Shown piece by piece: positions 1 to 64,000 of a stretch of DNA of 64,000 bases; position 1 is the stretch's first letter, and each line of letters opens with the position of its first letter. Both the position numbers and the translations under genes were made by a program. This stretch comes from Brucella pseudogrignonensis. Lineage in GTDB: Bacteria > Pseudomonadota > Alphaproteobacteria > Rhizobiales > Rhizobiaceae. The notes below the pieces were generated by a model. It was not told the origin of the DNA. It made no database searches and saw only the letters and a program-made list of their open reading frames with translations. The stretch lies in NCBI RefSeq assembly GCF_002252525.1, contig NZ_NNRM01000046.1:62001-126000 (forward strand), read 5' to 3'.

Positions 1-112
1 AGTGGGCGTTTCACTCCGGTTTTCCGTATTTGTGTATGGTGTGCTCGGTGGCATGGAAGTTTCCTGCAACCGACGCTATGTTCGGCGGCAATTGCAATCG
101 TGGAGAACTCCA

Positions 113-1036
113 TTGAAGATTTTCATTTTCGGCAGCGTGAACGTCGATGTCAGCGCCCGTATGGCAGCACTGCCGCGTCCCGGCCAGACACTTAACGCGT
201 CCGGCTACGGCATTGGTCTTGGTGGCAAAGGTGCCAATCAGGCGGTTGCCGCGGCAAAGCTTGGCGGCGATATTCGTTTCGTCGGTGCGGTCGGCAACGA
301 TGCCTTTGGCCAACTCGCTGTCAAGGAAATGCAGCAGTTCGGTCTTAACACCGCTGGTGTTAAAATGATTGATGGTGTCGATACCGGCATTGCAATCATT
401 CAGGTCGAAGAAGCCGGGCAGAACACGATTGTTGTTTGCGCCGGTGCCAATGCGAATTGGGCGGCATCCGATATTGATGCCTATGCGTCTGATATTGCGA
501 AAGCCAAAATCACGCTGTTGCAGCGTGAAGTCCCGCATGAAGCCAATCTTGCTGTTGCAAAGGCTGTAAAAGCTGCTGGCGGCACCGTGCTGCTCGATCC
601 GGCTCCGGTTGGCGATGCAAGCCGCATGGCCGATCTGATTTCGTTGAGCGAGATCATCTCGCCCAACGAAACCGAAGCCGCTGAAATAACCGGCATTGAA
701 CCAACCGATATTGCATCGGCGGAAGCTGCTGCCCGCAAACTTCTCGAACGCGGTCCGAAGATCGTTATCGTGAAGCTTGGTGGTCGCGGCTCATTGCTTG
801 TGACAGCTGATGAGGTCAAGCACTTTGAACCGTTCAAGGTGAAGGTGGTCGATACGGTTGCCGCTGGCGACAGTTTCAATGGTGGCTTTGCCGTTGCTTA
901 TTCGCAGGGTCAGTCGCTGCATGATTGCGTGCGCTTCGCGTCTGCTTCCGGTGCGATTGCGGTGACGCGCGTTGGCGCCGGATCTGCTGCGCCGACCGCT
1001 CACGAAGTGGCGCAACTTTTGCAGAATAATCAGTAA
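113..1036 (+). CDS. rbsK: Ribokinase (PfkB family)
   Basis: Phosphorylates D-ribose to ribose-5-phosphate in the cytoplasm, feeding the pentose phosphate pathway. Two PfkB signatures are visible: the GGKGAN sugar-binding glycine motif (residues about 37-42) and the C-terminal [11 protein letters not shown] motif (about 247-257), whose GD aspartate is the catalytic base in the family. PNETEA near residue 184 is also typical of ribokinase. I place the start at the TTG at 113, preceded by GGAG at 102-105; this gives 307 residues, the usual ribokinase length. A longer open frame reaching back to position 2 would add an N-terminal tail with no family resemblance. It converges on a nucleoside hydrolase that would release ribose, so the two probably act in one salvage route. 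A shared bidirectional terminator separates them. Confidence 0.93.
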
Positions 1037-1067
1037 GACTGCAAAAAATCCAATAAAACGCTGAGGC

Positions 1068-1104
1068 AAAAAAGCCGCAAGATTGTGAATCCTGCGGCTT
1101 TTTT
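1068..1104. terminator. Bidirectional intrinsic terminator
   Basis: A perfect 12-bp inverted repeat (AAAAAAGCCGCA at 1068-1079, TGCGGCTTTTTT at 1093-1104) with a 13-nt loop. It has a T-run on either strand, so it can end transcription of both rbsK and the convergent nucleoside hydrolase operon. Confidence 0.85.
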
Positions 1105-1131
1105 ATGGCAATTATGTGGCTTTGAGCGTGT

Positions 1132-2067
1132 TTAGAGCGTTGCGAGACGCTCGGTCAGCAGCGTGAAGAAACCATCCGCATCAACATCCTTGATGAAGAG
1201 TGCGTTCTTTGGACGATCAGTAACTTCCCACCAATCGACGACTGTTTCACCGATGGTCAGTTCCGAATTGATCTCGATTTCCACATTGCAATGACGGCCT
1301 GAGTAAAGTTCAGGCTTCAGCAGATAGGCCATGACGTTCGGGTCATGCAGCGGGCCACCATCGGTGCCGTATTTTGCTTCATCATAGCGCTCGAAGAATT
1401 CAAGCCATGCAGCAACCACTTCGCCGACATGCGTACCGAGGCCACGAATGGCTGCGATGCGCTTCTCGGTGGTCAGCACCTTGTGCGTGACATCGAGTGG
1501 CATCATGGTGATTTGAATGCCTGATTTGAACACAACTGCGGCTGCATGTGGATCGACATAGATGTTGAACTCAGCCGATGGCGTGATGTTGCCGCCCTCG
1601 AAATAGCCGCCGCCCATCAGCACGATTTCCTTGACGCGTTCAGCGATCTTCGGCTCGCGGATGAGTGCTGAGGCGATGTTGGTAAGCGGGCCAAGCGGGC
1701 AGAGAGTGACAGTGCCAGCTTCTTCCTTCATCAGTGTTTCGATAATGAAATCAACGCCATGCTGCGCCTGGAGCGGCATAGTAGGTGCGGGCAGATCATA
1801 ACCATCAAGACCGGTCTTGCCATGGACATTTTCAGCGGTCACGAGCGGGCGCACCAATGGACGGATGGAGCCTGCAAATACTTTTGTGTCCGGCTTTTTC
1901 GCAACTTCACAGATGGTGCGGGTATTGATTTCAGTGCGAGCCAGCGGGCCGTTGCCAGCAACGGCGGTGATGCCGAGAATGTCGAGCTCAGGGCTTGCGA
2001 GTGCCAGAAGAATGGCGACTGCATCGTCCTGACCGGGATCGGTATCGATAATGATTTTACGGGCCAT
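1132..2067 (-). CDS. Inosine-uridine preferring nucleoside hydrolase
   Basis: Hydrolyses the N-glycosidic bond of ribonucleosides to give free base and ribose. The N-terminal metal/ribose motif DTDPGQDD occupies residues 8-15, with a Gln where many members have Ile or Val. The C-terminal GPLHD motif (His about 241) is the usual catalytic histidine and metal-ligand region. The 311-residue length fits the family. The ATG at 2067 is preceded by AGGAA. It is the last gene of a minus-strand run (IclR, BMP importer, ADP-ribosylglycohydrolase, hydrolase), 22 bp after its neighbour. The ribose released would be the substrate of the convergent ribokinase. Substrate preference (purine or pyrimidine) cannot be read from the sequence. 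Confidence 0.93.
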   Translation of the reverse strand: MARKIIIDTDPGQDDAVAILLALASPELDILGITAVAGNGPLARTEINTRTICEVAKKPDTKVFAGSIRPLVRPLVTAENVHGKTGLDGYDLPAPTMPLQAQHGVDFIIETLMKEEAGTVTLCPLGPLTNIASALIREPKIAERVKEIVLMGGGYFEGGNITPSAEFNIYVDPHAAAVVFKSGIQITMMPLDVTHKVLTTEKRIAAIRGLGTHVGEVVAAWLEFFERYDEAKYGTDGGPLHDPNVMAYLLKPELYSGRHCNVEIEINSELTIGETVVDWWEVTDRPKNALFIKDVDADGFFTLLTERLATL

Positions 2068-2089
2068 GATGTGTTCCTAATAGGGGATT

Positions 2090-3496
2090 TTAAAGAGCGT
2101 TGCGCGCTGCACTAACCGTCTGGTCGACAAGCGCATCGAATGAGATTTTCGCCGGGCGGCGCATATAGGTGACGATATCGTCGGCGAGGAGTGGCTTTGA
2201 CCAGCGTTCTGCAATAATGCCGGGGCCGTGCTGGATGGCGATCATGCTCAGAATCTGCGCGGCATTGCAGTCAACGTCATGGCCGATGCCGCAGACGATT
2301 TCCAGCGTCTGGTCGAAGTCACCTTCGCCGAACCAGAGCGCCACAACTTGTGCCGCGGCATTTGGCGTGACGTGAATCCAGTTATACTCGGCATATTCGG
2401 CGTCGCATTTTGCCCAGGCGTCCTGCCAGTTTTCTGTTGTATTACAGGCATTAAGCGCGAAGGCGAGAACCGCACCATATTCCGTGTCGGTCGAGAAAAG
2501 CTCTGCGGTTGAGACGAGCAATTCGCGCGTGTTTTGAACCGCGAAGGCGCGGGCCGCCATGACGGCATTGAAAACTTCGCCCAGGATTCCGTTTCCGGCG
2601 TGGGAGATTTCCGCATCCATCCAGGCAAGGCGGGCAGCTTCACGCGCACGTCCCGGCACAACCATGCCGCAGATTGTGCCGCGCATCTGAGCGCCGATCC
2701 ATTCATCGAACGGATTGTCGGACGTGCCGGTTTCAGGCGCCGTGAGGCCGCGACGCATATTGGAAAGGGCGATTGCCTCCGCCGACCAGCCAAGCGGGAT
2801 CAGCGACGTCCAGCGTTCGGCAATGTCGGCGCTGGTCACAGAAGAACCCTTCTCGCCAAAGGCTTCCAGAAAGGCGATCTCAAAGGTGATGTCGTCATTA
2901 TAGGTGTTGGGCTCGCGCACATAATCGCGGATCGGACCGAAAACCTCCATGATGTTCTCAGCCGTATAGCCCTCAAGTGCTGTGCCAGCCGCAGCGCCCA
3001 CCAGCTGCGCCATCCATGCGCCCGCGGTACGGTCGCGGAAATCATCAGACTGGATAGGATAAGCCACATCGTCCGGCCACTTCACGCTCGCGTCAAACAC
3101 TTCCCATGATGCAAAGCGGATGGTTTTCTGCGATGGATGCTCGGGATCGGGCTTTGCCGCGCGCATCAGCATACGCAAACGCATATCGATGCGATAAAGC
3201 GTTTCAAAATCAGAGCGCTCCAGTGCTGCAAGCCCGTCGCGCAGAAGCTCTGCATAGGGTGCCAGCACATAGCCCTTGTTTTCAAGCGATTGCAGCGCAC
3301 CGGCCATCAGGCATTCGGGTGCTGCTGAACCCGGCACATTGCTTTTCCAGAACATGGCCATGAGATCGTCCTGCGCCTTCATGACGGCGCTTGCGTCCCA
3401 TGTCTGCTCTTCTGCCGTGCGTATAACAGGCTTCGTGTCGCGCAGCAGATCGCGTGTCAGCTCCCAGGCTTTCATGTTTTTCTCGTTTTCATGCAT
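2090..3496 (-). CDS. ADP-ribosylglycohydrolase family protein
   Basis: Members remove ADP-ribose from proteins or hydrolyse related N- or O-glycosides using two Mg2+ ions. The catalytic domain begins near residue 150. The first metal motif, NDDIT (DDIT at 201-204), and the C-terminal motif HDVDCNAA (D407, D409) are both present. The residue after the second Asp is Cys where the family usually has Thr or Ser. About 130 residues precede the domain and have no recognised fold. The start ATG lies 1 nt after the stop of the upstream permease; an ATG at 3475 is an alternative. Its place in a nucleoside-importer operon suggests a catabolic role on an imported ribosylated compound rather than protein de-ADP-ribosylation, but this is inference. 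Confidence 0.85.
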   Translation of the reverse strand: MHENEKNMKAWELTRDLLRDTKPVIRTAEEQTWDASAVMKAQDDLMAMFWKSNVPGSAAPECLMAGALQSLENKGYVLAPYAELLRDGLAALERSDFETLYRIDMRLRMLMRAAKPDPEHPSQKTIRFASWEVFDASVKWPDDVAYPIQSDDFRDRTAGAWMAQLVGAAAGTALEGYTAENIMEVFGPIRDYVREPNTYNDDITFEIAFLEAFGEKGSSVTSADIAERWTSLIPLGWSAEAIALSNMRRGLTAPETGTSDNPFDEWIGAQMRGTICGMVVPGRAREAARLAWMDAEISHAGNGILGEVFNAVMAARAFAVQNTRELLVSTAELFSTDTEYGAVLAFALNACNTTENWQDAWAKCDAEYAEYNWIHVTPNAAAQVVALWFGEGDFDQTLEIVCGIGHDVDCNAAQILSMIAIQHGPGIIAERWSKPLLADDIVTYMRRPAKISFDALVDQTVSAARNAL

Positions 3497-3497
3497 T

Positions 3498-4394
3498 TCA
3501 GGATTTCTTCAACTGTCTTGCACGCCGCTGTCTTCTTGCGGCATGTACCGTCAGCACCACAACGGGCACGAGATAAGGGATCATCTGCATCAGCTCGAAC
3601 GGCAGTCCAAGGCTTTGCAGGGTGATTGCCAGCGATTCCGCTGCAGCCAGCACAAGACTTGCGACCAGCGTTCCCCACGCCGTTCCCTGCCCCATCACTT
3701 CGGCTGCAATGGCGATGAAGCCACGACCAGCGGTCATGTTCTGGCCGAACCAAGTGACATAGCCGAGTGAGAGATAGGCGCCTGCAGCACCGCCAAAGAT
3801 GCCAGAAAGTATAAGCGCCTGCATCTGAACGCGTCCGGTGTGAATGCCTGCAGCGCGCGCGGATTTGGGATCAACACCCGTTGCGCGCAGATGAAGGCCG
3901 AACCGCGTCCGCATCATCAGAAGGCTGACGGCCGGAACAGCCAGCAATGCAACAAAGCTCAGGATATGGATATTGCCGATATAAGGAATGCTGAGGCTTG
4001 GCAACGCCCCGCTTTTCAACGCGCCCGACATGCCCTTGTCGCCAGTGGCAACGAAAAGCCCCAGCGTCGTGCCTGCTGCCGCGGCAATATTGAGCGCGAT
4101 GCCGGTCATGATGAGATCGGTGCCGAGCTTGTTGACAGACAGCGACATCAACCAGCCGAGAAAGGCGCCGACTATAAGGGCCGCAAGGAGACCGATGGCC
4201 GGGCTTCCCGTCGCCGCACTTGCGAGAACCGCAATCAGCGCTGCAATCAGCATCATGCCTTCCATGCCGATATTCAGCACGCCTGCACGGTCAGAAATCA
4301 TCACGCCGAGCGCTGCCAGCAAAAGTGGCGTGCCGACACGCAGAATGGTGGCGATGAACGCCGGATCGAGGATTTGTGCGAGAACTGCGCTCAT
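3498..4394 (-). CDS. ABC importer permease (nucleoside/BMP type), subunit 2
   Basis: Inner-membrane permease of the simple-sugar/nucleoside family (BPD_transp_2), similar in type to the YufQ/NupC nucleoside permeases. It has 298 residues with many hydrophobic segments and the conserved cytoplasmic segment around ISDRAGVLNIGMEG near residues 33-46, which contacts the ATPase in this family. It overlaps the stop of the upstream permease by 4 bp (ATGA), so translation is probably coupled. With the paired permease, double ATPase and BMP-type binding protein it forms a complete importer. A purine nucleoside or related ribosylated substrate is the natural guess from the neighbouring hydrolases and ribokinase. 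Confidence 0.9.
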   Translation of the reverse strand: MSAVLAQILDPAFIATILRVGTPLLLAALGVMISDRAGVLNIGMEGMMLIAALIAVLASAATGSPAIGLLAALIVGAFLGWLMSLSVNKLGTDLIMTGIALNIAAAAGTTLGLFVATGDKGMSGALKSGALPSLSIPYIGNIHILSFVALLAVPAVSLLMMRTRFGLHLRATGVDPKSARAAGIHTGRVQMQALILSGIFGGAAGAYLSLGYVTWFGQNMTAGRGFIAIAAEVMGQGTAWGTLVASLVLAAAESLAITLQSLGLPFELMQMIPYLVPVVVLTVHAARRQRRARQLKKS

Positions 4395-5458
4395 GACTGC
4401 TCTCCTTCACGATTGCGCAGGTTTCGGATCACACGCAGCACGGTTGGATGGTTGTGAATGACGCTTGCCGTGGCACCAACCATGATAGCGGCGGTGACAA
4501 GGCCCACAACTTCGGTCGGGATATTCATGTTGCGGGCGAGAAGATCGCCGCCAACCTGAACAAACCCAAGGAACAAAGCTGCCGGAATGAGCAGGAATGG
4601 GTTTTCGCGGCCAAGGATGGCAACCACCAGCCCCGTCCAGCCGTAACCGGGCAGGTCGAGCCATGCGAAGCGGTTATGCAAGCCCAAAACTTCGAGCGCA
4701 CCGGCCATGCCTGCCACCAGACCACCAACGATCTGCGCGCGCATGATGATGCCCTTGAGCGGCAGGCCCAGATGATTTGCAAATCCGGGACTGGAGCCTG
4801 CAATGCGGATATTGAGACCGGAACGTGTCCAGTAAAGCCAGATGCCACCTGCGATACAGGCGAGAATGGCAATGATCGAACCGCTGTTAAGCCGCGTGCC
4901 TGCCAGAAGCCGGTCGAGCTTTGCTTCGGGTGGAATGCGCATGGACATCATACCACCCGCAGCCGGGTCGCGAATGACATAATTGAGCACGAACAGCCCA
5001 AGAAACAGGAAGGCGTAGTTGAGAACCAGTGACGTTACCATTTCAGATGCGCCGAAACGCAGGCGCAGCGCTGCGGGGATCGTGCAGGCAAAGCTGCCCG
5101 CAACCGCACCGCACAAAATGGCAACCGGCAGCGAGAACCAACCAAGCGACGGCAGAAGAACGGCTCCCGCAACAGCACCCAGTCCACCAAGATAAAAGCC
5201 GCTTTCAGCACCCAGATTAAACAGGCCGGAACGGAAGAGAATGGTGATGGCAAGGCCCGTCAGCATGATCGGGGTTGCAGCTTCCACCACATTGCCCATG
5301 TGGCGAATGCTGCCAAATGGTCCGAGGAAGAAGGTCTTGAGCACACCTGCCGGATTATCCTGCATCAAGGCCAATGGCACGAGCAGCAGCGCCATGATGA
5401 CGCCGATCACCAGCACGGTCAGAAAGAAGGGAATAAGATAGGATATAAATCTACGCAT
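4391..5458 (-). CDS. ABC importer permease (nucleoside/BMP type), subunit 1
   Basis: Second permease of the BMP-type importer, 355 residues, YufP-like. The N-terminal membrane segment (about residues 5-30) is followed by a large periplasmic stretch before the core helices. The conserved segment LFRSGLFNLGAESG (about residues 75-88) matches the ATPase-contact motif of this family and parallels ISDRAGVLNIGMEG in its partner. Its ATG shares one base with the stop of the ATPase gene upstream (TGATG) and its end overlaps the next permease by 4 bp. It should form a heterodimer with the gene at 3498-4394. Confidence 0.9.
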   Translation of the reverse strand: MRRFISYLIPFFLTVLVIGVIMALLLVPLALMQDNPAGVLKTFFLGPFGSIRHMGNVVEAATPIMLTGLAITILFRSGLFNLGAESGFYLGGLGAVAGAVLLPSLGWFSLPVAILCGAVAGSFACTIPAALRLRFGASEMVTSLVLNYAFLFLGLFVLNYVIRDPAAGGMMSMRIPPEAKLDRLLAGTRLNSGSIIAILACIAGGIWLYWTRSGLNIRIAGSSPGFANHLGLPLKGIIMRAQIVGGLVAGMAGALEVLGLHNRFAWLDLPGYGWTGLVVAILGRENPFLLIPAALFLGFVQVGGDLLARNMNIPTEVVGLVTAAIMVGATASVIHNHPTVLRVIRNLRNREGEQS

Positions 5459-7008
5459 CAGGCTGCATCTCGCGTGCCCAGCATATAAGGTCCAAGGACC
5501 GCTGGAGTAATACGGGGTCCGTTTCTGAGAACGGCAACTATGCGACCATTGAAGAACACGACGATGCGATCGCTCAACCGCAGCAATTCATCAAGATCGG
5601 CGCTGACGAGAAGCACAGCACAACCACCTTGCGCCACTTCATCGATGCGTCGATGCAGGAAGGCTGCTGCTGAAACATCAATGCCGCGTGTTGGCTGATC
5701 GGCGATCAGGAATTTCGGTTTGGTGGCAAGTTCGCGCGCAGCGATAAGCTTCTGCGCATTGCCGCCCGACAGCGAGTCGAGCCTTTCGGTGATCGCACCT
5801 GCACGCACCGAATATTGTTTAATCATGCCGCTGACACGCGCTTTGATCGCGCTCCATCGCAGGAAAGGGCCGAAATCAGTGTCGCGGTTTCCGTCCGTGC
5901 CGGCAATCGTGTTTTCAGCCAGAGACAGGCCCGGCGCACCGCCTTGTGAAAAGCGGTCGGCAGGCAGATAGGCCAGGCCTTTTTTGCGCCAGCTGGCCGT
6001 GTCGGCAGTGCCCATATCTGCGCCGTTAAGGGTGATTGCACCTTGAGATGCGCGCATCAGACCAGACAATGCGGAAACGAGTCCGCGCTGGCCACTGCCA
6101 TCAACACCGGCTACACCGACGATTTCGCCTTCGCCAATGGTGAGGTTTACATCGCGGATACGGTCGGCAGGGTCGAGGGCTTCAATGGTGACGCCCTTCA
6201 TTTCAAGGACTGTTTGCGTCGCATTCAGCTTGTGCGCGCGTTCCGGAATTTCGACCGCGTGGCCCATCACCATCTGCATGATGGCATCGTCCGGCACATC
6301 AGCGAGCTTTTCGGTTCCTGCAACTGCGCCTGCGCGCAAGACCGTGACGCTTTCAGCCAGCTCGCGCACTTCATTGAGCTTATGAGAAATGAAGAGAATG
6401 GTGATGCCTTCATCACGCAGTGCTTTCAGCCTGCGCATCAACTCTTCAATTTCGGGCGGCGAAAGAACGGCGGTCGGCTCATCCAGGATCAAGAGCCGTG
6501 TGCGACGCGCCAGCGCCTTGAGGATTTCGATCTTCTGCTGGGCTGCAACCGAAAGCGTACCAGTGATCGCATCCGGATCCGCGTGCAGATCATAATGCTG
6601 CATCAGCTCTTCGACCGATTTACGCGCGCTCACACGGTCGATAAACCCGCCTTTTACCGGCTCATGGCCGAGAATGATATTTTCGGTGACGGTCAGTGTC
6701 GGCACCAGCGAGAAATGCTGATGCACCATGCCGATACCTCGGGCGCTGGCATCTTCCGGCGACCATGATGAGATCGTCTGGCCGTCGATCACGATCTCGC
6801 CTGCGGTGGCATTTTCGATGCCGAACAGGATTTTCATGAGCGTGGATTTGCCTGCACCGTTCTCGCCGCAAATGGCGTGGATCGAACCGGCGCGGATCGA
6901 AAACGACACATCGCGCAGTGCAACCGTTCCGTTCGGATAGACCTTGCTCACATTTCGGAAGGCGACGATTGCATCGCCGCCTTCAATGTTTTCAGCTTGT
7001 TTTTCCAC
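5458..7008 (-). CDS. ABC importer ATPase with two nucleotide-binding domains
   Basis: Cytoplasmic energy-coupling protein of 516 residues containing two fused ABC domains, as in rbsA/YufO-type transporters. The first domain has a canonical Walker A (GENGAGKST, residues 48-56) and Walker B (LLILDEPTAVL) but a degenerate signature (LSVAAQQK). The second has a weak Walker A (GVDGSGQRG) with a good signature (LSGGNAQK) and a modified Walker B (FLIADQPTRGID). This asymmetry is normal for the sugar/nucleoside importer class and suggests one productive hydrolysis site. The start is 2 nt after the binding-protein stop. Confidence 0.92.
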   Translation of the reverse strand: MEKQAENIEGGDAIVAFRNVSKVYPNGTVALRDVSFSIRAGSIHAICGENGAGKSTLMKILFGIENATAGEIVIDGQTISSWSPEDASARGIGMVHQHFSLVPTLTVTENIILGHEPVKGGFIDRVSARKSVEELMQHYDLHADPDAITGTLSVAAQQKIEILKALARRTRLLILDEPTAVLSPPEIEELMRRLKALRDEGITILFISHKLNEVRELAESVTVLRAGAVAGTEKLADVPDDAIMQMVMGHAVEIPERAHKLNATQTVLEMKGVTIEALDPADRIRDVNLTIGEGEIVGVAGVDGSGQRGLVSALSGLMRASQGAITLNGADMGTADTASWRKKGLAYLPADRFSQGGAPGLSLAENTIAGTDGNRDTDFGPFLRWSAIKARVSGMIKQYSVRAGAITERLDSLSGGNAQKLIAARELATKPKFLIADQPTRGIDVSAAAFLHRRIDEVAQGGCAVLLVSADLDELLRLSDRIVVFFNGRIVAVLRNGPRITPAVLGPYMLGTRDAA

Positions 7009-7010
7009 GA

Positions 7011-8117
7011 TTATGGACGAACCTTTTTGCGGATCGCATTGAGATCTTCGGTGCTCATGCCAAATGCGGTTGGGACCGTGACCTTGCCTTCGGAGATTTC
7101 ATCGGAGGCCTTCTTGATGGCGTCCTTCATTTCCTGCGTGGCCATGGAAGCCATGTTGCCATCCTGCACGATGCCGACAGCGCCTTCCTTCAGGCCAAGT
7201 GCTTCAGCCTTGCCGAATGGAAGATTGCCTTCCTTGAAGCGGTCATAGGCTTGCAGAAGGCTGACATCGACATTCTTCAACACGGAGCTGACGACCTGCT
7301 TGGCCATTGCCGGATCACTGTCCTTGAAGATGGCTTCCTGATCGGAATCAACGCCCAGAACGTACTTGCCGGTTTCTTTTGCAGCCGAAAGCTGACCAAG
7401 GCCGGTCTGCGAGGCAACGACGAAGCCGAGCGATACACCCGAACGATACTGCGCGAGGCCAAGTTCCTTGCCCTTTGCCGCATCCATGAAGGAGCCTGCA
7501 TAGGAGATCGCGATTTTGGTGTCCGGCTCAATTGCCTGCACGCCAGCAATATAGCCAACGAGGAAGTCATTGATGACCGGAATATCCATGCCGCCAAGGA
7601 AGCCGAGATTCTTGCCAGTATCGCCGAGCTTGCCGTCCTTCAGGAGCGAAGCCGCCAGCATCCCGCCGAGATAGGAACCTTCGTTCTGCTTGTACTGGAT
7701 CGAATAAACGTTGTCGTAGCCGCCTTCTTCATAAGGCACGCTTGCATCATAGAGGACGTATTTCTTGTCCGGATATTGCTGCGCAACGGAGCCTACGGTT
7801 TCCGACATCTGGTAGGTGCCGCCGATGATGAGATCCCAGTCCTGTTCGGATGCATCGAGGAAGACCGGTTCCCACTTGGTCGGATCATCACCGATTTCGA
7901 GAATCTTGGTTTCGACGTCGTCGCCATATTTGTCCTTGATCATCTTCATGCCATTGGCAGCGGAATCGAAGAAGGATTTATCGCCGAGCGCGCCATTGAT
8001 GATGAGCAGGATCTTGTCTTGAGCCTGTGCTGCCGTGGTGGCAACTGTGCCCATCGCCGTGGATCCGGCGAGAGCGAGAGCAAGATGAAACATTCCCCGT
8101 CTGGTGAACTTGAACAC
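7011..8117 (-). CDS. BMP-family ABC transporter substrate-binding protein
   Basis: Periplasmic nucleoside-type binding protein (Bmp/Med/PnrA family), 368 residues. The N-terminus has a twin-arginine-like stretch (TRRGMF) then a hydrophobic core ending in AQAQ, so export is certain and Tat routing is possible. The mature start (DKILLIINGALGDKSFFD) is the usual first strand and ligand loop of the family. It is the first structural gene of the importer operon, behind a 184-bp intergenic region holding an 8-bp inverted repeat. BMP proteins bind purine nucleosides in characterised cases; the neighbouring nucleoside hydrolase supports a similar ligand. Confidence 0.92.
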   Translation of the reverse strand: MFKFTRRGMFHLALALAGSTAMGTVATTAAQAQDKILLIINGALGDKSFFDSAANGMKMIKDKYGDDVETKILEIGDDPTKWEPVFLDASEQDWDLIIGGTYQMSETVGSVAQQYPDKKYVLYDASVPYEEGGYDNVYSIQYKQNEGSYLGGMLAASLLKDGKLGDTGKNLGFLGGMDIPVINDFLVGYIAGVQAIEPDTKIAISYAGSFMDAAKGKELGLAQYRSGVSLGFVVASQTGLGQLSAAKETGKYVLGVDSDQEAIFKDSDPAMAKQVVSSVLKNVDVSLLQAYDRFKEGNLPFGKAEALGLKEGAVGIVQDGNMASMATQEMKDAIKKASDEISEGKVTVPTAFGMSTEDLNAIRKKVRP

Positions 8118-8195
8118 AACAGAACTCCATTTTTACATCAATAAAGAGATGGAATTTCTGCTTAGGGCTTTTCGCCTCGTTCTACAGATCCCCCA

Positions 8196-8226
8196 CACTT
8201 GCCCGATCAAACGATGCTGGCAAGTG
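8196..8226. promoter_or_regulatory. Inverted repeat between the IclR gene and the importer operon
   Basis: CACTTGCC (8196-8203) and GGCAAGTG (8219-8226) form a perfect 8-bp inverted repeat with a 15-nt spacer, between the stop of the iclR-type gene and the start of the binding-protein gene. It could be an operator or a hairpin attenuating read-through. No T-run follows on the minus strand, so a simple terminator is less likely. Confidence 0.4.
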
Positions 8227-8301
8227 CAAGTCAATCTCCAATTTCGGGGGCATCTGTGGACAAGATAAGGCTATTGCGTGGAATGCTGTTATAGCGTTCG
8301 A

Positions 8302-9132
8302 TTATTTCACGAATGCCTGACTGGGGTGACGTAAAGCCGGGTCAAAAGGGTTGAGTTTCTCGGAAATAGCGGCTGCTTCACGCTGCAAAAGTTCCGTGAT
8401 CGTGTGCTGACGTTTTTCTGTTAATCGTGAGGCCAGCGTGCCGATGCTGAGTGCCGCCACCGCTTCGCCGCTGCGATTAAGCACCGGAACACCCAAGCCC
8501 GCCATGCCATCAATCATGTTGAAGTTGAAGGTGGATGCGCCGGTTTCGCGCACTTCCGCTATCATGATGCGAAGATCAACCTCGTCAATTGTGGCCTTGT
8601 CCAGGATGCGGGGCATGTTGAAACGGATGATCGCCTCGCGCTCTTCTTCCGGCAGAAAGGACAGAATGGCAAGGCTGCCCTGGCCGATGCCAAGTGGCAC
8701 CTTGCCACCGATATCGCCAGTATAAGAGCGGATCGGAAACGGCCCTTCCACGCGATCAAGACAGACCGCATCGAAATTGCTGCGCACAAGCAGGAAGACC
8801 GTATCATTGAAGGTGGTTGAAAGTCGCAAGAGGGAAGGGCGGGCGAGGCTCAGAATTCCATCGCGCTGACGAGCTTGCGCTGCCATGGCGAAAAACTCCA
8901 GCGACAGACGATAGGCTTTCTTGTCGGGAAGCTGCTCGACAAGGTTTTCCGCAATCAGCGTCTTGAGCAAACGATGGGCCGAAGGCTGGCTTAACTCAAG
9001 CTCGCGCGCCAGATCGATTAACCGCACGCCGTCATCCGTGCTGGCTGCCAGACCTTTCAGAATATGAATTGCCTTCACCAGACTTGAGTTAAGCGCGGCA
9101 CCAGATTTCATATTCTCTGATATATCATCCAT
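8302..9132 (-). CDS. IclR-family transcriptional regulator
   Basis: 276 residues with the usual two-part layout: an N-terminal winged helix-turn-helix (about residues 15-80, including LIDLARELELSQPSAHRLLKT-type helices) and a C-terminal effector-binding domain (about 95-260) with the DGMAGLGVPVLNRSGE segment typical of the family. It lies just upstream of and co-oriented with the nucleoside importer operon, and likely controls it in response to a small ligand. An AT-rich leader with nested palindromes (9163-9187) lies 31-55 nt before its start and may be its own operator. Confidence 0.9.
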   Translation of the reverse strand: MDDISENMKSGAALNSSLVKAIHILKGLAASTDDGVRLIDLARELELSQPSAHRLLKTLIAENLVEQLPDKKAYRLSLEFFAMAAQARQRDGILSLARPSLLRLSTTFNDTVFLLVRSNFDAVCLDRVEGPFPIRSYTGDIGGKVPLGIGQGSLAILSFLPEEEREAIIRFNMPRILDKATIDEVDLRIMIAEVRETGASTFNFNMIDGMAGLGVPVLNRSGEAVAALSIGTLASRLTEKRQHTITELLQREAAAISEKLNPFDPALRHPSQAFVK

Positions 9133-9162
9133 AAAATTGCTTCCAAATTCTGCATTTTGAAA

Positions 9163-9187
9163 GAAATATATAATTTCTTCCGAAATT
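9163..9187. promoter_or_regulatory. Candidate IclR-family operator (nested palindromes)
   Basis: GAAAT-ATATA-ATTTC (9163-9177) is a perfect odd-centred palindrome, and AATTTC-TTCC-GAAATT (9172-9187) overlaps it. IclR-family regulators bind short palindromes of GAAAT/ATTTC type (E. coli IclR consensus TGGAAATNATTTCCA). The position in the leader of the regulator gene suggests autoregulation. The 9133-9497 gap otherwise shows no gene; it must also carry the promoter of the divergent ABC/dehydrogenase operon. Confidence 0.45.
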
Positions 9188-9497
9188 GAAAATTATAATT
9201 TGTAATCGTTCAAAATTTTCTGCCATTTAAAATCCGTCGCCAATGGGAAGGTCCGGCAAGGTATCCAGAGGATGCCGTAAGCGGGTCGGCGGTTTTAACT
9301 TGAAGTAAGGGGAACGCCACGGTTGCATCAGTGACCGGACAAACACGCGTTCAAACGACCCAAGTCTGATCAGCGCTTGATGCGCGGTCGAGCCGCTCCC
9401 GCCAGCTAGCCCTATCGAAGAGGCGACGTGAGACAACATCACGGCGCTTCCGCTCCCCCGCAAATTCAGGCGGAAGTCATGCCGAGAGGGAGATGCA

Positions 9498-10556
9498 ATG
9501 AGCTTTTTGACCCTTTCCGGAATTTCCCGCCACTACGGCAAGTTCGCGGCTGTCGACAATTTCAATCTGACGATTGAAAAGGGCGAGTTCATTTCGCTTC
9601 TCGGCCCTTCTGGCTGTGGCAAGACCACGACCTTGCAGATGATCGCCGGTCTGGTGCCGCCAACGGCGGGCACGATCACCCTTGATGGCCGCGAAATTAC
9701 GCGCCTTGCGCCAGCCAAGCGCGAATTGGGCGTCGTTTTCCAGAGCTATGCACTGTTCCCGCATATGACGGTTGCGCAGAATGTGAGCTTCGGCCTTGAA
9801 ATGCGCAATGTTCCAAAGGCAGAGCGCGAAAAGCGCGTTCGCGACGTGCTGGAACTGGTGCATTTGGGCGCACTTGCGGATCGTTATCCGCGTGAAATGT
9901 CGGGCGGTCAGCGTCAGCGTGTGGCCATTGCGCGTGCGCTGGTCATCAATCCGCCGGTTCTGCTGCTCGATGAGCCGCTCTCCAATCTTGATGCGCAGCT
10001 GCGTGAAGAAATGCAGTTTGAACTGCGCCGCATCCAGCGCACCGTTGGTATCACCACGATAATGGTAACGCATGATCAGGCCGAAGCGCTTTCGATCAGC
10101 GACCGCATCGTGGTCATGGAAAAGGGCCTGATTACACAGGTCGATGCGCCATATAAGCTCTATGAGCACCCGCATAACCACTTCATTTCCAACTTCGTCG
10201 GCAAGTCGAACTTCCTGAAAGCGCGCGCCGAGGGTGACGTCATTTCGCTGGCCGATACGGCCATCCGGTTTCCGGCTCCAGCGCAGGAAGGCGGAAAGAA
10301 GGTATCGGGCGAGCTGTCCGTCTTCATCCGTCCTGAAAAGGTGCAGCTTGTTGCAGCAGACGAAGGCCATATCGCAGGTGAAGTCTCGACCCGCTATTTC
10401 ATGGGTGCGCAATGGTTGCTCGGTGTTACAACGCCAGCAGGCCAGCTTTCGGTCGCCCTGCCTAATCTCGGCAACCCGCCGCCGGCTGAAGGCACGGCAG
10501 TTGGTCTGAGCTGGAACCATGACGATTGCCGCATCCTCACCGCAGGGGTGAACTAA
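9498..10556 (+). CDS. ABC importer ATPase (polyamine/opine, PotA-like)
   Basis: 352-residue ATPase energising import of a small cationic or opine-type compound. Walker A GPSGCGKT lies at 36-43, the signature MSGGQRQRV near 134, and Walker B LLLDEPLSNLD follows. The C-terminal region (about 240-350) is a TOBE-like regulatory domain. The ATG is preceded by GAGAGGGAGA, a strong ribosome site. It heads a seven-gene operon ending at 16160 in which all gaps are 11 bp or less or overlapping: ATPase, two permeases, three dehydrogenase subunits and the binding protein. Transport and first oxidation are therefore probably co-expressed. Confidence 0.92.
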   Translation: MSFLTLSGISRHYGKFAAVDNFNLTIEKGEFISLLGPSGCGKTTTLQMIAGLVPPTAGTITLDGREITRLAPAKRELGVVFQSYALFPHMTVAQNVSFGLEMRNVPKAEREKRVRDVLELVHLGALADRYPREMSGGQRQRVAIARALVINPPVLLLDEPLSNLDAQLREEMQFELRRIQRTVGITTIMVTHDQAEALSISDRIVVMEKGLITQVDAPYKLYEHPHNHFISNFVGKSNFLKARAEGDVISLADTAIRFPAPAQEGGKKVSGELSVFIRPEKVQLVAADEGHIAGEVSTRYFMGAQWLLGVTTPAGQLSVALPNLGNPPPAEGTAVGLSWNHDDCRILTAGVN

Positions 10557-10558
10557 GC

Positions 10559-11449
10559 ATGTCGGCTGTCACCTCACAGGATCAAAACGCTTCGGCCAAA
10601 GAGCGGCGCAATCTGCTCCCGCTTTTTCTGGTCGGACCTTCGACGCTTCTCTTTTTCGCGCTGGTGCTGCTGCCGCTCGGTCTCACCGTGCTGCTGTCGT
10701 TCAATAGCTATAGCTACGACAAGGGCATCGAGGACGTCTACACGCTTGCCAATTATACGCAGGTTCTCAAAGACCCGTATTATCTCGCAATCTTCTGGCG
10801 CACGCTCAAACTGGCATTGATCACAACTGTCATCACGGTGCTGATCGGTGTGCCCGAGGCCTATATTCTTTCGAACATGCGCAAGCCATGGCGCTCGATC
10901 TTCCTGCTGGTGATCATTGGCCCGCTTCTGGTCTCGGTCGTGGTCCGCACATTCGGCTGGAGCATGTTGCTGGGGCGCAATGGCCTTGTAAACAGCGTGC
11001 TCGACATGGTCGGTCTGCCGACCACGCAGATCCTTTACAGCGAAACAGCCATTGTCATCGGTCTGGTGCATATCATGCTGCCATTCATGGTGATCCCGGT
11101 GTGGACTGTTCTGCAGAAGCTCGACCCGTCGGTGGAAGCAGCAGCGCTGACGCTTGGTGCATCGCGCCTGACAGCGCTTCGCCGCGTGGTGTTTCCGCAG
11201 GCAGTTTTAGGCATCCTGTCGGGTAGCCTCATCGTGTTTGCGCTTTCGGCCAGCTCCTTTGCCATTCCGGGTCTGCTTGGTGGACGTCGTCTGAAAATGG
11301 CGGCAACCGTCGTCTATGACGAATTCCTGATCGAGCTGAACTGGCCGCTGGGTGCTGCCATCGCCATCATCGTTCTGGTCGCCAACCTTGTGATCATGAT
11401 CGCCTATAATCGCATGCTCGAAGGGCAAGCGAAAAAGAAGCTGGGGTAA
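10559..11449 (+). CDS. ABC importer permease (PotB-like)
   Basis: Inner-membrane permease of the spermidine/putrescine type, 296 residues with about six transmembrane segments. The family loop EAALTLGASRLTALRRVVFP lies in the cytoplasmic segment that docks on the ATPase. I use the ATG at 10559, 2 nt after the ATPase stop with AGGGG upstream, rather than an upstream alternative in frame inside the ATPase gene. It pairs with the permease at 11455-12249. Confidence 0.92.
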   Translation: MSAVTSQDQNASAKERRNLLPLFLVGPSTLLFFALVLLPLGLTVLLSFNSYSYDKGIEDVYTLANYTQVLKDPYYLAIFWRTLKLALITTVITVLIGVPEAYILSNMRKPWRSIFLLVIIGPLLVSVVVRTFGWSMLLGRNGLVNSVLDMVGLPTTQILYSETAIVIGLVHIMLPFMVIPVWTVLQKLDPSVEAAALTLGASRLTALRRVVFPQAVLGILSGSLIVFALSASSFAIPGLLGGRRLKMAATVVYDEFLIELNWPLGAAIAIIVLVANLVIMIAYNRMLEGQAKKKLG

Positions 11450-11454
11450 CGGCC

Positions 11455-12249
11455 ATGGTCAAGAACGGTCCTTTCGCTCTATTCTTCCACACGCTGATCG
11501 TCATCTTCATGCTGGCGCCAATGGTGGTGGTGTGTTTGGTGGCTTTCACGCCGGAAAACACGCTGTCCATGCCGTGGAACGGTCTTTCGCTTCGCTGGTT
11601 CCAGGCGGTTTTCGCGCATAATGACTTCATGACGGCTTTTGGCAACAGTCTGAAGCTTGCTCTGTTCTCAGCAACCCTTTCAACGGCGCTGGCCGTGCCG
11701 TCAGGCCTTGCAATTGCACAATATGCGTTCCGTGGCCGCGATGCGCTCAACGCGCTGTTCCTGTCGCCACTGATTATCCCGCATCTGGTTCTGGGCGTTG
11801 CGTTCCTGCGTCTTTTCACGTTGATGGGTTTCACCGGCACATTTGGCTGGCTGGTGGCTGCACATACGATTGTCGTCACGCCTTATGCGCTGCGCCTTAT
11901 CCTTGCTTCGCTTGGCAGCATGGATCGCAATGCGGAAAACGCGGCACGCACTCTGGGTGCTGGCGAATGGACTGTGTTCCGTCGCATCACTCTGCCACTG
12001 TTGCTGCCGGGTCTCTCGGGTGGCTGGCTGCTCGCCTTCATCAATTCGTTTGACGAATTGACCATGTCGATCTTCGTCACTTCGCCGTCCACGGTTACGC
12101 TGCCGGTCCGCATGTATATGTATGCAAGTGAATCCATCGATCCGATGATGGCGGCTGTGTCGGCCCTGATGATCCTCGTTGCCACCGTGACCATGATTAT
12201 TATCGATCGTATGTTCGGTCTCGACCGACTGCTGGTGGGTAAAGGCTAA
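11455..12249 (+). CDS. ABC importer permease (PotC-like)
   Basis: Second permease, 264 residues, PotC/YdcV type. It opens with a membrane segment (FFHTLIVIFMLAPMVVVCLV region) and carries the docking loop ENAARTLGAGEWTVFRRITL. It starts 5 bp after the partner permease. Together with the ATPase and the binding protein at 15105 it makes a complete importer. Several importers of this class sitting next to HcnABC-like oxidases take up opines or amino acid derivatives; the present substrate is unknown. Confidence 0.92.
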   Translation: MVKNGPFALFFHTLIVIFMLAPMVVVCLVAFTPENTLSMPWNGLSLRWFQAVFAHNDFMTAFGNSLKLALFSATLSTALAVPSGLAIAQYAFRGRDALNALFLSPLIIPHLVLGVAFLRLFTLMGFTGTFGWLVAAHTIVVTPYALRLILASLGSMDRNAENAARTLGAGEWTVFRRITLPLLLPGLSGGWLLAFINSFDELTMSIFVTSPSTVTLPVRMYMYASESIDPMMAAVSALMILVATVTMIIIDRMFGLDRLLVGKG

Positions 12250-12260
12250 GCAGGCAGATC

Positions 12261-12569
12261 ATGACATTCCCGGTTTCGCCTGCCGCGGCTCAGTTCCGCA
12301 GACGGTATCGGCTGACTGAGCAGCCGATCAGCTTCTCGCTCGACGGCGTGCCTTTTGAGGGCCGCCGTGGCGATACCGTGTTGACCGCCATTCTCTCGGT
12401 GCAGGGAAAGCTGCGTCATACGGAATTTACCGGAGAACCGCGTGCGGGCTTCTGCCTGATCGGCGCGTGTCAGGATTGTCATGTGATGACTGCCGAGGGC
12501 TATAAGCTTCGTGCCTGCACCACGCTTCTGGAAGACGGCATGGCTTTTGTAACGGAGCCAGCACTATGA
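12261..12569 (+). CDS. (2Fe-2S)-binding small subunit of an HcnA/opine-oxidase type dehydrogenase
   Basis: 102-residue ferredoxin-like subunit. It shows the plant-type 2Fe-2S pattern C-x4-C-x2-C (FCLIGACQDCH) followed by a fourth Cys in RACTT. Such small proteins correspond to the N-terminal domain of sarcosine oxidase alpha and to HcnA or the small subunit of opine/hydroxyproline oxidases, and pass electrons from the flavin subunits. It overlaps the next gene by 4 bp. It has no signal peptide and is probably part of a cytoplasmic or membrane-associated heterotrimer. Confidence 0.88.
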   Translation: MTFPVSPAAAQFRRRYRLTEQPISFSLDGVPFEGRRGDTVLTAILSVQGKLRHTEFTGEPRAGFCLIGACQDCHVMTAEGYKLRACTTLLEDGMAFVTEPAL

Positions 12570-13960
12570 GCGCGTTGCGCAATCCGGTTATTGTTGGCGC
12601 TGGTCCCGCAGGCATTCGCGCTGCCGAAACGCTGGTCAAAGCGGGTCTTAAGCCCATCGTGCTTGATGAAGGCTTTCGTTCAGGTGGCCAGATTTATCGC
12701 CGACCGCCTTTCGATGATGGCCGCAGCTATAAAGCGCGCTATGGATCGGAAGCGCATAAGGCCGAAGCGCTGCACAAGACGTTTGACACGTTGCGCGGCG
12801 CAATCGATTATCGCCCGGAAACGCTCGTCTGGAATATCACGCGCGGCGAGGGCGATCGTCTTGATCTTCTGACCAACGGCTCGCATAGCCAGCTGGCCTA
12901 TAGCCATCTCATCCTCGCAACCGGCGCGACCGACCGTGTTCTGCCGTTTAAAGGCTGGACCAAGCCGGGCGTCTACACGCTGGGTGCATCGCAGACGGCG
13001 CTCAAAGCGCAAGGCTGCACAGTTGGCGAACGCGTGGTATTCATGGGTTCAGGCCCGCTGCTTTATCTGGTGGCCTGGCAGTATCATCATGCAGGTGCGA
13101 AGGTCGTAGCAGTTCTCGACACTGCACCCTTCACCTCCAAGTTTCATCTGGCACATCTTGCGCTTTATGCGCCGCGCATTGTGGCGCTCGGCGCTTATTA
13201 TGGTCTGCGTCTCAAGCTTGGTGGCGTGCCGATCCATTATAATGTCCGGCCGGATGAAGTTCTGGGCGAAGGCCATGTTGAAGGCATTCGCTTTCGCACG
13301 GGCAAGCACGTTCGCGAGGCTCAGTGCGATGCGCTGGCTTATGGTTTTGCTCTGCGTCCTGAAACCCAGCTTGCCGATCTCGCCGGTTGCGAATTCCGCT
13401 TTGAAGAACGCGACCGCGCATGGCTTCCTGCAGCAGACAGGCTTGGCCGTTCAAGCCGCGAAGGTGTTTATGTGGCGGGTGACGGTGCAGGTATTGCTGG
13501 TGCCGATGCTGCTGAAATTCGCGGATCATTGGCCGCGATTGCATTGCTCCGCGACATGGGCCTGCCGTTTGACGAAGACACGGAACGCGGGCTTCTCACA
13601 AAGCTCGATCATATCTATCGCGAGCGCCTGATCGTCGAAAAAGCCTTCCCGTTCCCGCGCGACTGGTTCGACACGATTGCAGGCGATGTCACCCTTTGCC
13701 GTTGTGAAGAAATTGCGGTGCGTGATGCGAAGGCAGTCATCGGCGAAGGTGATACGCGTGAGATCAACCGGCTCAAAGCGCTTACCCGTGTCGGCATGGG
13801 CCGTTGTCAGGGGCGTATGTGTACCGCTGCCGCCGCAGAACTTCTGGCGTCGATGCAGGACAAAACGCCTGCAGAATTCGGGCGTATCCGTGCTCAGGCA
13901 CCGGTCAAGCCGATCCCGCTCGGCTTTGGCGCTCCGGCCAAGGAAGGCGCTTCGTCATGA
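12566..13960 (+). CDS. FAD/NAD(P)-binding oxidoreductase, HcnB/opine-oxidase subunit A type
   Basis: 464-residue flavoprotein subunit. The N-terminal Rossmann motif GAGPAGIRAAE (about 9-19) binds FAD, a second dinucleotide fold (GSGPLLYLVAW region) lies near residue 170, and AGDGAGIAGADAAEIRG closes the FAD site. The C-terminal part (about 370-420) has a BFD-like 2Fe-2S pattern, CRCEE and MGRCQGRMC. This order matches HcnB and the opine oxidase alpha subunit. Its stop overlaps the next start (ATGA). With the small 2Fe-2S protein and the DAO-type flavoprotein it should form a three-subunit dehydrogenase for an imino or secondary-amino substrate. Confidence 0.9.
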   Translation: MSALRNPVIVGAGPAGIRAAETLVKAGLKPIVLDEGFRSGGQIYRRPPFDDGRSYKARYGSEAHKAEALHKTFDTLRGAIDYRPETLVWNITRGEGDRLDLLTNGSHSQLAYSHLILATGATDRVLPFKGWTKPGVYTLGASQTALKAQGCTVGERVVFMGSGPLLYLVAWQYHHAGAKVVAVLDTAPFTSKFHLAHLALYAPRIVALGAYYGLRLKLGGVPIHYNVRPDEVLGEGHVEGIRFRTGKHVREAQCDALAYGFALRPETQLADLAGCEFRFEERDRAWLPAADRLGRSSREGVYVAGDGAGIAGADAAEIRGSLAAIALLRDMGLPFDEDTERGLLTKLDHIYRERLIVEKAFPFPRDWFDTIAGDVTLCRCEEIAVRDAKAVIGEGDTREINRLKALTRVGMGRCQGRMCTAAAAELLASMQDKTPAEFGRIRAQAPVKPIPLGFGAPAKEGASS

Positions 13961-15102
13961 CCAGACAACTCCAGGCGGATGCGGTTATTATTGGCGGCGG
14001 GATTGTCGGCGGATCGGCGGCGCTTTTCATGCGTCAGGCCGGATTGTCGGTCATTCTGCTCGACAAGGGCTTTTGCGGTGCGCAGGCAAGCGGCGTCAAT
14101 TATGGCGGCGTTCGCAGGCAGGGCCGCGCGCCGGAACAGCTGCCGCTTGCACAGCGTTCGCACAAATTGTGGGCGCGTCTGCCGGAACTGATCGGTATCG
14201 ATGGCGAATATAACCGCAGTGGACATTTGAAGCTTGCCCGCACTGAAGCGCATTTCGCCAAGCTAGAAGCCTATGCAGCAAGAGTGAAGCCGCTCGGTCT
14301 CGATGTTGAGCTGATCGGCGGCAATGCCGTGCGCGAACGTTTCCCTTGGCTTCCGGGCGATGTTGCAGGTGCTTCGCTTTGTGCGGAAGATGGCAATGCC
14401 AATCCGCGACTGGTTTCGCCTGCTTTTGCCCGCGCCGCACAGGCTGCAGGTGCAACCGTGCTGGAAAACACACCGGTCATCGAAGTGCATGAAACCGGCG
14501 ATGGTTTTGCCATTCTGGCCGGCGAGGGCATCGAAATCCGCTCGCGCCTTCTGTTCAATTGCGCGGGTGCCTGGTCGGATCGGTTTGCAGCCTCATTCGG
14601 TGAGCCGGTACCGTTGACGCGGATTTATCCCACAATGGTTGTGACCGAGCCGATGCCGTTTCGCTTGCCGATGAGCCTTGGCGAAGAAGGCGGTGGTTTC
14701 TACGGCCGTCAGGTCACGCGCGGCAATTATGTCATGGGTGGCGGACGCGGTACGCCGCTTGAAAACCCGGATTTTTCGCGGCCATCGGTCAATGCGGCGT
14801 CCTCGGTAATGCTGCGCGCAATCGAATTGTTTCCGCATCTCCAACATGCACAGGTGATCCGTTTCTGGTCAGGAACAGAAGCTGAAATGCCGGATGATAA
14901 TCCGGTGATCGGGCCAAGCAGCCGGGTCAAGAACCTTTATCACGCCTTTGGTTTTAATGGCGCCGGTTTCCAGACCGGACCGGCAGTCGGCGCGGTCCTC
15001 GCAGACCTTGCGCTCAAGGGCGAGACAGAAACACCCATCGATGCATTTTCGATCAACCGTTTTACTTCAACCAATACCAATCTTAACATGGAAGGGAACT
15101 AA
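13957..15102 (+). CDS. DAO-type FAD oxidoreductase, HcnC/opine-oxidase subunit B type
   Basis: 381-residue glycine/D-amino-acid-oxidase-like catalytic subunit. The FAD motif IIGGGIVGGSAALFM lies at the N-terminus, and the C-terminal FNGAGFQTGPAVG segment is the typical DAO closing motif. It is expected to oxidise the C-N bond of an amino acid derivative, passing electrons to the FAD/2Fe-2S partners. The ATG at 13957 overlaps the previous stop by 4 bp; a longer frame reaching back to 13804 is only an overlap within the preceding gene. The operon context (importer on both sides) makes this a catabolic enzyme for the imported compound. The substrate is not predictable here. Confidence 0.9.
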   Translation: MTRQLQADAVIIGGGIVGGSAALFMRQAGLSVILLDKGFCGAQASGVNYGGVRRQGRAPEQLPLAQRSHKLWARLPELIGIDGEYNRSGHLKLARTEAHFAKLEAYAARVKPLGLDVELIGGNAVRERFPWLPGDVAGASLCAEDGNANPRLVSPAFARAAQAAGATVLENTPVIEVHETGDGFAILAGEGIEIRSRLLFNCAGAWSDRFAASFGEPVPLTRIYPTMVVTEPMPFRLPMSLGEEGGGFYGRQVTRGNYVMGGGRGTPLENPDFSRPSVNAASSVMLRAIELFPHLQHAQVIRFWSGTEAEMPDDNPVIGPSSRVKNLYHAFGFNGAGFQTGPAVGAVLADLALKGETETPIDAFSINRFTSTNTNLNMEGN

Positions 15103-15104
15103 GC

Positions 15105-16160
15105 ATGAAAAATCAACATATTACCGCCATGGCGGCAATGGCACTCGGCCTGTCTACAGCTTTTGTATCGGGCGCGTCGGCTGAAACCAAGACGCTCTAT
15201 ATTGGCATGAATGGCGGCAACATGGAGCGCGCCTATACCGAGCACGTTCTGCCGGAATTTGAAAAAGCCAACAACGTCAAGGTCGTCGTGGTACCGGGCA
15301 CTTCGGCTGATATTCTGGCCAAGGCAACCGCGCAGAAAGACAAGCCACAGATGCATGTCATGCTGCTCGATGACGGCGTCATGGTGCGTGCGATCAATGG
15401 CGGTCTTTGCCAGAAAATTTCTGATGATCCGGTTCTTGCCGACATTCAGCCAGCTGCACGTCTGAAGGACGATATGGCAATCGGCGTTGATATGGGCATG
15501 ACCGGCATTGCCTATAACAAAAAGCTGTTCGACGAAAAGGGCTGGGCAGCTCCAACATCGTGGATGGATTTCGCCGACGAAAAATATGCGAATGCCGTTG
15601 TGTTCCAGTCGGCTTCCGCCTCGACTTTCGGTCTCCATGCATTCCTGATGTTCAACCGCATTCAGGGTGGTGACGACAAGAACCTCGAACCAGGTTTTGA
15701 AAAGTTCCCGGACACCATCGGCAAGAACGTTCTGGAATTCATCCCGTCATCGGCCAAGATTTCGGAAATGGTTCAGACCGGCGAAGCAGCGATCTTCCCG
15801 CTGACCCCAACCGGTGTAAACAACCTGAAGGACAAGGGCATTCCGGTTGAATATGCACAGCCAAAGGAAGGTTCCGTCATTCTCGCAGTGACCGAATGCG
15901 TTCTTGCAGGCAACAGCGAACCTGAACTGAGCCAGAAGCTCGCCCATTACCTGCTTTCCGCTGATGCGCAGAGCAAGGCGCTTGATCATGGCAATGTCAT
16001 TCCATCGAACCTGAAGGCAAAAGCCGGTTCGCCAGATGCACAGGCCAAGCTCGACGCATTTAATGGCTACATGAAGACAGCCAACACGCTTGATTGGGAT
16101 GCTGTCAACGAAGGCCGTCAGCAACTCAACAGCCGCTGGAACCGCACAATCGAAAAGTAA
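15105..16160 (+). CDS. ABC importer substrate-binding protein (polyamine/opine type)
   Basis: Periplasmic binding protein of 351 residues. The signal peptide covers about residues 1-26, ending in SGASA before ETKTLYIGMNGG. The fold is the spermidine/putrescine-binding (SBP_bac) type, seen in the GITGIAYN-like segment MGMTGIAYNKKLFDEKGW and the C-terminal SRWNRTIEK tail. It starts 2 nt after the oxidase subunit and ends the operon just before a strong terminator. It determines what the 9498-12249 importer takes up. Confidence 0.9.
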   Translation: MKNQHITAMAAMALGLSTAFVSGASAETKTLYIGMNGGNMERAYTEHVLPEFEKANNVKVVVVPGTSADILAKATAQKDKPQMHVMLLDDGVMVRAINGGLCQKISDDPVLADIQPAARLKDDMAIGVDMGMTGIAYNKKLFDEKGWAAPTSWMDFADEKYANAVVFQSASASTFGLHAFLMFNRIQGGDDKNLEPGFEKFPDTIGKNVLEFIPSSAKISEMVQTGEAAIFPLTPTGVNNLKDKGIPVEYAQPKEGSVILAVTECVLAGNSEPELSQKLAHYLLSADAQSKALDHGNVIPSNLKAKAGSPDAQAKLDAFNGYMKTANTLDWDAVNEGRQQLNSRWNRTIEK

Positions 16161-16180
16161 GATTGTTTTCTGATTGAAAG

Positions 16181-16220
16181 AAAAGCCGCAGAGTGATCTG
16201 CGGCTTTTTTTTTTTTTTTT
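16181..16220 (+). terminator. Strong intrinsic terminator with 16-T tract
   Basis: AAAAGCCGCAGA (16181-16192), GTGA loop and TCTGCGGCTTTT (16197-16208) form a perfect 12-bp stem running into 16 consecutive T (16205-16220). It ends the seven-gene operon. The last two T bases also form part of the stop codon of the convergent MFS gene, and the A-run on the stem lets it act on the other strand as well. Confidence 0.9.
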
Positions 16221-17415
16221 ATGCTGTGGCTTTTGCCTTTTGCGTTCGAGCAGATTGCCAGACCAACGGCACAAGAATGAGAGCGACTGCCGGGAAGATC
16301 AGCCAGTTGATGGTCTCCCAACCAGATGAATGCAGCAGCGATCCGGCGAAGAAGGATGCGCAGGCAACCGTTCCGAAGACGAAGAAGTCGTTCGCGCCCT
16401 GTGCTTTGCCGCGTTCTTCCGGCGTGTGACAATCGGCAACCATCGCGGTTGCGCCGATGAAGCCAAAATTCCACCCGATGCCGAGCAGGATCAGCGAGAC
16501 CCAGAAATGGGTGAGATCAAGGCCCGAGAGCGCAACGATTGCCGACAAGCCAATAATCAGCAAGCCCATAGCGGTCACGCGTTCCTTGCCGAAACGGGTG
16601 ATCAACATGCCGGTGAAAAAGCTTGGCGCAAACATTGCCAGCACATGCCACTGGATACCCAGTGCTGCATGATCGACCGAATGGCCGTGACCAACCATGG
16701 CGATAGGGGCGGCTGTCATCACAAATGTCATCAGACCGTAGGAGACAACACCAGCAGCCAAAGCCAGCATGTAGCGCCGGTTCAGCAAAATTTCTTTGAG
16801 CGGGCGGCCATTATCGGCAGCATTGCTGGATTTCGCAGCCTTTGGTGACCGGAACAACATAAGGACGGGAATTGCCAGCAGGGCAAGGACTGCCTGGCTC
16901 AGGAAGCTGCCCGCATAGGGCGTTGCCGGCAATGCGTCTCGTGTCCAGATAACAAGCTGCGGTCCTATGATTGCGGCGATCAGGCCACCAACCATGACCC
17001 ATGAAATAGCGCGTGCTTTAAGAGCGCCTGTTGCGGCATCGGTTGCGGCAAAACGATAGCTCTGCACATAAGCGGCATAAAAGCCGGCAATGAATGTACC
17101 AAAACAGAAGATGACGAAAGACGCCGAAAAAATGCCAAGGGCCGCAATGAGGCCTGCAGCCATGCCGAAACATGCGCCCAGCAGATAGCCGTTGCGACGA
17201 CCAAAGGACCGCATGACAAAGGCTGCAGGCAGGGTGCCTGCTGCAAGACCAAGATTGAACAGGCTGACCGGCAGCGTAACCAGCGCCGGATCGGAAGAAA
17301 GCTGCTGGCCGACCAGACCGCCCAGCGAAATGATAATCGGCGGGCTTGCTGCACCCAGCGCCTGCGCGGCAGTCAGCACAAAGATATTGCGTCTGGCGAT
17401 AGTCTGGTCGGTCAT
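16219..17415 (-). CDS. MFS transporter
   Basis: 398-residue major facilitator with about 12 hydrophobic segments. The segment RSFGRRNGYLLGA near residue 70 matches the loop 2-3 motif of the superfamily. The N-terminus (MTDQTIARRNIFVLTAAQALG) is cytoplasmic. It is co-directional with an ArsR-type regulator 48 bp upstream, so it is probably a regulated exporter, but substrate cannot be told: the protein has no motif specific for arsenite or metals. Its last codons run into the terminator of the convergent operon. Confidence 0.88.
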   Translation of the reverse strand: MTDQTIARRNIFVLTAAQALGAASPPIIISLGGLVGQQLSSDPALVTLPVSLFNLGLAAGTLPAAFVMRSFGRRNGYLLGACFGMAAGLIAALGIFSASFVIFCFGTFIAGFYAAYVQSYRFAATDAATGALKARAISWVMVGGLIAAIIGPQLVIWTRDALPATPYAGSFLSQAVLALLAIPVLMLFRSPKAAKSSNAADNGRPLKEILLNRRYMLALAAGVVSYGLMTFVMTAAPIAMVGHGHSVDHAALGIQWHVLAMFAPSFFTGMLITRFGKERVTAMGLLIIGLSAIVALSGLDLTHFWVSLILLGIGWNFGFIGATAMVADCHTPEERGKAQGANDFFVFGTVACASFFAGSLLHSSGWETINWLIFPAVALILVPLVWQSARTQKAKATA

Positions 17416-17463
17416 GTCGTGTACTTCTTCATCGTCGCTTATGCAGTTGCCTTCAGTACCCAG

Positions 17464-17790
17464 CTAATCAACCACTGGTATCTGAAAATGTTTGCAGATC
17501 ACCGCCATCACCTGCTGCGCTATATCGCTTTCCACACGATACCAGATCGTCTGCCCGTCACGGCGTCCGGCAATAATGCCCTCGCGTCGTAACAAAGCCA
17601 GATGTTGTGAAACCGTGGAATCCCGCAAGCCGATCAGCTCGGCAAGCTGTCCCACAGACTTCTCACCCCCGTGCAACCGGCAAAGGATCATGAGCCGGTG
17701 ATTGTTGGCGATTGATTTGAGGAATTCACTTGCCTCGTCGGCCGCGAGGTGGGTTTTTACGCCCGGGTCGATTGGGTCAGTTTTGTTCAT
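17464..17790 (-). CDS. ArsR-family winged-helix regulator
   Basis: 108 residues; the helix-turn-helix LAELIGLRDSTVSQHLALLR (about 55-74) and wing REGIIAGRRDGQTIWY are clear. The usual metal-site motif ELCVCDL is absent: the equivalent helix has MILCRLHGGEKSVGQLAEL, so it may sense something other than thiophilic metals. It precedes the MFS gene and probably represses both genes. The leader (17791-17830) contains CTACG repeats that might be its operator. Confidence 0.88.
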   Translation of the reverse strand: MNKTDPIDPGVKTHLAADEASEFLKSIANNHRLMILCRLHGGEKSVGQLAELIGLRDSTVSQHLALLRREGIIAGRRDGQTIWYRVESDIAQQVMAVICKHFQIPVVD

Positions 17791-17966
17791 AACTACGTAT
17801 CTACGAAACTATGAAGATATAGTCAATAATGCTCGAAGAGATGCAAATCGGGGAATTTCGTTCCGCTTCGCAGGTTCGTTCTCACCGATATTGAAAGGGC
17901 TTCTGCTCGCCACCATCATATTGTAGCCTGTGCCCATTGTGTTGGCTGGTTGGGCTTGGAGTCGTC

Positions 17967-18575
17967 GTGCGCATAGCTGTATTGAGTGTTGTTTTCGGTT
18001 TTCTGTTTTCGGGCGCGGCTCTTACAGAACAAGCCCATGCAGAAGACGACTGGAAGGCCATTGAAACCATAAAACCTTATGCAATTTCTGGCCGCACCGG
18101 TCCGCAGCTTTATGAATCCATCGGCGAGCGTGGCCCAAAGGCGGGAAAATCCCGCGTGATTGCACACACGACCTTTGTTCTGACCTGGGATCGCAAATTC
18201 GACAATTCCAACAATGGCTGCACGATTGTTTCGGCAAAGCCAAAACTGAAAATCACCTATACGCTGCCAAAGCCATCGCAGAAGCTTTCCTCTCCGGTGA
18301 AGGAAAACTGGGAGCGCTTTTATGATGGCATCTACAAGCATGAACTTGTGCATGGCGATACGGCCAAGGACATGACGCGCGAGATTGTCCGCACAACTAT
18401 AGGGCTTTCCATTCCGAACGATCCGAAATGCCAGAAAATGCGGCGCGAGCTGATCAACCGTATCAATGCGCTGGTCGCTGTTCAGCGTCAGCAGGGCCGT
18501 GATTTCGACCGTGTTGAAATGGGATCGGGCGGCAATGTCGAACAGCTTATTTTAGCGCTCGTAAACGGCGGATAG
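17967..18575 (+). CDS. DUF922 family secreted protein, putative zinc protease
   Basis: About 202 residues, exported: a signal peptide (IAVLSVVFGFLFSGAAL core, cleavage probably after AHA) precedes the mature start EDDWKAIE. The HELVHGD sequence supplies an HExxH zinc motif, the hallmark that led DUF922 members to be called putative Zn-dependent proteases. I chose the GTG at 17967, with GGAG at 17958-17961; a TTG at 17937 would lengthen the signal peptide by ten residues. It is divergent from the ArsR gene and stands alone. No substrate is known for the family. Confidence 0.82.
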   Translation: MRIAVLSVVFGFLFSGAALTEQAHAEDDWKAIETIKPYAISGRTGPQLYESIGERGPKAGKSRVIAHTTFVLTWDRKFDNSNNGCTIVSAKPKLKITYTLPKPSQKLSSPVKENWERFYDGIYKHELVHGDTAKDMTREIVRTTIGLSIPNDPKCQKMRRELINRINALVAVQRQQGRDFDRVEMGSGGNVEQLILALVNGG

Positions 18576-18576
18576 C

Positions 18577-18690
18577 TCAGGCCGGTTTCCCGCGACAGGC
18601 TTTACGCAGCGCTGTCGCCATCATGTTGACGAGGGCAGGACGCACCTCGTCAGAATTGCGGGTTTTCAGATCGCAATCGGATTTAACCAT
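18577..18690 (-). CDS. Possible 37-residue protein
   Basis: A short open frame on the minus strand from ATG 18690 to TGA 18577, reading as a charged peptide that ends in Lys-Ala-Cys-Arg-Gly-Lys-Pro-Ala. It lies 1 nt past the stop of the DUF922 gene in the opposite direction. No good ribosome site is visible upstream. Composition is ordinary for a coding frame, but the frame is short enough to be chance. Function unknown. Confidence 0.3.
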   Translation of the reverse strand: MVKSDCDLKTRNSDEVRPALVNMMATALRKACRGKPA

Positions 18691-19009
18691 AGCCGGTATC
18701 GGAAAGCTGTCTGAGGGCAAGCCACTAAAAACCAGCCAACTCACCGACATGGGGTAAATGCCACTTCATCCCATATTATATAAAGAAATATTTATGTGTT
18801 TATATAGAAATAAGCCCTCACCTATTTGTTAGTCGAAAGTACTAAGTGCATAAAACCAGGATCGGATGGCTTGTTTAAGAGAAATCGAATAAAAACAGAT
18901 AATTAAGGGGTCATAGCGTAATCTTCGTGATTGCGTGCAATGTCAATTGATATGGCTCTGCGGGGGGACTCATGTTAACGGTGCGACTATTGGGCTGGTT
19001 AAACGGTCG

Positions 19010-19031
19010 GATATCTGAGCTAGATATCTGA
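19010..19031. promoter_or_regulatory. Direct repeat of GATATCTGA upstream of the epimerase/dehydratase gene
   Basis: GATATCTGA occurs at 19010-19018 and 19023-19031, 13 bp apart, about 90 bp before the start of the polysaccharide gene. The surrounding 18700-19118 leader is AT-rich and has no gene. The repeat may be a regulator site, or chance. Confidence 0.3.
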
Positions 19032-19118
19032 TTTCACTGATAAAAAAGAGTGGGGTTTAGCCGAATCCTCAACGGCGATTATTCGCATTCTCGCCTTGAG
19101 GGGGCAGGATATGTTCGT

Positions 19119-20987
19119 ATGAGTTTCAGATATCCATGGCAGAGACTGGCTTTATTACCGCGCTTCGGTAAGCAGATTATTCTTCTGTTTAGCGACTGCA
19201 TCTTGCTGTTGCTGAGTGCCTATCTCGCTTTTGTCATGCGTCTTGGTTTCGTTTTCGTCCCGACGCAAACACAGATTTTCCTGATTGCCATTGCTCCGGC
19301 TCTGGCGATACCTGTTTTCATTCGTTTTGGTCTTTATCGGGCAATTATACGATATCTGGCTGAGCGCGCTATCTGGCCGATTTTTCAGGCAACAGCCATT
19401 GCCGCGCTCTTCTGGGTGGCGCTGGTGTTCCTTATGGAATCTTATGGCGGCGCTGGTCTGCCGCGTTCAGTCCCGCTTCTTTATTGGCTACTGAGCACGG
19501 TTCTCATTTCTGCCAGCCGTTTTGGCGCCAAATGGCTGTTGCGCAGCGCTGAAACCAATAAGTCCTATTCAAGCACAGCTTTAATCATCGGCGTGGGTGA
19601 ACCTGGGCGGCAGCTGGCAACCGCACTTAGAAGCCATAGCGACACGCATGTCATTGGCTTCGTCGATCCTACCGGCAATCTCAGCGGCATGGATATCATT
19701 GGCCTTCGTGTTTACGACATTGCGGCAATACCACGTTTAATCGAGAATTTCGGCGTTCGTCAGGTCGTCATATCCGAACCGGAAATCGATCAAAAGCAAC
19801 GCCAGGAACTGGCGCGTCTGCTCGGTCGCCTTCCGGTAAGCACCCGTATCCTGCCGCCTATTGCTGATCTGACAGCAGGCAAATATCTGGTCAGTGCGCT
19901 GCGCAATGTCGAAATCGACGATCTGCTCGGTCGTTCGCCTGTGCCGCCTGATGTCGATCTTCTGCGTGAGGTTGTTGACGGCCGACGCATTATGGTGACA
20001 GGTGCAGGTGGCTCGATCGGCAGCCAGCTGTGCCGCACGATTGCACAATGGAATCCCAGCTGCATTGTGTTGTTTGAATCGAGCGAATTTGCGCTTTATC
20101 AGATTGAGCGACAGTTACGGCAGATCGCACAATGCGATGTCATTCCGGTGCTCGGCACGGTCGCAAATCAGCAATGTGTTGAAAAAGCTATCCGCATTCA
20201 TGCCGTTGATACGGTCTATCATTGTGCGGCCTATAAGCATGTTCCGCTGGTCGAGCAGAACCCGCTTGTCGGCATCTATAACAATGTGTTTGGCACGTTG
20301 AATGTTGCCGCAGCAGCTTTTGAGACAGATGTTGAGCGCATGGTGCTGATATCGTCTGACAAGGCTGTGCGCCCAACGAATGTCATGGGCGCGACCAAGC
20401 GCTGGGCCGAGCTGGTGGTCTATTATTACGGGACGCTTGCTGAAAAGGCCGGGCGCAATAAGACATTCTATTCAGTACGCTTCGGCAATGTTTTGGGCTC
20501 CAATGGTTCGGTTGTGCCGCTTTTTCGCGAACAGATCGCTAATGGCGGACCTGTAACGCTCACGCATGAAGATATGACCCGCTATTTCATGTCGATTAAA
20601 GAGGCTGCGGAACTGATTGTGCAGTCCGGAGCGATTGCTAAATCCGGCGATACAGTTCTTCTTGAGATGGGTGATCCGGTCAAGGTTCGCGATCTGGCAG
20701 AAAATATGATCCTGCTCGCTGGCCTTACTGTGCGTAACGCCGATAATCCTGATGGTGATATTGCGATCGAGGTCACAGGCATTCGTGAAGGCGAGAAGAT
20801 GTATGAAGAGCTCTTCTACGATCCTTCGCAGGCTCAAACCACGCGTCATCCAAAGATCATGCGTGCGCCAAAGGGCCAGAAAGTTGCCGTGGACGTTCCG
20901 AAAAGTCTGGATGCTTTGAGGGCTTCGATGGAGACCGAAGATGTGGCCGCGATTCGCAAAGTGCTTTTTGAAGTTATAACTTTCTGA
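19119..20987 (+). CDS. wbkD: Nucleoside-diphosphate-sugar epimerase/dehydratase (CapD/FlaA1 family, WbkD-like)
   Basis: 622 residues in the polysaccharide biosynthesis group related to WbpM and PglF. The N-terminus has four transmembrane segments (about 20-135), then a CoA-binding-like Rossmann domain (about 140-250) and a second SDR-type domain opening with VTGAGGSIGSQ near residue 294. The catalytic triad of this family appears as Thr/Met and Lys in NVMGATKRWAE. It probably makes a 4-keto-6-deoxy or epimerised UDP-HexNAc used to start O-antigen or related glycans. ATG 19119 is chosen for its AGGAT site. The gene ends in a 14-bp convergent overlap with the WbkF-like gene, as expected for the Brucella wbkD-wbkF pair. 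Confidence 0.85.
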   Translation: MSFRYPWQRLALLPRFGKQIILLFSDCILLLLSAYLAFVMRLGFVFVPTQTQIFLIAIAPALAIPVFIRFGLYRAIIRYLAERAIWPIFQATAIAALFWVALVFLMESYGGAGLPRSVPLLYWLLSTVLISASRFGAKWLLRSAETNKSYSSTALIIGVGEPGRQLATALRSHSDTHVIGFVDPTGNLSGMDIIGLRVYDIAAIPRLIENFGVRQVVISEPEIDQKQRQELARLLGRLPVSTRILPPIADLTAGKYLVSALRNVEIDDLLGRSPVPPDVDLLREVVDGRRIMVTGAGGSIGSQLCRTIAQWNPSCIVLFESSEFALYQIERQLRQIAQCDVIPVLGTVANQQCVEKAIRIHAVDTVYHCAAYKHVPLVEQNPLVGIYNNVFGTLNVAAAAFETDVERMVLISSDKAVRPTNVMGATKRWAELVVYYYGTLAEKAGRNKTFYSVRFGNVLGSNGSVVPLFREQIANGGPVTLTHEDMTRYFMSIKEAAELIVQSGAIAKSGDTVLLEMGDPVKVRDLAENMILLAGLTVRNADNPDGDIAIEVTGIREGEKMYEELFYDPSQAQTTRHPKIMRAPKGQKVAVDVPKSLDALRASMETEDVAAIRKVLFEVITF

Positions 20988-21981
20988 ACCGGCCGCGGAA
21001 ATCAAGCAGCAGCAATAGAACGGCGACTACAGCGACGAGCAGAAATATGATCTGCGAAAGCGCATGGTCAAAAACCATGATTGCGGCCGCACAGCCTATC
21101 AGGATGACATTGAGCATTGCGACGTGGCTCACCACTTTAAGCACGCTCCAGCCTGCCCGCTTGGCGACCTGATAGGCGTGCTTTGAATGCGCCTTCAAAA
21201 TGTTCTCGCCCGCCAGGCCTCGCAAAATGATCGTCGTCCCAGCATCCAGCACGTAATAGAGCGGCGGGATGAGCGCGACAATGATATGTGTTTCGCGTGC
21301 CAATAATAACAGCACCGTGCCAGCGATGAGGCCGAGTGGAAAGCTACCGGAATCGCCCAGAAAAATACTTGCTGGTGGGCGATTGAAGACGGCGAAGCCC
21401 AGAAGACCACCAGCCGCTATCGCAGCAATTGAGCCGCTTTCCATGCCTGAGAGCCGGAAAGCTGTCAGCAGCGCGATTCCCGCGAGAGGCACACCGATGC
21501 CTGCAACAGTCATCCAATCGAGACCGTCCATGAAGTTTGTGACATTGATGGCGGCTACAAGCGTGATGACGATCAGCATCATTTCCAGCCAATGCGGCAG
21601 CAGATCAGGAAGCAGTCGGAAGTCTGCACCCAGACCATAAGCGACGAGGCAGGCGGCAACGAACTGTGAGCCAAACCGCGTTGAAACGGAAAGATCGAAA
21701 CGGTCGTCTAGCCCGCCGATGATCCAGAGCAACAAGCACGCTCCAGACAGACACAGAACGAGATCGATGGTCAGTCCCAGATCGGTGCCAAACATCAAAA
21801 GCGAGATCAGGATGGCCGGGATGAGAGCAAGGCCACCGATCTGCCGTGCAGCCACGCTGTGGTTTGAACGCGCATTAAAGCCTGCTGCGAGAAAACCCGC
21901 AGGCAACAGTTTCGATAGAAGATAGAGGCCCACGCCGCAAAGAACGGCGCTTGAAAGGAAGGAAACGAGCAGCAGGATCAT
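20974..21981 (-). CDS. wbkF: Undecaprenyl-phosphate sugar-1-phosphate transferase (WecA/MraY family, WbkF-like)
   Basis: 335-residue polytopic membrane enzyme that transfers a HexNAc-1-phosphate from a UDP-sugar to undecaprenyl phosphate, the priming step for O-antigen. Two family motifs are visible: NVTNFMDGLDW (Mg2+ region) and FLGDSGSFPLG; the N-terminal NARSNHSVAARQIGG loop is also typical. About ten hydrophobic segments span the protein. It converges on the WbkD-like gene with a 14-bp overlap of 3-prime ends. In the Wzm/Wzt pathway encoded downstream, this enzyme would build the primer on which the glycosyltransferases work. Confidence 0.87.
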   Translation of the reverse strand: MILLLVSFLSSAVLCGVGLYLLSKLLPAGFLAAGFNARSNHSVAARQIGGLALIPAILISLLMFGTDLGLTIDLVLCLSGACLLLWIIGGLDDRFDLSVSTRFGSQFVAACLVAYGLGADFRLLPDLLPHWLEMMLIVITLVAAINVTNFMDGLDWMTVAGIGVPLAGIALLTAFRLSGMESGSIAAIAAGGLLGFAVFNRPPASIFLGDSGSFPLGLIAGTVLLLLARETHIIVALIPPLYYVLDAGTTIILRGLAGENILKAHSKHAYQVAKRAGWSVLKVVSHVAMLNVILIGCAAAIMVFDHALSQIIFLLVAVVAVLLLLLDFRGRFRKL

Positions 21982-22199
21982 TGCGACAACCGATCAATGT
22001 GGAATTCTCCAATCCGATTACCAGCTTTCAGGGCTTGCGCAAATCCCGCCCGTGCCCGAATTCGGCAAACGCGCCGGCATTTATCCCCAGCCCTTATGCA
22101 GCATGTTGTAAAGCCTGACAGAATCCGTCAATAGACGATTGCACTTGGCGCAGGGAGCGGCTATAAGCCCGCGCAATCGATCTCTTTGATCCGATTTGT

Positions 22200-22274
22200 T
22201 GGGGCGTAGCCAAGCGGTAAGGCACCGGTTTTTGGTACCGGCATTCCCTGGTTCGAATCCAGGCGCCCCAGCCA
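22200..22274 (+). tRNA. tRNA-Gln (anticodon UUG)
   Basis: A full cloverleaf: acceptor TGGGGCG (22200-22206) pairs with CGCCCCA (22264-22270), discriminator G, and CCA encoded at 22272-22274. The anticodon stem CCGGT/ACCGG (22225-22229 and 22237-22241) encloses a 7-nt loop TTTTGGT with anticodon TTG at 22232-22234. The T arm has GTTCGAATC. It sits at the left edge of the decayed and AT-rich island, a common integration target. Confidence 0.95.
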
Positions 22275-23600
22275 AGAATAATAAATAAAACCATTTGTTA
22301 CTGAGCTATCTATTGTATACCTAAATGGCGCCGCCGGTTGGTATAGACGTATCAGCGCCCGGTCTTCCACAAACTGTTTCGGAAGCTCAGCTTTTTTGAT
22401 GTCATCGAGAGTACGTTGAACTCCACTCCCGAGGATGCCATACATTGGTCTAGCTTTTTGATGGCACACCCAGCACCGAACTCTTTCATACCACCATTTC
22501 TCGGATCTGGACCGCATTCGTCCTGTTGCCGGATCGTTCCATGACGCTAAAGCTCGTGTGGCCACACTGGTACGTTCGCTTCACGCCGACGTCGGTGGTC
22601 CAGATAAATCAAGCGGAATGTTGGTTCGCTGCGCTGAGGCGAAAACAATTGCAGCGCAGGCTACACCTCTTTTGTGGCGATGGAGTTCCACGGAGAGGAT
22701 GATACGATCCATCTCTTCGATGGCGACCTCCGTCGTCGTTGGAGGTCTCTGTCCTTCCTTTGGAACCAACCACGTTCCATCGGTTTGGGATCTTACGACC
22801 AGATGTTAGACAGGGACGGACTAAGACACACTATCAGTAGCAATTTGTGCGCTGGCAGTTTAACGATACGATATGGATGTTTGGATGTTGGACGTCTTAT
22901 GAAGCGCAAAAACCTGTTGAGCCGCGACGCAGTAGCGTGTTACCCCTTCCTGAACAACGTTTTTACAAGTCTAGCCGTAATCTCAAAAAGGCCATTGCCA
23001 AATAATCCAAAGCATGTGAGGTAGTTTCACTCAATATAGACGCTCGCCATCTGGTTAAGTACGGGGTTGAACCTCAATTTGCTCCAGGGCAAGCAGTTAC
23101 ACCTATTGATGAAATTTACGCATAACCCTCGTTGTCTCCTGTTGCACTGAGCCGAGCCACCCCACGTCGCTGCATAACGGTTCCGCCCGTGACCTCGGCT
23201 ATTACCGCCCTTGCCGCTCTGATAATCAACGAGCATAAGAATCGAAATTGTCCGGGACACGGCTTTCGAGATGCAAGGACAAGATCGAAATCATTTATCG
23301 AGCTCTTAGCTGAAAGTGAAGATGTGCGCCCAATGTCGACATCTAGCACTTCATCGCAACGGCGGTCTCGGTAAGACAATGACCGAGGGTTAAATCCCTC
23401 TTCAATGAGTGGTGCTGTAATCATACCGACACAAATATCTAAGTGCGGGATCAATAGTATTGTAATTTGTCTATGATCTCATGTAGCACTCCGGATAACG
23501 CTTGATCAGGTGGCAGGTCAATGCGATATCGGCTGGAATTAGAGGCGCGTAGGTGTAACGAGTTGTTTCACTTGCTGCGATTGAGGTGAGGTTATGTGAG
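22275..23600. other. Decayed region with no recognisable gene
   Basis: Between the tRNA and the first glycosyltransferase block there is no frame that looks like a functional gene. The longest minus frames (22161-22565, 23116-23454) and plus frames (22558-22809) do not match a family I recognise, lack good ribosome sites, and one runs through the tRNA. It looks like remnants of inserted and degraded DNA. Confidence 0.55.
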
Positions 23601-23963
23601 ATGTCTATATCCTGGCGTGCAGAAGCTCTGTTTAGTTTTTTTTCCCGGCGATTAACTTGGTTGCGAAACGGAATTGTCGCATGGGCGACACTCAAATCCG
23701 GTTCAAGGCCGACGCGCGCTGGGCGCAAGCTACTCGCTCACGCAATACTATGGATCCGACTCAGGCCAAGAATAGCCAATTATGTGACAAAGGTTATTCA
23801 AAAATACCCGCGTGTTGAGCGCAGGCTGCGCGCGATACAAACAGCTTATTATGAAGATGCTAGAGAAGTGAGTTTTCGTGCGGCACGATCGATAAATCAT
23901 CGTGTATCGTTATCACCACGAGGGCGTGTCATCCTAGATGATATAAAGAATAGTAAGAGATGA
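23601..23963 (+). CDS. Small basic protein of unknown function upstream of the glycosyltransferase
   Basis: About 120 residues starting at ATG 23601, with GAGG at 23589-23592 (GTG 23586 is an alternative). It is arginine-rich (RLRPRIANYV, VERRLRAI) and ends with LSPRGRVILDDIK. Such tails occur at the C-termini of some proteobacterial O-antigen methyltransferases and glycosyltransferases, so this may be the surviving 3-prime end of a longer gene cut off by the rearrangement to its left, or a free-standing partner. Its stop lies 9 nt before the 1204-residue glycosyltransferase, suggesting coupled translation. I do not recognise a defined family. Confidence 0.55.
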   Translation: MSISWRAEALFSFFSRRLTWLRNGIVAWATLKSGSRPTRAGRKLLAHAILWIRLRPRIANYVTKVIQKYPRVERRLRAIQTAYYEDAREVSFRAARSINHRVSLSPRGRVILDDIKNSKR

Positions 23964-23972
23964 GTTACTGAA

Positions 23973-26900
23973 ATGAGAATTCTATTTGATTTGCAGGCGT
24001 TGCAGACTGAAAGTAGGTTTCGCGGAATTGGTCGTTATGCAAAATCGCTGATCGATAGCTTGGTTCGGACATCTGGTAATCATCAGATGATTTTTGTTAT
24101 CAGTGACCTTTTTCCTGAGACGGTCGAACCGTTGAAAGCATATTTTGAAGAGCTGGATGCCGGTGAACTCGTACTGTTTAGTGGGGTAGCTGGTGTCCGT
24201 GCTATGGAAATAGAGACTGTTCCAAATAGACTTGTACAAGAGAGAATTTACTCAACTTTTATTGCTGACCTCAAGCCCGATGTCTTATTGATACTTAGCC
24301 CTTTTGAAGGTTACGTCGACGATGCGATCCGACCCGTTAATTTGGAAGGTTTTTTGGTTGGTGGGCTTATTCATGATCTTATACCGCTTGTACAGAAAAA
24401 TATTTATCTTGATCCAAACCCGCGTTACAGTAATTTTTATATGGATACGCTATTAGGCGTTAAAAATTTTGACTTCTTTCTTACAAATTCAGACAATACG
24501 AAACAGGAATTACTTCAGCATTGCCATTTGAATCCAGATGTTGTGATTAATATTGACGGGGCTCCGGAACCGTTTTTCGAATTTGATGATGATAAAGACG
24601 AGATTCATGAAATAATAGATGGTAAGTATATTCTTTATTCCGGAGGCGGAGATCCGAGAAAAAATTTACCCAGATTGATTAGTGCTTACTCTAAGCTGCC
24701 AATTGATGTGCAGAGAGAATATAAAATTGTGTTTGCTGGACGTTTATCACCGGGCGAGCAACATGTACTAGTTGAGCAATGTTCAAGGAACGGTCTTTCT
24801 GAAGAGCAAGCTATATTTACTGGGTATGTTTCTGATCGGGCGTTAAGGCAATTGTACTCACATTGTAGCTTGTTTATATTCCCCTCTTATCACGAGGGGC
24901 TTGGGTTGCCAGTACTCGAAGCAATGAAATGCGGTGCCCCAGTAATCGTGGCTAACGCTGCTGCTTTGCCTGCTTTGGTGGATTTCGACGGGGCTCTATT
25001 CGATCCCTTCGATGTTCTTTCGATATGTGACAAAATTAAGGAGGCTCTGACGAATGAGGAGCTTCGGCGCGCACTTATCGAAAATGCCATCACTCGTTGT
25101 TCCATTTACACTTGGGAACGTTCCGCTGGGCTGGCCTTAGGGGCACTAAACAGTTTGACCGATGTCAAAGATGTAAATTTCGAAGAATATAGTATTTTGC
25201 GTGATAATCGGTACGCAGCTCTAATCGAATTCATAGGTCAAAAAATTGCAGATGACCCAGATCTCGAAAAGAGTCATCTTCTGCAATGGTCGCAACAAAT
25301 TGCGAATAATCAAACAACAGCGCGTCGGGTAGTGAGATCCTCATGGCCGATAGCTGAATCGTCTAACTGGCGATTAGAGGGGCCTTTTGACAGCACATAT
25401 AGTTTAGCTCTTGTCAACCGCGAGATTGCTCGGGCGTTAGAAGTCAACGGCAATCGCGTTTCTCTGCATTCGACTGAGGGCCTTGGTGACTTTGAACCAA
25501 ACGCGCAATTTTTAAGGAAGCACCCGGACTTAAAGCAGCTCTACGACCGAAGCAAGACATACAATGTTTTTGCGAATGACGTTCAGAGCAGAAACATTTA
25601 CCCGCCGCGTGTATCTGATATGCGTGGTAAAATTAATATGTTACATAATTATGCTTGGGAGGAGAGTGGATTTCCTTCACAATGGGTAGATCAGTTCAAT
25701 GACTATCTCGACGGTATCGCATGTGTATCCAACCATGTACGAAGCCTCCTCATAAGCAATGGTGTAGCTCTACCACTTTCAGTTACTGGTAATGGCGTCG
25801 ACCATTGGGAGAAAGTCGTTTCCGATAAAGAGATATCATTCGAAGGTAGGGAATTCAAATTCTTACATGTTTCATCGTGCTTCCCTCGCAAGGGCATAGA
25901 TCTATTATTGGAGGCCTTCGGCTTTGCTTTCTCTATTAAAGATAATGTATCTTTAATAATAAAGACCTTTCCAAATCCTCACAATGATGTGCGAGCACAA
26001 TTGAATCGGCATAGATCACGGAATCCGCTTTATCCGCATGTGATAATTTTAGAGGAAGATTTGCAAGAGTCTCAGTTAAAGGCACTCTATGAAGCTTGTG
26101 ATGTCTTGGTTTGTCCGAGTTTCGCTGAGGGCTTCGGTTTGCCGTTGGCAGAGGCGATGCTTTCGGGTGTACCTGTCATCACAACTGCGTGGGGCGGACA
26201 AATGGATTTTTGTTCAACAGAAACCGCATGGCTCTTGGACTATGATTTCAAACTCGCCAAATCGCATATCGATCTGCCGGATTCCGTATGGGCTGTGCCA
26301 AAAACGTGCGCGATTGTCAATGCAATGAAAGAGGCATACGCTAGTTCGGCTGAGGAGCGCTCATTGAAAGCTGAGCTGGGAAAGGCGCTCCTCCTAAAAC
26401 GGTTCCGGTGGCAGCACGTCGCACACAGGCTGAGTCAGTCAATCAAGGACTTAGGCCTAGCGCAAAAGAAAAATGAACCCCGAGTAGGTTGGGTCACTAC
26501 CTGGGATACGAAATGTGGCATAGCAACGTATTCAGAACACCTTTTGGAATATTGGCCAGGACAGGTATCGATATTCGCTAGAAAGGATGGCCAACGCATC
26601 CGCAACGATGGTCGCGATGTGCAATTCACTTGGCGTGATGATAATCAAGATAATCTTGGCGAAACCCAGACATCGATAGATGACCATAATATAGATGTAA
26701 TAGTAATTCAGTTTAACTACGGTTTTTTCAACTTCAAGAGCTTTTCGAATTTCATAGAACGGAATCATTTTTTGGGTCGAAAGATAATTGTCGTCCTCCA
26801 TTCGACGACTGACCCGGTCCAAACACCAGAAAAAAAGCTTGAGAACCTCGTTCCAGCGCTGAAACTTTGTGATCGTTTGCTTGTACACGGGTGTAGCGAT

Positions 26901-27587
26901 CTTAATCGACTAAAGACATACGGTTTGGTCGAGAATGTCGCAATTTTTCCTCATGGTATCTTAGATTTTGAAGGGTCGGCAAATTCTGCTTATAATCGAA
27001 CTGATAAAGACGCATTTACGGTGGCGACTTACGGTTTTTTTCTACCACATAAAGGACTAATCGAAACTATTCAGGCATTTGATTTATTGAGAGAGAAAGG
27101 GGCTAACGTCAAACTCAATATGTTGAATGCTCAGTTCCCCGCTCCTATTTCAGCTTCTTTAATCCGGGAAGCTCAATCTATGATACGGGGTAAGTTGGAC
27201 GATGTCGTATCTCTAACAACTGATTTTTTATCAGACCGCGAAAGTTTGGAACAATTATCTGCAGCCGATCTGATTTTGTACCCTTATCAGAACACTGCGG
27301 AGTCGGCGAGTGGTGCAGTTCGGTATGGGTTAGCAGTAAATAAACCTGTAGCGGTCTCGCCAGCACCAATATTTGATGATGTGAATGATGTTGTTTTCCA
27401 ACTTCCAGGAACAAATCCGGAAGCAATAGCGAATGGTGTCATTGCGTTGCGGGAAAGTATTCGAACTGGAGACGATTTATTTCTTAAAAAATCTGCATGC
27501 GCGTCACGTTGGTGTGATTCCCATCGATATTCGTATGTATCGAAAAGATTGTACAATATCGTGCGTGGTCTCTGGATCAATGGCTGA
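23973..27587 (+). CDS. Multi-domain glycosyltransferase (three GT-B-like units)
   Basis: 1204 residues, far longer than a normal 350-400 residue GT4 enzyme. Unit 1 (about 1-390) has a full GT4 donor site with EGLGLPVLE (E308 and E316). Unit 2 (about 460-830) has NGVDHWEKV, the SCFPRKGIDLLLEAF segment and EGFGLPLAE (E719, E727). Unit 3 (about 836-1204) begins VGWVTTWDTKCGIATYSEHLL and has only ESASGAVRYGLA in place of the EX7E motif, so it may be of another subtype or not catalytic. The arrangement recalls the multi-domain polymannosyltransferases (WbdA type) that build ABC-exported O-chains on the inner face of the membrane. It probably adds repeated residues to the lipid-linked chain. The region is AT-rich relative to flanking genes. 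Confidence 0.85.
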   Translation: MRILFDLQALQTESRFRGIGRYAKSLIDSLVRTSGNHQMIFVISDLFPETVEPLKAYFEELDAGELVLFSGVAGVRAMEIETVPNRLVQERIYSTFIADLKPDVLLILSPFEGYVDDAIRPVNLEGFLVGGLIHDLIPLVQKNIYLDPNPRYSNFYMDTLLGVKNFDFFLTNSDNTKQELLQHCHLNPDVVINIDGAPEPFFEFDDDKDEIHEIIDGKYILYSGGGDPRKNLPRLISAYSKLPIDVQREYKIVFAGRLSPGEQHVLVEQCSRNGLSEEQAIFTGYVSDRALRQLYSHCSLFIFPSYHEGLGLPVLEAMKCGAPVIVANAAALPALVDFDGALFDPFDVLSICDKIKEALTNEELRRALIENAITRCSIYTWERSAGLALGALNSLTDVKDVNFEEYSILRDNRYAALIEFIGQKIADDPDLEKSHLLQWSQQIANNQTTARRVVRSSWPIAESSNWRLEGPFDSTYSLALVNREIARALEVNGNRVSLHSTEGLGDFEPNAQFLRKHPDLKQLYDRSKTYNVFANDVQSRNIYPPRVSDMRGKINMLHNYAWEESGFPSQWVDQFNDYLDGIACVSNHVRSLLISNGVALPLSVTGNGVDHWEKVVSDKEISFEGREFKFLHVSSCFPRKGIDLLLEAFGFAFSIKDNVSLIIKTFPNPHNDVRAQLNRHRSRNPLYPHVIILEEDLQESQLKALYEACDVLVCPSFAEGFGLPLAEAMLSGVPVITTAWGGQMDFCSTETAWLLDYDFKLAKSHIDLPDSVWAVPKTCAIVNAMKEAYASSAEERSLKAELGKALLLKRFRWQHVAHRLSQSIKDLGLAQKKNEPRVGWVTTWDTKCGIATYSEHLLEYWPGQVSIFARKDGQRIRNDGRDVQFTWRDDNQDNLGETQTSIDDHNIDVIVIQFNYGFFNFKSFSNFIERNHFLGRKIIVVLHSTTDPVQTPEKKLENLVPALKLCDRLLVHGCSDLNRLKTYGLVENVAIFPHGILDFEGSANSAYNRTDKDAFTVATYGFFLPHKGLIETIQAFDLLREKGANVKLNMLNAQFPAPISASLIREAQSMIRGKLDDVVSLTTDFLSDRESLEQLSAADLILYPYQNTAESASGAVRYGLAVNKPVAVSPAPIFDDVNDVVFQLPGTNPEAIANGVIALRESIRTGDDLFLKKSACASRWCDSHRYSYVSKRLYNIVRGLWING

Positions 27588-27610
27588 GATTTATTGTTTG
27601 GGGTCGATAA

Positions 27611-28732
27611 GTGAAAATTGGCGTCGATGGTCGAAACTTAATTCATAACTTGAGCGGTATAGGTAGATACGTTTGGCAGATGTGTAGAGCTCTGTCGGAA
27701 AGGGGGCACTCGATAACTATCTACATGCCAGCCCCCCCTAACCATTCGATACAAGAAGCTCAAGGCATCCAAATCAAGGTGTCAAAGGCAAATGGAGCTT
27801 TTAGACGCACACTCTGGAGTGCCACGAGACTCGCTAGGATGGCCAATCTGGATGAATTAGATCTCTTTTGGGGACCCGCACATCGACTGCCGAGCGGACT
27901 TCATAAGAATACAGCTCGCGTTGTCACCGTACACGATATGGTTTGGCGCCGAGCAAGTGAGACTATGCATTGGCAAACTTGGCTTGGCGAACTACTTTTT
28001 ATGAACACTGCTATAAAGAACGCAGACTCAATAGTTACCGTATCGGACGCAACACTGAAGGATGTAAGTTATTACTATCCCGCGACGTCCGGTAAGCTTC
28101 ACTTAGTTTATCCTGGTATCACGAATCTCGGTCTAATTAGAGATACTGACATGGAAAGATTCGGGATAGATAGACCATTTGCTCTATTCGTCGGAACATT
28201 AGAGCCGAGGAAAAACCTTAACCGTTTATTGGAAGCATATAGCTTACTCGGAAGTAATCTGAGAAAGGATATTTTGTTGGTCCTTGCTGGTGGGCAGGGT
28301 TGGGGGATGGGGCGACTATCTGATATAGTGCAAAAATATAATGTTCAGGACACAGTAAGGATAACAGGTTACGTTAGCGACAGAGAATTATCGCAACTAT
28401 ACTGTGAAGCACGGTTTTTAATAATGCCGTCACTGTACGAAGGTTTCGGTTTGCCAATAATTGAAGCTCAGCAGTACGGCACACCTGTTATATCGTCAAT
28501 TCTATCGTCTATGCCTGAGGTAACAGGCGCTGGGGGAATTCTCGTTAATCCCCTAAATACAAAGGAAATAGCGCTGGCAATCCACCAGCTGTCGACAGAC
28601 AGGGCTTTGCATGCGGAGTTGAGCGCCAGAGCGAAACTGAACTCCCTGAGGTTTTCGTGGAAGGAAGCAGCTGTTAAGGTAGAAAAAATATTTGAAGAAA
28701 GTATAGTTAAAAGGCGAAAAGAGGGATACTAG
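27611..28732 (+). CDS. Glycosyltransferase family 4
   Basis: 373 residues starting at GTG 27611. The N-terminal GVDGRNLIHNLSGIGRYVW segment is the nucleotide-sugar fold opening, and the donor site EGFGLPIIEA (EX7E) sits near residue 278. GTLEPRKNLNRLLEAY is the usual GT4 middle loop. It follows the 1204-residue enzyme by 23 nt and is probably translated from the same transcript. Likely a mannosyl- or similar hexosyltransferase in chain assembly; the donor cannot be read from the sequence. Confidence 0.88.
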   Translation: MKIGVDGRNLIHNLSGIGRYVWQMCRALSERGHSITIYMPAPPNHSIQEAQGIQIKVSKANGAFRRTLWSATRLARMANLDELDLFWGPAHRLPSGLHKNTARVVTVHDMVWRRASETMHWQTWLGELLFMNTAIKNADSIVTVSDATLKDVSYYYPATSGKLHLVYPGITNLGLIRDTDMERFGIDRPFALFVGTLEPRKNLNRLLEAYSLLGSNLRKDILLVLAGGQGWGMGRLSDIVQKYNVQDTVRITGYVSDRELSQLYCEARFLIMPSLYEGFGLPIIEAQQYGTPVISSILSSMPEVTGAGGILVNPLNTKEIALAIHQLSTDRALHAELSARAKLNSLRFSWKEAAVKVEKIFEESIVKRRKEGY

Positions 28733-28739
28733 AGCGTTC

Positions 28740-28942
28740 CCTGACTGATTGAATCAGATGGCTTTGGAAAGCGGTCAATTTTGATTCAAGCTATCTGCCG
28801 ATGGAGGGCGGAAGATATGTCGCGAGCCCTTTCAATTGATCTTCGTATACGTGTAGGTGCCGCCGTTGACGGCGCCGCATCGCATCGAGAGGCTGCTGAA
28901 TTTTTCGGCGCGTACGCGCCGGTATCCGTAACGTCGTGGTAA
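28740..28942 (+). pseudogene. IS630-family transposase, 5-prime remnant
   Basis: After a GAGCGTT-type end, ATG 28817 opens a 41-codon frame (MSRALSIDLRIRV, then AASHREAAEFFG) that matches the N-terminus of IS630-type transposases and stops at TAA 28940. The expected helix continuing with SVSRW is altered. The rest of the element is missing; an IS1111-type element follows directly. Confidence 0.7.
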
Positions 28943-28984
28943 TCCCCCCGTTTTTAACGTGGCTCGTCAGTAGAATTCACGTGA

Positions 28985-30368
28985 GCGATGGGGTGGACGC
29001 TCCCACTCAACGGCATCTTTGTGCCAAGATGGTTGCGTTGGAACCATTCGTAGGGAGAGCGACCATGGAAAAAATTAGCATAATCGGCCTGGATTTGGCC
29101 AAGAGCATAATTCAAGTTCACGGTGCCAGTGCTGATGGGGCCGTTCTGTTTCGTCGAAAAATTTCAAGCAAGAAGTTGCTTGCCTTTCTCTCGGATGTTG
29201 ATCCTTGCATCGTGGCTATGGAAGCATGTGCCGGAAGCCACTATTGGGGCCGCGAGATTGCCCGTCTCGGGCATCGAGTAAAGTTGATCGCACCAATCTA
29301 CGTCAAGCCTTTTGTGAAACGACAGAAGAACGATGCGGCTGATGCGGAAGCCATCTGCGAAGCCGCAATGCGACCGACTATGCGTTTTGTAGCAGTCAAA
29401 AGCGAAGAAAAGCAGGCCGCGGCGACAGTGTTCAAGGTACGTGACCTTCTGGTGCGACAGAAGACCCAAATCATCAATGCTCTGCGCGGACTTATGGCAG
29501 AGTTCGGAGTTACTGTTCCACAAGGCCCTTCGCACGTCGGTATTCTGATCAGCTACGTCGAAGACGATAGCTCGAGCCTGACGGATGCGGCACGTGCGCC
29601 TTGCCTGGCACTGATTTCAACATTGCGGGCTCTCATCGATAAGGTTCGAGAGCTTGATCTGGAGATTGGTCGAAGGGCTCGGCACGATGATGTTGCCAAG
29701 CGGCTCATGAGCATTCCCGGGGTTGGTCCTGTCATCGCAACAGCGCTCGAAGCTTTAGCGCCGCCAGCTGAGACATTTACACGAGGTCGAGATTTCTCCG
29801 CGTGGATGGGTTTGACACCGCGACAGCATTCGTCAGGCGGCAAAGCCCGCCTTGGCAAGACCTCGAAGATGGGGCAGCGAGATCTTCGACGACTGTTGAT
29901 CATTGGCGCATCAGCCGTTGTTCGCTGGGCGTCAAGGCGCGGCGCGGTTGAAGATTCCTGGTTGTCGCGCATGATCGGCAAAAAGCCGCCTATGCTGATT
30001 ACGGTGGCACTCGCAAACCGAATGGGGCGCATTGCGTGGGCGCTTATGACAAACGGAGGTTGCTACGAGGAAAAGAGGTTGGCAGCATAGATCGGCTCTG
30101 GCGGAGAGGGTTTCTCATCTGCCATTGCGAGTGTAGGCAGGTCGAACGAAGGATATGGACAAACGGTCACGACGGGATTAGGAAAACCAGTTCTGCCGGA
30201 CGGCACCTTGAGTGCGCGTGAGCGTGTTGGACCTGATCTGCGAACTCCCATATGGGCCCGCGACATGATAAGGTCGCAACGAGAGGCCGGACACACGTCA
30301 GCACCCGACCAATGTTCAAGAATGAGTGAAGATTTTGCTTGCATTCGAGGGAGCGTCCACACACGTCC
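28985..30368 (+). mobile_element. IS110 family element of the IS1111 group
   Basis: Contains one transposase gene (29065-30090) flanked by a perfect 12-bp subterminal inverted repeat: GTGGACGCTCCC at 28993-29004 and GGGAGCGTCCAC at 30349-30360. Subterminal repeats are the mark of the IS1111 group. The exact outer ends are not defined (this group makes no clear terminal repeats), so the boundaries are approximate. The 258-bp non-coding stretch between the transposase and the right repeat is where IS1111 elements carry their guide (bridge) RNA. Confidence 0.75.
29065..30090 (+). CDS. IS110 family transposase (IS1111 group)
   Basis: 341 residues, the normal size. The N-terminal DEDD-type (RuvC-like) domain has GLDLAKS and the MEACAGSHYWGREIARLGH segment, with KNDAADAEAICEA; the C-terminal helix-hairpin and serine domain shows SIPGVGPVIATALEALA and GLTPRQHSSGGKARLGKTSK. 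The ATG at 29065 follows TAGGGAGAGCGACC; a longer frame to 28936 lies outside the element. No stops or frameshifts are present, so it is probably functional. Confidence 0.88.
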   Translation: MEKISIIGLDLAKSIIQVHGASADGAVLFRRKISSKKLLAFLSDVDPCIVAMEACAGSHYWGREIARLGHRVKLIAPIYVKPFVKRQKNDAADAEAICEAAMRPTMRFVAVKSEEKQAAATVFKVRDLLVRQKTQIINALRGLMAEFGVTVPQGPSHVGILISYVEDDSSSLTDAARAPCLALISTLRALIDKVRELDLEIGRRARHDDVAKRLMSIPGVGPVIATALEALAPPAETFTRGRDFSAWMGLTPRQHSSGGKARLGKTSKMGQRDLRRLLIIGASAVVRWASRRGAVEDSWLSRMIGKKPPMLITVALANRMGRIAWALMTNGGCYEEKRLAA

Positions 30369-30672
30369 GGTGAAGGATGGCAAGGATTTGCGGTTCGCTG
30401 AATCTGCTCGTCTTCATCAAAATCTCCTCAATCATATAGCCCGAGAAAATTCTACTTTTGAAGTCCGTTATTTGGCGGGGGATTACCGTAGCAATCGGGC
30501 CGTTACCCGCCCCCGGATCCGACGATACTCCCCTTTATGCCTGGCTTCATCCATGTCTACAAGCAGGCATCAACCCGATCTCCATTCATCGCGGTTCGCT
30601 CCTATGAATGAAGGAGCTTATCTCGCGGCATCATCTACAAAAGAAAAGGAGCGGTGTTCGTCGCGCTCACCT
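30369..30672. other. Gap between the IS1111 element and the exporter genes
   Basis: No supported gene. A plus-strand frame crossing this stretch (30208-30684) overlaps the IS end and has no recognisable domain. No terminator is obvious after the minus-strand exporter operon. Confidence 0.5.
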
Positions 30673-32031
30673 TTAACCGACTGAAAATTGAGAGATAGAA
30701 CATTGCGGACACCAAACTCCCCACAGATCAAGCTTTACATCTTGTGAAGGAAATTCAACGCTAAACCTCGCGCCCCCAGCCACGTAATCCACGATTTCAT
30801 CCGTAAGGAGCTGACCGAATTGTTTAGGGTTCCTTTTGAAGGTTCCAATGCCTGCAATAACGCCATACTCTCCTGGAGCCAGCAGGTTATCAAACTCGAA
30901 TTCTATTACGTCCAGCGGGCTGCTGGTCCGAGACTTAAGTACCACATCGCTTGTAAGCGAGTTAAAATGAAGAAGCTGCCTACCTGAGCTATCGGTAATT
31001 CCCAACGTCAATCCACAGTCTGGAGGCAATTTCTCAAACACACGATAAAAAATCCGCACACGAAGTCGCTCCTTAAACGAGACGGTGTCAGTTTCAGCCC
31101 CTTCACGGTTTATTATTGATATATCAACGATTTGCGCTTCACCGCTTCCAGACCTTAAATCACTAACTCGCTGTTCAAAGAGACGATGACGATTGTCATT
31201 GTACTTCACCTCAGAAGAAGCAAGGGTGGCGTCAACAATAGTTGGAAGGTTCTCGTCAACTGGCTGGGGTTCGATTCCAGAATGGATCATTCTACGAAAG
31301 ACGTCTGCTTGATAAGCGGCACCGACTTCAGAGGAGGATCCTTCCATACGCACAAGCCCATGGTCCATCCATAGCCCTGTAGTACAAAGTGCGCGAACTG
31401 AATCTGCTGCATGTGTCACGTAAATAAAAGAGGTTCCATCATCTAATAGAGCCTTTATTTTCTGCAAACACTTATTCTGAAAATAAGCGTCTCCGACGCT
31501 TAAGGCTTCGTCTACGATTAGTATATCCGGTTTAACATAAACAGCACAAGAAAAACCCAATCGGACAGCCATGCCACTGCTGTATGTTTTTACGGGATGC
31601 TTGACAGCCTCTCTCAACTCACTGAACGCTACAATTTTGGGTAGTGCAATCTCGATTTCCTCACGAGACATGCCGTGCAATAGACAATACTGGCGAATGT
31701 TCTCGACGCCGGTCAACTCTCCATTAAAACCCGCACCCAATTCCAATAAGGCTGAAATACGCCCAGATGTTTCAACTGTTCCAGCAGTCGGCGTAAGAAC
31801 GCCAGCTAGCACCTTCAACAGAGTGCTTTTTCCGCTGCCGTTACTGCCAACTATACCTAACCTGCCGCCCTTCGGAAGAACGAATGAGACATTCCGCAAC
31901 GCTGCGGTTTCGTTAGAGCGAACACGCCGCCCCCCGGACAGTAATTCCATCAACCGGTCGCGTGGGGTAGAATATGTCTTGTAGACTTTAGATACATTCT
32001 GGAAAACCACTGCGTTAGAGCTGGTCGTCAT
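30673..32031 (-). CDS. wzt: O-antigen ABC exporter ATPase with C-terminal substrate-binding domain
   Basis: 452 residues. The ABC domain (about 1-250) has Walker A GSNGSGKST at 62-70, the family signature YSSGMAVRLGFS, and Walker B DILIVDEALSVGD. The C-terminal 160 residues (from about 290) form a second domain, as in Wzt proteins of O8/O9a-type systems where it recognises the capped non-reducing end of the polysaccharide. I choose ATG 32031, preceded by AGGGAT; a start at 32133 would overlap wzm. It energises the Wzm channel encoded 25 bp upstream. Confidence 0.88.
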   Translation of the reverse strand: MTTSSNAVVFQNVSKVYKTYSTPRDRLMELLSGGRRVRSNETAALRNVSFVLPKGGRLGIVGSNGSGKSTLLKVLAGVLTPTAGTVETSGRISALLELGAGFNGELTGVENIRQYCLLHGMSREEIEIALPKIVAFSELREAVKHPVKTYSSGMAVRLGFSCAVYVKPDILIVDEALSVGDAYFQNKCLQKIKALLDDGTSFIYVTHAADSVRALCTTGLWMDHGLVRMEGSSSEVGAAYQADVFRRMIHSGIEPQPVDENLPTIVDATLASSEVKYNDNRHRLFEQRVSDLRSGSGEAQIVDISIINREGAETDTVSFKERLRVRIFYRVFEKLPPDCGLTLGITDSSGRQLLHFNSLTSDVVLKSRTSSPLDVIEFEFDNLLAPGEYGVIAGIGTFKRNPKQFGQLLTDEIVDYVAGGARFSVEFPSQDVKLDLWGVWCPQCSISQFSVG

Positions 32032-32056
32032 AAATTTTATCCCTGGATAATGCACG

Positions 32057-32863
32057 TTATAATACGTCCGAAAACCCGGGCCGTAGCTTTTTAAAGCTCC
32101 AAATCCCGAAAATAAAGATGCCAAAGCATGCAATAATACTTAAAATCAATCCATGCCATGTTCCCAACCCATGTCCAAAAACAGAGTATCTTGCAAACTC
32201 AACCAAATAATAGAAGGGGTTCAAGTCGGCGATCAGGACTTGTGCCCAAATTACCCCACTATCGCGGACGAGGGTCGCTGGATAAAGAATGGGCGTCATC
32301 CAAAAAAGTATATTCACCGCAACGGGTATTATCTGTTCCATGTCTGGTATATATACCGAAATTGCGGATATCAAATAAGAAAAACCTATAGTCAAGAGTA
32401 GGCAAGAAAGCCAAACTAAGCCATAGATTGGTAAAAATTCCCAAGTTGGTGTGACTCTAAATATAGACATCAATAAAACCACAATAAAAACAATAACCAA
32501 CTGCGATATAAATGCAGATGCGAGTGGAATTAATGGTAAAACCCGAACCGGGAAAGATATCTTGTTTATAAGATAGCTATATTGCTTAAGAATTCCGGTG
32601 CTTCTTATGACTACTTCAGAAAAGAAGCTCCAGAGTGTAAAAGGGACGAAATAAAACAAAGAAAACGGGATGTCTCCATAATGGACGCCCATTCGTCCTC
32701 GCATCAGGATGGAAAAGACGAAAACATTAATGACGGCATACAGTAATGGAACCCCGATTGTCCAAACAATTCCGGCATACGAGCTAGCATATCTATTTCT
32801 TACATCTCGCAAAGCGAGCATCCAAGCTAGTCGTAAACTATTTTTTATCTCATTTTTTAGCAT
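32057..32863 (-). CDS. wzm: O-antigen ABC exporter permease
   Basis: 268-residue ABC-2 type membrane protein with about six transmembrane segments and the amphipathic N-terminal segment (RLAWMLALRDVRNRYASS) that marks polysaccharide exporters. It forms the channel that moves the completed lipid-linked glycan to the periplasmic face. It overlaps the upstream glycosyltransferase by 7 bp and precedes wzt by 25 bp. Confidence 0.9.
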   Translation of the reverse strand: MLKNEIKNSLRLAWMLALRDVRNRYASSYAGIVWTIGVPLLYAVINVFVFSILMRGRMGVHYGDIPFSLFYFVPFTLWSFFSEVVIRSTGILKQYSYLINKISFPVRVLPLIPLASAFISQLVIVFIVVLLMSIFRVTPTWEFLPIYGLVWLSCLLLTIGFSYLISAISVYIPDMEQIIPVAVNILFWMTPILYPATLVRDSGVIWAQVLIADLNPFYYLVEFARYSVFGHGLGTWHGLILSIIACFGIFIFGIWSFKKLRPGFSDVL

Positions 32864-33993
32864 TTTATATCCAGTTTTGTACGCCGACCATATAATTCCA
32901 GAGCTTTCAATAAATCACGTCTTATACTGTTGGGGGAATAGTGGCTAATGTGAGATATGGCGTCCCTTACGTATCGGGAATAACCTCCATCACCGCTTCG
33001 CCAGTCGGGCGAACTAACCTTCAATAATAAAGAAGAAATTGCTTCTGTTAGTAATACGGTGTTTCCGGTAGCCACTAGGCTTCCCAATCCACCACAAACT
33101 TCTGGAACATTGCTGTTGTCATAAGAAACAACAAGACAACCTGCTGATATCGCTTCAAGGATTGGGACGCAAAATCCCTCGTGATACGTTGGAAGCACAA
33201 ATATATCAGCCTCCGCCAATATCTTGTGCTTAGCATCATTCGATGCATTTCCGTGAATATTAAATAGTATCTTGTCCTTAGCTTTTGAATGAATCTTTTC
33301 AATGTTCGCTTTTAGTCTATCGAAAACTATCTCATCTGAGAATTTTAGGTTTCCGATCAAATCGACTTGCAAAACAAGCTCAATATTTCCGCTTACGATG
33401 TTGTTTAAAGATTTTATTAAATCGTCAATTCCCTTGGATTGAACAAATCGACCGACAAAAGCTATACGTATAATATTGTCATGGAAACTCGGCTTTGTTG
33501 ACGGAGGATAATCAGGTATATCTATGGAAAGTGGCACTACCGTGTTATCTGTATTGATTCCAGCACTCCGCAAAACCCCCTGGTTAACCTTGCTGCAACA
33601 GATTATCTTGTCGGCAAATCGCATATTATGCATTTGAGCGATGCTACGGTCAATTATTTGGTGCGCAGAGGGTGGCAAATATGCCTTTGGAGTAATATTA
33701 TGAAAGATGACATATTTCTTTGACATTTTGTTGGCTGAAAATATTGCGTTGAAGAGTTCGTGATATACGCCAAAATGAAAAACGATCAGATCGCTGCTTT
33801 GAAAATGGGGGTGGAGTATAATTTCTCCAACAGATTTGACCAATGTGTGTGGAACTTCGGCGTAATCGCAGGCAAATGCAAAAAGGACGACCTCATTGGA
33901 AGCCTTCTCTCGCACCCACTTAATCTCTTGAACAATAGCGTTAGAGATGGCGTCATTCGCGACGCACACCGAATTAATATATGATATTTTCAT
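32857..33993 (-). CDS. Glycosyltransferase family 4
   Basis: 378 residues. The C-terminal donor site HEGFCVPILEA fits the EX7E pattern, with the preceding segment ADIFVLPTYHEG typical of GT4. The middle loop is FVGRFVQSKGIDDLIKSL. The N-terminal acceptor half is AT-rich and diverges from other GT4 enzymes in the window. It overlaps wzm by 7 bp and follows the GT2-GT4 fusion gene by 26 bp, so it belongs to the exporter operon. Confidence 0.87.
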   Translation of the reverse strand: MKISYINSVCVANDAISNAIVQEIKWVREKASNEVVLFAFACDYAEVPHTLVKSVGEIILHPHFQSSDLIVFHFGVYHELFNAIFSANKMSKKYVIFHNITPKAYLPPSAHQIIDRSIAQMHNMRFADKIICCSKVNQGVLRSAGINTDNTVVPLSIDIPDYPPSTKPSFHDNIIRIAFVGRFVQSKGIDDLIKSLNNIVSGNIELVLQVDLIGNLKFSDEIVFDRLKANIEKIHSKAKDKILFNIHGNASNDAKHKILAEADIFVLPTYHEGFCVPILEAISAGCLVVSYDNSNVPEVCGGLGSLVATGNTVLLTEAISSLLLKVSSPDWRSGDGGYSRYVRDAISHISHYSPNSIRRDLLKALELYGRRTKLDIKC

Positions 33994-34019
33994 AGTGTTG
34001 CCCGATGGAGATAGAATAC

Positions 34020-36251
34020 TTATTGCTCTTCTTCTTTTCGGCTTATAGCCATTCTATATAGACCAATTGACGCCACGGCCATCTTATCGGCGGTAAATCT
34101 GCTTTCGTATATCTCACGACCAGCCGATCCCATCGTCTGACGTAAATCTTTGTTATCGATAAGAGTTTGAAGAGCTTCGGTAAGCATGATGACATTATTA
34201 GTTTCTATCAGATAACCATTCAATTTATCTATGACTATCTCTGGAATGCCGCCAACATTCGTGCCAATGACCGGCTTTCCTGCTCGCATTGCTTCCAAGA
34301 ATATTAAACCAAATGATTCAAATCTGCTCGGTGCTACAAAGATATCACATGATTGGTAAGCCTCTATTAAGCTATCCTCTGTCACTTTTCCTTCAAATAC
34401 CACTTGATCGAACCAAGAGTAATTTTGATACGCTTGGGTGAACTGCTCCATATATGTCTTGTGGTCGCAATTAAGAAGCGAGTTGTCGCCAATGATCCTG
34501 ACGCAGATGTCGGAATTGTTCTCGAGGATGCCTTGTAAAGAGCTCAGGAGGATGTCTATTCCTTTTCGGGCCTCCAATCGGCCAACAAATAGTATTTCAA
34601 TATGATTTCTGTCTTCATTCTGTATGAAACCATGCTGTAGACTTACTTCGGACAAACCGTGTGGAATGACGAGAATTCCATCCGGATTGAACTTGAATTC
34701 ATAGGCGTTTTCTATTTCAGTCACGATCGCTCTACTGTTAGCCCGGACCGCATCCGACCGTGTCATCAACAGTTTCTCCGTAGCGAGCATTGTTAAGCCG
34801 AATTCCTCCATCCATTTCTTGTCATAGGCTTTCTCGGGGTGACTGTTTAGCCAGAAGTGCATTGTAGTGTGCAAGCTGGTGACCAGCGGCCATTTTCCAT
34901 CTGATAGAAAAGCAATACCTTCGCAGTCCCATATGGGCGCTTCAACTACATCAATCGGGCGGTGCGTTTGAATTCGTTCGACTTCTTCAAGAGCGGTAGC
35001 CGACCAATCCCAAATATTTTTCGGAATGGCGGCGAGTTCCGGATCAACGCTTGGTTCGTATTGTTTAGTCAGAATTCGGTGTACCCAAACCCCGTCTTCG
35101 AAGTCGACTCGATTTATATCGTAACTTTGCGTTACGACGTGAACAATGTTTCCGTTCCGTGCGAGTGATTGTGCGAGATCACGTGTAAATATTGCGATGC
35201 CCCCGCCGTACTCGGGTGGGAAATCTCTTGAAATGAGAACAATATTCTTAGCGCTCGATGTCCCATTAACTCCAAATTTTAGAAACGCTCCGTCGTATTG
35301 TGCCAATGATGCGTCAGTTATAAATTTTCGATTTGGTTCAATTTGCAGTCCTCTTCGCAAACCAATTTCCAATGCTTTGCTAACATCAATTGAAAATTGC
35401 TCTGCATCACTAGACGAGAGGAGCCCTTCGCCCTCACACCACAGAACGTCCCTTTTCTGATCAACAATGAAGTTATTTATCTCTTCAAGGGCTATATCGA
35501 TAGAGTGGAATTCAAGACTGTGCTTGAGTATGAAGTAAACTTTATTCTTAACGATTGGGAATCTATTTCTTGTGGCTTTATTCTCTCCACGAATGTTACT
35601 CGGAGCATACTTGTGATGCACATATGCATTAGGCAGTTGAGTGATAAGATATCCTGCATCAACGATCCGGATACAGAGATCTGTTTCGTCGAGAAAGTAC
35701 TCATACTCTTCGTCAAATCCACCGATGTGCAATAGTACATTCCGTCTGAACGAAGAGTTGCAGCCCAATAGATGAGGAATATTATAACTTTTAGGAAAGG
35801 AATACTGAGGCGTTGCGCTAATCGCTGACAGATCAGCATTTCCGAACCGGTCAACTGTGCAATACTTATACTGGAAATTATATCCCGTATGGTCGTAGAC
35901 AAATCCGCCGGCCGCACCAACCGAAGGATCGCTGTATGCGGCTGTAAGTTGTTCCAGCCACTCTGGTTCCGGTATAGCATCATCGTCTAAGAATGCGATT
36001 ATATCTCCTCGAGCCATGGAGATCCCGATGTTTCGAGACATCGATAAGTTAGCCGTCGGACAATCAGCAATACGTACTTTATCACGCCACCGAGATAAAA
36101 CTTCCTGTGTGTTATCGATGGATGGACCGTTCACCACAACAACTTCGAAATCTCCACGGTATCTCAGCCAAACTAAGCTTTGGAGCGTCTTCTCCAAAAC
36201 AGAACTGCGGTTTAAAGTGTTAATAACTATCGATACACTAGGGGTAATCAT
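34020..36251 (-). CDS. Bifunctional glycosyltransferase: GT2 domain fused to GT4 domain
   Basis: 743 residues from ATG 36251, which overlaps the stop of the methyltransferase gene by 4 bp. The N-terminal GT2 (GT-A fold) domain (about 1-300) has VSIVINTLNR and the metal motif IAFLDDDAIP. The C-terminal GT4 (GT-B) domain (about 330-743) has RDFPPEYGGGIAIFTRDLA and the donor site ESFGLIFLEA. Two transferases of different folds in one chain could add two different sugars in sequence. A start at 36314 is possible but lies inside the upstream gene. Confidence 0.88.
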   Translation of the reverse strand: MITPSVSIVINTLNRSSVLEKTLQSLVWLRYRGDFEVVVVNGPSIDNTQEVLSRWRDKVRIADCPTANLSMSRNIGISMARGDIIAFLDDDAIPEPEWLEQLTAAYSDPSVGAAGGFVYDHTGYNFQYKYCTVDRFGNADLSAISATPQYSFPKSYNIPHLLGCNSSFRRNVLLHIGGFDEEYEYFLDETDLCIRIVDAGYLITQLPNAYVHHKYAPSNIRGENKATRNRFPIVKNKVYFILKHSLEFHSIDIALEEINNFIVDQKRDVLWCEGEGLLSSSDAEQFSIDVSKALEIGLRRGLQIEPNRKFITDASLAQYDGAFLKFGVNGTSSAKNIVLISRDFPPEYGGGIAIFTRDLAQSLARNGNIVHVVTQSYDINRVDFEDGVWVHRILTKQYEPSVDPELAAIPKNIWDWSATALEEVERIQTHRPIDVVEAPIWDCEGIAFLSDGKWPLVTSLHTTMHFWLNSHPEKAYDKKWMEEFGLTMLATEKLLMTRSDAVRANSRAIVTEIENAYEFKFNPDGILVIPHGLSEVSLQHGFIQNEDRNHIEILFVGRLEARKGIDILLSSLQGILENNSDICVRIIGDNSLLNCDHKTYMEQFTQAYQNYSWFDQVVFEGKVTEDSLIEAYQSCDIFVAPSRFESFGLIFLEAMRAGKPVIGTNVGGIPEIVIDKLNGYLIETNNVIMLTEALQTLIDNKDLRQTMGSAGREIYESRFTADKMAVASIGLYRMAISRKEEEQ

Positions 36252-37330
36252 GGTTTCTTCGCCTGAAATTCCATTTCGTAGCACGATCCATTGCGTCGTT
36301 TTACGGCTAACCAACGAATATCTGTGAAACCAGCATTAGCTAGGAGTTCTTCAACTTGAGATGGAACGAACATATTGAAATGAAAATCGCCATCATAGTC
36401 TTGGCCACCAAACATTACCTCTCTAAGAGAGTCATAAGGATAGCTACCATTCATATATTCACTCATCATTGATTGAGCATCCGGCACAACGGCGTGAAAC
36501 GATCCGCCGTTTTTCAGAATTCTGAACCAATGAGGTAGTAGCTCTCTCTTCAGCTGTTCTTGGGGAAAATGCTCCATAAGATGGGCAGAGAAAATTTCCT
36601 CTACAGAGCCTTCTTCAAATGGTAGATCATCAACTTCTGATACAAGGTCAACACCATCGAGTGCTCGACGATCCACATTAATGTAGCCATCTAACGGAAT
36701 ATGGCCACATCCCAAATTCAACTTAAGTAAGGTTGACTGGGCCTCTATTAACTTCTCTTCATTTATTATCTTTGTTTCAGCCTTGATTTCACTTTGATTT
36801 GGTGAACTGGCTCCGTACCGCATCTCAAACATTAATTCTCTTCGAACGAATTCAACGCGTCCCAGTAGGAATGCAACTGACTCTGATAATCCAGAAATCT
36901 TATTGTCGGTATCCTTCTGTTTACTGCTTATATCTCCTTCCAAGGTTTGAATGAGAGATTTTTCTGTTTGATCTGAGTAATTATCTTCCTTATGGTTCAG
37001 TCTTTGCTGTATTTCATTTATCTCTCTCTGCATTGCCCTGAGAGAGACGGGTACAGACTTGATCAGATTATTCTTATCGTTATCGGACGTACCTTGCCTC
37101 TGATTGATATCAGCTACAACTTCCAGAAGTTGTGGTATTTGGCCCTTTTCGAAATGCTCAAGCTTTTCGTGCAAATGCATAAGCATTTGCTTGTTCATAT
37201 CCATTCTATCGGAATAAGAGTCGCGCACTTCGGGTAGCCGGATTACAGCTACTCCTATTCGGATGAATCTTCCAACAACAGGCCAATCGGCCATGGCTCT
37301 CGCAGCTTTTCTTATGCGTGTTTTAATCAT
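36248..37330 (-). CDS. Coiled-coil SAM-dependent methyltransferase, candidate O-chain terminator
   Basis: 360 residues. Residues about 40-165 are charged, heptad-like and predicted coiled coil (HLHEKLEHFEKGQ, REINEIQQRLNHKED). The C-terminal methyltransferase domain has motif I LNLGCG at 204-209, the acidic loop INVD (D220), and PFEEGSVEEIFSAHLMEH. It is the first gene of the minus-strand run with the glycosyltransferases and Wzm/Wzt. In E. coli O8/O9a the WbdD protein combines a methyltransferase (with a kinase in O9a) and a coiled coil that measures and caps the chain for Wzt; here the coiled coil precedes the methyltransferase and no kinase domain is visible. A capping role is inference. 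Confidence 0.8.
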   Translation of the reverse strand: MIKTRIRKAARAMADWPVVGRFIRIGVAVIRLPEVRDSYSDRMDMNKQMLMHLHEKLEHFEKGQIPQLLEVVADINQRQGTSDNDKNNLIKSVPVSLRAMQREINEIQQRLNHKEDNYSDQTEKSLIQTLEGDISSKQKDTDNKISGLSESVAFLLGRVEFVRRELMFEMRYGASSPNQSEIKAETKIINEEKLIEAQSTLLKLNLGCGHIPLDGYINVDRRALDGVDLVSEVDDLPFEEGSVEEIFSAHLMEHFPQEQLKRELLPHWFRILKNGGSFHAVVPDAQSMMSEYMNGSYPYDSLREVMFGGQDYDGDFHFNMFVPSQVEELLANAGFTDIRWLAVKRRNGSCYEMEFQAKKP

Positions 37331-37439
37331 ACGTGCAACTTCTAGTGGATGGATTGGATGACACAGCTCTCAGTCCGTTGGGCGTTATGCATAGAGTGTG
37401 GTTACTCATATAGGAGAGCATCATTTTAGTCCATAAGTA

Positions 37440-37648
37440 AGCGATCCCTATAGCGTTGTGTTCTCCTCCTCCAGGTTTTCAGCCGTTTGGCTTTCGGCGC
37501 TTCCATGCTTCCGAACTTCGACTTCCATTTGTAGATGCTGGCATGGCGGACGCCGTGTTAGGGGCAAAGCTCCGAGACCGGTGTACCCCCCATCGTGCTT
37601 TTTCTGAATGCCGATGATCTAATCTTCTGTGAAACGGTCGGGTTTTAT
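37440..37648 (-). pseudogene. IS3-family orfA remnant
   Basis: The minus strand reads KPDRFTED-stop-IIGIQKKHDGG, then after a frameshift TPVSELCP-stop-HGVRHASIYKWKSKFG and SMEAPKAKRLK, matching the OrfA helix-turn-helix of IS3 elements. The start codon is ATA instead of ATG, two stops and two frameshifts are present. Only the orfA part survives. Confidence 0.75.
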
Positions 37649-37745
37649 TCTCTGGTCCTCCAAATTGACGTGCTCACGTTGAATTAGGTCATTCAGAACT
37701 AGAATTTTTCACTTATAATCCCTTATCTGGGAGAAGGAGCTTTCC

Positions 37746-37796
37746 TTGAAAGCATCAAAGTTTTCGGAAGCGCAGATTGCATTCGTTTTGAAGCAG
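37746..37796 (+). pseudogene. IS3-family (IS407-like) orfA fragment
   Basis: TTG 37746 opens LKASKFSEAQIAFVLKQ, the N-terminus of another IS3 group OrfA, preceded by GGAGAAGGAG. It is cut at 37796 where the IS427-group copy begins, showing that element landed inside it. Confidence 0.65.
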
Positions 37797-38649
37797 CTAC
37801 GTCGTAGACTCATAAACTGATGCACCAGATGCGCACGGCGATCAGTTTGACAGCAGCGAGGAAGTTGGCCGGATTTTTGTCGTAACGCGTTGCGATGCCA
37901 CGATAGTGCTTGATGCGGTTAAAGAAGCGTTCGACCAGATTTCTCTGGCGATAAACCCATGGCGAGAAGGCAAAGATCTCGCGGCGATTGGATTTGGGTG
38001 GAATGTTTGCCCATGCTTTTAGTTCTGCGGCTTTTTCCGGATGCCATCAGTATCGTAAGCTTTGTCAGCAAGCAGCGTGCCGCCTTCTTTGATGCACGCC
38101 ATGAGACCTTCAGCCTGCGAGCAATCAGCAACCTGACCACCCGTCAGGCAAAGATTGATCGGACGGCCTTCTGCATCAACAATTGCGTGGATTTTGCTTG
38201 TGAGGCCGCCCCGGGAACGTCCCATGCAACCATCGTCGGTATCCCCTTTTTTCCTGTGGCTTCGTGCTGGTGAACACGAACACAGGTGCTGTCGATCATA
38301 ACGATATCACCGTCATAGGCCTGAGAGACGGCCTCCAGCAATCGATCCCAGACACCAGCACGTCGCCAACGAACGAACCGGTTGTAGCAGGTCGTTGCAA
38401 CACCATAGCGCTCAGGGATTTCGGACCATGATGACCCGGTGCGAAACCGCCACAGAATACCATTGAGCACCATGCGATCATCAACGCGGGGCACGCCACG
38501 CGGTTTGCATGGCAACAGCGGCGCAATAATCGACCATTCCCGTTCTGTCAGTTCATAGCGGCGACGTGACATCAAGCTCCTCCAAATCCGAGCCCGTTGA
38601 ATCACTAGTCTATTCAAATAGCTAGTCTATTTATGAGTGCACGACCTAG
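37797..38649 (-). mobile_element. IS5 family element of the IS427 group, copy 1 (inactivated)
   Basis: 853 bp bounded by imperfect ~20-bp inverted ends (CTACGTCGTAGACTCATAAA at left; the right end reads CTAGGTCGTGCACTCATAAA on the minus strand). It is closely similar to the intact copy at 56452-57306. It is inserted on its left into an IS3 orfA and on its right into a third IS427 copy. Confidence 0.85.
37810..38572 (-). pseudogene. IS427-group transposase with a disrupted second half
   Basis: OrfA (ATG 38572) is open and contains ELTEREWSIIAPLLP and the YDGDIVMIDSTCVR catalytic region. The A AAA AAG heptamer at 38252-38246 would shift translation -1 into orfB (GRSRGGLTSKIHAI). OrfB then breaks in an A-run (T5 on the plus strand at about 38028-38032, where the intact reading requires three): the frame reads IRKKPQN and stops. 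The remaining DDE-domain portion (PWVYRQRNLVERFF region in copy 2) is out of frame, so this copy should be unable to transpose on its own. Confidence 0.8.
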
Positions 38650-39431
38650 GAAATGGGCGGGGTTCTTGTCATAGCGTGTGGCAGTACCACGATGGTGTTT
38701 GAGGCGACTAAAGAACCGCTCGACCAGATTTCTCGGACGATATACTCTTGGCGAGAACGCGAAGATGTCCTTCCGGTGGATTTTGGGTGGAGTATTGGCC
38801 CAGATTTTCCGCCCTACTGCTGTCTTCCGGATCGCATCGGTATCGTAGGCTCTACCCGCAAGCATCGTGCCGTCTGCCTTGATACGTTCAATGAGACCCT
38901 CGGGCTCACAGCAATCGGCAACCTGTCCGCCAGTCAGGCAAAGATTGAACAGGCGGCCTTCTGCATAACGATCGTGTGAATCTTGCTTGCGAGGGCGCTG
39001 CGCGAACGTCTAGGCAAACCATCGTCGTATCACCCATTTTCCTGTAGCTCCATGCTGATGAACACGAACAGAGGTGATATCGATCATCACGATGTCGCCA
39101 TCATAGGCCTCAGAGACAGCCTCGAGCAACCGATCTCAGATACCAGCACCACGCCCGTGAAAGAACCGATTGTAGAAGATTGCTGCAATACCATAGCGTT
39201 CAGGGATTTTGGACCACGACGAGCCAGTCTGCCCCCCAGCATCCCGTTGAGAACCATGCGGTCATCAACCCGTGGAACTCCGGGTGCCCAGCACGGCGAC
39301 CGGGTGTAACCATCGACCACTCTCGTTCTGTGAGCTCAAAGGGGCGTTGTGACATCAAATATGTCCAAATCCGAGGCCTTTGAATCACTAATTTATTCAA
39401 ATAACTAGACTATTTATGAGTGCACGGCTAG
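38650..39431 (-). mobile_element. IS427-group remnant, copy 3 (truncated and degenerate)
   Basis: Starts in the 3-prime part of an orfB (YRPRNLVERFFSRLKHHRG) where copy 1 inserted, and ends at a right terminus (39404-39431) like those of the other copies. OrfA is broken (ELTEREWSMVTPGRRAGH) and several stops interrupt the frame. It is more diverged than copies 1 and 2, so it is older. Confidence 0.75.
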
Positions 39432-39530
39432 CCCAGTTTCCCTAAAGGAGGCAGAAGGTTGAACAATCGGATGGTTCGAGAAGAATAATCCAACTGAATA
39501 ATATCCATGAACATTTCCTATAGCAAAATT

Positions 39531-39563
39531 ATCTATTTGAAATAGATCGCTATCGGATATAGC
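39531..39563. promoter_or_regulatory. Two tandem palindromes upstream of manB
   Basis: ATCTATTT-G-AAATAGAT (39531-39547) is a perfect 17-nt palindrome, followed at once by GCTAT-CGGAT-ATAGC (39549-39563). They lie 62-94 bp before the manB start in the 193-bp gap left of the sugar-nucleotide operon. They are plausible operators or hairpins; no regulator is identified. Confidence 0.4.
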
Positions 39564-39624
39564 AACCTTTTGGTTAGGTAGATATCCATGTTCCCCTTTG
39601 GGATGATTACAGCGAGTGGTAGTA

Positions 39625-41031
39625 ATGCAAGTAGCATTTGGAACCTCCGGGTTAAGAGGACCAGCGATTGAATTTACTGAAGAGCTTTGCGCGGCTTATG
39701 TCGGTTCATTCTTAGAAAACATGTCACATCGTTTCAAAATGCGTGAGGTTTATGTAGCTGCAGATCTTCGAGAATCTAGCCCAAGTATTGCTATGTCATG
39801 TTTAAAAGCAATCGATTTGCAAGGGAAGAAGGCGATTTGGGTTGGTAACGTTCCAACCCCTGCACTCGCTGCTTACGCAATGGCTCGTAATTCGCCGGCA
39901 ATAATGATAACGGGAAGTCATATCCCAGAAGCATACAACGGTATTAAATTCTATAGACCAGATGGTGAGTTCCTCAAGGAAGACGAATCTCCCGTACGTT
40001 CGCTAGCGAATGAGTTGTTAAGTAAGGGCAATATTGAGCAATCAGGTTCTCTAAGTTTACCTGAGCCCATTGCTGATCCTGCAGAAGAGTATGTTAGCCG
40101 TTTTCTCGATTCCTTTGGTCGCGATGCCCTGGCCGGAATGAAAATAGGTATCGATCTTCATTCCGCCGTGGGGCGGGATCTTCTCGTTCGCATATTTGAA
40201 GGCCTTGGCGCGGAGGTTCGTCCATTTCATAGAATGGAACGATTCGTTGCCGTTGATACAGAAGCGCTGGATCCCGCTGACTTGGAGAGGTCGCGCGAAT
40301 TTATTGTTGAGCACGGACTAGATGCCGTGGTGTCGACGGACGGTGATGGTGACCGACCTCTCGTCATTGATGATCAGGGAAAGCAGGTGAATGGAGATAT
40401 ACTGGGTATTCTGACAGCCCGGTATCTCGGTGCGAAAACTGTAGTTACGCCACTCAGTACGACAAGTGCTTTGGAAGAAAGCGGCTGGTTCGAAAATATT
40501 CGGAGAACACGGATTGGATCGCCCTATGTCGTGGCTGAAATGGCGTGTGCAGATGTTCATCCTGTCGTTGGTTTTGAGGCAAATGGCGGGTTTTTACTCG
40601 GCGATGATGTGATATTGAAGTCTGGCCTATTGCGCCGCCTGCCGACCCGTGATTCCGTTTTGCCAGCTGTGGCGGTTCTGGCGCAGGCGAAAGAGCAGGG
40701 CATGCGGTTGAGCCAAATGGTTGCGACACTTCCCTCCCGCTTCATGAAGGCTGATCGAGTCAAGGAAGTTCCTGCAGATCGCGCTATTCCATTTTTGCGC
40801 GCTATAGAAACGTCACAATCTTTCCGTTCTAGTTTCTCCTCCTTGATTGCCGCGCCGGAATCAATATCGACTGTGGACGGCGTGCGCATGGCGTTTGCGA
40901 ATGGCGATACGGTTCATTTTCGCCAGTCGGGCAATGCGCCGGAAATGCGGATTTACGTGGAAACGGATTCCGGGGAAAAGACCGAACGGATTTTGAGTGG
41001 GTTGATCGCAAAGCTTGCTGAGACAATCTAA
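39625..41031 (+). CDS. manB: Phosphomannomutase
   Basis: 468 residues. Interconverts mannose-6-phosphate and mannose-1-phosphate. The phosphoserine loop appears as MITGSHIPEAYNGIKFY (about residues 95-111) and the Mg2+ loop as STDGDGDRP; the C-terminal FRQSGNAPEMRIYVE is the sugar-phosphate binding loop. The catalytic site reads TGSHIP where most members have TASHNP. I use ATG 39625, three codons inside a GTG frame. It begins the GDP-mannose supply operon with manC and the AGE-family isomerase. Confidence 0.9.
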   Translation: MQVAFGTSGLRGPAIEFTEELCAAYVGSFLENMSHRFKMREVYVAADLRESSPSIAMSCLKAIDLQGKKAIWVGNVPTPALAAYAMARNSPAIMITGSHIPEAYNGIKFYRPDGEFLKEDESPVRSLANELLSKGNIEQSGSLSLPEPIADPAEEYVSRFLDSFGRDALAGMKIGIDLHSAVGRDLLVRIFEGLGAEVRPFHRMERFVAVDTEALDPADLERSREFIVEHGLDAVVSTDGDGDRPLVIDDQGKQVNGDILGILTARYLGAKTVVTPLSTTSALEESGWFENIRRTRIGSPYVVAEMACADVHPVVGFEANGGFLLGDDVILKSGLLRRLPTRDSVLPAVAVLAQAKEQGMRLSQMVATLPSRFMKADRVKEVPADRAIPFLRAIETSQSFRSSFSSLIAAPESISTVDGVRMAFANGDTVHFRQSGNAPEMRIYVETDSGEKTERILSGLIAKLAETI

Positions 41032-41057
41032 GACCTGCTCTTCGAAAGGAAGTTAAA

Positions 41058-42482
41058 TTGCGTGAAATGTTGATCAGGCCAGTTGTGTTGGCAGGCGGGA
41101 AGGGTACGAGACTGTGGCCAATGTCGCGCTCTCGACGTCCAAAACAGTTTCTGGCTCTGACTGGCGAACTCAGCCTATTCCAGATGACACTGAAACGGTT
41201 GTCTGACCCGAAGCGCTATTCCAAGCCGATCATTATAACGAACGCAGACTATCGGTTTCTGGTGGCGGAACAGGCACTGGAATGTGGTGTCGAACTTTCA
41301 GACGTTATTCTGGAACCGGTCGCCCGTAACACGGCACCAGCCATTGCTGCTGCAGCGCTGATTGCTGCAAAAGATGAGCCGACATTGATCCATGTCGTGG
41401 CGTCGGACCACAATATTGAGTTGGACGATGCCTATTTTCAGGCCGTTGATACGGCCAGCAATGCCGCTCGCGTGGGCCGCCTTGCCACTTTTGGGATTAC
41501 GCCGATTGAACCGGCGACTGGTTTCGGTTACATCGAAGCTGGCGAGCTGGAAGAAAGCGGAGCCTGCGCGATCAAGCGTTTCGTAGAAAAGCCGAAAGAA
41601 GAAGTCGCCCGCGAGATGCTCGCGAAAGGTGGCTTCTACTGGAACTCGGGGATGTTCCTGTTCCGCTCGGATGTTTTCCTGGACGAATGCAAGCGCCATG
41701 CACCGTCAGTGTATGAGGCTGCGGAGGCTTCAGTTTCTGCTGCACATCGCGATCTCGACTTCGTCCGCTTGGATAGTACAGAGTTCGAAAAGGCTCCCGA
41801 TATTTCTGTCGATTATGCAATTTTCGAGAAAACAAAGCTCGCTTCGGTCGTCCCGTCTCCGATCCGCTGGTCGGACCTCGGATCATGGGATGCTGTCTGG
41901 AAGGAAAGCAAACAGGATCAGGCGGGTAACGTTGCACGTGGACCGGTCAGTCTTCACAACACCAATAATTCACTGGTCTTGTCCGAAGGCGTCCATGTTG
42001 CGGTCAACGGTGTCGATGATCTGACGATTGTAGCCTCGGAAGATGCGCTCTATGTCGGCAAGCTCTCTGAAGCACAAGGTGTAGGCATGATCGTAAAGGC
42101 GCTGATGAAGCAGCCCGCCACGGCAAAGCTCGCCGAGGAACACCGAACTATTTATCGCCCATGGGGCGGGTATACTCACCTGCTTTCGGGTGATCGGTTT
42201 CAGGTAAAGCGTCTTTTCATCAAGCCGGGCAAACAGCTTTCTTTACAAAAGCATCACCACCGTTCTGAGCATTGGGTGGTCGTGCGCGGCGTGGCTGAAA
42301 TTGTAATCGATGACAAAAGTCTTTTCCTGTCGGAGAATGAATCCACTTACATCTCGCAGGGGGCAGTGCACCGAGTTTCGAATCCCGGGAAAATCCTGCT
42401 TGAACTGATTGAGGTTCAGACCGGAGCTTATTTGGGTGAGGATGATATCGTACGCTTTGAAGACGATTTCGGGCGCGTTTGA
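41058..42482 (+). CDS. manC: Mannose-1-phosphate guanylyltransferase / mannose-6-phosphate isomerase
   Basis: 474 residues. The N-terminal nucleotidyltransferase opens VVLAGGKGTRLWPMSR and binds GTP; EPVARNTAPAIA and FVEKP complete the site. The C-terminal cupin domain (from about 350: EEHRTIYRPWGGYTHL, HHHRSEHWVVV) is the isomerase half of type II PMI/GMP enzymes. The start is TTG 41058 with AAGGAAG 6 nt upstream; ATG 41067 is possible. It produces GDP-mannose for mannosyl transfer or for GDP-derived deoxysugars. Confidence 0.92.
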   Translation: MREMLIRPVVLAGGKGTRLWPMSRSRRPKQFLALTGELSLFQMTLKRLSDPKRYSKPIIITNADYRFLVAEQALECGVELSDVILEPVARNTAPAIAAAALIAAKDEPTLIHVVASDHNIELDDAYFQAVDTASNAARVGRLATFGITPIEPATGFGYIEAGELEESGACAIKRFVEKPKEEVAREMLAKGGFYWNSGMFLFRSDVFLDECKRHAPSVYEAAEASVSAAHRDLDFVRLDSTEFEKAPDISVDYAIFEKTKLASVVPSPIRWSDLGSWDAVWKESKQDQAGNVARGPVSLHNTNNSLVLSEGVHVAVNGVDDLTIVASEDALYVGKLSEAQGVGMIVKALMKQPATAKLAEEHRTIYRPWGGYTHLLSGDRFQVKRLFIKPGKQLSLQKHHHRSEHWVVVRGVAEIVIDDKSLFLSENESTYISQGAVHRVSNPGKILLELIEVQTGAYLGEDDIVRFEDDFGRV

Positions 42483-42514
42483 TCGTATCAATATTTCGTG
42501 ACGAAGGCCAGACG

Positions 42515-43687
42515 ATGAATGATGTGATTTCTAGACTTCAGGGGGACGTGGAGCGCTTGTCGTTGTGGTTACACAACGATGCTCTGCCTCTCTGGCTGTC
42601 TGCCGGTGTGGATGCACCGAGCAATGGTTTTTTTGAACGTGTGGGGCAAAACGGTGTCGCTACAGCTGCGGACAATCGGCGTTCGCGTGTTCATCCGAGA
42701 CAGATTTATTGTTTCGCAAAGGCTGGTGCCATGGGCTGGCCAGGCGCATGGGAGCAGACTGTCGAATCCGGAATAGACTATTATGATCGTGTTTACCGCC
42801 GGGAAGACGGATTTTACGGCAGTCTGGCCACTCAGAATGGCGAGATGATCGATCATACATTTGATCTCTACAATCAGGCATTCTCCGTTTTCGCCGCCGC
42901 ACAGATCGCTGTATCCATCCCGCATCGGTTCGATGAGATGCGGCAACGGGCGCTCGGCCTGATGAATGCGCTGATTGCCGATTATCATCATCCACTTGGC
43001 GGCTTTGAGGAAGCGAACCCGCCTAAGTTGCCCTTGTGCTCCAATCCGCATATGCATTTGTTCGAGGCCATGCTTGCGTGGGAAGTAGTGGATCCAGATA
43101 CATCATTCTGGTCGACATATGCCGATGAGATCGCCAACCTTGCCCTCATGAAGTTCATTGATGGCAAGACCGGCGCTTTACGCGAATTCTTCGATCATGA
43201 TTGGCGGCCATATCCGGGTGAAAAGGGTAGGGTGGTCGAGCCCGGTCATCAATTTGAATGGTCTTGGCTAATGGGCCAATGGGCTGATCGACGGCAGAAC
43301 GGCGACGCATTGAAAGCCGCCAAACGCTTGTTCCAGGTTGCGATTGATTATGGCATTTGCGCGCAGCGCAAAGTCGCTATCATGAGTCTTTATGACGATT
43401 TTTCCATTCATGATAGTCTTGCACGGCTCTGGCCGCAGACTGAATGGATAAAATCTTCGCTGCTTTTCGCTTCTCTGAGTGAGGGAGAAGAACGGGCTTA
43501 TTATCTGCAATCCGCCGTGCATGCCATGGATGCCTTGCGACCTTTTCTCGGCACGCCGATCAAAGGTTTATGGTACGACAAATGGCCGGAAGGCGGTGCG
43601 CTTCTCGATGAACCCGCTCCAGCCTCGACTTTTTACCATATTCTTTGCGCCTGCTATGAAGCGGAAAAAACGATATCAGCCCTTTAA
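42515..43687 (+). CDS. manA: AGE-family isomerase, probable mannose-6-phosphate isomerase
   Basis: 390 residues with the alpha/alpha-barrel motifs of the N-acylglucosamine 2-epimerase/mannose isomerase family: RVHPRQIYCFAKAG, HTFDLYNQAFSVFAAAQ, PCSNPHMHLFEAMLAW-like CSNPHMHLFEA, and EPGHQFEWSWLMG, which carry the conserved His residues. Its place directly after manB and manC makes fructose-6-phosphate to mannose-6-phosphate conversion the likeliest reaction. ATG 42515 has AAGG upstream; a longer frame overlaps manC. The cupin domain of ManC may duplicate this activity. Confidence 0.8.
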   Translation: MNDVISRLQGDVERLSLWLHNDALPLWLSAGVDAPSNGFFERVGQNGVATAADNRRSRVHPRQIYCFAKAGAMGWPGAWEQTVESGIDYYDRVYRREDGFYGSLATQNGEMIDHTFDLYNQAFSVFAAAQIAVSIPHRFDEMRQRALGLMNALIADYHHPLGGFEEANPPKLPLCSNPHMHLFEAMLAWEVVDPDTSFWSTYADEIANLALMKFIDGKTGALREFFDHDWRPYPGEKGRVVEPGHQFEWSWLMGQWADRRQNGDALKAAKRLFQVAIDYGICAQRKVAIMSLYDDFSIHDSLARLWPQTEWIKSSLLFASLSEGEERAYYLQSAVHAMDALRPFLGTPIKGLWYDKWPEGGALLDEPAPASTFYHILCACYEAEKTISAL

Positions 43688-43842
43688 CGGGGGTACATAG
43701 CAGCCTGGATATACATCGCAAATATACGCTTCCTCACACGGCGTATCGCAAGAGCCTGATATCATTACATTCATTATGATTCAGGCTCTGAGAAGATGAA
43801 CGATCAGATGTGCAGAGACGTGTATATTTGTAGTGGAGAAAC

Positions 43843-44952
43843 ATGCGAGTTCTGCATTTTTTTAAGACCTATTGGCCAGATACATTTGGCGGTATCGAGC
43901 GCACTATTCATGCCATTGTGAAGGGCTCTGACGAACACGGCATCGCGTCGGATGTTTTGTCTCTGAGTGCTAAGCCGCAAGAAAATACGCGAAGCTTCGA
44001 TGGTCACATGGCTTATAAAGCCAAACTCGATATCGAATTTGCTTCGACGGGGTTATCACGCGACGTGTTTTCGCGGTTCCGTGAATTAAGCAACAGGGCC
44101 GATATTATTCATTATCATTTCCCCTGGCCGATGAGCGATATCGTTCATGTGGGACTGCGTCCAGACAGGCCCACCATCGTGACCTATCATTCTGATATCG
44201 TAAAGCAGCGGATGCTCCTGCAGGTCTATCGTCCCTTGATGAATCGCTTTCTGGGCAGTGTAGACAGGATAGTGGCTACGTCGCCCAATTACCTTGCCAC
44301 CAGCGAGGTTTTGCAGCGTTTCAGAGATAAGACAACAGTTATACCGCTTGGTCTGGACGAAGCTGACTATCCTCGCGCTGGTGAAACCAGCAAAGCGCTC
44401 TGGCGTGAAAGGTTTCCTCGGCCCTTTTTCCTGTTTGTCGGTGTACTGCGTTATTACAAAGGATTGAGGACATTACTGGCAGCGGCGCGCAGTTCGAATG
44501 TCGATATAGTCATCGTGGGTGACGGCCCCATGAGGTCACAACTCATGGATTACGTGAAAGAGCACAGTCTTGCCCATGTTCATTTCGCGGGTGCGTTGCC
44601 AGATTCCGATAAGACTGCCCTTCTCGAATTGAGTTCCGGTCTGGTCTTTCCGTCACATCTGCGATCCGAAGCATTCGGTTTGTCGCTGGTGGAAGCATCC
44701 ATGTTCGGGAAACCCATGATTTCATGCGAAATTGGCACCGGAACAAGCTACGTTAATCAGAACGGGCAGACGGGAATCGTTGTGCCTCCGCAGGATCCAG
44801 AAGCATTGTCAAGAGCCATGCAGACAATTGCTAACGATGGAGAATTAGCGCAAACATTTGGATCGAATGCCAGAAAGCGTTATGTCGAACATTTCACGGC
44901 TGATAAAATGGCGCTAGAATATGTGAAGAATTATACATCTTTGGCGCGATAA
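43843..44952 (+). CDS. Glycosyltransferase family 4 (mannosyltransferase-like)
   Basis: 369 residues opening HFFKTYWPDTFGGIERTIHA, a signature shared with mannosyltransferases of ABC-dependent O-antigen loci (WbdC/WbpY/WbkA type). The donor site is SEAFGLSLVEAS. It stands alone between the GDP-mannose genes and the rmlACBD operon, with its own 155-bp leader. A role in adding early mannose or related residues is likely; the exact linkage is not predictable. Confidence 0.88.
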   Translation: MRVLHFFKTYWPDTFGGIERTIHAIVKGSDEHGIASDVLSLSAKPQENTRSFDGHMAYKAKLDIEFASTGLSRDVFSRFRELSNRADIIHYHFPWPMSDIVHVGLRPDRPTIVTYHSDIVKQRMLLQVYRPLMNRFLGSVDRIVATSPNYLATSEVLQRFRDKTTVIPLGLDEADYPRAGETSKALWRERFPRPFFLFVGVLRYYKGLRTLLAAARSSNVDIVIVGDGPMRSQLMDYVKEHSLAHVHFAGALPDSDKTALLELSSGLVFPSHLRSEAFGLSLVEASMFGKPMISCEIGTGTSYVNQNGQTGIVVPPQDPEALSRAMQTIANDGELAQTFGSNARKRYVEHFTADKMALEYVKNYTSLAR

Positions 44953-45045
44953 GGTAAGGTTGTTACTACCCTCTGGACGAGATTTACTGGTGCCGTTTCC
45001 GATACCCTGTACCTTCATATAAATGAAGATAGTGATGGAGCGTAG

Positions 45046-45930
45046 ATGAAAGGCATTATCCTAGCCGGTGGCAGTGGTACGCGTCTTTATCCCTTGACGA
45101 TAGCTGTTTCGAAACAACTCCTTCCGATCTATGATAAGCCGATGATCTATTACCCGCTGAGCGTACTCATGCTCGCGGGTATCAGGGATGTTCTGATCAT
45201 TTCGACGCCGCATGATTTGCCCCTTTTCCAAAAGCTGCTTGGGGATGGCAGTGAGTTTGGCATGAGTTTTTCTTTTGCGGAACAGTCGCAACCCAACGGT
45301 CTGGCGGAGGCCTTCATCATCGGTCGCCATTTTATCGGCAACGACAATGTGGCTATGATTCTTGGCGATAATATCTATTTTGGCGATGGCCTGTCCCATC
45401 TATGCGGAAGCGCTGCGCGCAATACCAAGGGCGGCTCGGTTTTTGCCTATCGGGTGGAAGATCCGCAGCGTTATGGTGTTGTCGAGTTCGACCGGGCTAC
45501 AGGTAAGGCAATATCGATTGAGGAAAAACCTAGTCGACCGAAGTCCTCATGGGCAGTCACGGGGCTCTATTTTTACGATAATGATGTTGTGGATATTGCC
45601 GCTTCGCTCAAACCTTCTGCACGCGGTGAACTGGAAATTACGGCAGTCAACAATATCTACCTTCAGCGCGGAGATTTGACGGTCAGACAGTTAGGACGGG
45701 GTTATGCCTGGCTTGATACTGGCACGCATGAAAGCTTGCAGGACGCATCGTCCTTTGTGCGCACAATCGAAAAACGGCAAGGTATCAAGATTGCTTGCCC
45801 CGAGGAAATCGGGTTCGAGAAGGGCTGGATCAATGGCGATGCCGTTCTTGAACGGGCGGAAAAACTTGGGCAGACCGAATATGCTGCCTATCTGCGTCGT
45901 CGTGTTGAGGAAATTGGAAGCGAACGATGA
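45046..45930 (+). CDS. rmlA: Glucose-1-phosphate thymidylyltransferase
   Basis: 294 residues; first step of dTDP-L-rhamnose synthesis. The nucleotide motif [17 protein letters not shown] at the N-terminus, [11 protein letters not shown] and [12 protein letters not shown]-like [16 protein letters not shown] and the [13 protein letters not shown] loop are all present and typical of RmlA. It heads a four-gene operon (A, C, B, D) with overlapping or short junctions. Confidence 0.96.
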
Positions 45931-46478
45931 TCGCTCGTCCGTTGGAACTTGATGGTGTTCTGGAAATTATTCCGCGAAAAATTGGCGATGATCGTGGGTT
46001 CTTTTCGGAAGCCTATAATGCCAAAACGGTTGGTGCTGCTGGGATCAGTCTACACTTCGTGCAGGACAATCATTCGTTTTCTGCGGCGAAAGGCGTTCTG
46101 CGTGGTCTTCATTATCAGTTGCCGCCCTATACGCAGGACAAGTTGGTGCGTGTGATACGGGGAGCTATCCTCGATGTGGCGGTCGACATACGCAAAAGCT
46201 CTCCGACTTTTGGTAAGTGGATGTCACTGGAAGTCTCGGAAAAAAAATGGAACCAGATTCTGGTGCCGAAAGGTTTCGCACACGGCTTCATAACACTCGT
46301 TGAGAATACCGAGGTTATCTACAAGGTTACTGACTATTATGCACCTGCGCATGATCGCACGATAAGATTCGATGATCCGGCTATTGGCATTGATTGGCCT
46401 ATATCGCCTTCCGAAGTTCAACTCTCGGAGAAGGATCGGAACGCACCGCTTCTGGCCGACGCAGAAGTTTTTGCTTGA
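45927..46478 (+). CDS. rmlC: dTDP-4-dehydrorhamnose 3,5-epimerase
   Basis: 183 residues; cupin-fold epimerase of the third step. [18 protein letters not shown] contains the catalytic His and Lys region, and VPKGFAHGF the second conserved segment. Its ATG overlaps the rmlA stop by 4 bp; the stop is 8 nt before rmlB. Confidence 0.96.
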
Positions 46479-46486
46479 GGAAGCAG

Positions 46487-47563
46487 ATGAACATTCTTAT
46501 TACAGGTGGTGCAGGTTTCATTGGTTCTGCAGTATGTCGCCATTTAGCCGTTGATCCAAAGGTCAATGTTATCAATATCGACAAGCTAACCTATGCTGGT
46601 AATTTAGCTTCGCTGCGTCAGATTGAAAACCATCCCAATTACAGCTTTCTTCAGGCGGACATCTGCGATGACACTGGCGTTCTGGAAGCGTTGCGTGCCA
46701 ATGATATCGATATTGTCATGCATCTGGCTGCTGAAAGCCATGTAGATCGCTCTATTGATGGTCCGGCCGCATTTATTGAAACCAATATTATCGGTACCTT
46801 CCGACTGCTGAATGCTGCTCTCGCTTACTGGCGTGAGCTGCCGGAACCGCGCAAGTCGGCGTTCCGGTTTCACCATATTTCGACGGATGAAGTGTTTGGC
46901 GATTTGCCATTTGATAGCGGCATCTTCACAGAAGAAACTCCGTATCAGCCGTCGTCGCCCTATTCGGCTTCGAAAGCTGCATCCGATCATCTGGTTCGTG
47001 CCTGGCATGAAACTTATGGCTTGCCGGTGGTGCTCTCTAATTGCTCAAACAATTATGGCCCGTTCCATTTCCCTGAAAAGCTGATCCCGCTTGTTATTCT
47101 TAATGCGCTCGATGAGAAGCCTTTGCCGGTTTACGGTGCAGGTGCGAATGTGCGTGACTGGCTCTATGTTGAGGATCATGCACGCGCGCTGGCTTTGGTC
47201 GCGACCACAGGCAAACTGGGCGAGAGCTACAACATTGGCGGACGCGCGGAACGCACCAATTTGAACGTTGTTGAGACAATCTGCGCCATTCTCGACAAGA
47301 AGCGTCTGCGTGCAAATGGCAAGAGCTATGCCGATCTGATTACCTTTGTGACAGATCGCCCCGGCCATGATCGCCGTTATGCGATTGATGCATCGAAGAT
47401 CGAGCGCGAACTGGGCTGGAAGCAGCAGGAAACATTTGAAACGGGCCTGGATAAGACCATTCAGTGGTATCTCGATAATGCATGGTGGTGGGAACCGATC
47501 CGCAGCGGAAATTATGCGGGCGAACGGCTTGGCAGTACTGTTTCGAAAGAGACAAAAGCATGA
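46487..47563 (+). CDS. rmlB: dTDP-glucose 4,6-dehydratase
   Basis: 358 residues; NAD-dependent SDR enzyme of the second step. The nucleotide motif [10 protein letters not shown], the catalytic [10 protein letters not shown] segment, and YSASKAASD (Tyr-x3-Lys) are clear. I use ATG 46487, preceded by GAGGAAG, not the longer frame inside rmlC. The stop overlaps the rmlD start (ATGA). Confidence 0.96.
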
Positions 47564-48438
47564 GAATCGTTGTAACCGGGCGCGAAGGACAGGTTGTCCA
47601 GAGTCTTCTGGAGAAAGCATCCCGGCGATCTGATCTGGAAGTGATTGCGCTTGGTCGTCCGGAACTGAATTTGGCGAAACCTGAGGCGGTGCGCAGCGTC
47701 GTTGAGGCGCTCGAGCCCGACCTCGTCGTCTCCGCTGCCGCTTATACTGCTGTCGATCTGGCTGAGGATGAAGCAGAATTGGCGTTCGCGGTAAATGCGG
47801 GAGGCGCTCAAGCAGTTGCGGAAGCAGCAAAGGCTTGTGGTGTTCCTGTCATACACATATCGACTGATTACGTTTTCGCAGGTGATGCCAGCGAACCCTA
47901 TGTGGAAACAGATATTACGGGTCCCCAAGGTGTCTATGGAAGCACCAAGCTTGAAGGTGAGCGTCTGGTTGCGCAAGCCAATCCAAAACACATCATTCTA
48001 AGAACGGCTTGGGTTTACAGCCCTTTCGGCAAGAATTTCGTCAAGACGGTGCTCAAGCTCGCAGAGACGCGCGATGCGCTCTCGGTTGTGTCCGACCAAT
48101 GGGGTAATCCAACCAGTGCACTCGATATCGCCGACGCGATTATCCAAGTAGCGGACCATATGGCGGCAGTGCCTGGCTTCTCCGCTTATGGTGTTTATCA
48201 CTTGGTTGGTACAGGCGACACGAACTGGAGCGGCTTTGCACGCGCTATATTTAATGAGAGTGCCGAATTTGGTGGACCCACGGCTACTGTTACAGACATT
48301 GCAACAGCTGATTATCCGACCAAGGCGGTGCGTCCAGCCAACTCGCGACTGTCGACTGCGAAATTCCAGGAAGTGTTCAACTGGTCTGCGCCTCACTGGC
48401 GATCGTCAATACGGGATGTTGTAACCAGACTGGTTTAG
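47560..48438 (+). CDS. rmlD: dTDP-4-dehydrorhamnose reductase
   Basis: 292 residues; the final step, giving dTDP-L-rhamnose. The N-terminal [14 protein letters not shown] dinucleotide motif, [10 protein letters not shown] and YGSTKLEGE (Tyr-x3-Lys) are present. ATG 47560 overlaps rmlB by 4 bp. It closes the operon; a GC-rich hairpin follows. Confidence 0.95.
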
Positions 48439-48445
48439 CGTCTCT

Positions 48446-48464
48446 GGCGGAAATAATTTCCGCC
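48446..48464 (+). terminator. Hairpin after rmlD
   Basis: GGCGGAAA (48446-48453) and TTTCCGCC (48457-48464) form a perfect 8-bp stem with a TAA loop, 8 nt after the rmlD stop. No T-run follows, so termination strength is uncertain. Confidence 0.4.
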
Positions 48465-48870
48465 TATGCCTGCCCCTTGACGGCGTGCGCCAACTGTAGC
48501 ACAAACCTATGACACATTCGGCGATTATGAAAAATGATTTATTGAATTCATTGAGAAATTTGACTTGGCTGGGAATCCAGGCGTCTGACCGAAAATCGCG
48601 ACTTGCCTGATTAGCTCCCGCTAAAATTTGTTAACACTATTCACAAACGAGATATTCTTTATCTCCTACACAGCCGGTTCAAGTGACCTTAAAGGGTGAA
48701 GTTCTTCAAAAGTCTCTAGCGATTGGGAATTTTAGTGCTTCCAACGTAACTAACCGAATATTACCAAGGACACGTTTTGCGTTCAACGGGCCGCTTCAGA
48801 TTTTCAGATGAATAGTAACCTTTCGGCATCTGTCGGCCATTGTGTGGCATCTTTCGCTAAGCTTTCGGCA
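48465..48870. other. Gap between rmlD and the ligase-like gene
   Basis: About 400 bp between converging genes, AT-rich in part; no gene-like frame, RNA or repeat is visible. Confidence 0.5.
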
Positions 48871-50118
48871 TTAATTAATGAGGCGCTTTCGACGCAACGC
48901 CATAATGCGGCGTGATGCTGCTGCATTCAGCGCTGCGAGGAAGAACATCACCGACGAGATCGTAACCTCATGCAGCAATGGATTATGCAACATGCCATAG
49001 CTGCCACAAACCACCACAAAGTAAATCAAGGCTCGGCGCATAGCCCAACTATCGGAGTTGCGCCAAAGATGCACAAAAATCGAGAGGAACGCCGCAAACA
49101 TAAAAAACAATCCGATGATGCCATCGTTCAGCAATTCATCGAGCACAGTATTATGGACGTGGCGAAAACCTTGCATTAGCGAAGCTTGCTCTCCAGCTTG
49201 CGCCCGGACTACGTCCATTTTCGTATAAGCACCAACCCCCGCTATCGGATTCTGCTCGATAACCTTTGCAGCACTCGTCCACATGACTTCGCGGATATCT
49301 GCCGAAATTTTATCTTCCCATTGCGAGCTGTCACCACTGTCGTAGTATTCGACCATCCCCGCAAAACGTTTGGAGATAATATCACCAACAGGTCCTACAA
49401 CGACAAGAGCCGCGAGAGCGGCCACCATGGCTGCATAAGCAGCTCCCTGTTGTCGAATACTAAAGCGTTTGAGGAAGAATATGACTTCGATCGCTGCAAA
49501 AACCGGCAGCACAACAATAACTGCCCGCGTTTCCGACGCCAGAACAGAAACCAAACCCAAAATCAGCCAATGAGGGCCGTTTGGAAGATAGCGATGAGTT
49601 TTGCCAATTGGAATAGCGGCTGAAATAGCTGCCACGCCTGCGACAAAGGCAAAGACCGCCTCATTGCCACCAACACCAATCCGCCCACCCTCAGCGAATA
49701 CAAGGTAAATAACCGCAAGGACGGCCATAATGACACCGACACGCGATCCTAGCACATAGGCCCGAAGAGGGTTCCGAACCAGCAGCATTCCGGGACCTGC
49801 AAAGGCGAATACCGTGATCAAAAGCGTGTAGCCAATTTGTCTGTTGTTAGCGAACGGCTCTCCACGGAACAGAATGAGGCCTAAAGACCAACCAGCATAA
49901 AGTAGAATGAATATGTAGAACTTCTTAGCAAATAGACGGGTCGCTGCGTGACGAGCAAAACTGAGATAGATACCAATGCATGAAAATACAAAAAGAATGA
50001 TTGGGCCCAATCCTAATCGGATGGGCATCGCTGCAGATGCAACGCCTAGAACCCAATGGTCCACCCGCCGGCGGAGAAGAAAAGATTTTTTTAGAAATGC
50101 CACTGATCTCTCTTTCAT
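48871..50118 (-). CDS. O-antigen ligase-like membrane protein (Wzy_C domain)
   Basis: About 415 residues with 10-12 transmembrane segments and a long periplasmic loop (about 240-330) containing FRHVHNTVLDELLNDGIIGL, the conserved His region of the O-antigen ligase/polymerase family. Since the locus uses Wzm/Wzt export, a ligase (WaaL role: joining the finished chain to lipid A-core) is more likely than a Wzy polymerase. Neither possible start has a good ribosome site: ATG 50118 is used here, TTG 50160 adds 14 residues. Confidence 0.75.
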   Translation of the reverse strand: MKERSVAFLKKSFLLRRRVDHWVLGVASAAMPIRLGLGPIILFVFSCIGIYLSFARHAATRLFAKKFYIFILLYAGWSLGLILFRGEPFANNRQIGYTLLITVFAFAGPGMLLVRNPLRAYVLGSRVGVIMAVLAVIYLVFAEGGRIGVGGNEAVFAFVAGVAAISAAIPIGKTHRYLPNGPHWLILGLVSVLASETRAVIVVLPVFAAIEVIFFLKRFSIRQQGAAYAAMVAALAALVVVGPVGDIISKRFAGMVEYYDSGDSSQWEDKISADIREVMWTSAAKVIEQNPIAGVGAYTKMDVVRAQAGEQASLMQGFRHVHNTVLDELLNDGIIGLFFMFAAFLSIFVHLWRNSDSWAMRRALIYFVVVCGSYGMLHNPLLHEVTISSVMFFLAALNAAASRRIMALRRKRLIN

Positions 50119-50632
50119 TGTTTCAGGATTCTTAACAGGGGTTCGACCAGTGACACGCAACTTAAGATGGATTCAATTTAGTCATAATTGCATTAATACA
50201 TTTCCATCAAGACGCAAACCGTTCTATCGTTTTGCCGGCACAGCGTTTATCCTGCCATTGGCTTGTATATACACTGCTTATAATTGCTGCAAAAAATCCT
50301 TACGAGCGAATGTGGCAGCCCGGTTGCGAGTTACGCCAGCGTCGATGTTTCAGCCAACTTTTTTAGAATCTGAACGCGAGCGGTTGGCTCACCGCAGATC
50401 GTACCAAAAACAAAGCTTATATCCACAAGCTTGTCCTGCGCTTGGCTTGGTACTGCTTTAACTCGGTGAAACTAACGCAAAGCTGAGACGAAAATTGGTG
50501 TGGCTTATACCTAGTGCAGTACGATGCCCAAATCTGTCCGGCTTTTAAACGCAAACTAGTGAGGACAACTTACGCAACCAGTGATCTGTGGCAAAACCAT
50601 CAACACGCTGCGTCGATGCTAGCGTAGCTGCG
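50119..50632. other. Gap before the mobile region
   Basis: No supported gene. It should carry the promoter of the ligase-like gene. Several short overlapping frames show no family resemblance. Confidence 0.45.
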
Positions 50633-50839
50633 CTATAACCGGATCGACGTGAGCGTTCCTTCGCGGGAATTCTGATCGCCCCAAGGAGCGGGGACGACAT
50701 TCCCTGGTTTAATTTGCAAGCAGCGCCAACGTCTGCCCATCGCCCACCAACGCGAAATCGGCAGCCTCTCGGTGCCATGCATCAGCCGAACGGGTGGTAG
50801 AAGAAGGCCACGAAGATCAATAGAAAGGGTCATCGACAT
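50633..50839 (-). CDS. Small protein of unknown function
   Basis: 68 residues from ATG 50839, with a strong GGAGG ribosome site 8 nt upstream, which makes real translation likely. The sequence starts SMTLSIDLRGLLLPPVRL and is rich in Trp and Arg in the middle (SRWWAMGRRWRC). I do not recognise a family. It sits near the relaxase gene and may be part of the same element. Confidence 0.45.
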   Translation of the reverse strand: MSMTLSIDLRGLLLPPVRLMHGTERLPISRWWAMGRRWRCLQIKPGNVVPAPWGDQNSREGTLTSIRL

Positions 50840-50972
50840 ATCCGCAACCTCCGTCGCAGATGTGAATCAAAAAGAGATAAAATCCCGCTGAGGCACTCAA
50901 AAAGAGCAACGATATAGTGCCAGAAATTTTACAAATAAAGTGATAAAAATTTATTGAGTTAAACTACTAGTC

Positions 50973-51182
50973 TCACATTCGAATTTGTTCGAATACATTT
51001 CGAGCGAACTCAAACTGTGTGGCTGTCCCACGCCCCATTGAGTCCTTTCTCAAAGTCTCTGTCAGAATGCCGGGTTGAACGATCTGGTCCATCGCTTCAA
51101 GAATTCCACCGCGCGTCATCCCGGTAATTTTTACGACAGATGCGAGTGTCAAGGGCTCGTGTGACTGATTCCTTGTGGGCAT
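50973..51182 (-). CDS. Small helix-turn-helix-like protein divergent from the relaxase
   Basis: 69 residues. The segment LASVVKITGMTRGGILEAMDQI resembles a helix-turn-helix. It is divergently placed from traA, the position occupied in Ti-type plasmids by traC/traD. An inverted repeat (51207-51226) lies in the shared upstream region. No strong ribosome site is visible. Could regulate transfer genes; this is a guess. Confidence 0.4.
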   Translation of the reverse strand: MPTRNQSHEPLTLASVVKITGMTRGGILEAMDQIVQPGILTETLRKDSMGRGTATQFEFARNVFEQIRM

Positions 51183-51206
51183 CGTATTCTGAAGCTGGAA
51201 TTAAAC

Positions 51207-51226
51207 ATACTAGAAAAAGATAGTAT
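51207..51226. promoter_or_regulatory. Inverted repeat in the traA divergent promoter region
   Basis: ATACTA (51207-51212) and TAGTAT (51221-51226) flank an 8-nt spacer. In Ti-type plasmids oriT lies between the divergent traC and traA genes, so this gap is where an origin of transfer or an operator would be expected. I could not identify a known nic sequence. Confidence 0.35.
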
Positions 51227-51368
51227 AATAATCTATATTTTGCAAACGTTGAGGACTGTTTACGACTTAGTCCGTCTTCCGAGAACGGTGCAAGGCGGGG
51301 AGCCGCGATTGGTGTGCGAAGTGATATCCGGCGCTCGCGCGACGTGTGAGGGCAGATTGGAGACTTAC

Positions 51369-54300
51369 GTGACGATGATGTTCATAAGAGCGCAAGTAAT
51401 CAGCAGAGGTGCAGGGCGCAGCGTTGTTTCAGCTGCAGCTTATCGTCATCGCGCCCGAATGTTTGACGAACGGTCTGGAACCTCATTCAGCTTCCGTGAT
51501 GGCACCAACGAACTCAAGCATGAAGAGATAGCACTGCCGGAGGAGATCCCCGCATGGTTAAGATCAGCAGTCGTCGGCAAAAGTGTTACTGCAGCAAGCG
51601 AGGCGTTATGGAATGCCGTCGATGCATATGAGACGCGTGTGGATGCACAACTCGCACGTGAGCTGATCATCGCGCTCCCGGAGGAATTGACGCGGTCGGA
51701 GAACATAGCTCTGGTCCAGGAATTTGTCAGGGATAATCTGACTTCAAAAGGCATGATTGCTGACTGGGTTTATCACGATAAGGACGGCAATCCTCACATC
51801 CACCTAATGACCGCATTGCGACCGCTGACTGAGGATGGATTTGGGCGAAAAAACGTTCCGGTACTGGGGGCGGATGGCAGACCGCTACGTGTCATAAAGC
51901 CGGATCGACCGGATGGGAAGATAGTTTACAAGCTTTGGGCTGGCGACAAGGAGACGATGAAGGCATGGAAGATCGCATGGGCGGAAACAGCCAACCGGTA
52001 TCTCTCGCTTGCTGGCCATGACATTCGTCTTGATGGACGCTCCTATGCCGAACAGGGCCTGGAGGGAATTGCGCAGAAACATATTGGACCGCAGAAAGCG
52101 GCGCTCAAGCGTAAGGGTGTAGAATTGTATTCCAATCCAGCCGAACTTGCCCGTCGGCAAAATATAGTTGATCGGCTCATGGTCAATCCTGGCTTGTTGC
52201 TAAAACAACTCGCCAACGAGCGCTCGACCTTTCATGAAAAGGATATCGCCAGGGTGTTGCACCGTTATGTTGATGATCCATCCGATTATGCCAACATCCG
52301 TGCGCGGTTAATGGCGTTGGACAATCTCGTGTTATTGAAGTCGCAGCAAGTGGATTCGCAGACCGGAAAGGTCACCGAACCCGCAATATTCACTACGCGC
52401 GAAATCCTGCGTATAGAATATGACATGGCGCGCTCTGCGGAGGCCCTTTCAAAGCGCAAGGGGTTTGGGATTGCTGACGCGAGGATTGATAGGGCTGTTC
52501 GGAGCTTTGAAAAGGCTGATCCGAAAAAGCCTTTGGTGCTTTATCGTGAACAGATTGATGCCGTCCGCCATATTCTCGGGGAGAAGGGTATTGCAGCTGT
52601 TGTCGGACTTGCCGGTGCTGGCAAGACGACATTGCTTTGCGTCGCACGCAGTGCCTGGGAAGGGGAGCATCGCCGTGTATTTGGCGCGGCACTTTCCGGC
52701 AAGGCTGCTGAGGGGCTGGAGGATAGTTCCGGCATAAAATCACGAACCCTTGCCTCGTGGGAACATGCCTGGGAGAATGGTCGCGACCTTCTTAAGCAAG
52801 GCGACGTAATGATCGTTGATGAAGCGGGTATGGTATCCTCGCAACAAATGTCGCGTGTGTTGAAGGCGACTGAGAGTGCGGGGGCGAAGGTGGTGCTGGT
52901 CGGCGATGCGATGCAGCTTCAGCCTATCCAGGCGGGGGCTGCTTTCCGGGCAATAACTGAACAAATTGGATTTGCTGAGCTTTCGGATGTTCGCCGTCAG
53001 CGGCAAGTATGGGCACGCGACGCATCAAAACTGCTAGCCCAAGGCAAGATCAGGGAGGGGTTGGAAGCTTATGCAGAGAACGGCCATATATTCGAAGCCA
53101 AGAGACGTAGTGAAGCCATAGAGCGTATCGTTGCCGATTGGAGTGAGGCGCGACAACAGGCAATTACGAAGGCTGCTGCTGAGCGAAATGGGGGATCACT
53201 CCACGGCCACGAAATGCTCGTACTTGCCCATACCAATGAAGATGTAAAGCGGCTTAATTCATCCCTGCGTAATGTGGTGAAGAGGGAAGGCGCGTTAAAG
53301 GATGTTCGAAAATTCCGCACCGAGCGGGGTATCCGCGAGTTTGGCTGTGGGGATCGGATCATTTTTCTTGAAAATTCCCGGTTTTTTGAAAAGCATGCTC
53401 CACACTCTGATCCACAATATGTCAAAAATGGCATGCTTGGAACAGTTGTTTCTACCGGCAACAAACAAGGTTCTCCGCTCCTTACGATCCGTCTGGACGA
53501 TGGGAGCTCGGTGGTCCTCAGTGAAAACAGTTATCGCAATATTGACCATGGTTATGCAGTGACTATCCATAAATCTCAAGGGTCGACAGTTGATCGTGCC
53601 TTTGTGCTCGCAACCGGCATGATGGATCAGCATCTGACCTATGTGTCGATGACCCGCCATCGCGATCGTGCTGATATTTATGCGGCACGAGAAGATTTCG
53701 AAATGAATGCGGAATGGTGGAGGAAATCCCGTGTGGACTATGGATTGGGGATAGCAGGAGAACTGGTTGAAACCGGCTTGGCAAAGTTTGGGCATCAAAA
53801 TGAGCGAAGTGAGCAAAGCCCCTATGCCGATGTGAAGACGAATGACGGGACAGTACATCGGCTCTGGGGCGTCAGCCTGCCCCAGGCACTGTCCGCCGGA
53901 GGCGTATCGGAAGGCGATAAGGTCCTTTTGAAGAAAGATGGCGTTGAAATCGTCAAGGTCAAAATCCCTGTCATAGATAAGGAAACCGGCCAAAAGAGTT
54001 TCGAGGAACGCCAGGTCGAGCGAAACGTTTGGACCGCAAAACAGCTAGAAACTGCAGCATTAAGATTGGCACGAATCGAGCGCGAAAGCCACCGCCCGGA
54101 ACTGTTCGGGCAATTGGTTGAACGGCTCAGTCGCTCTGGTGCGAAAACCACAACGCTCGATTTCGAAAATGACGCTGGTTATCGCGCGCATGCACATGAT
54201 TTTGCCCGCCGGCGTGGTATCGACACGCTTGCCAGAGGTGTAGCGAGCATAGAAGAGCGCGTCGGACAAAAACTGGCGTGGCTTGATAACAAGCGCGGAC

Positions 54301-55262
54301 AAGTGACAAAGCTCTGGGACCGGGCAAATATTGCACTCGGCATGGCGATAGAGGTCGCCAAGAGCATCTCCTATGATGAGAAGCGTTGGCAAACCGAAAT
54401 TCGTGGTGCGCAATCGAATGTTGCTGCAAGAAAAGACCGCTTGGAGATGGCTGCAGCCTCCGACAGACTTGAACCAAGGCATGAAAGATGCGCGATGCCG
54501 CCAATGCTTTCGGGGATCCAACAGTTTAATATACCGCTTGAAGAAGAGGCTCGAAGTAGGGCAGTCGCCATGGCCCAGTATATACAAAATCGCGCAGCGT
54601 TGATTAGAACAGCAGCACAAATTTGGCTTGATCCAGCGGGTGCTGCAAGTCAGATCGAAGATTTAATCCTTAAGGGCATATCTGGCGAGCGGATCGCTGC
54701 GGCTGTCTCAAATGAACCCGAAGCTTACGGCGAACTGCGCGGTTCTGGACGCATAATGCATAAATTATTGGCTGGCGGAAGAGAGCGAAAGAAAGCTATC
54801 AGGGCCGTTAACGAGGCGGAAAGCCGCATTACATCGCTCGCAGCTTTCTACAAAACTGCTCTCGAAAGCAAGCTCGAGGTTATTTCCGAAGAGCGGCGAC
54901 GAATGGGAATTGCCATTCCGGGAATATCGGCGGCGGCTGAAGACACATTGCGTCAACTTTCGGCTGAGATTGAAAGTAAGAACACCAAGATCGACATTGT
55001 CGCAAGCTCATTCGATGCTGGAATCTGGCAGGAATTTACCCGTGTCAGTCGTGCGCTCGATCTCAGGTTCGGGCGAGATGCAATGTTACGCGGTGAGAAG
55101 TCGATCGTCGACGCCATACCTAAACCACAGCGCCCAGCATTTGAAGAGATGCAAAAGCGCCTCAAATTATTGCAGCAGATCGTTCGAATGGGAAACGTTG
55201 GGCAAATAGTTGCGGAGCGCCAGCGTCGAAACCTGGAACGCGGGCAGAGCATTCAGCGCTAA
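51369..55262 (+). CDS. traA: Ti-type conjugative relaxase-helicase TraA (MOBQ)
   Basis: About 1297 residues. The N-terminal MobA/MobL relaxase domain has AQVISRGAGRSVVSAAAYR and the three-His motif region YHDKDGNPHIHLM (His about 143 and 145). The central TraI-like helicase has Walker A GLAGAGKTT near 416, MIVDEAGMVSSQQ and the C-terminal superfamily I motif IHKSQGSTVDRAFVL with YVSMTRHRDRADIY. I prefer GTG 51369 (GGAG at 51358-51361); the frame is open back to 51240. It is intact, but no mating-pair or coupling genes are in the window, so the element could only be mobilised by another system. Confidence 0.88.
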   Translation: MTMMFIRAQVISRGAGRSVVSAAAYRHRARMFDERSGTSFSFRDGTNELKHEEIALPEEIPAWLRSAVVGKSVTAASEALWNAVDAYETRVDAQLARELIIALPEELTRSENIALVQEFVRDNLTSKGMIADWVYHDKDGNPHIHLMTALRPLTEDGFGRKNVPVLGADGRPLRVIKPDRPDGKIVYKLWAGDKETMKAWKIAWAETANRYLSLAGHDIRLDGRSYAEQGLEGIAQKHIGPQKAALKRKGVELYSNPAELARRQNIVDRLMVNPGLLLKQLANERSTFHEKDIARVLHRYVDDPSDYANIRARLMALDNLVLLKSQQVDSQTGKVTEPAIFTTREILRIEYDMARSAEALSKRKGFGIADARIDRAVRSFEKADPKKPLVLYREQIDAVRHILGEKGIAAVVGLAGAGKTTLLCVARSAWEGEHRRVFGAALSGKAAEGLEDSSGIKSRTLASWEHAWENGRDLLKQGDVMIVDEAGMVSSQQMSRVLKATESAGAKVVLVGDAMQLQPIQAGAAFRAITEQIGFAELSDVRRQRQVWARDASKLLAQGKIREGLEAYAENGHIFEAKRRSEAIERIVADWSEARQQAITKAAAERNGGSLHGHEMLVLAHTNEDVKRLNSSLRNVVKREGALKDVRKFRTERGIREFGCGDRIIFLENSRFFEKHAPHSDPQYVKNGMLGTVVSTGNKQGSPLLTIRLDDGSSVVLSENSYRNIDHGYAVTIHKSQGSTVDRAFVLATGMMDQHLTYVSMTRHRDRADIYAAREDFEMNAEWWRKSRVDYGLGIAGELVETGLAKFGHQNERSEQSPYADVKTNDGTVHRLWGVSLPQALSAGGVSEGDKVLLKKDGVEIVKVKIPVIDKETGQKSFEERQVERNVWTAKQLETAALRLARIERESHRPELFGQLVERLSRSGAKTTTLDFENDAGYRAHAHDFARRRGIDTLARGVASIEERVGQKLAWLDNKRGQVTKLWDRANIALGMAIEVAKSISYDEKRWQTEIRGAQSNVAARKDRLEMAAASDRLEPRHERCAMPPMLSGIQQFNIPLEEEARSRAVAMAQYIQNRAALIRTAAQIWLDPAGAASQIEDLILKGISGERIAAAVSNEPEAYGELRGSGRIMHKLLAGGRERKKAIRAVNEAESRITSLAAFYKTALESKLEVISEERRRMGIAIPGISAAAEDTLRQLSAEIESKNTKIDIVASSFDAGIWQEFTRVSRALDLRFGRDAMLRGEKSIVDAIPKPQRPAFEEMQKRLKLLQQIVRMGNVGQIVAERQRRNLERGQSIQR

Positions 55263-55515
55263 ATTTTAATTAAAATAGCATTAGGCATTACGAAGGCATT
55301 GTTCTCGCTGCAATTGGACTATGAAGCCCATTATTCCGATGAATGTGCTTCGGGTGTGTGATTAGAAGTCAATACAATCAATTTAGTGAACCAGCGATCA
55401 AGAAAATCCTGGTTTTTCTTCAGAATAGCCCAGAGAATTTATTTTTTTGTGGGCCAGCGTTTACATATATCTTTGAAAAGCAAAGTTCGCGCTTATCTAG
55501 CGTGTTCAAATCAAG

Positions 55516-55800
55516 TCAACCCTTAGTCCCTGTTTCGCATAGATCTATTCCCGCTAGCAAGAGAAACCAAATACCATGGCACGTTACGAGATCAGAGGCT
55601 TCGACGCGCAGGCGAAGACCGTTCGCGGTTGGACTAAGTATCGCGCGTCCGTCGTCAAATTTTATAATCGTATCGCGGTCTGAAAATTCGACTAATATTA
55701 TGTAAGCCCGGTATTTTTCGCAGAAAAGCTTACTAATCTCCTCGGGTTTCGTTGTTGTGACGAGCGCTTCGGTGTTGTGTTTATATTTTGGATCATTCAT
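55516..55800 (-). CDS. DUF2218-like protein
   Basis: 94 residues from ATG 55800, with GGAG 8 nt upstream. The central part (EKYRAYIILVEFSDRDTIIKF, then DDGRAILSPTANGLRLRVEASD) resembles DUF2218, a small family often near iron-uptake genes. The C-terminal motif HLxRF is missing and replaced by WFLLLAGIDL, so it may be a truncated copy. The flanks 55263-55515 and 55801-56451 show no supported gene. Confidence 0.45.
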   Translation of the reverse strand: MNDPKYKHNTEALVTTTKPEEISKLFCEKYRAYIILVEFSDRDTIIKFDDGRAILSPTANGLRLRVEASDLVTCHGIWFLLLAGIDLCETGTKG

Positions 55801-56451
55801 GAAAAGACTCCAACGCCCTTTTTCCAATAAACGGAAGTTTTGACGGGTTGGAACAGTCAATTGCATATTACGGTGACCGTAAAACGTGAATGATCTTCTT
55901 ATAATACGACGGTCCACGCAACTAATGCATGCTCCAACTACCTATGTGCTTGCTAAGCTATCTCATGGAATAGACATGATGGTATATCCCCTTAATTTCG
56001 GGTATCGTTTCCAAACCCAAGTAAGCTATAGAATTACTCTTCACATTATGTTTGGCAGTACCACTAAGATAGAATTTCTGACCCACCTTGAGGGGCGTCG
56101 ACGCTCCAGTGCAGTGTATATGCCTGCGACTCATAACGAGCGCTGGAAGATTGACGCCACCGATAATCTGGTCGCCCATCGTAATCGCATTGCGCCTAAC
56201 CAGTTGTTGAAGTGGGCGAACTTGCTTCACAGGTTGCATTGGTCGCAACGGCAGCGGTATAGGAGGTTGTCCCTCCCCCGAATAGCTGGTGTTGCAGGGC
56301 TCAGCTGATGGAATCACGGCGTCCCGGCGGCAGTAATAAAATTGAAGGCAGATTGTGAATGGAGTGCATGAATTCGCTAAACCCAAGGAGCCACTGCTGC
56401 ACTTAATCTCGCTGCCGAAGTATGCTTGCGATAAAATCGTTATTCGAGACG
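55801..56451. other. Gap between the DUF2218-like gene and IS427 copy 2
   Basis: Overlapping frames on both strands (55886-56308 plus, 55958-56386 minus) have no recognised domain or clear ribosome site. I see no RNA gene or repeat. Confidence 0.45.
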
Positions 56452-57306
56452 CTACGACGTAGACTCATAAACTAATGCACCAGATGCGGATAGCGATGAG
56501 TTTGACAGCTGCCAGGAAATTGGCGGGGTTCTTGTCGTAACGCGTTGCGATACCGCGATAGTGTTTGATGCGGTTGAAGAACCGCTCGACCAGATTTCTC
56601 TGACGATAAACCCACGGTGAGAACGACAAGACGCCCGTGCGGTTGGATTTGGGTGGAATATTGGCCCATATTTTTTGGTCTGCTGCCGTCTTGCGGATGG
56701 CATCGGTATCATAGGCCTTGTCTGCAAGCAGCGTGCCGCCTTCTTTAACACACGCCATGAGGCCCTCAGCCTGAGAGCAGTCAGCAACCTGGCCACCCGT
56801 CAGGCAAAAATTGATCGGACGGCCTTGCGCATCAACAATTGCGTGGATTTTGCTTGTGAGGCCGCCACGGGAACGTCCCATGCAACCATCGTCGGCATCC
56901 CTTTTTTTCCTGTGGCTCCGTGCTGGTGAACACGGACACAGGTGCTGTCGATCATCACGATGTCACCGTCATAGGCCTCCGAGACGGCCTCCAGTAACCG
57001 ATCCCAGACACCGGCACGTCGCCAGCGAACGAACCGGTTGTAACAGGTCGTTGCAACACCATAGCGTTCAGGGATTTCCGACCACGATGAGCCAGTGCGG
57101 AACCGCCATAGTATGCCATTGAGAACCATGCGATCGTCAACCCGAGGCACACCACGAGGTTTGCTGGGCAACAGCAGCTCAATAATCGACCATTCCCGGT
57201 CTGTCAGCTCATAGCGGCGACGTGACATCAAACACCTCCAATTTTGAGGCCATTTGAATCACTAATCCTTTCAAATAACTAGTCTCTTTATGAGTGTACG
57301 ACCTAG
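56452..57306 (-). mobile_element. IS5 family element of the IS427 group, copy 2 (apparently intact)
   Basis: 855 bp with imperfect ~20-bp inverted ends: CTACGACGTAGACTCATAAA at left, and on the minus strand CTAGGTCGTACACTCATAAA at right. Both reading frames are open and overlap, as normal for the group. It lies in the same orientation as copy 1, about 17.8 kb away. Confidence 0.88.
56465..57228 (-). CDS. IS427-group transposase produced by -1 frameshift (orfA/orfB)
   Basis: OrfA (ATG 57228 to stop 56800) carries the helix-rich N-terminus ELTDREWSIIELLLP and the first catalytic Asp in GDIVMIDSTCVR. OrfB (open to 56465) holds the rest of the DDE domain: GRSRGGLTSKIHAI, LLADKAYDTD (second Asp) and RNLVERFFNRIKHYRG (Glu). 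A slippery heptamer A AAA AAA in the zero frame at 56908-56902 lies where a -1 shift joins the two into one protein of about 254 residues. No mutations are seen, so this copy should be active. Confidence 0.82.
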
Positions 57307-58105
57307 TGTCGCCCGATCATATATCGTGGCGCGAACAACACGCGCCCTTTCCAAAGCCCGCGGGAGACCTCCGCTTCCCGGCGCCGATCTTAATGCTCAG
57401 ATCAAAGCGATTATTTAAGAAATGTCCACCTATGGCCAGCGGCAGCGTTCACGCAATTCCGCGGCGCAAAGACCCGCGAACAAGGCTGTTAGTCGCCAAA
57501 TTGCAAGTGGATTTATGCACTGATAGAGCAATATGATTTGCTTCTGGGGGCTATGCTGGAACCACCGGGAACGCAGCATGACGGCCGAGTCACGGATGTA
57601 CCCTCCATTGCCAGATAGTGCACTCATATGAAGAAATTACGTGCGACAACTAAGAAAAAGTCAGCATTGCTTCTTCGCTAGACTGTGGTAATTGGGATGA
57701 TCCGCACGACAAGCAAAGTTTTGCCCCCACATGTTTGATCATCAAATCTTCTGGCCACTGTATTACTCGCCGGAAGCAGGAGTTCTGCAAAAGGTCAGTG
57801 GTATCGCAGCGCTTCATACGTGGGAGTTCTTTGCTTGGTCACATCACGTTTTTCAATCACGGTGCCATCATCAGCCGGTTGCTCTCTTGCGGTGGTAGAC
57901 GGGCTAACGGGTGCAAATCAAGAATTGTTTGATCAACTCTCTTGGGCGTTTCTCGCTTCCAAATCATTGCTAACTTCTCGGAAGACCGCCTTTGAAAGAG
58001 AGTGAGTACAAAAATAAAGTGGTTTCCGAATAATGTCCTTGCGGCTGTGGCTCGTTCATTTTGAAGGAACAGATAACAAGACAGGTGGGCAACCGTGTTT
58101 CCTTC
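57307..58105. other. Gap with no supported gene
   Basis: About 800 bp right of the IS427 copy. Only short frames (57294-57536, 57735-57932, 57820-58005) without known domains or consistent ribosome sites. No repeat or RNA gene seen. Confidence 0.5.
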
Positions 58106-58351
58106 TCAAACAGATTCCGTAAAACGTATTCCGATCCTGCCATGTTTGTCGACTTTCAGGAATTCAACGCCAGCTGCTTCCAGCACTCTTTGCACGTGTA
58201 GAACAGTGCTTTCCTTAAGATTCTCTCCTCGCTCCAAGCGAACAATTGTGTTGGTTGACATATTAGTCAATTTTGCCAAGTCCAGAACGCTAAGCTTCAA
58301 TGCCGCTCTCGCCACGCGACACTGAGCGGCACTCATCAACATAATCGCCAT
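58106..58351 (-). CDS. Small XRE-family helix-turn-helix regulator
   Basis: Up to 81 residues. QCRVARAALKLSVLDLAKLTNMS and TIVRLERGENLKES form the five-helix XRE (lambda Cro/C1) DNA-binding fold, followed by a short beta tail (GVEFLKVDKHGRIGIRF). It occupies almost the whole protein. It is divergent from the coupled genes at 58478-60087 and may control them. The start could be any of three Met codons (58351, 58342, 58336). Confidence 0.75.
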   Translation of the reverse strand: MAIMLMSAAQCRVARAALKLSVLDLAKLTNMSTNTIVRLERGENLKESTVLHVQRVLEAAGVEFLKVDKHGRIGIRFTESV

Positions 58352-58477
58352 AATATGTTCATTTCTATTGATCTGGAAACGATCTGTGAGTATGCTGTCA
58401 ACGTTCCGACGGTCGCCCCGAGTGTTGGAACCACGCGGAGCGACCTAACCACAACCCGGCTTATGGGAGCTCAGGTC

Positions 58478-59116
58478 ATGGCTGATTCTGACAATAGCAC
58501 GACTTTGCCTTTCGTCACCCGCAGGAAATTAATTTCGCGCGGAGCATTTCCTTCTGAGGCTTCAGCGAAACACACAATCGAAAAGGAAATATTCCCTGAT
58601 CCGGTACTGGCGCTCTGGCATCAGTGGCAGGAAGCTCACCTTTCAATGAAAGGTCATGCAGATACTGCGCACTCTCTGGAACAGCAACTGGCTGAAACTG
58701 TAGATTACCCTTCCGCCATAATTGCACTGGCCAACGGCGAGACCGTGACCGCATATTCGATTGCCGCAATCCGTGACATACTGAAAGACGCGCCAGATGA
58801 AAACACAGCTTGTGCCAAAGCAGAAGCAGAGTTTACCGCCCATAAGCTGCGGTGGGAACAGGCTGAACGGGAAATTGGCTATTCCGCTGCAGTGCGCGCC
58901 GAACACGAGGCAGCAGACGAGGCCACTCGCATCCTCAATGTCATGGCTATAACGTACTCTAAGTCATTAGCCGGCGTTGAAGCGAAACTTGACGCTATCG
59001 TCAGGGAAGGCAGTCTTTGGCACGATTCGTCAGAATTTCCGTGGCTCCAAATGCGCTCGCTGCTCAGTGATGTAATGCATTTGAGGGCGTATTACTATGG
59101 TGGTTCAGAGTCATGA
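58478..59116 (+). CDS. Hypothetical protein of a Rhizobiales accessory family
   Basis: 212 residues from ATG 58478, with GGGAG upstream at a proper distance; the frame is open further back but without a better start. Two parts are visible: an N-terminal TRRKLISRGAF segment and a mostly helical body (DPVLALWHQWQEAH, EHEAADEATRILNVMA). Similar proteins beginning with LxxTRRKLL and a DPALALWRxW motif are frequent in Rhizobiales accessory regions; no function is known to me. It overlaps the MNT-HEPN gene by 4 bp (ATGA), so the two are co-translated. Confidence 0.65.
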   Translation: MADSDNSTTLPFVTRRKLISRGAFPSEASAKHTIEKEIFPDPVLALWHQWQEAHLSMKGHADTAHSLEQQLAETVDYPSAIIALANGETVTAYSIAAIRDILKDAPDENTACAKAEAEFTAHKLRWEQAEREIGYSAAVRAEHEAADEATRILNVMAITYSKSLAGVEAKLDAIVREGSLWHDSSEFPWLQMRSLLSDVMHLRAYYYGGSES

Positions 59117-60087
59117 AAAGCATCCGACGCAGACTCGAGCTGACACCCTCTTCTAGTGAGACGCTCATTGAACGGGTTGACCATTTGGCGCTTAGCGCAC
59201 GCTTGGAACTCATCAGAGTTGTGAAAATACTATTCGAAGAATTTGATGCTGCGCAAACGGGAAAAGTTTCTGAGAAAAAGACAGGAGGACTCATCCTTAA
59301 ACTTATTCTTTTCGACTTTCCTGAGGATAAACGTCATACTCGCGACGGACGCAGCGAAAGCCTGAATAGCGGCAATGCAGGCAAGTTTCACGCAGATTTC
59401 AAATTACTGATCATCGTGAATTCGGAATTCTTCGTGAGTCCGCGTATTTGGAAACGAGCTGAAGAACGTATTTCTCGCGAAATAAAAGTTACTGGCAACT
59501 TGTCCACTCAAATTAATTTCTTAGTCCACTCCATTATATACATCAATGATCACCTCGCTAACGGTAATCCATTTTTCGTTCAATTGGTTCAGAGTGGGTA
59601 CATGATTTATGAGGCGCCCGGATCACTCCTGGTAGAACCACCGCCTGCAGACCCCGAATTCGCCAGGAAAGAAATGCGACGCGATTTCTGCCACTGGTTT
59701 TCAAGTGCCAGTCGTCGCATCGAACTGGCCGGAGAAGCGTTCGAGCGGGGATTTTATAGAGAGGCGGCTTTCGACTTGCACCAATCTGTTGAAAGGCTTT
59801 ATCATTGTGTGTTGGGTGTCAAGACAATGTACAATCCGAAATCTCACCGGCTGGCCTTCCTGAGGTCACACGCAGAACGGATCGCACCTCGGTTGACTAA
59901 CGTCTGGTGCGACGGCACCGGTTTTGCAAAACGCTGCTTTGATCGACTTGATCGGGCATACATAGGTGCCCGCTACTCACGAACCTATGAGATCACTCGC
60001 GAGGAGCTGCTATTGATCACTGCTGGGGTAAAAGCTTTGCAAGAAGCTGTGGAGGCAACTTGCCTCGAACATCTTAGCAAACTTTAG
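59113..60087 (+). CDS. Nucleotidyltransferase-HEPN protein with eroded active sites
   Basis: 324 residues. An N-terminal minimal nucleotidyltransferase-like domain (about 25-170) is followed by a HEPN domain (about 190-315: FYREAAFDLHQSVERLYHCVL, RLDRAYIGARYSRTYEIT). In active MNT domains a GS motif and a D-x-D pair bind Mg-ATP; here the equivalent positions read LFDFPED and ADFKLL, losing the GS and the second Asp. The HEPN RNase motif R-x-H region reads ARYSRTYEI, with Thr where related proteins have His. Both catalytic sites therefore look degraded. MNT-HEPN pairs often act as toxin-antitoxin or stress systems; here the fusion may be structural or decayed. Confidence 0.7.
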   Translation: MKSIRRRLELTPSSSETLIERVDHLALSARLELIRVVKILFEEFDAAQTGKVSEKKTGGLILKLILFDFPEDKRHTRDGRSESLNSGNAGKFHADFKLLIIVNSEFFVSPRIWKRAEERISREIKVTGNLSTQINFLVHSIIYINDHLANGNPFFVQLVQSGYMIYEAPGSLLVEPPPADPEFARKEMRRDFCHWFSSASRRIELAGEAFERGFYREAAFDLHQSVERLYHCVLGVKTMYNPKSHRLAFLRSHAERIAPRLTNVWCDGTGFAKRCFDRLDRAYIGARYSRTYEITREELLLITAGVKALQEAVEATCLEHLSKL

Positions 60088-60239
60088 TTAGTCAGGTGCT
60101 CAGATTCCTCGGCCTCTGATACGAATGAACACAATCGCCTTCTGATTGGAGCCTACCTCGACCGTTATGCTTATTGTAGTTTCAAACGATTAGGTAAAAG
60201 ACCGAGCTAGCAGCCGGAATCGTAAAAAACCTGACTATA

Positions 60240-61092
60240 TCAGTCTTTTGCGATGCGCACGGTGAGGAGGCGGATGTTTGCCATGTAGACATAGGTTAAG
60301 CAGATGAGAGGGTCTCTAAATCTTAGCAAGTCTTCGGCAACGTCCCAGACCTACAGATATCCGCTCGACTATCAATCGAAGTGGTAAAAGTTTAGAACCC
60401 TCAGCGGGCTCGGGTTTTTGGACCATTTCCAGCGTAAACTTTGCGAGTTTTTCCCAGCTTGTCTATGAGCTTGGGTACTCCGTATCCACTATCTGCAAAG
60501 ATACGCCGTAACCAAAGTCGACTTTCGTGCATGTCTTTCAAGACATCAGGTGCATTATCACTCTCCTCAATACCCGCAGAATGGGCCAAAAGATTGACCA
60601 TCAAGCCGAGTGTATAAACCACAATATGACGCTTGCTCGCTTTGATCTTTTCCCGCATCAAAGCCCCATGTTTCGCCACTTTCCGTGGCTTTTACTGATT
60701 AAGTATCGTTAAAGTCAGTGGTGGTACTCGCTGCTTGGCGGTCAGCTGGCGTCTTGTCATCACGAGCGCGTTGTTGATCGTACGATGCATCCTTCATCTC
60801 GCCATCGATAGAAGTATTTTTGCAACTTGGAAAATGCTAAGACGTTCCTTGGCAAAACCCGTCATACGCGACCTGATGAGGAAATATGGAGCAGCGCATT
60901 TACCACCTCACGCAAATCTGACTTGCGAGGGAGATTGCGGCTTGGAGCAGCTATCGTCGGTTTGATGGAAGCACATTCCGTATGTGTTAAAACGATTGCA
61001 TAACGGGCATTGTGACGTCGATCTTGCTTCCGAGCTTGTACAGTGCAAGCCATCACGATTTCTCTCGAATACGAGCAATCCGATTGAATCAT
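60240..61092 (-). pseudogene. Decayed IS5-family transposase
   Basis: Pieces recognisable on the minus strand in order: KSDLREVVNALLHISSSG, a shifted FSKLQKYFYRWRDEG, then REKIKASKRHIVVYTLGLMV with HSAGIEESDNAPDVLKD and RIFADSGYG (the DDE region), and RISVGLGRCRRLAK near the end. Multiple stops and frameshifts separate them. It differs from the IS427-type copies and is older. Confidence 0.75.
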
Positions 61093-61360
61093 AACTACTG
61101 AAATCGTGTAAGTATCACCGAGCAGGCGTTAAAAACCTATCCTTGACCACCATATGGTAAAGCTTATTCTTGATCAATTAGAAGCGTTAGGTGTTGCAAA
61201 ATTGCTTCTGCTCTACCTTCAAAATTTCAACGCCTGTTAGCAACGCCGCGAAATCGTTGAAACAATTTGTAAATAATATATTGAGCGATTCACTCAACTT
61301 TTAGCCAGCAAGTCCCAATAGGCAAGCCAGCGAACATGCAACGCCTATTTCGGGGATACT

Positions 61361-63714
61361 ATGCTGGGGACTCTATCTTTCCAAAACACGATCAACCATC
61401 GTTGGTTGAAAGCTCTTTCCGCCTCTGTTGCGCTGTTGGCTGCGATGCCGGCTCACGCACAGACTGCGCCTGAAAAGAATGCCGTAAAGCAGAGCCAGAA
61501 CACCGAGGGCGAAAGCGCTGAAGTGATAGGGCTGCAGACAATCACACTTTCAGCGGAGCGCGCGGCCAAAAACCTGCTTGATGTTCCAATGTCCATCAGC
61601 GTGATTGATCGTGACACGCTCGACCGCCATCAGGTGCGTGATATTCAGGATATGGTGCGCTATGAGCCGGGCGTAAGTGTTGATCGTCAGACATCGCTCA
61701 CCAATCCTTTTGGACAGCTCAACAGTTTCAATATTCGCGGTGTGGGCGGCAACCGTGTGCAAATTCTGGTCGATGTGCGCGTGTTCAGGAGCGTACCACC
61801 GATGGCAGCCGTGATTTTGTCGATCCGTTTAATATGAAATCGGTTGAGATCACACGCGGACCGAACTCGGTTCTATGGGGTGCAGATGCGTTGGGCGGCG
61901 TCGTGTTTTTCAGGACGCTTGATGCCGACGATCTTCTGGATGGTACCAAGCCATGGGCTGTCGAAACCAAATTCAGCTATGACAGCTTCGACAAATCGTT
62001 CCGCAAACAGATCACCGGTGCGGCCGAAGCCGGAGACTTTACGGTTCTCGGCAGTTTCGGACATATGAGCTCGTCCGAGCCCGATATGCGTAAGGCACGG
62101 GCCGATGGCGGGAGCTGGGGTTGTCCGCGTGAGTCTATCTGGCCTTGCAACAAAGCATTTCCGATGGATACCGACGCTTATAACGGCTTGATGAAACTTC
62201 AGTGGAATCCGTCTGCCGATCATGAATTCAAGCTGACGGGCGAGTGGTTTGAGCGGAATACCGATGTCGATCAGAAGTATGATTCCGGTGCTGCCAATCC
62301 GCTTTATGCAAGCATGCCCGCTTATTACAGTTTCTATTATCAAAACGAGAGCTGGGATCGTTCGCTGAAAATGCAGCGCGCTCGCTTTGCTTTGGATCAT
62401 CGCTGGACCGTCGGCGCGTCCTGGCTGGATGAGGTGAAGTGGAACATTTCCTATTCACCGCAGAAGCGCGATACGACCAGCACTCAGATCCGCAATTACT
62501 CGCTTCTGGCAACGCCGCGACGTGAAAAGCGTATTCAGATCCGCAATTATAGCGAGGATTTTCTACAGGCTGACGTTCAGCTGACATCGTCATTTGATCT
62601 TGGTCAGACCAGCCATAAAGTCATCTATGGTTTTGCGGGCGATATCACCAAAAGCAATTATGATGGTGATAATATCACCACCAATCTCAACACGGGTGTA
62701 ACGACGGTTACGCCGCGGCAGGGTTTCAATTTCCCGAAAGTCGATACGATTCGTGCGGACTTTTATGTTCAGGACGAAATCAAGCTGCTGGATGAACGTT
62801 TGACGCTGACACCTGGCTTGCGTCTGGCAACCTATTCCCTCGATCCGACCAAGGATGATGGCTATGTTTCGCTTGATGGGTTTGAGCCGGAAAAGATGGA
62901 TGAAACCCGTCTGATCAAGCGTCTCGGTGCGATTTATAAGCTCGACGATACCTATTCGGTATTCGCCTCCTATGGGGAGGGCTTCAAAATGCCAACGGCT
63001 CAGCAGCTCTTTGTTTCGTCCACCTCTATCGGCGCAACGAGCATGGTTGAGGTCATTCCAAACCCGAACCTGAAGCCGGAATTTGTGCGTAGCTATGAAG
63101 CTGGTCTGCGTGGCGAATTTAATCGAGGCTATTTCAGCGCGTCCACATTCTATTCGGACTACAAGGACTTTATCCGTGGCTTGCAGCGCGTTCCGGGGGA
63201 AGCAGATAAATACACCTCCGGCAACGTGGAAAGCGTGAAGGTCTGGGGTATCGAGTTCGGGGGCGAATACGAGGTCTACAACAACGTTTTCGCCAATGCG
63301 GCGCTTTCTTATATGCGTGGCGATCAGCGCGTGGACGCCGGATCTGAGAAGACGCCGTTTGATGGTGCGTCGCCACTCACAACCGTTCTCGGCCTGCGTT
63401 ATATCATTCCGGACTGGAACCTTGAAACCGAGTTTGTTGGAACTTTTGCATCCGGTGTGAAGCGCCGTGCCGATGAAGATGCCTTCAAACCGTCGAGCTA
63501 CACGGTGTTTGATGCCTACGCGAAATGGTCTCCAACCAAGCAAATTGATGTGAATTTCGGTGTCGAGAACATCTTCGACAAGCGCTATTTCCCAAATACG
63601 CTGACAGGTTATGCCAATTCGCCAGAGACGTCCTCGGTCGCCAATGTCAATCCGCTTGAGATGCAGGTTGCGCCAGGCCGTACCTTCAAGGTTGGCGCCA
63701 CGATGCGTTTCTGA
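61361..63714 (+). pseudogene. TonB-dependent receptor (haemoglobin/haem type), frameshifted
   Basis: Outer-membrane receptor of about 780 residues in two frames. The first (61361-61837) gives the signal peptide (ALSASVALLAAMPAHAQ) and plug start (TITLSAERAAKNLLDVPMSISVID, NSFNIRGVGGNRVQILVD). A shift between 61771 and 61784 breaks it: reading VDGVRVQERTTDGSRDFVDPFNMKSVEITRG would be restored by one added base. The second frame (61834-63714) has the plug end and the barrel, ending in FKVGATMRF with a terminal Phe. The receptor is of the TonB-dependent haem/haemoglobin type, with the NPNLKPE segment. It is either a recent pseudogene or a sequencing error. Confidence 0.82.
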
Positions 63715-63734
63715 TCGCCATTGATGATCAACAT

Positions 63735-63765
63735 GCCGGGGCAGGTTTAAAGCTGCTCCGGCTTT
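63735..63765 (+). terminator. Possible terminator after the TonB receptor
   Basis: GCCGGGGCAG (63735-63744) pairs with CTGCTCCGGC (63753-63762) across an 8-nt loop with one G-T mismatch, followed by TTTCT. Weak, with a short T-run. Confidence 0.35.
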
Positions 63766-63787
63766 CTCATGTCAGTATCGGTTGATT

Positions 63788-64000
63788 ATGTTCACTGTGC
63801 TTAAACAATTTTGGCAGCTGCTCAAATATTGCAATTCCGGCGAGGGGAAAGTCCTCGGCTGGCTGCTTCTGGCTTTGATATTCGCACTTGATTTCATAGG
63901 CATTTATCTTGGCGTCAAGTTAATCGGTTGGACCGCTGCGTTCTACAACGCGGTTGAACAAAAAAATGCAGCTGAGACACTGGCGCAACTTGGCGTTTTT
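63788..64000 (+). CDS. SbmA/BacA-like ABC transporter, N-terminal part
   Basis: First 71 codons of a gene running off the window. ATG 63788 opens a polytopic protein: MFTVLKQFWQLLKY, a membrane segment (LGWLLLALIFALDFIGIYLG), then VKLIGWTAAFYNAVEQKNA, which matches the SbmA/BacA/YddA half-transporter family (TM domain, ATPase later). These proteins import peptides or vitamin B12-like compounds. It follows the TonB receptor in the same direction, a common pairing. Confidence 0.85.
   Translation, partial: MFTVLKQFWQLLKYCNSGEGKVLGWLLLALIFALDFIGIYLGVKLIGWTAAFYNAVEQKNAAETLAQLGVF

Follow-up and report, generated by a model that had tools for sequence, protein, structure and literature searches.

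The window analysed here, a 64,000-nucleotide stretch of the Brucella pseudogrignonensis genome (contig NZ_NNRM01000046.1, positions 62,001 to 126,000), appears with moderate confidence to encode the terminator and exporter of an E. coli O8-type polymannose pathway, in which WbdD would have been replaced by a methyltransferase of the opposite polarity, with its putative coil ahead of the catalytic domain (hereafter the coil-methyltransferase). A cap-and-export system had been proposed in an initial annotation of the window; the coil-methyltransferase, its reversed domain order and the fold of the Wzt domain were upheld by the present analysis, but the argument drawn from a missing kinase, the expected cap contacts and the link to the Wzt_C domain were not.

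Gene content of the locus

The O-antigen loci of E. coli strains HS (annotated O9) and IAI1 (annotated O8) served as references for the window. The complete O8-type polymannose set, namely WbdA of the O8 type, WbdC, WbdB, ManC, Wzm and Wzt, was found to be represented (Table 1), with WbdB and Wzm being 30% and 28% identical to their counterparts. The WbdA homologue is a candidate polymannose polymerase, and WbdC is annotated in E. coli as a mannosyltransferase acting on GlcNAc-PP-undecaprenol. Relative to the E. coli O8 exporter, identities were 27.7% for Wzm and 34.0% for Wzt, the latter alignment (residues 12-397) reaching into the binding domain. No BLAST match to WbdD was found among non-overlapping window ORFs of at least 120 aa (E 1e-3 against O9, 1e-5 against O8). 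The window thus holds, as judged from its sequence, an O8-type polymannose cluster in which the terminator slot is probably taken by the coil-methyltransferase, and the finding of such a cluster without WbdD makes a terminator role for this protein more likely. Three more glycosyltransferase modules were present than in the O8 set, contributed by a GT4 protein (GT4b) and a GT2-GT4 fusion.

Table 1. Genes of the O-antigen region and its adjoining transposases, in window coordinates
Feature	Position	Strand	Size and evidence
WecA-like glycan-initiating transferase	20974..21981	-	PF00953
E. coli O8 WbdA homologue, full-length, GT4 modules	23973..27587	+	1204 aa; 42.9% over 1233 columns, 943 bits; Pfam
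WbdB-like GT4	27611..28732	+	29.7% over 380 columns, E 4e-38
IS110-family transposase	28936..30090	+	
Wzt, nucleotide-binding domain and C-terminal carbohydrate-binding domain (Wzt_C)	30673..32031	-	452 aa
Wzm, ABC-2 permease	32057..32863	-	PF01061, E 2.6e-10
GT4 glycosyltransferase (GT4b)	32857..33993	-	
GT2-GT4 fusion glycosyltransferase	34020..36314	-	
Coil-methyltransferase	36248..37330	-	360 aa
IS4/5-family transposase fragment	38144..38617	-	
Phosphomannomutase/phosphoglucosamine-mutase-like protein	39616..41031	+	
ManC, mannose-1-phosphate guanylyltransferase/isomerase	41058..42482	+	TIGR01479 above cut-off; 45.7% to O8 ManC
WbdC homologue	43843..44952	+	47.4% over 367 columns, E 8e-129
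rmlA, rmlC, rmlB, rmlD-like genes (dTDP-rhamnose)	45046..48438	+	Pfam
O-antigen ligase-like protein	48871..50160	-	Wzy_C

The five minus-strand genes recognised in the initial annotation, encoding in order the coil-methyltransferase, the GT2-GT4 fusion, GT4b, Wzm and Wzt, were all present at the positions and in the order given there. The GT2-GT4 gene probably starts with the ATG at 36251, within an ATGA common to the methyltransferase stop, whilst Wzt, listed as an ORF at 30673-32133 with a TTG start, more likely begins with the ATG at 32031, 25 bp past the wzm stop. The genes are closely packed: the first two share the ATGA (if GT2-GT4 starts at 36251), and the remaining junctions are gaps of 26 bp and 25 bp with an overlap of 7 bp between them. 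The operon lies between the IS110 transposase on one side and the IS4/5 fragment on the other; around the latter, upstream of the methyltransferase, more transposase remnants were noted by eye (37500-38980).

Architecture of the coil-methyltransferase

In this protein, amphipathic helices at the N-terminus are followed by a periodic helical stretch of approximately 140 residues, and a class I methyltransferase domain forms the C-terminal part. An AlphaFold model, built from 28 sequences as a monomer (pTM 0.55), placed helices at residues 2-14, 19-30, 33-117 and 122-172 and was confident for the methyltransferase domain from about residue 187 to 360, but was weak in places, with block means of 48-53 at residues 81-100 and 51-57 at 161-180. 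The two N-terminal helices had hydrophobic moments of 0.62 and 0.66, and a single helix taken from the catalytic domain had one of 0.39.

Within residues 31-170, hydrophobic residues recurred with a 3.5-residue periodicity (z 3.3), a value reached by 1 of 500 shuffles, whereas the catalytic domain had no such periodicity (z 0.9; 91 of 500 shuffles); in the controls, the coil of E. coli O9 WbdD scored 4.9 and its kinase -0.3, all stretches having been picked by hand. The strongest of the nine periods tried in the window coil was nevertheless 3.6, a value common to all amphipathic helices, and the periodicity by itself therefore falls short of demonstrating a coiled coil; among 11 relatives tested, 3.5 was the strongest period in nine. 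Of the long N-terminal coiled coil originally described, then, the long periodic helix was recovered, and the joining of a methyltransferase to an extended coil is supported by periodicity and a monomer model. If straight, the helix would measure approximately 21 nm. At its end, ahead of the methyltransferase domain, is a conserved RxEFxRxExxxE motif (residues 158-169), of which R158 and R163 were invariant and E160, F161, E165 and E169 nearly invariant in the 28 sequences.

Comparison with described terminators

The reversed order, coil first and methyltransferase last, was borne out by domain matches and the AlphaFold model, and a profile search returned no kinase match in the protein. The absence of a kinase had been taken to mark a variant terminator, a step that does not hold, the E. 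coli O8 enzyme being itself methyltransferase-only in the account available from PMC3482155; E. coli WbdD measures 425 aa in O8 and, as a methyltransferase-kinase, 708 aa in O9a. The enzyme resembles WbdD of O8 and O9a in its joined methyltransferase and coil and in having wzm, wzt and wbdA as neighbours, resembles that of O8 in lacking a kinase, and has an estimated coil length near the approximately 200 Å given for O9a WbdD in the available part of PMC5082667. It differs in polarity, in that the N-terminal head and the C-terminal coil and membrane region of WbdD were not found in this arrangement in the window. The coil-methyltransferase also appears to have no detectable close relationship to WbdD; in hhalign, O9 WbdD was matched with a probability of 1% and O8 WbdD with one of 65% across 90 core columns, the latter a weak core match of the kind shared by class I methyltransferases.

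In the accessible portions of five reports (PMC11231755, PMC13168486, PMC2943079, PMC3482155, PMC5082667), the terminators described carry their catalytic head at the N-terminus. Amongst these, the E. coli O101/O162 MT shares with the window's protein a methyltransferase and coil, a proposed ruler, an ABC-transporter pathway and a terminal O-methyl group, but its methyltransferase is N-terminal and its coil C-terminal (PMC13168486, as far as available). WsaE of Geobacillus stearothermophilus likewise shares the joining of methyltransferase to glycosyltransferases, a terminal O-methyl cap and Wzm/Wzt export, and differs in its N-terminal methyltransferase (PMC2943079, in part). ORF6 of Klebsiella pneumoniae O7, per the available text of PMC11231755, unites polymerase modules, coil and methyltransferase terminator in one polypeptide, as does one homologue of the coil-methyltransferase (L110, see below); ORF6 is ordered methyltransferase-kinase-coil-GT and L110 GT-GT-GT-linker or coil-methyltransferase, i.e. 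read backwards. No Pfam kinase match was found in L110, a weak test given that the O7 kinase is itself unannotated.

The Wzt carbohydrate-binding domain

The window Wzt contains an ABC_tran domain (residues 45-177) followed by a jelly-roll Wzt_C domain (PF14524, residues 292-396; E 1.5e-14, 54.6 bits against a cut-off of 30.4). The C-terminal extension thus exists as previously reported, though with approximately 200 residues after the nucleotide-binding domain instead of 160, and its expected nature as a carbohydrate-binding module was supported by structure comparison, in which it had the same fold as the cap-binding domains from O9a, O12 and A. aeolicus. Foldseek ranked the Kdo-binding O12 domain first and the A. 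aeolicus domain (8dky) eighth, and with TM-scores of 0.5-0.6 and this order of matches the ranking says little on ligand.

One alternative is ordinary O8 chemistry, whereby the methyltransferase 3-O-methylates the last mannose as does O8 WbdD and only the domain order differs. Both the O8-type polymerase and the nearest fold for the Wzt tail by VIA, the A. aeolicus domain with bound 3-O-methyl-mannose, are consistent with this, but the cap contacts speak indirectly against it, and it is judged rather unlikely. Of eight cap-contacting positions of A. aeolicus Wzt that were examined, five are retained in E. coli O8 Wzt (Asn313, Ala348, His350, His355 and Trp362) and one in the window Wzt (Asn313), in a low-identity alignment that is not a structural superposition. 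Across eight window-type domains (that of the window included), neither His350 nor Ala348 was conserved in any, and Trp362 was conserved in one, His355 in three and Asn313 in four; W362L essentially abolishes binding, according to the available part of PMC9445017, which describes the 8dky domain. Recognition of a methyl cap like that of O8/O9a, as initially envisaged, was accordingly not supported, and the cap is probably other than plain 3-O-methyl-mannose, to the extent that aligned residues can indicate this.

Homologues of the coil-methyltransferase

One scan of named genomes yielded 38 loci with relatives, originating from Burkholderia (53% identity over residues 2-359), Cupriavidus, Variovorax, Massilia, a Methylococcaceae MAG, Alphaproteobacteria, cyanobacterial and actinobacterial MAGs, Cohnella and Snodgrassella. 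The motif was recognisable by pattern search in 36 of 40 homologue loci, and in these 36 the position of the motif relative to the methyltransferase domain revealed the same reversed order. From motif to C-terminus the length was nearly constant (median 207 aa, quartiles 204-210), whereas the length ahead of the motif, which rests on start codons as called (checked for L082 and L083), varied from 67 to 709 aa, or up to 1370 aa when L110 and L098 are counted. The longest such part, that of L110, contains glycosyltransferases, and that of L098 (511 aa; protein encoded at 8762-10921 of that locus) an FkbM methyltransferase domain. As far as sequence comparison goes, the whole family is built in the inverted order, with a near-constant head on a varying shaft, and provides a natural series in which coil length could be tested against glycan length.

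Tandem repeats were scanned in two coils, chosen since their repeats were visible by eye. The coil of the Methylococcaceae relative (L081) is an array of 4.1 copies of 21 bp, equivalent to one heptad, at 98% match, and that of Sphingomonas glacialis (L108, 1261-2874) comprises 8.0 copies of 201 bp (67 residues) at 83%; arithmetically, 67 residues equal eight heptads plus one 11-residue unit. A tract repeated heptad by heptad would be a genetic means of tuning glycan length. In Bauldia litoralis (L103, 8945-10780, 611 aa), a hydrophobic, membrane-spanning-looking stretch was noted by eye before the coil.

A GT2-GT4 homologue was encoded in 32 of the 38 fetched loci, with a fused version in one more, and a GT4b homologue in 25; several of the 38 stretches end early at contig ends. 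A WbdA homologue was near the methyltransferase in five, so the other 33 lack one in the fetched stretch. This last count weighs against the favoured reading and raises the possibility that GT4b, GT2 and GT4 constitute a polymerase of their own, with the coil-methyltransferase as its terminator and the O8-like polymannose as a second glycan. L110, which adjoins Wzm and Wzt and recalls polymerase-terminator proteins in being a single chain of GT4, GT2 and GT4 modules plus the methyltransferase, is in keeping with a separate polymer (its first GT4 bears a weak likeness to GT4b, 22.6%), as is the layout of the window, where the operon is on the strand opposite to wbdA with the IS110 element in between. 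The proposal is nonetheless doubtful. The whole genome has a single match to this Wzm (E 1e-5) and one Wzt_C protein, hence a separate polymannose would be without such an exporter; in Burkholderia territorii one strand carries wzm, wzt and the wbdA homologue together with the methyltransferase, GT2-GT4 and GT4b genes; and operon and WbdA region are equal in GC content (0.43-0.44, compared with 0.495-0.561 in nine other measured stretches).

Association of the methyltransferase with Wzt

The pairing of this methyltransferase with a cap-binding Wzt, central to the earlier proposal, proved to be loose. Wzt_C was matched in one of seven and five of eight methyltransferase-carrying genomes (two sets) and was therefore absent from nine of the 15, suggesting that the module can work or persist without a cap-binding exporter. 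Variovorax sp. YR216 has two separate methyltransferase loci (L084, L088) and no Wzt_C match in its genome. Thirteen of the 38 fetched stretches contained a Wzt, which had the extra domain in ten, lacked it in two and was cut in one; ten of 12 was not above the base rate (Fisher p 0.22), which was taken from 89 of 140 Wzt-like matches with frames of at least 380 aa (48 of the best 50). In L094, L098 and G486 a Wzt without the extra domain was found within about 13 kb, and in L087 a window-type Wzt about 12 kb away.

The window-type binding domain proved rare, being identified in three of 398 genomes of the phylum, two of which matched at E 1e-6 and lacked the methyltransferase, and in two of 269 genomes of the family of B. 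territorii, both with the methyltransferase. All three genomes with a strong match carry the methyltransferase, although two of these had served as search centres and the third (G1283) was known beforehand through its methyltransferase.

These distributions bear on a further explanation, internal decoration, whereby the enzyme methylates a side-chain, adaptor or repeat sugar supplied by GT2-GT4 and GT4b, the coil only scaffolds, and chain ending and export selection rest elsewhere. The methyltransferase is indeed accompanied by GT2-GT4 and GT4b more often than by a cap-binding Wzt (10 of 38 loci), it occurs in genomes without a Wzt_C match, and the dTDP-rhamnose genes supply a sugar unneeded by polymannose. 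We nevertheless consider internal decoration rather unlikely, as no other terminator candidate was present among the cluster ORFs scanned, and a pure scaffold leaves unexplained the near-constant head on very different shafts, two of them with tandem repeats.

Proposed mechanism

In the favoured reading, that of a terminator and exporter acting on O8-type polymannose, the WecA-like enzyme and WbdC would prime the lipid carrier, the WbdB-like enzyme would extend it, and the WbdA homologue would polymerise mannose at the membrane. The coil-methyltransferase, presumably oligomeric, would sit on the membrane via its N-terminal amphipathic helices, with the helix of approximately 140 residues serving as a ruler that keeps the C-terminal methyltransferase away from the polymerase, such that only chains above a minimum length would be methylated. 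GT4b and the GT2-GT4 fusion would work with it, probably adding at least one different sugar to the chain end prior to methylation, and the carbohydrate-binding domain of Wzt would recognise this end and admit the chain to Wzm. If the cap has been exchanged on an otherwise conserved O8 polymer and the pocket of the exporter altered to match, cap recognition could be tested comparatively.

More tentatively, GT4b, GT2-GT4 and the coil-methyltransferase might be a portable back-to-front cassette that caps polymers produced by different enzymes with an oligosaccharide plus methyl group, and that here displaced an O8-type WbdD, the exporter domain being remodelled to fit and ruler length being set via tandem coil units down to a 21-bp heptad. 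If so, chain length could shift by slippage of these units. By record titles, the same cassette occurs in four phyla, namely Proteobacteria, Cyanobacteria, Actinobacteria and Firmicutes, some of which are without LPS.

Other features of the window

A MobA/TraI-like relaxase-helicase with a C-terminal BID match (PF17841, E 4.3e-8) is encoded at 51240-55262 (+), adjoining the O-antigen cluster, and suggests a mobile element. Further along, the ORF at 58355-59116 had no Pfam match, and the product of the gene that follows it (59113-60087, +) matches the HEPN domain at its C-terminus (PF05168, E 8.2e-11), the two being a possible defence or toxin-antitoxin pair.
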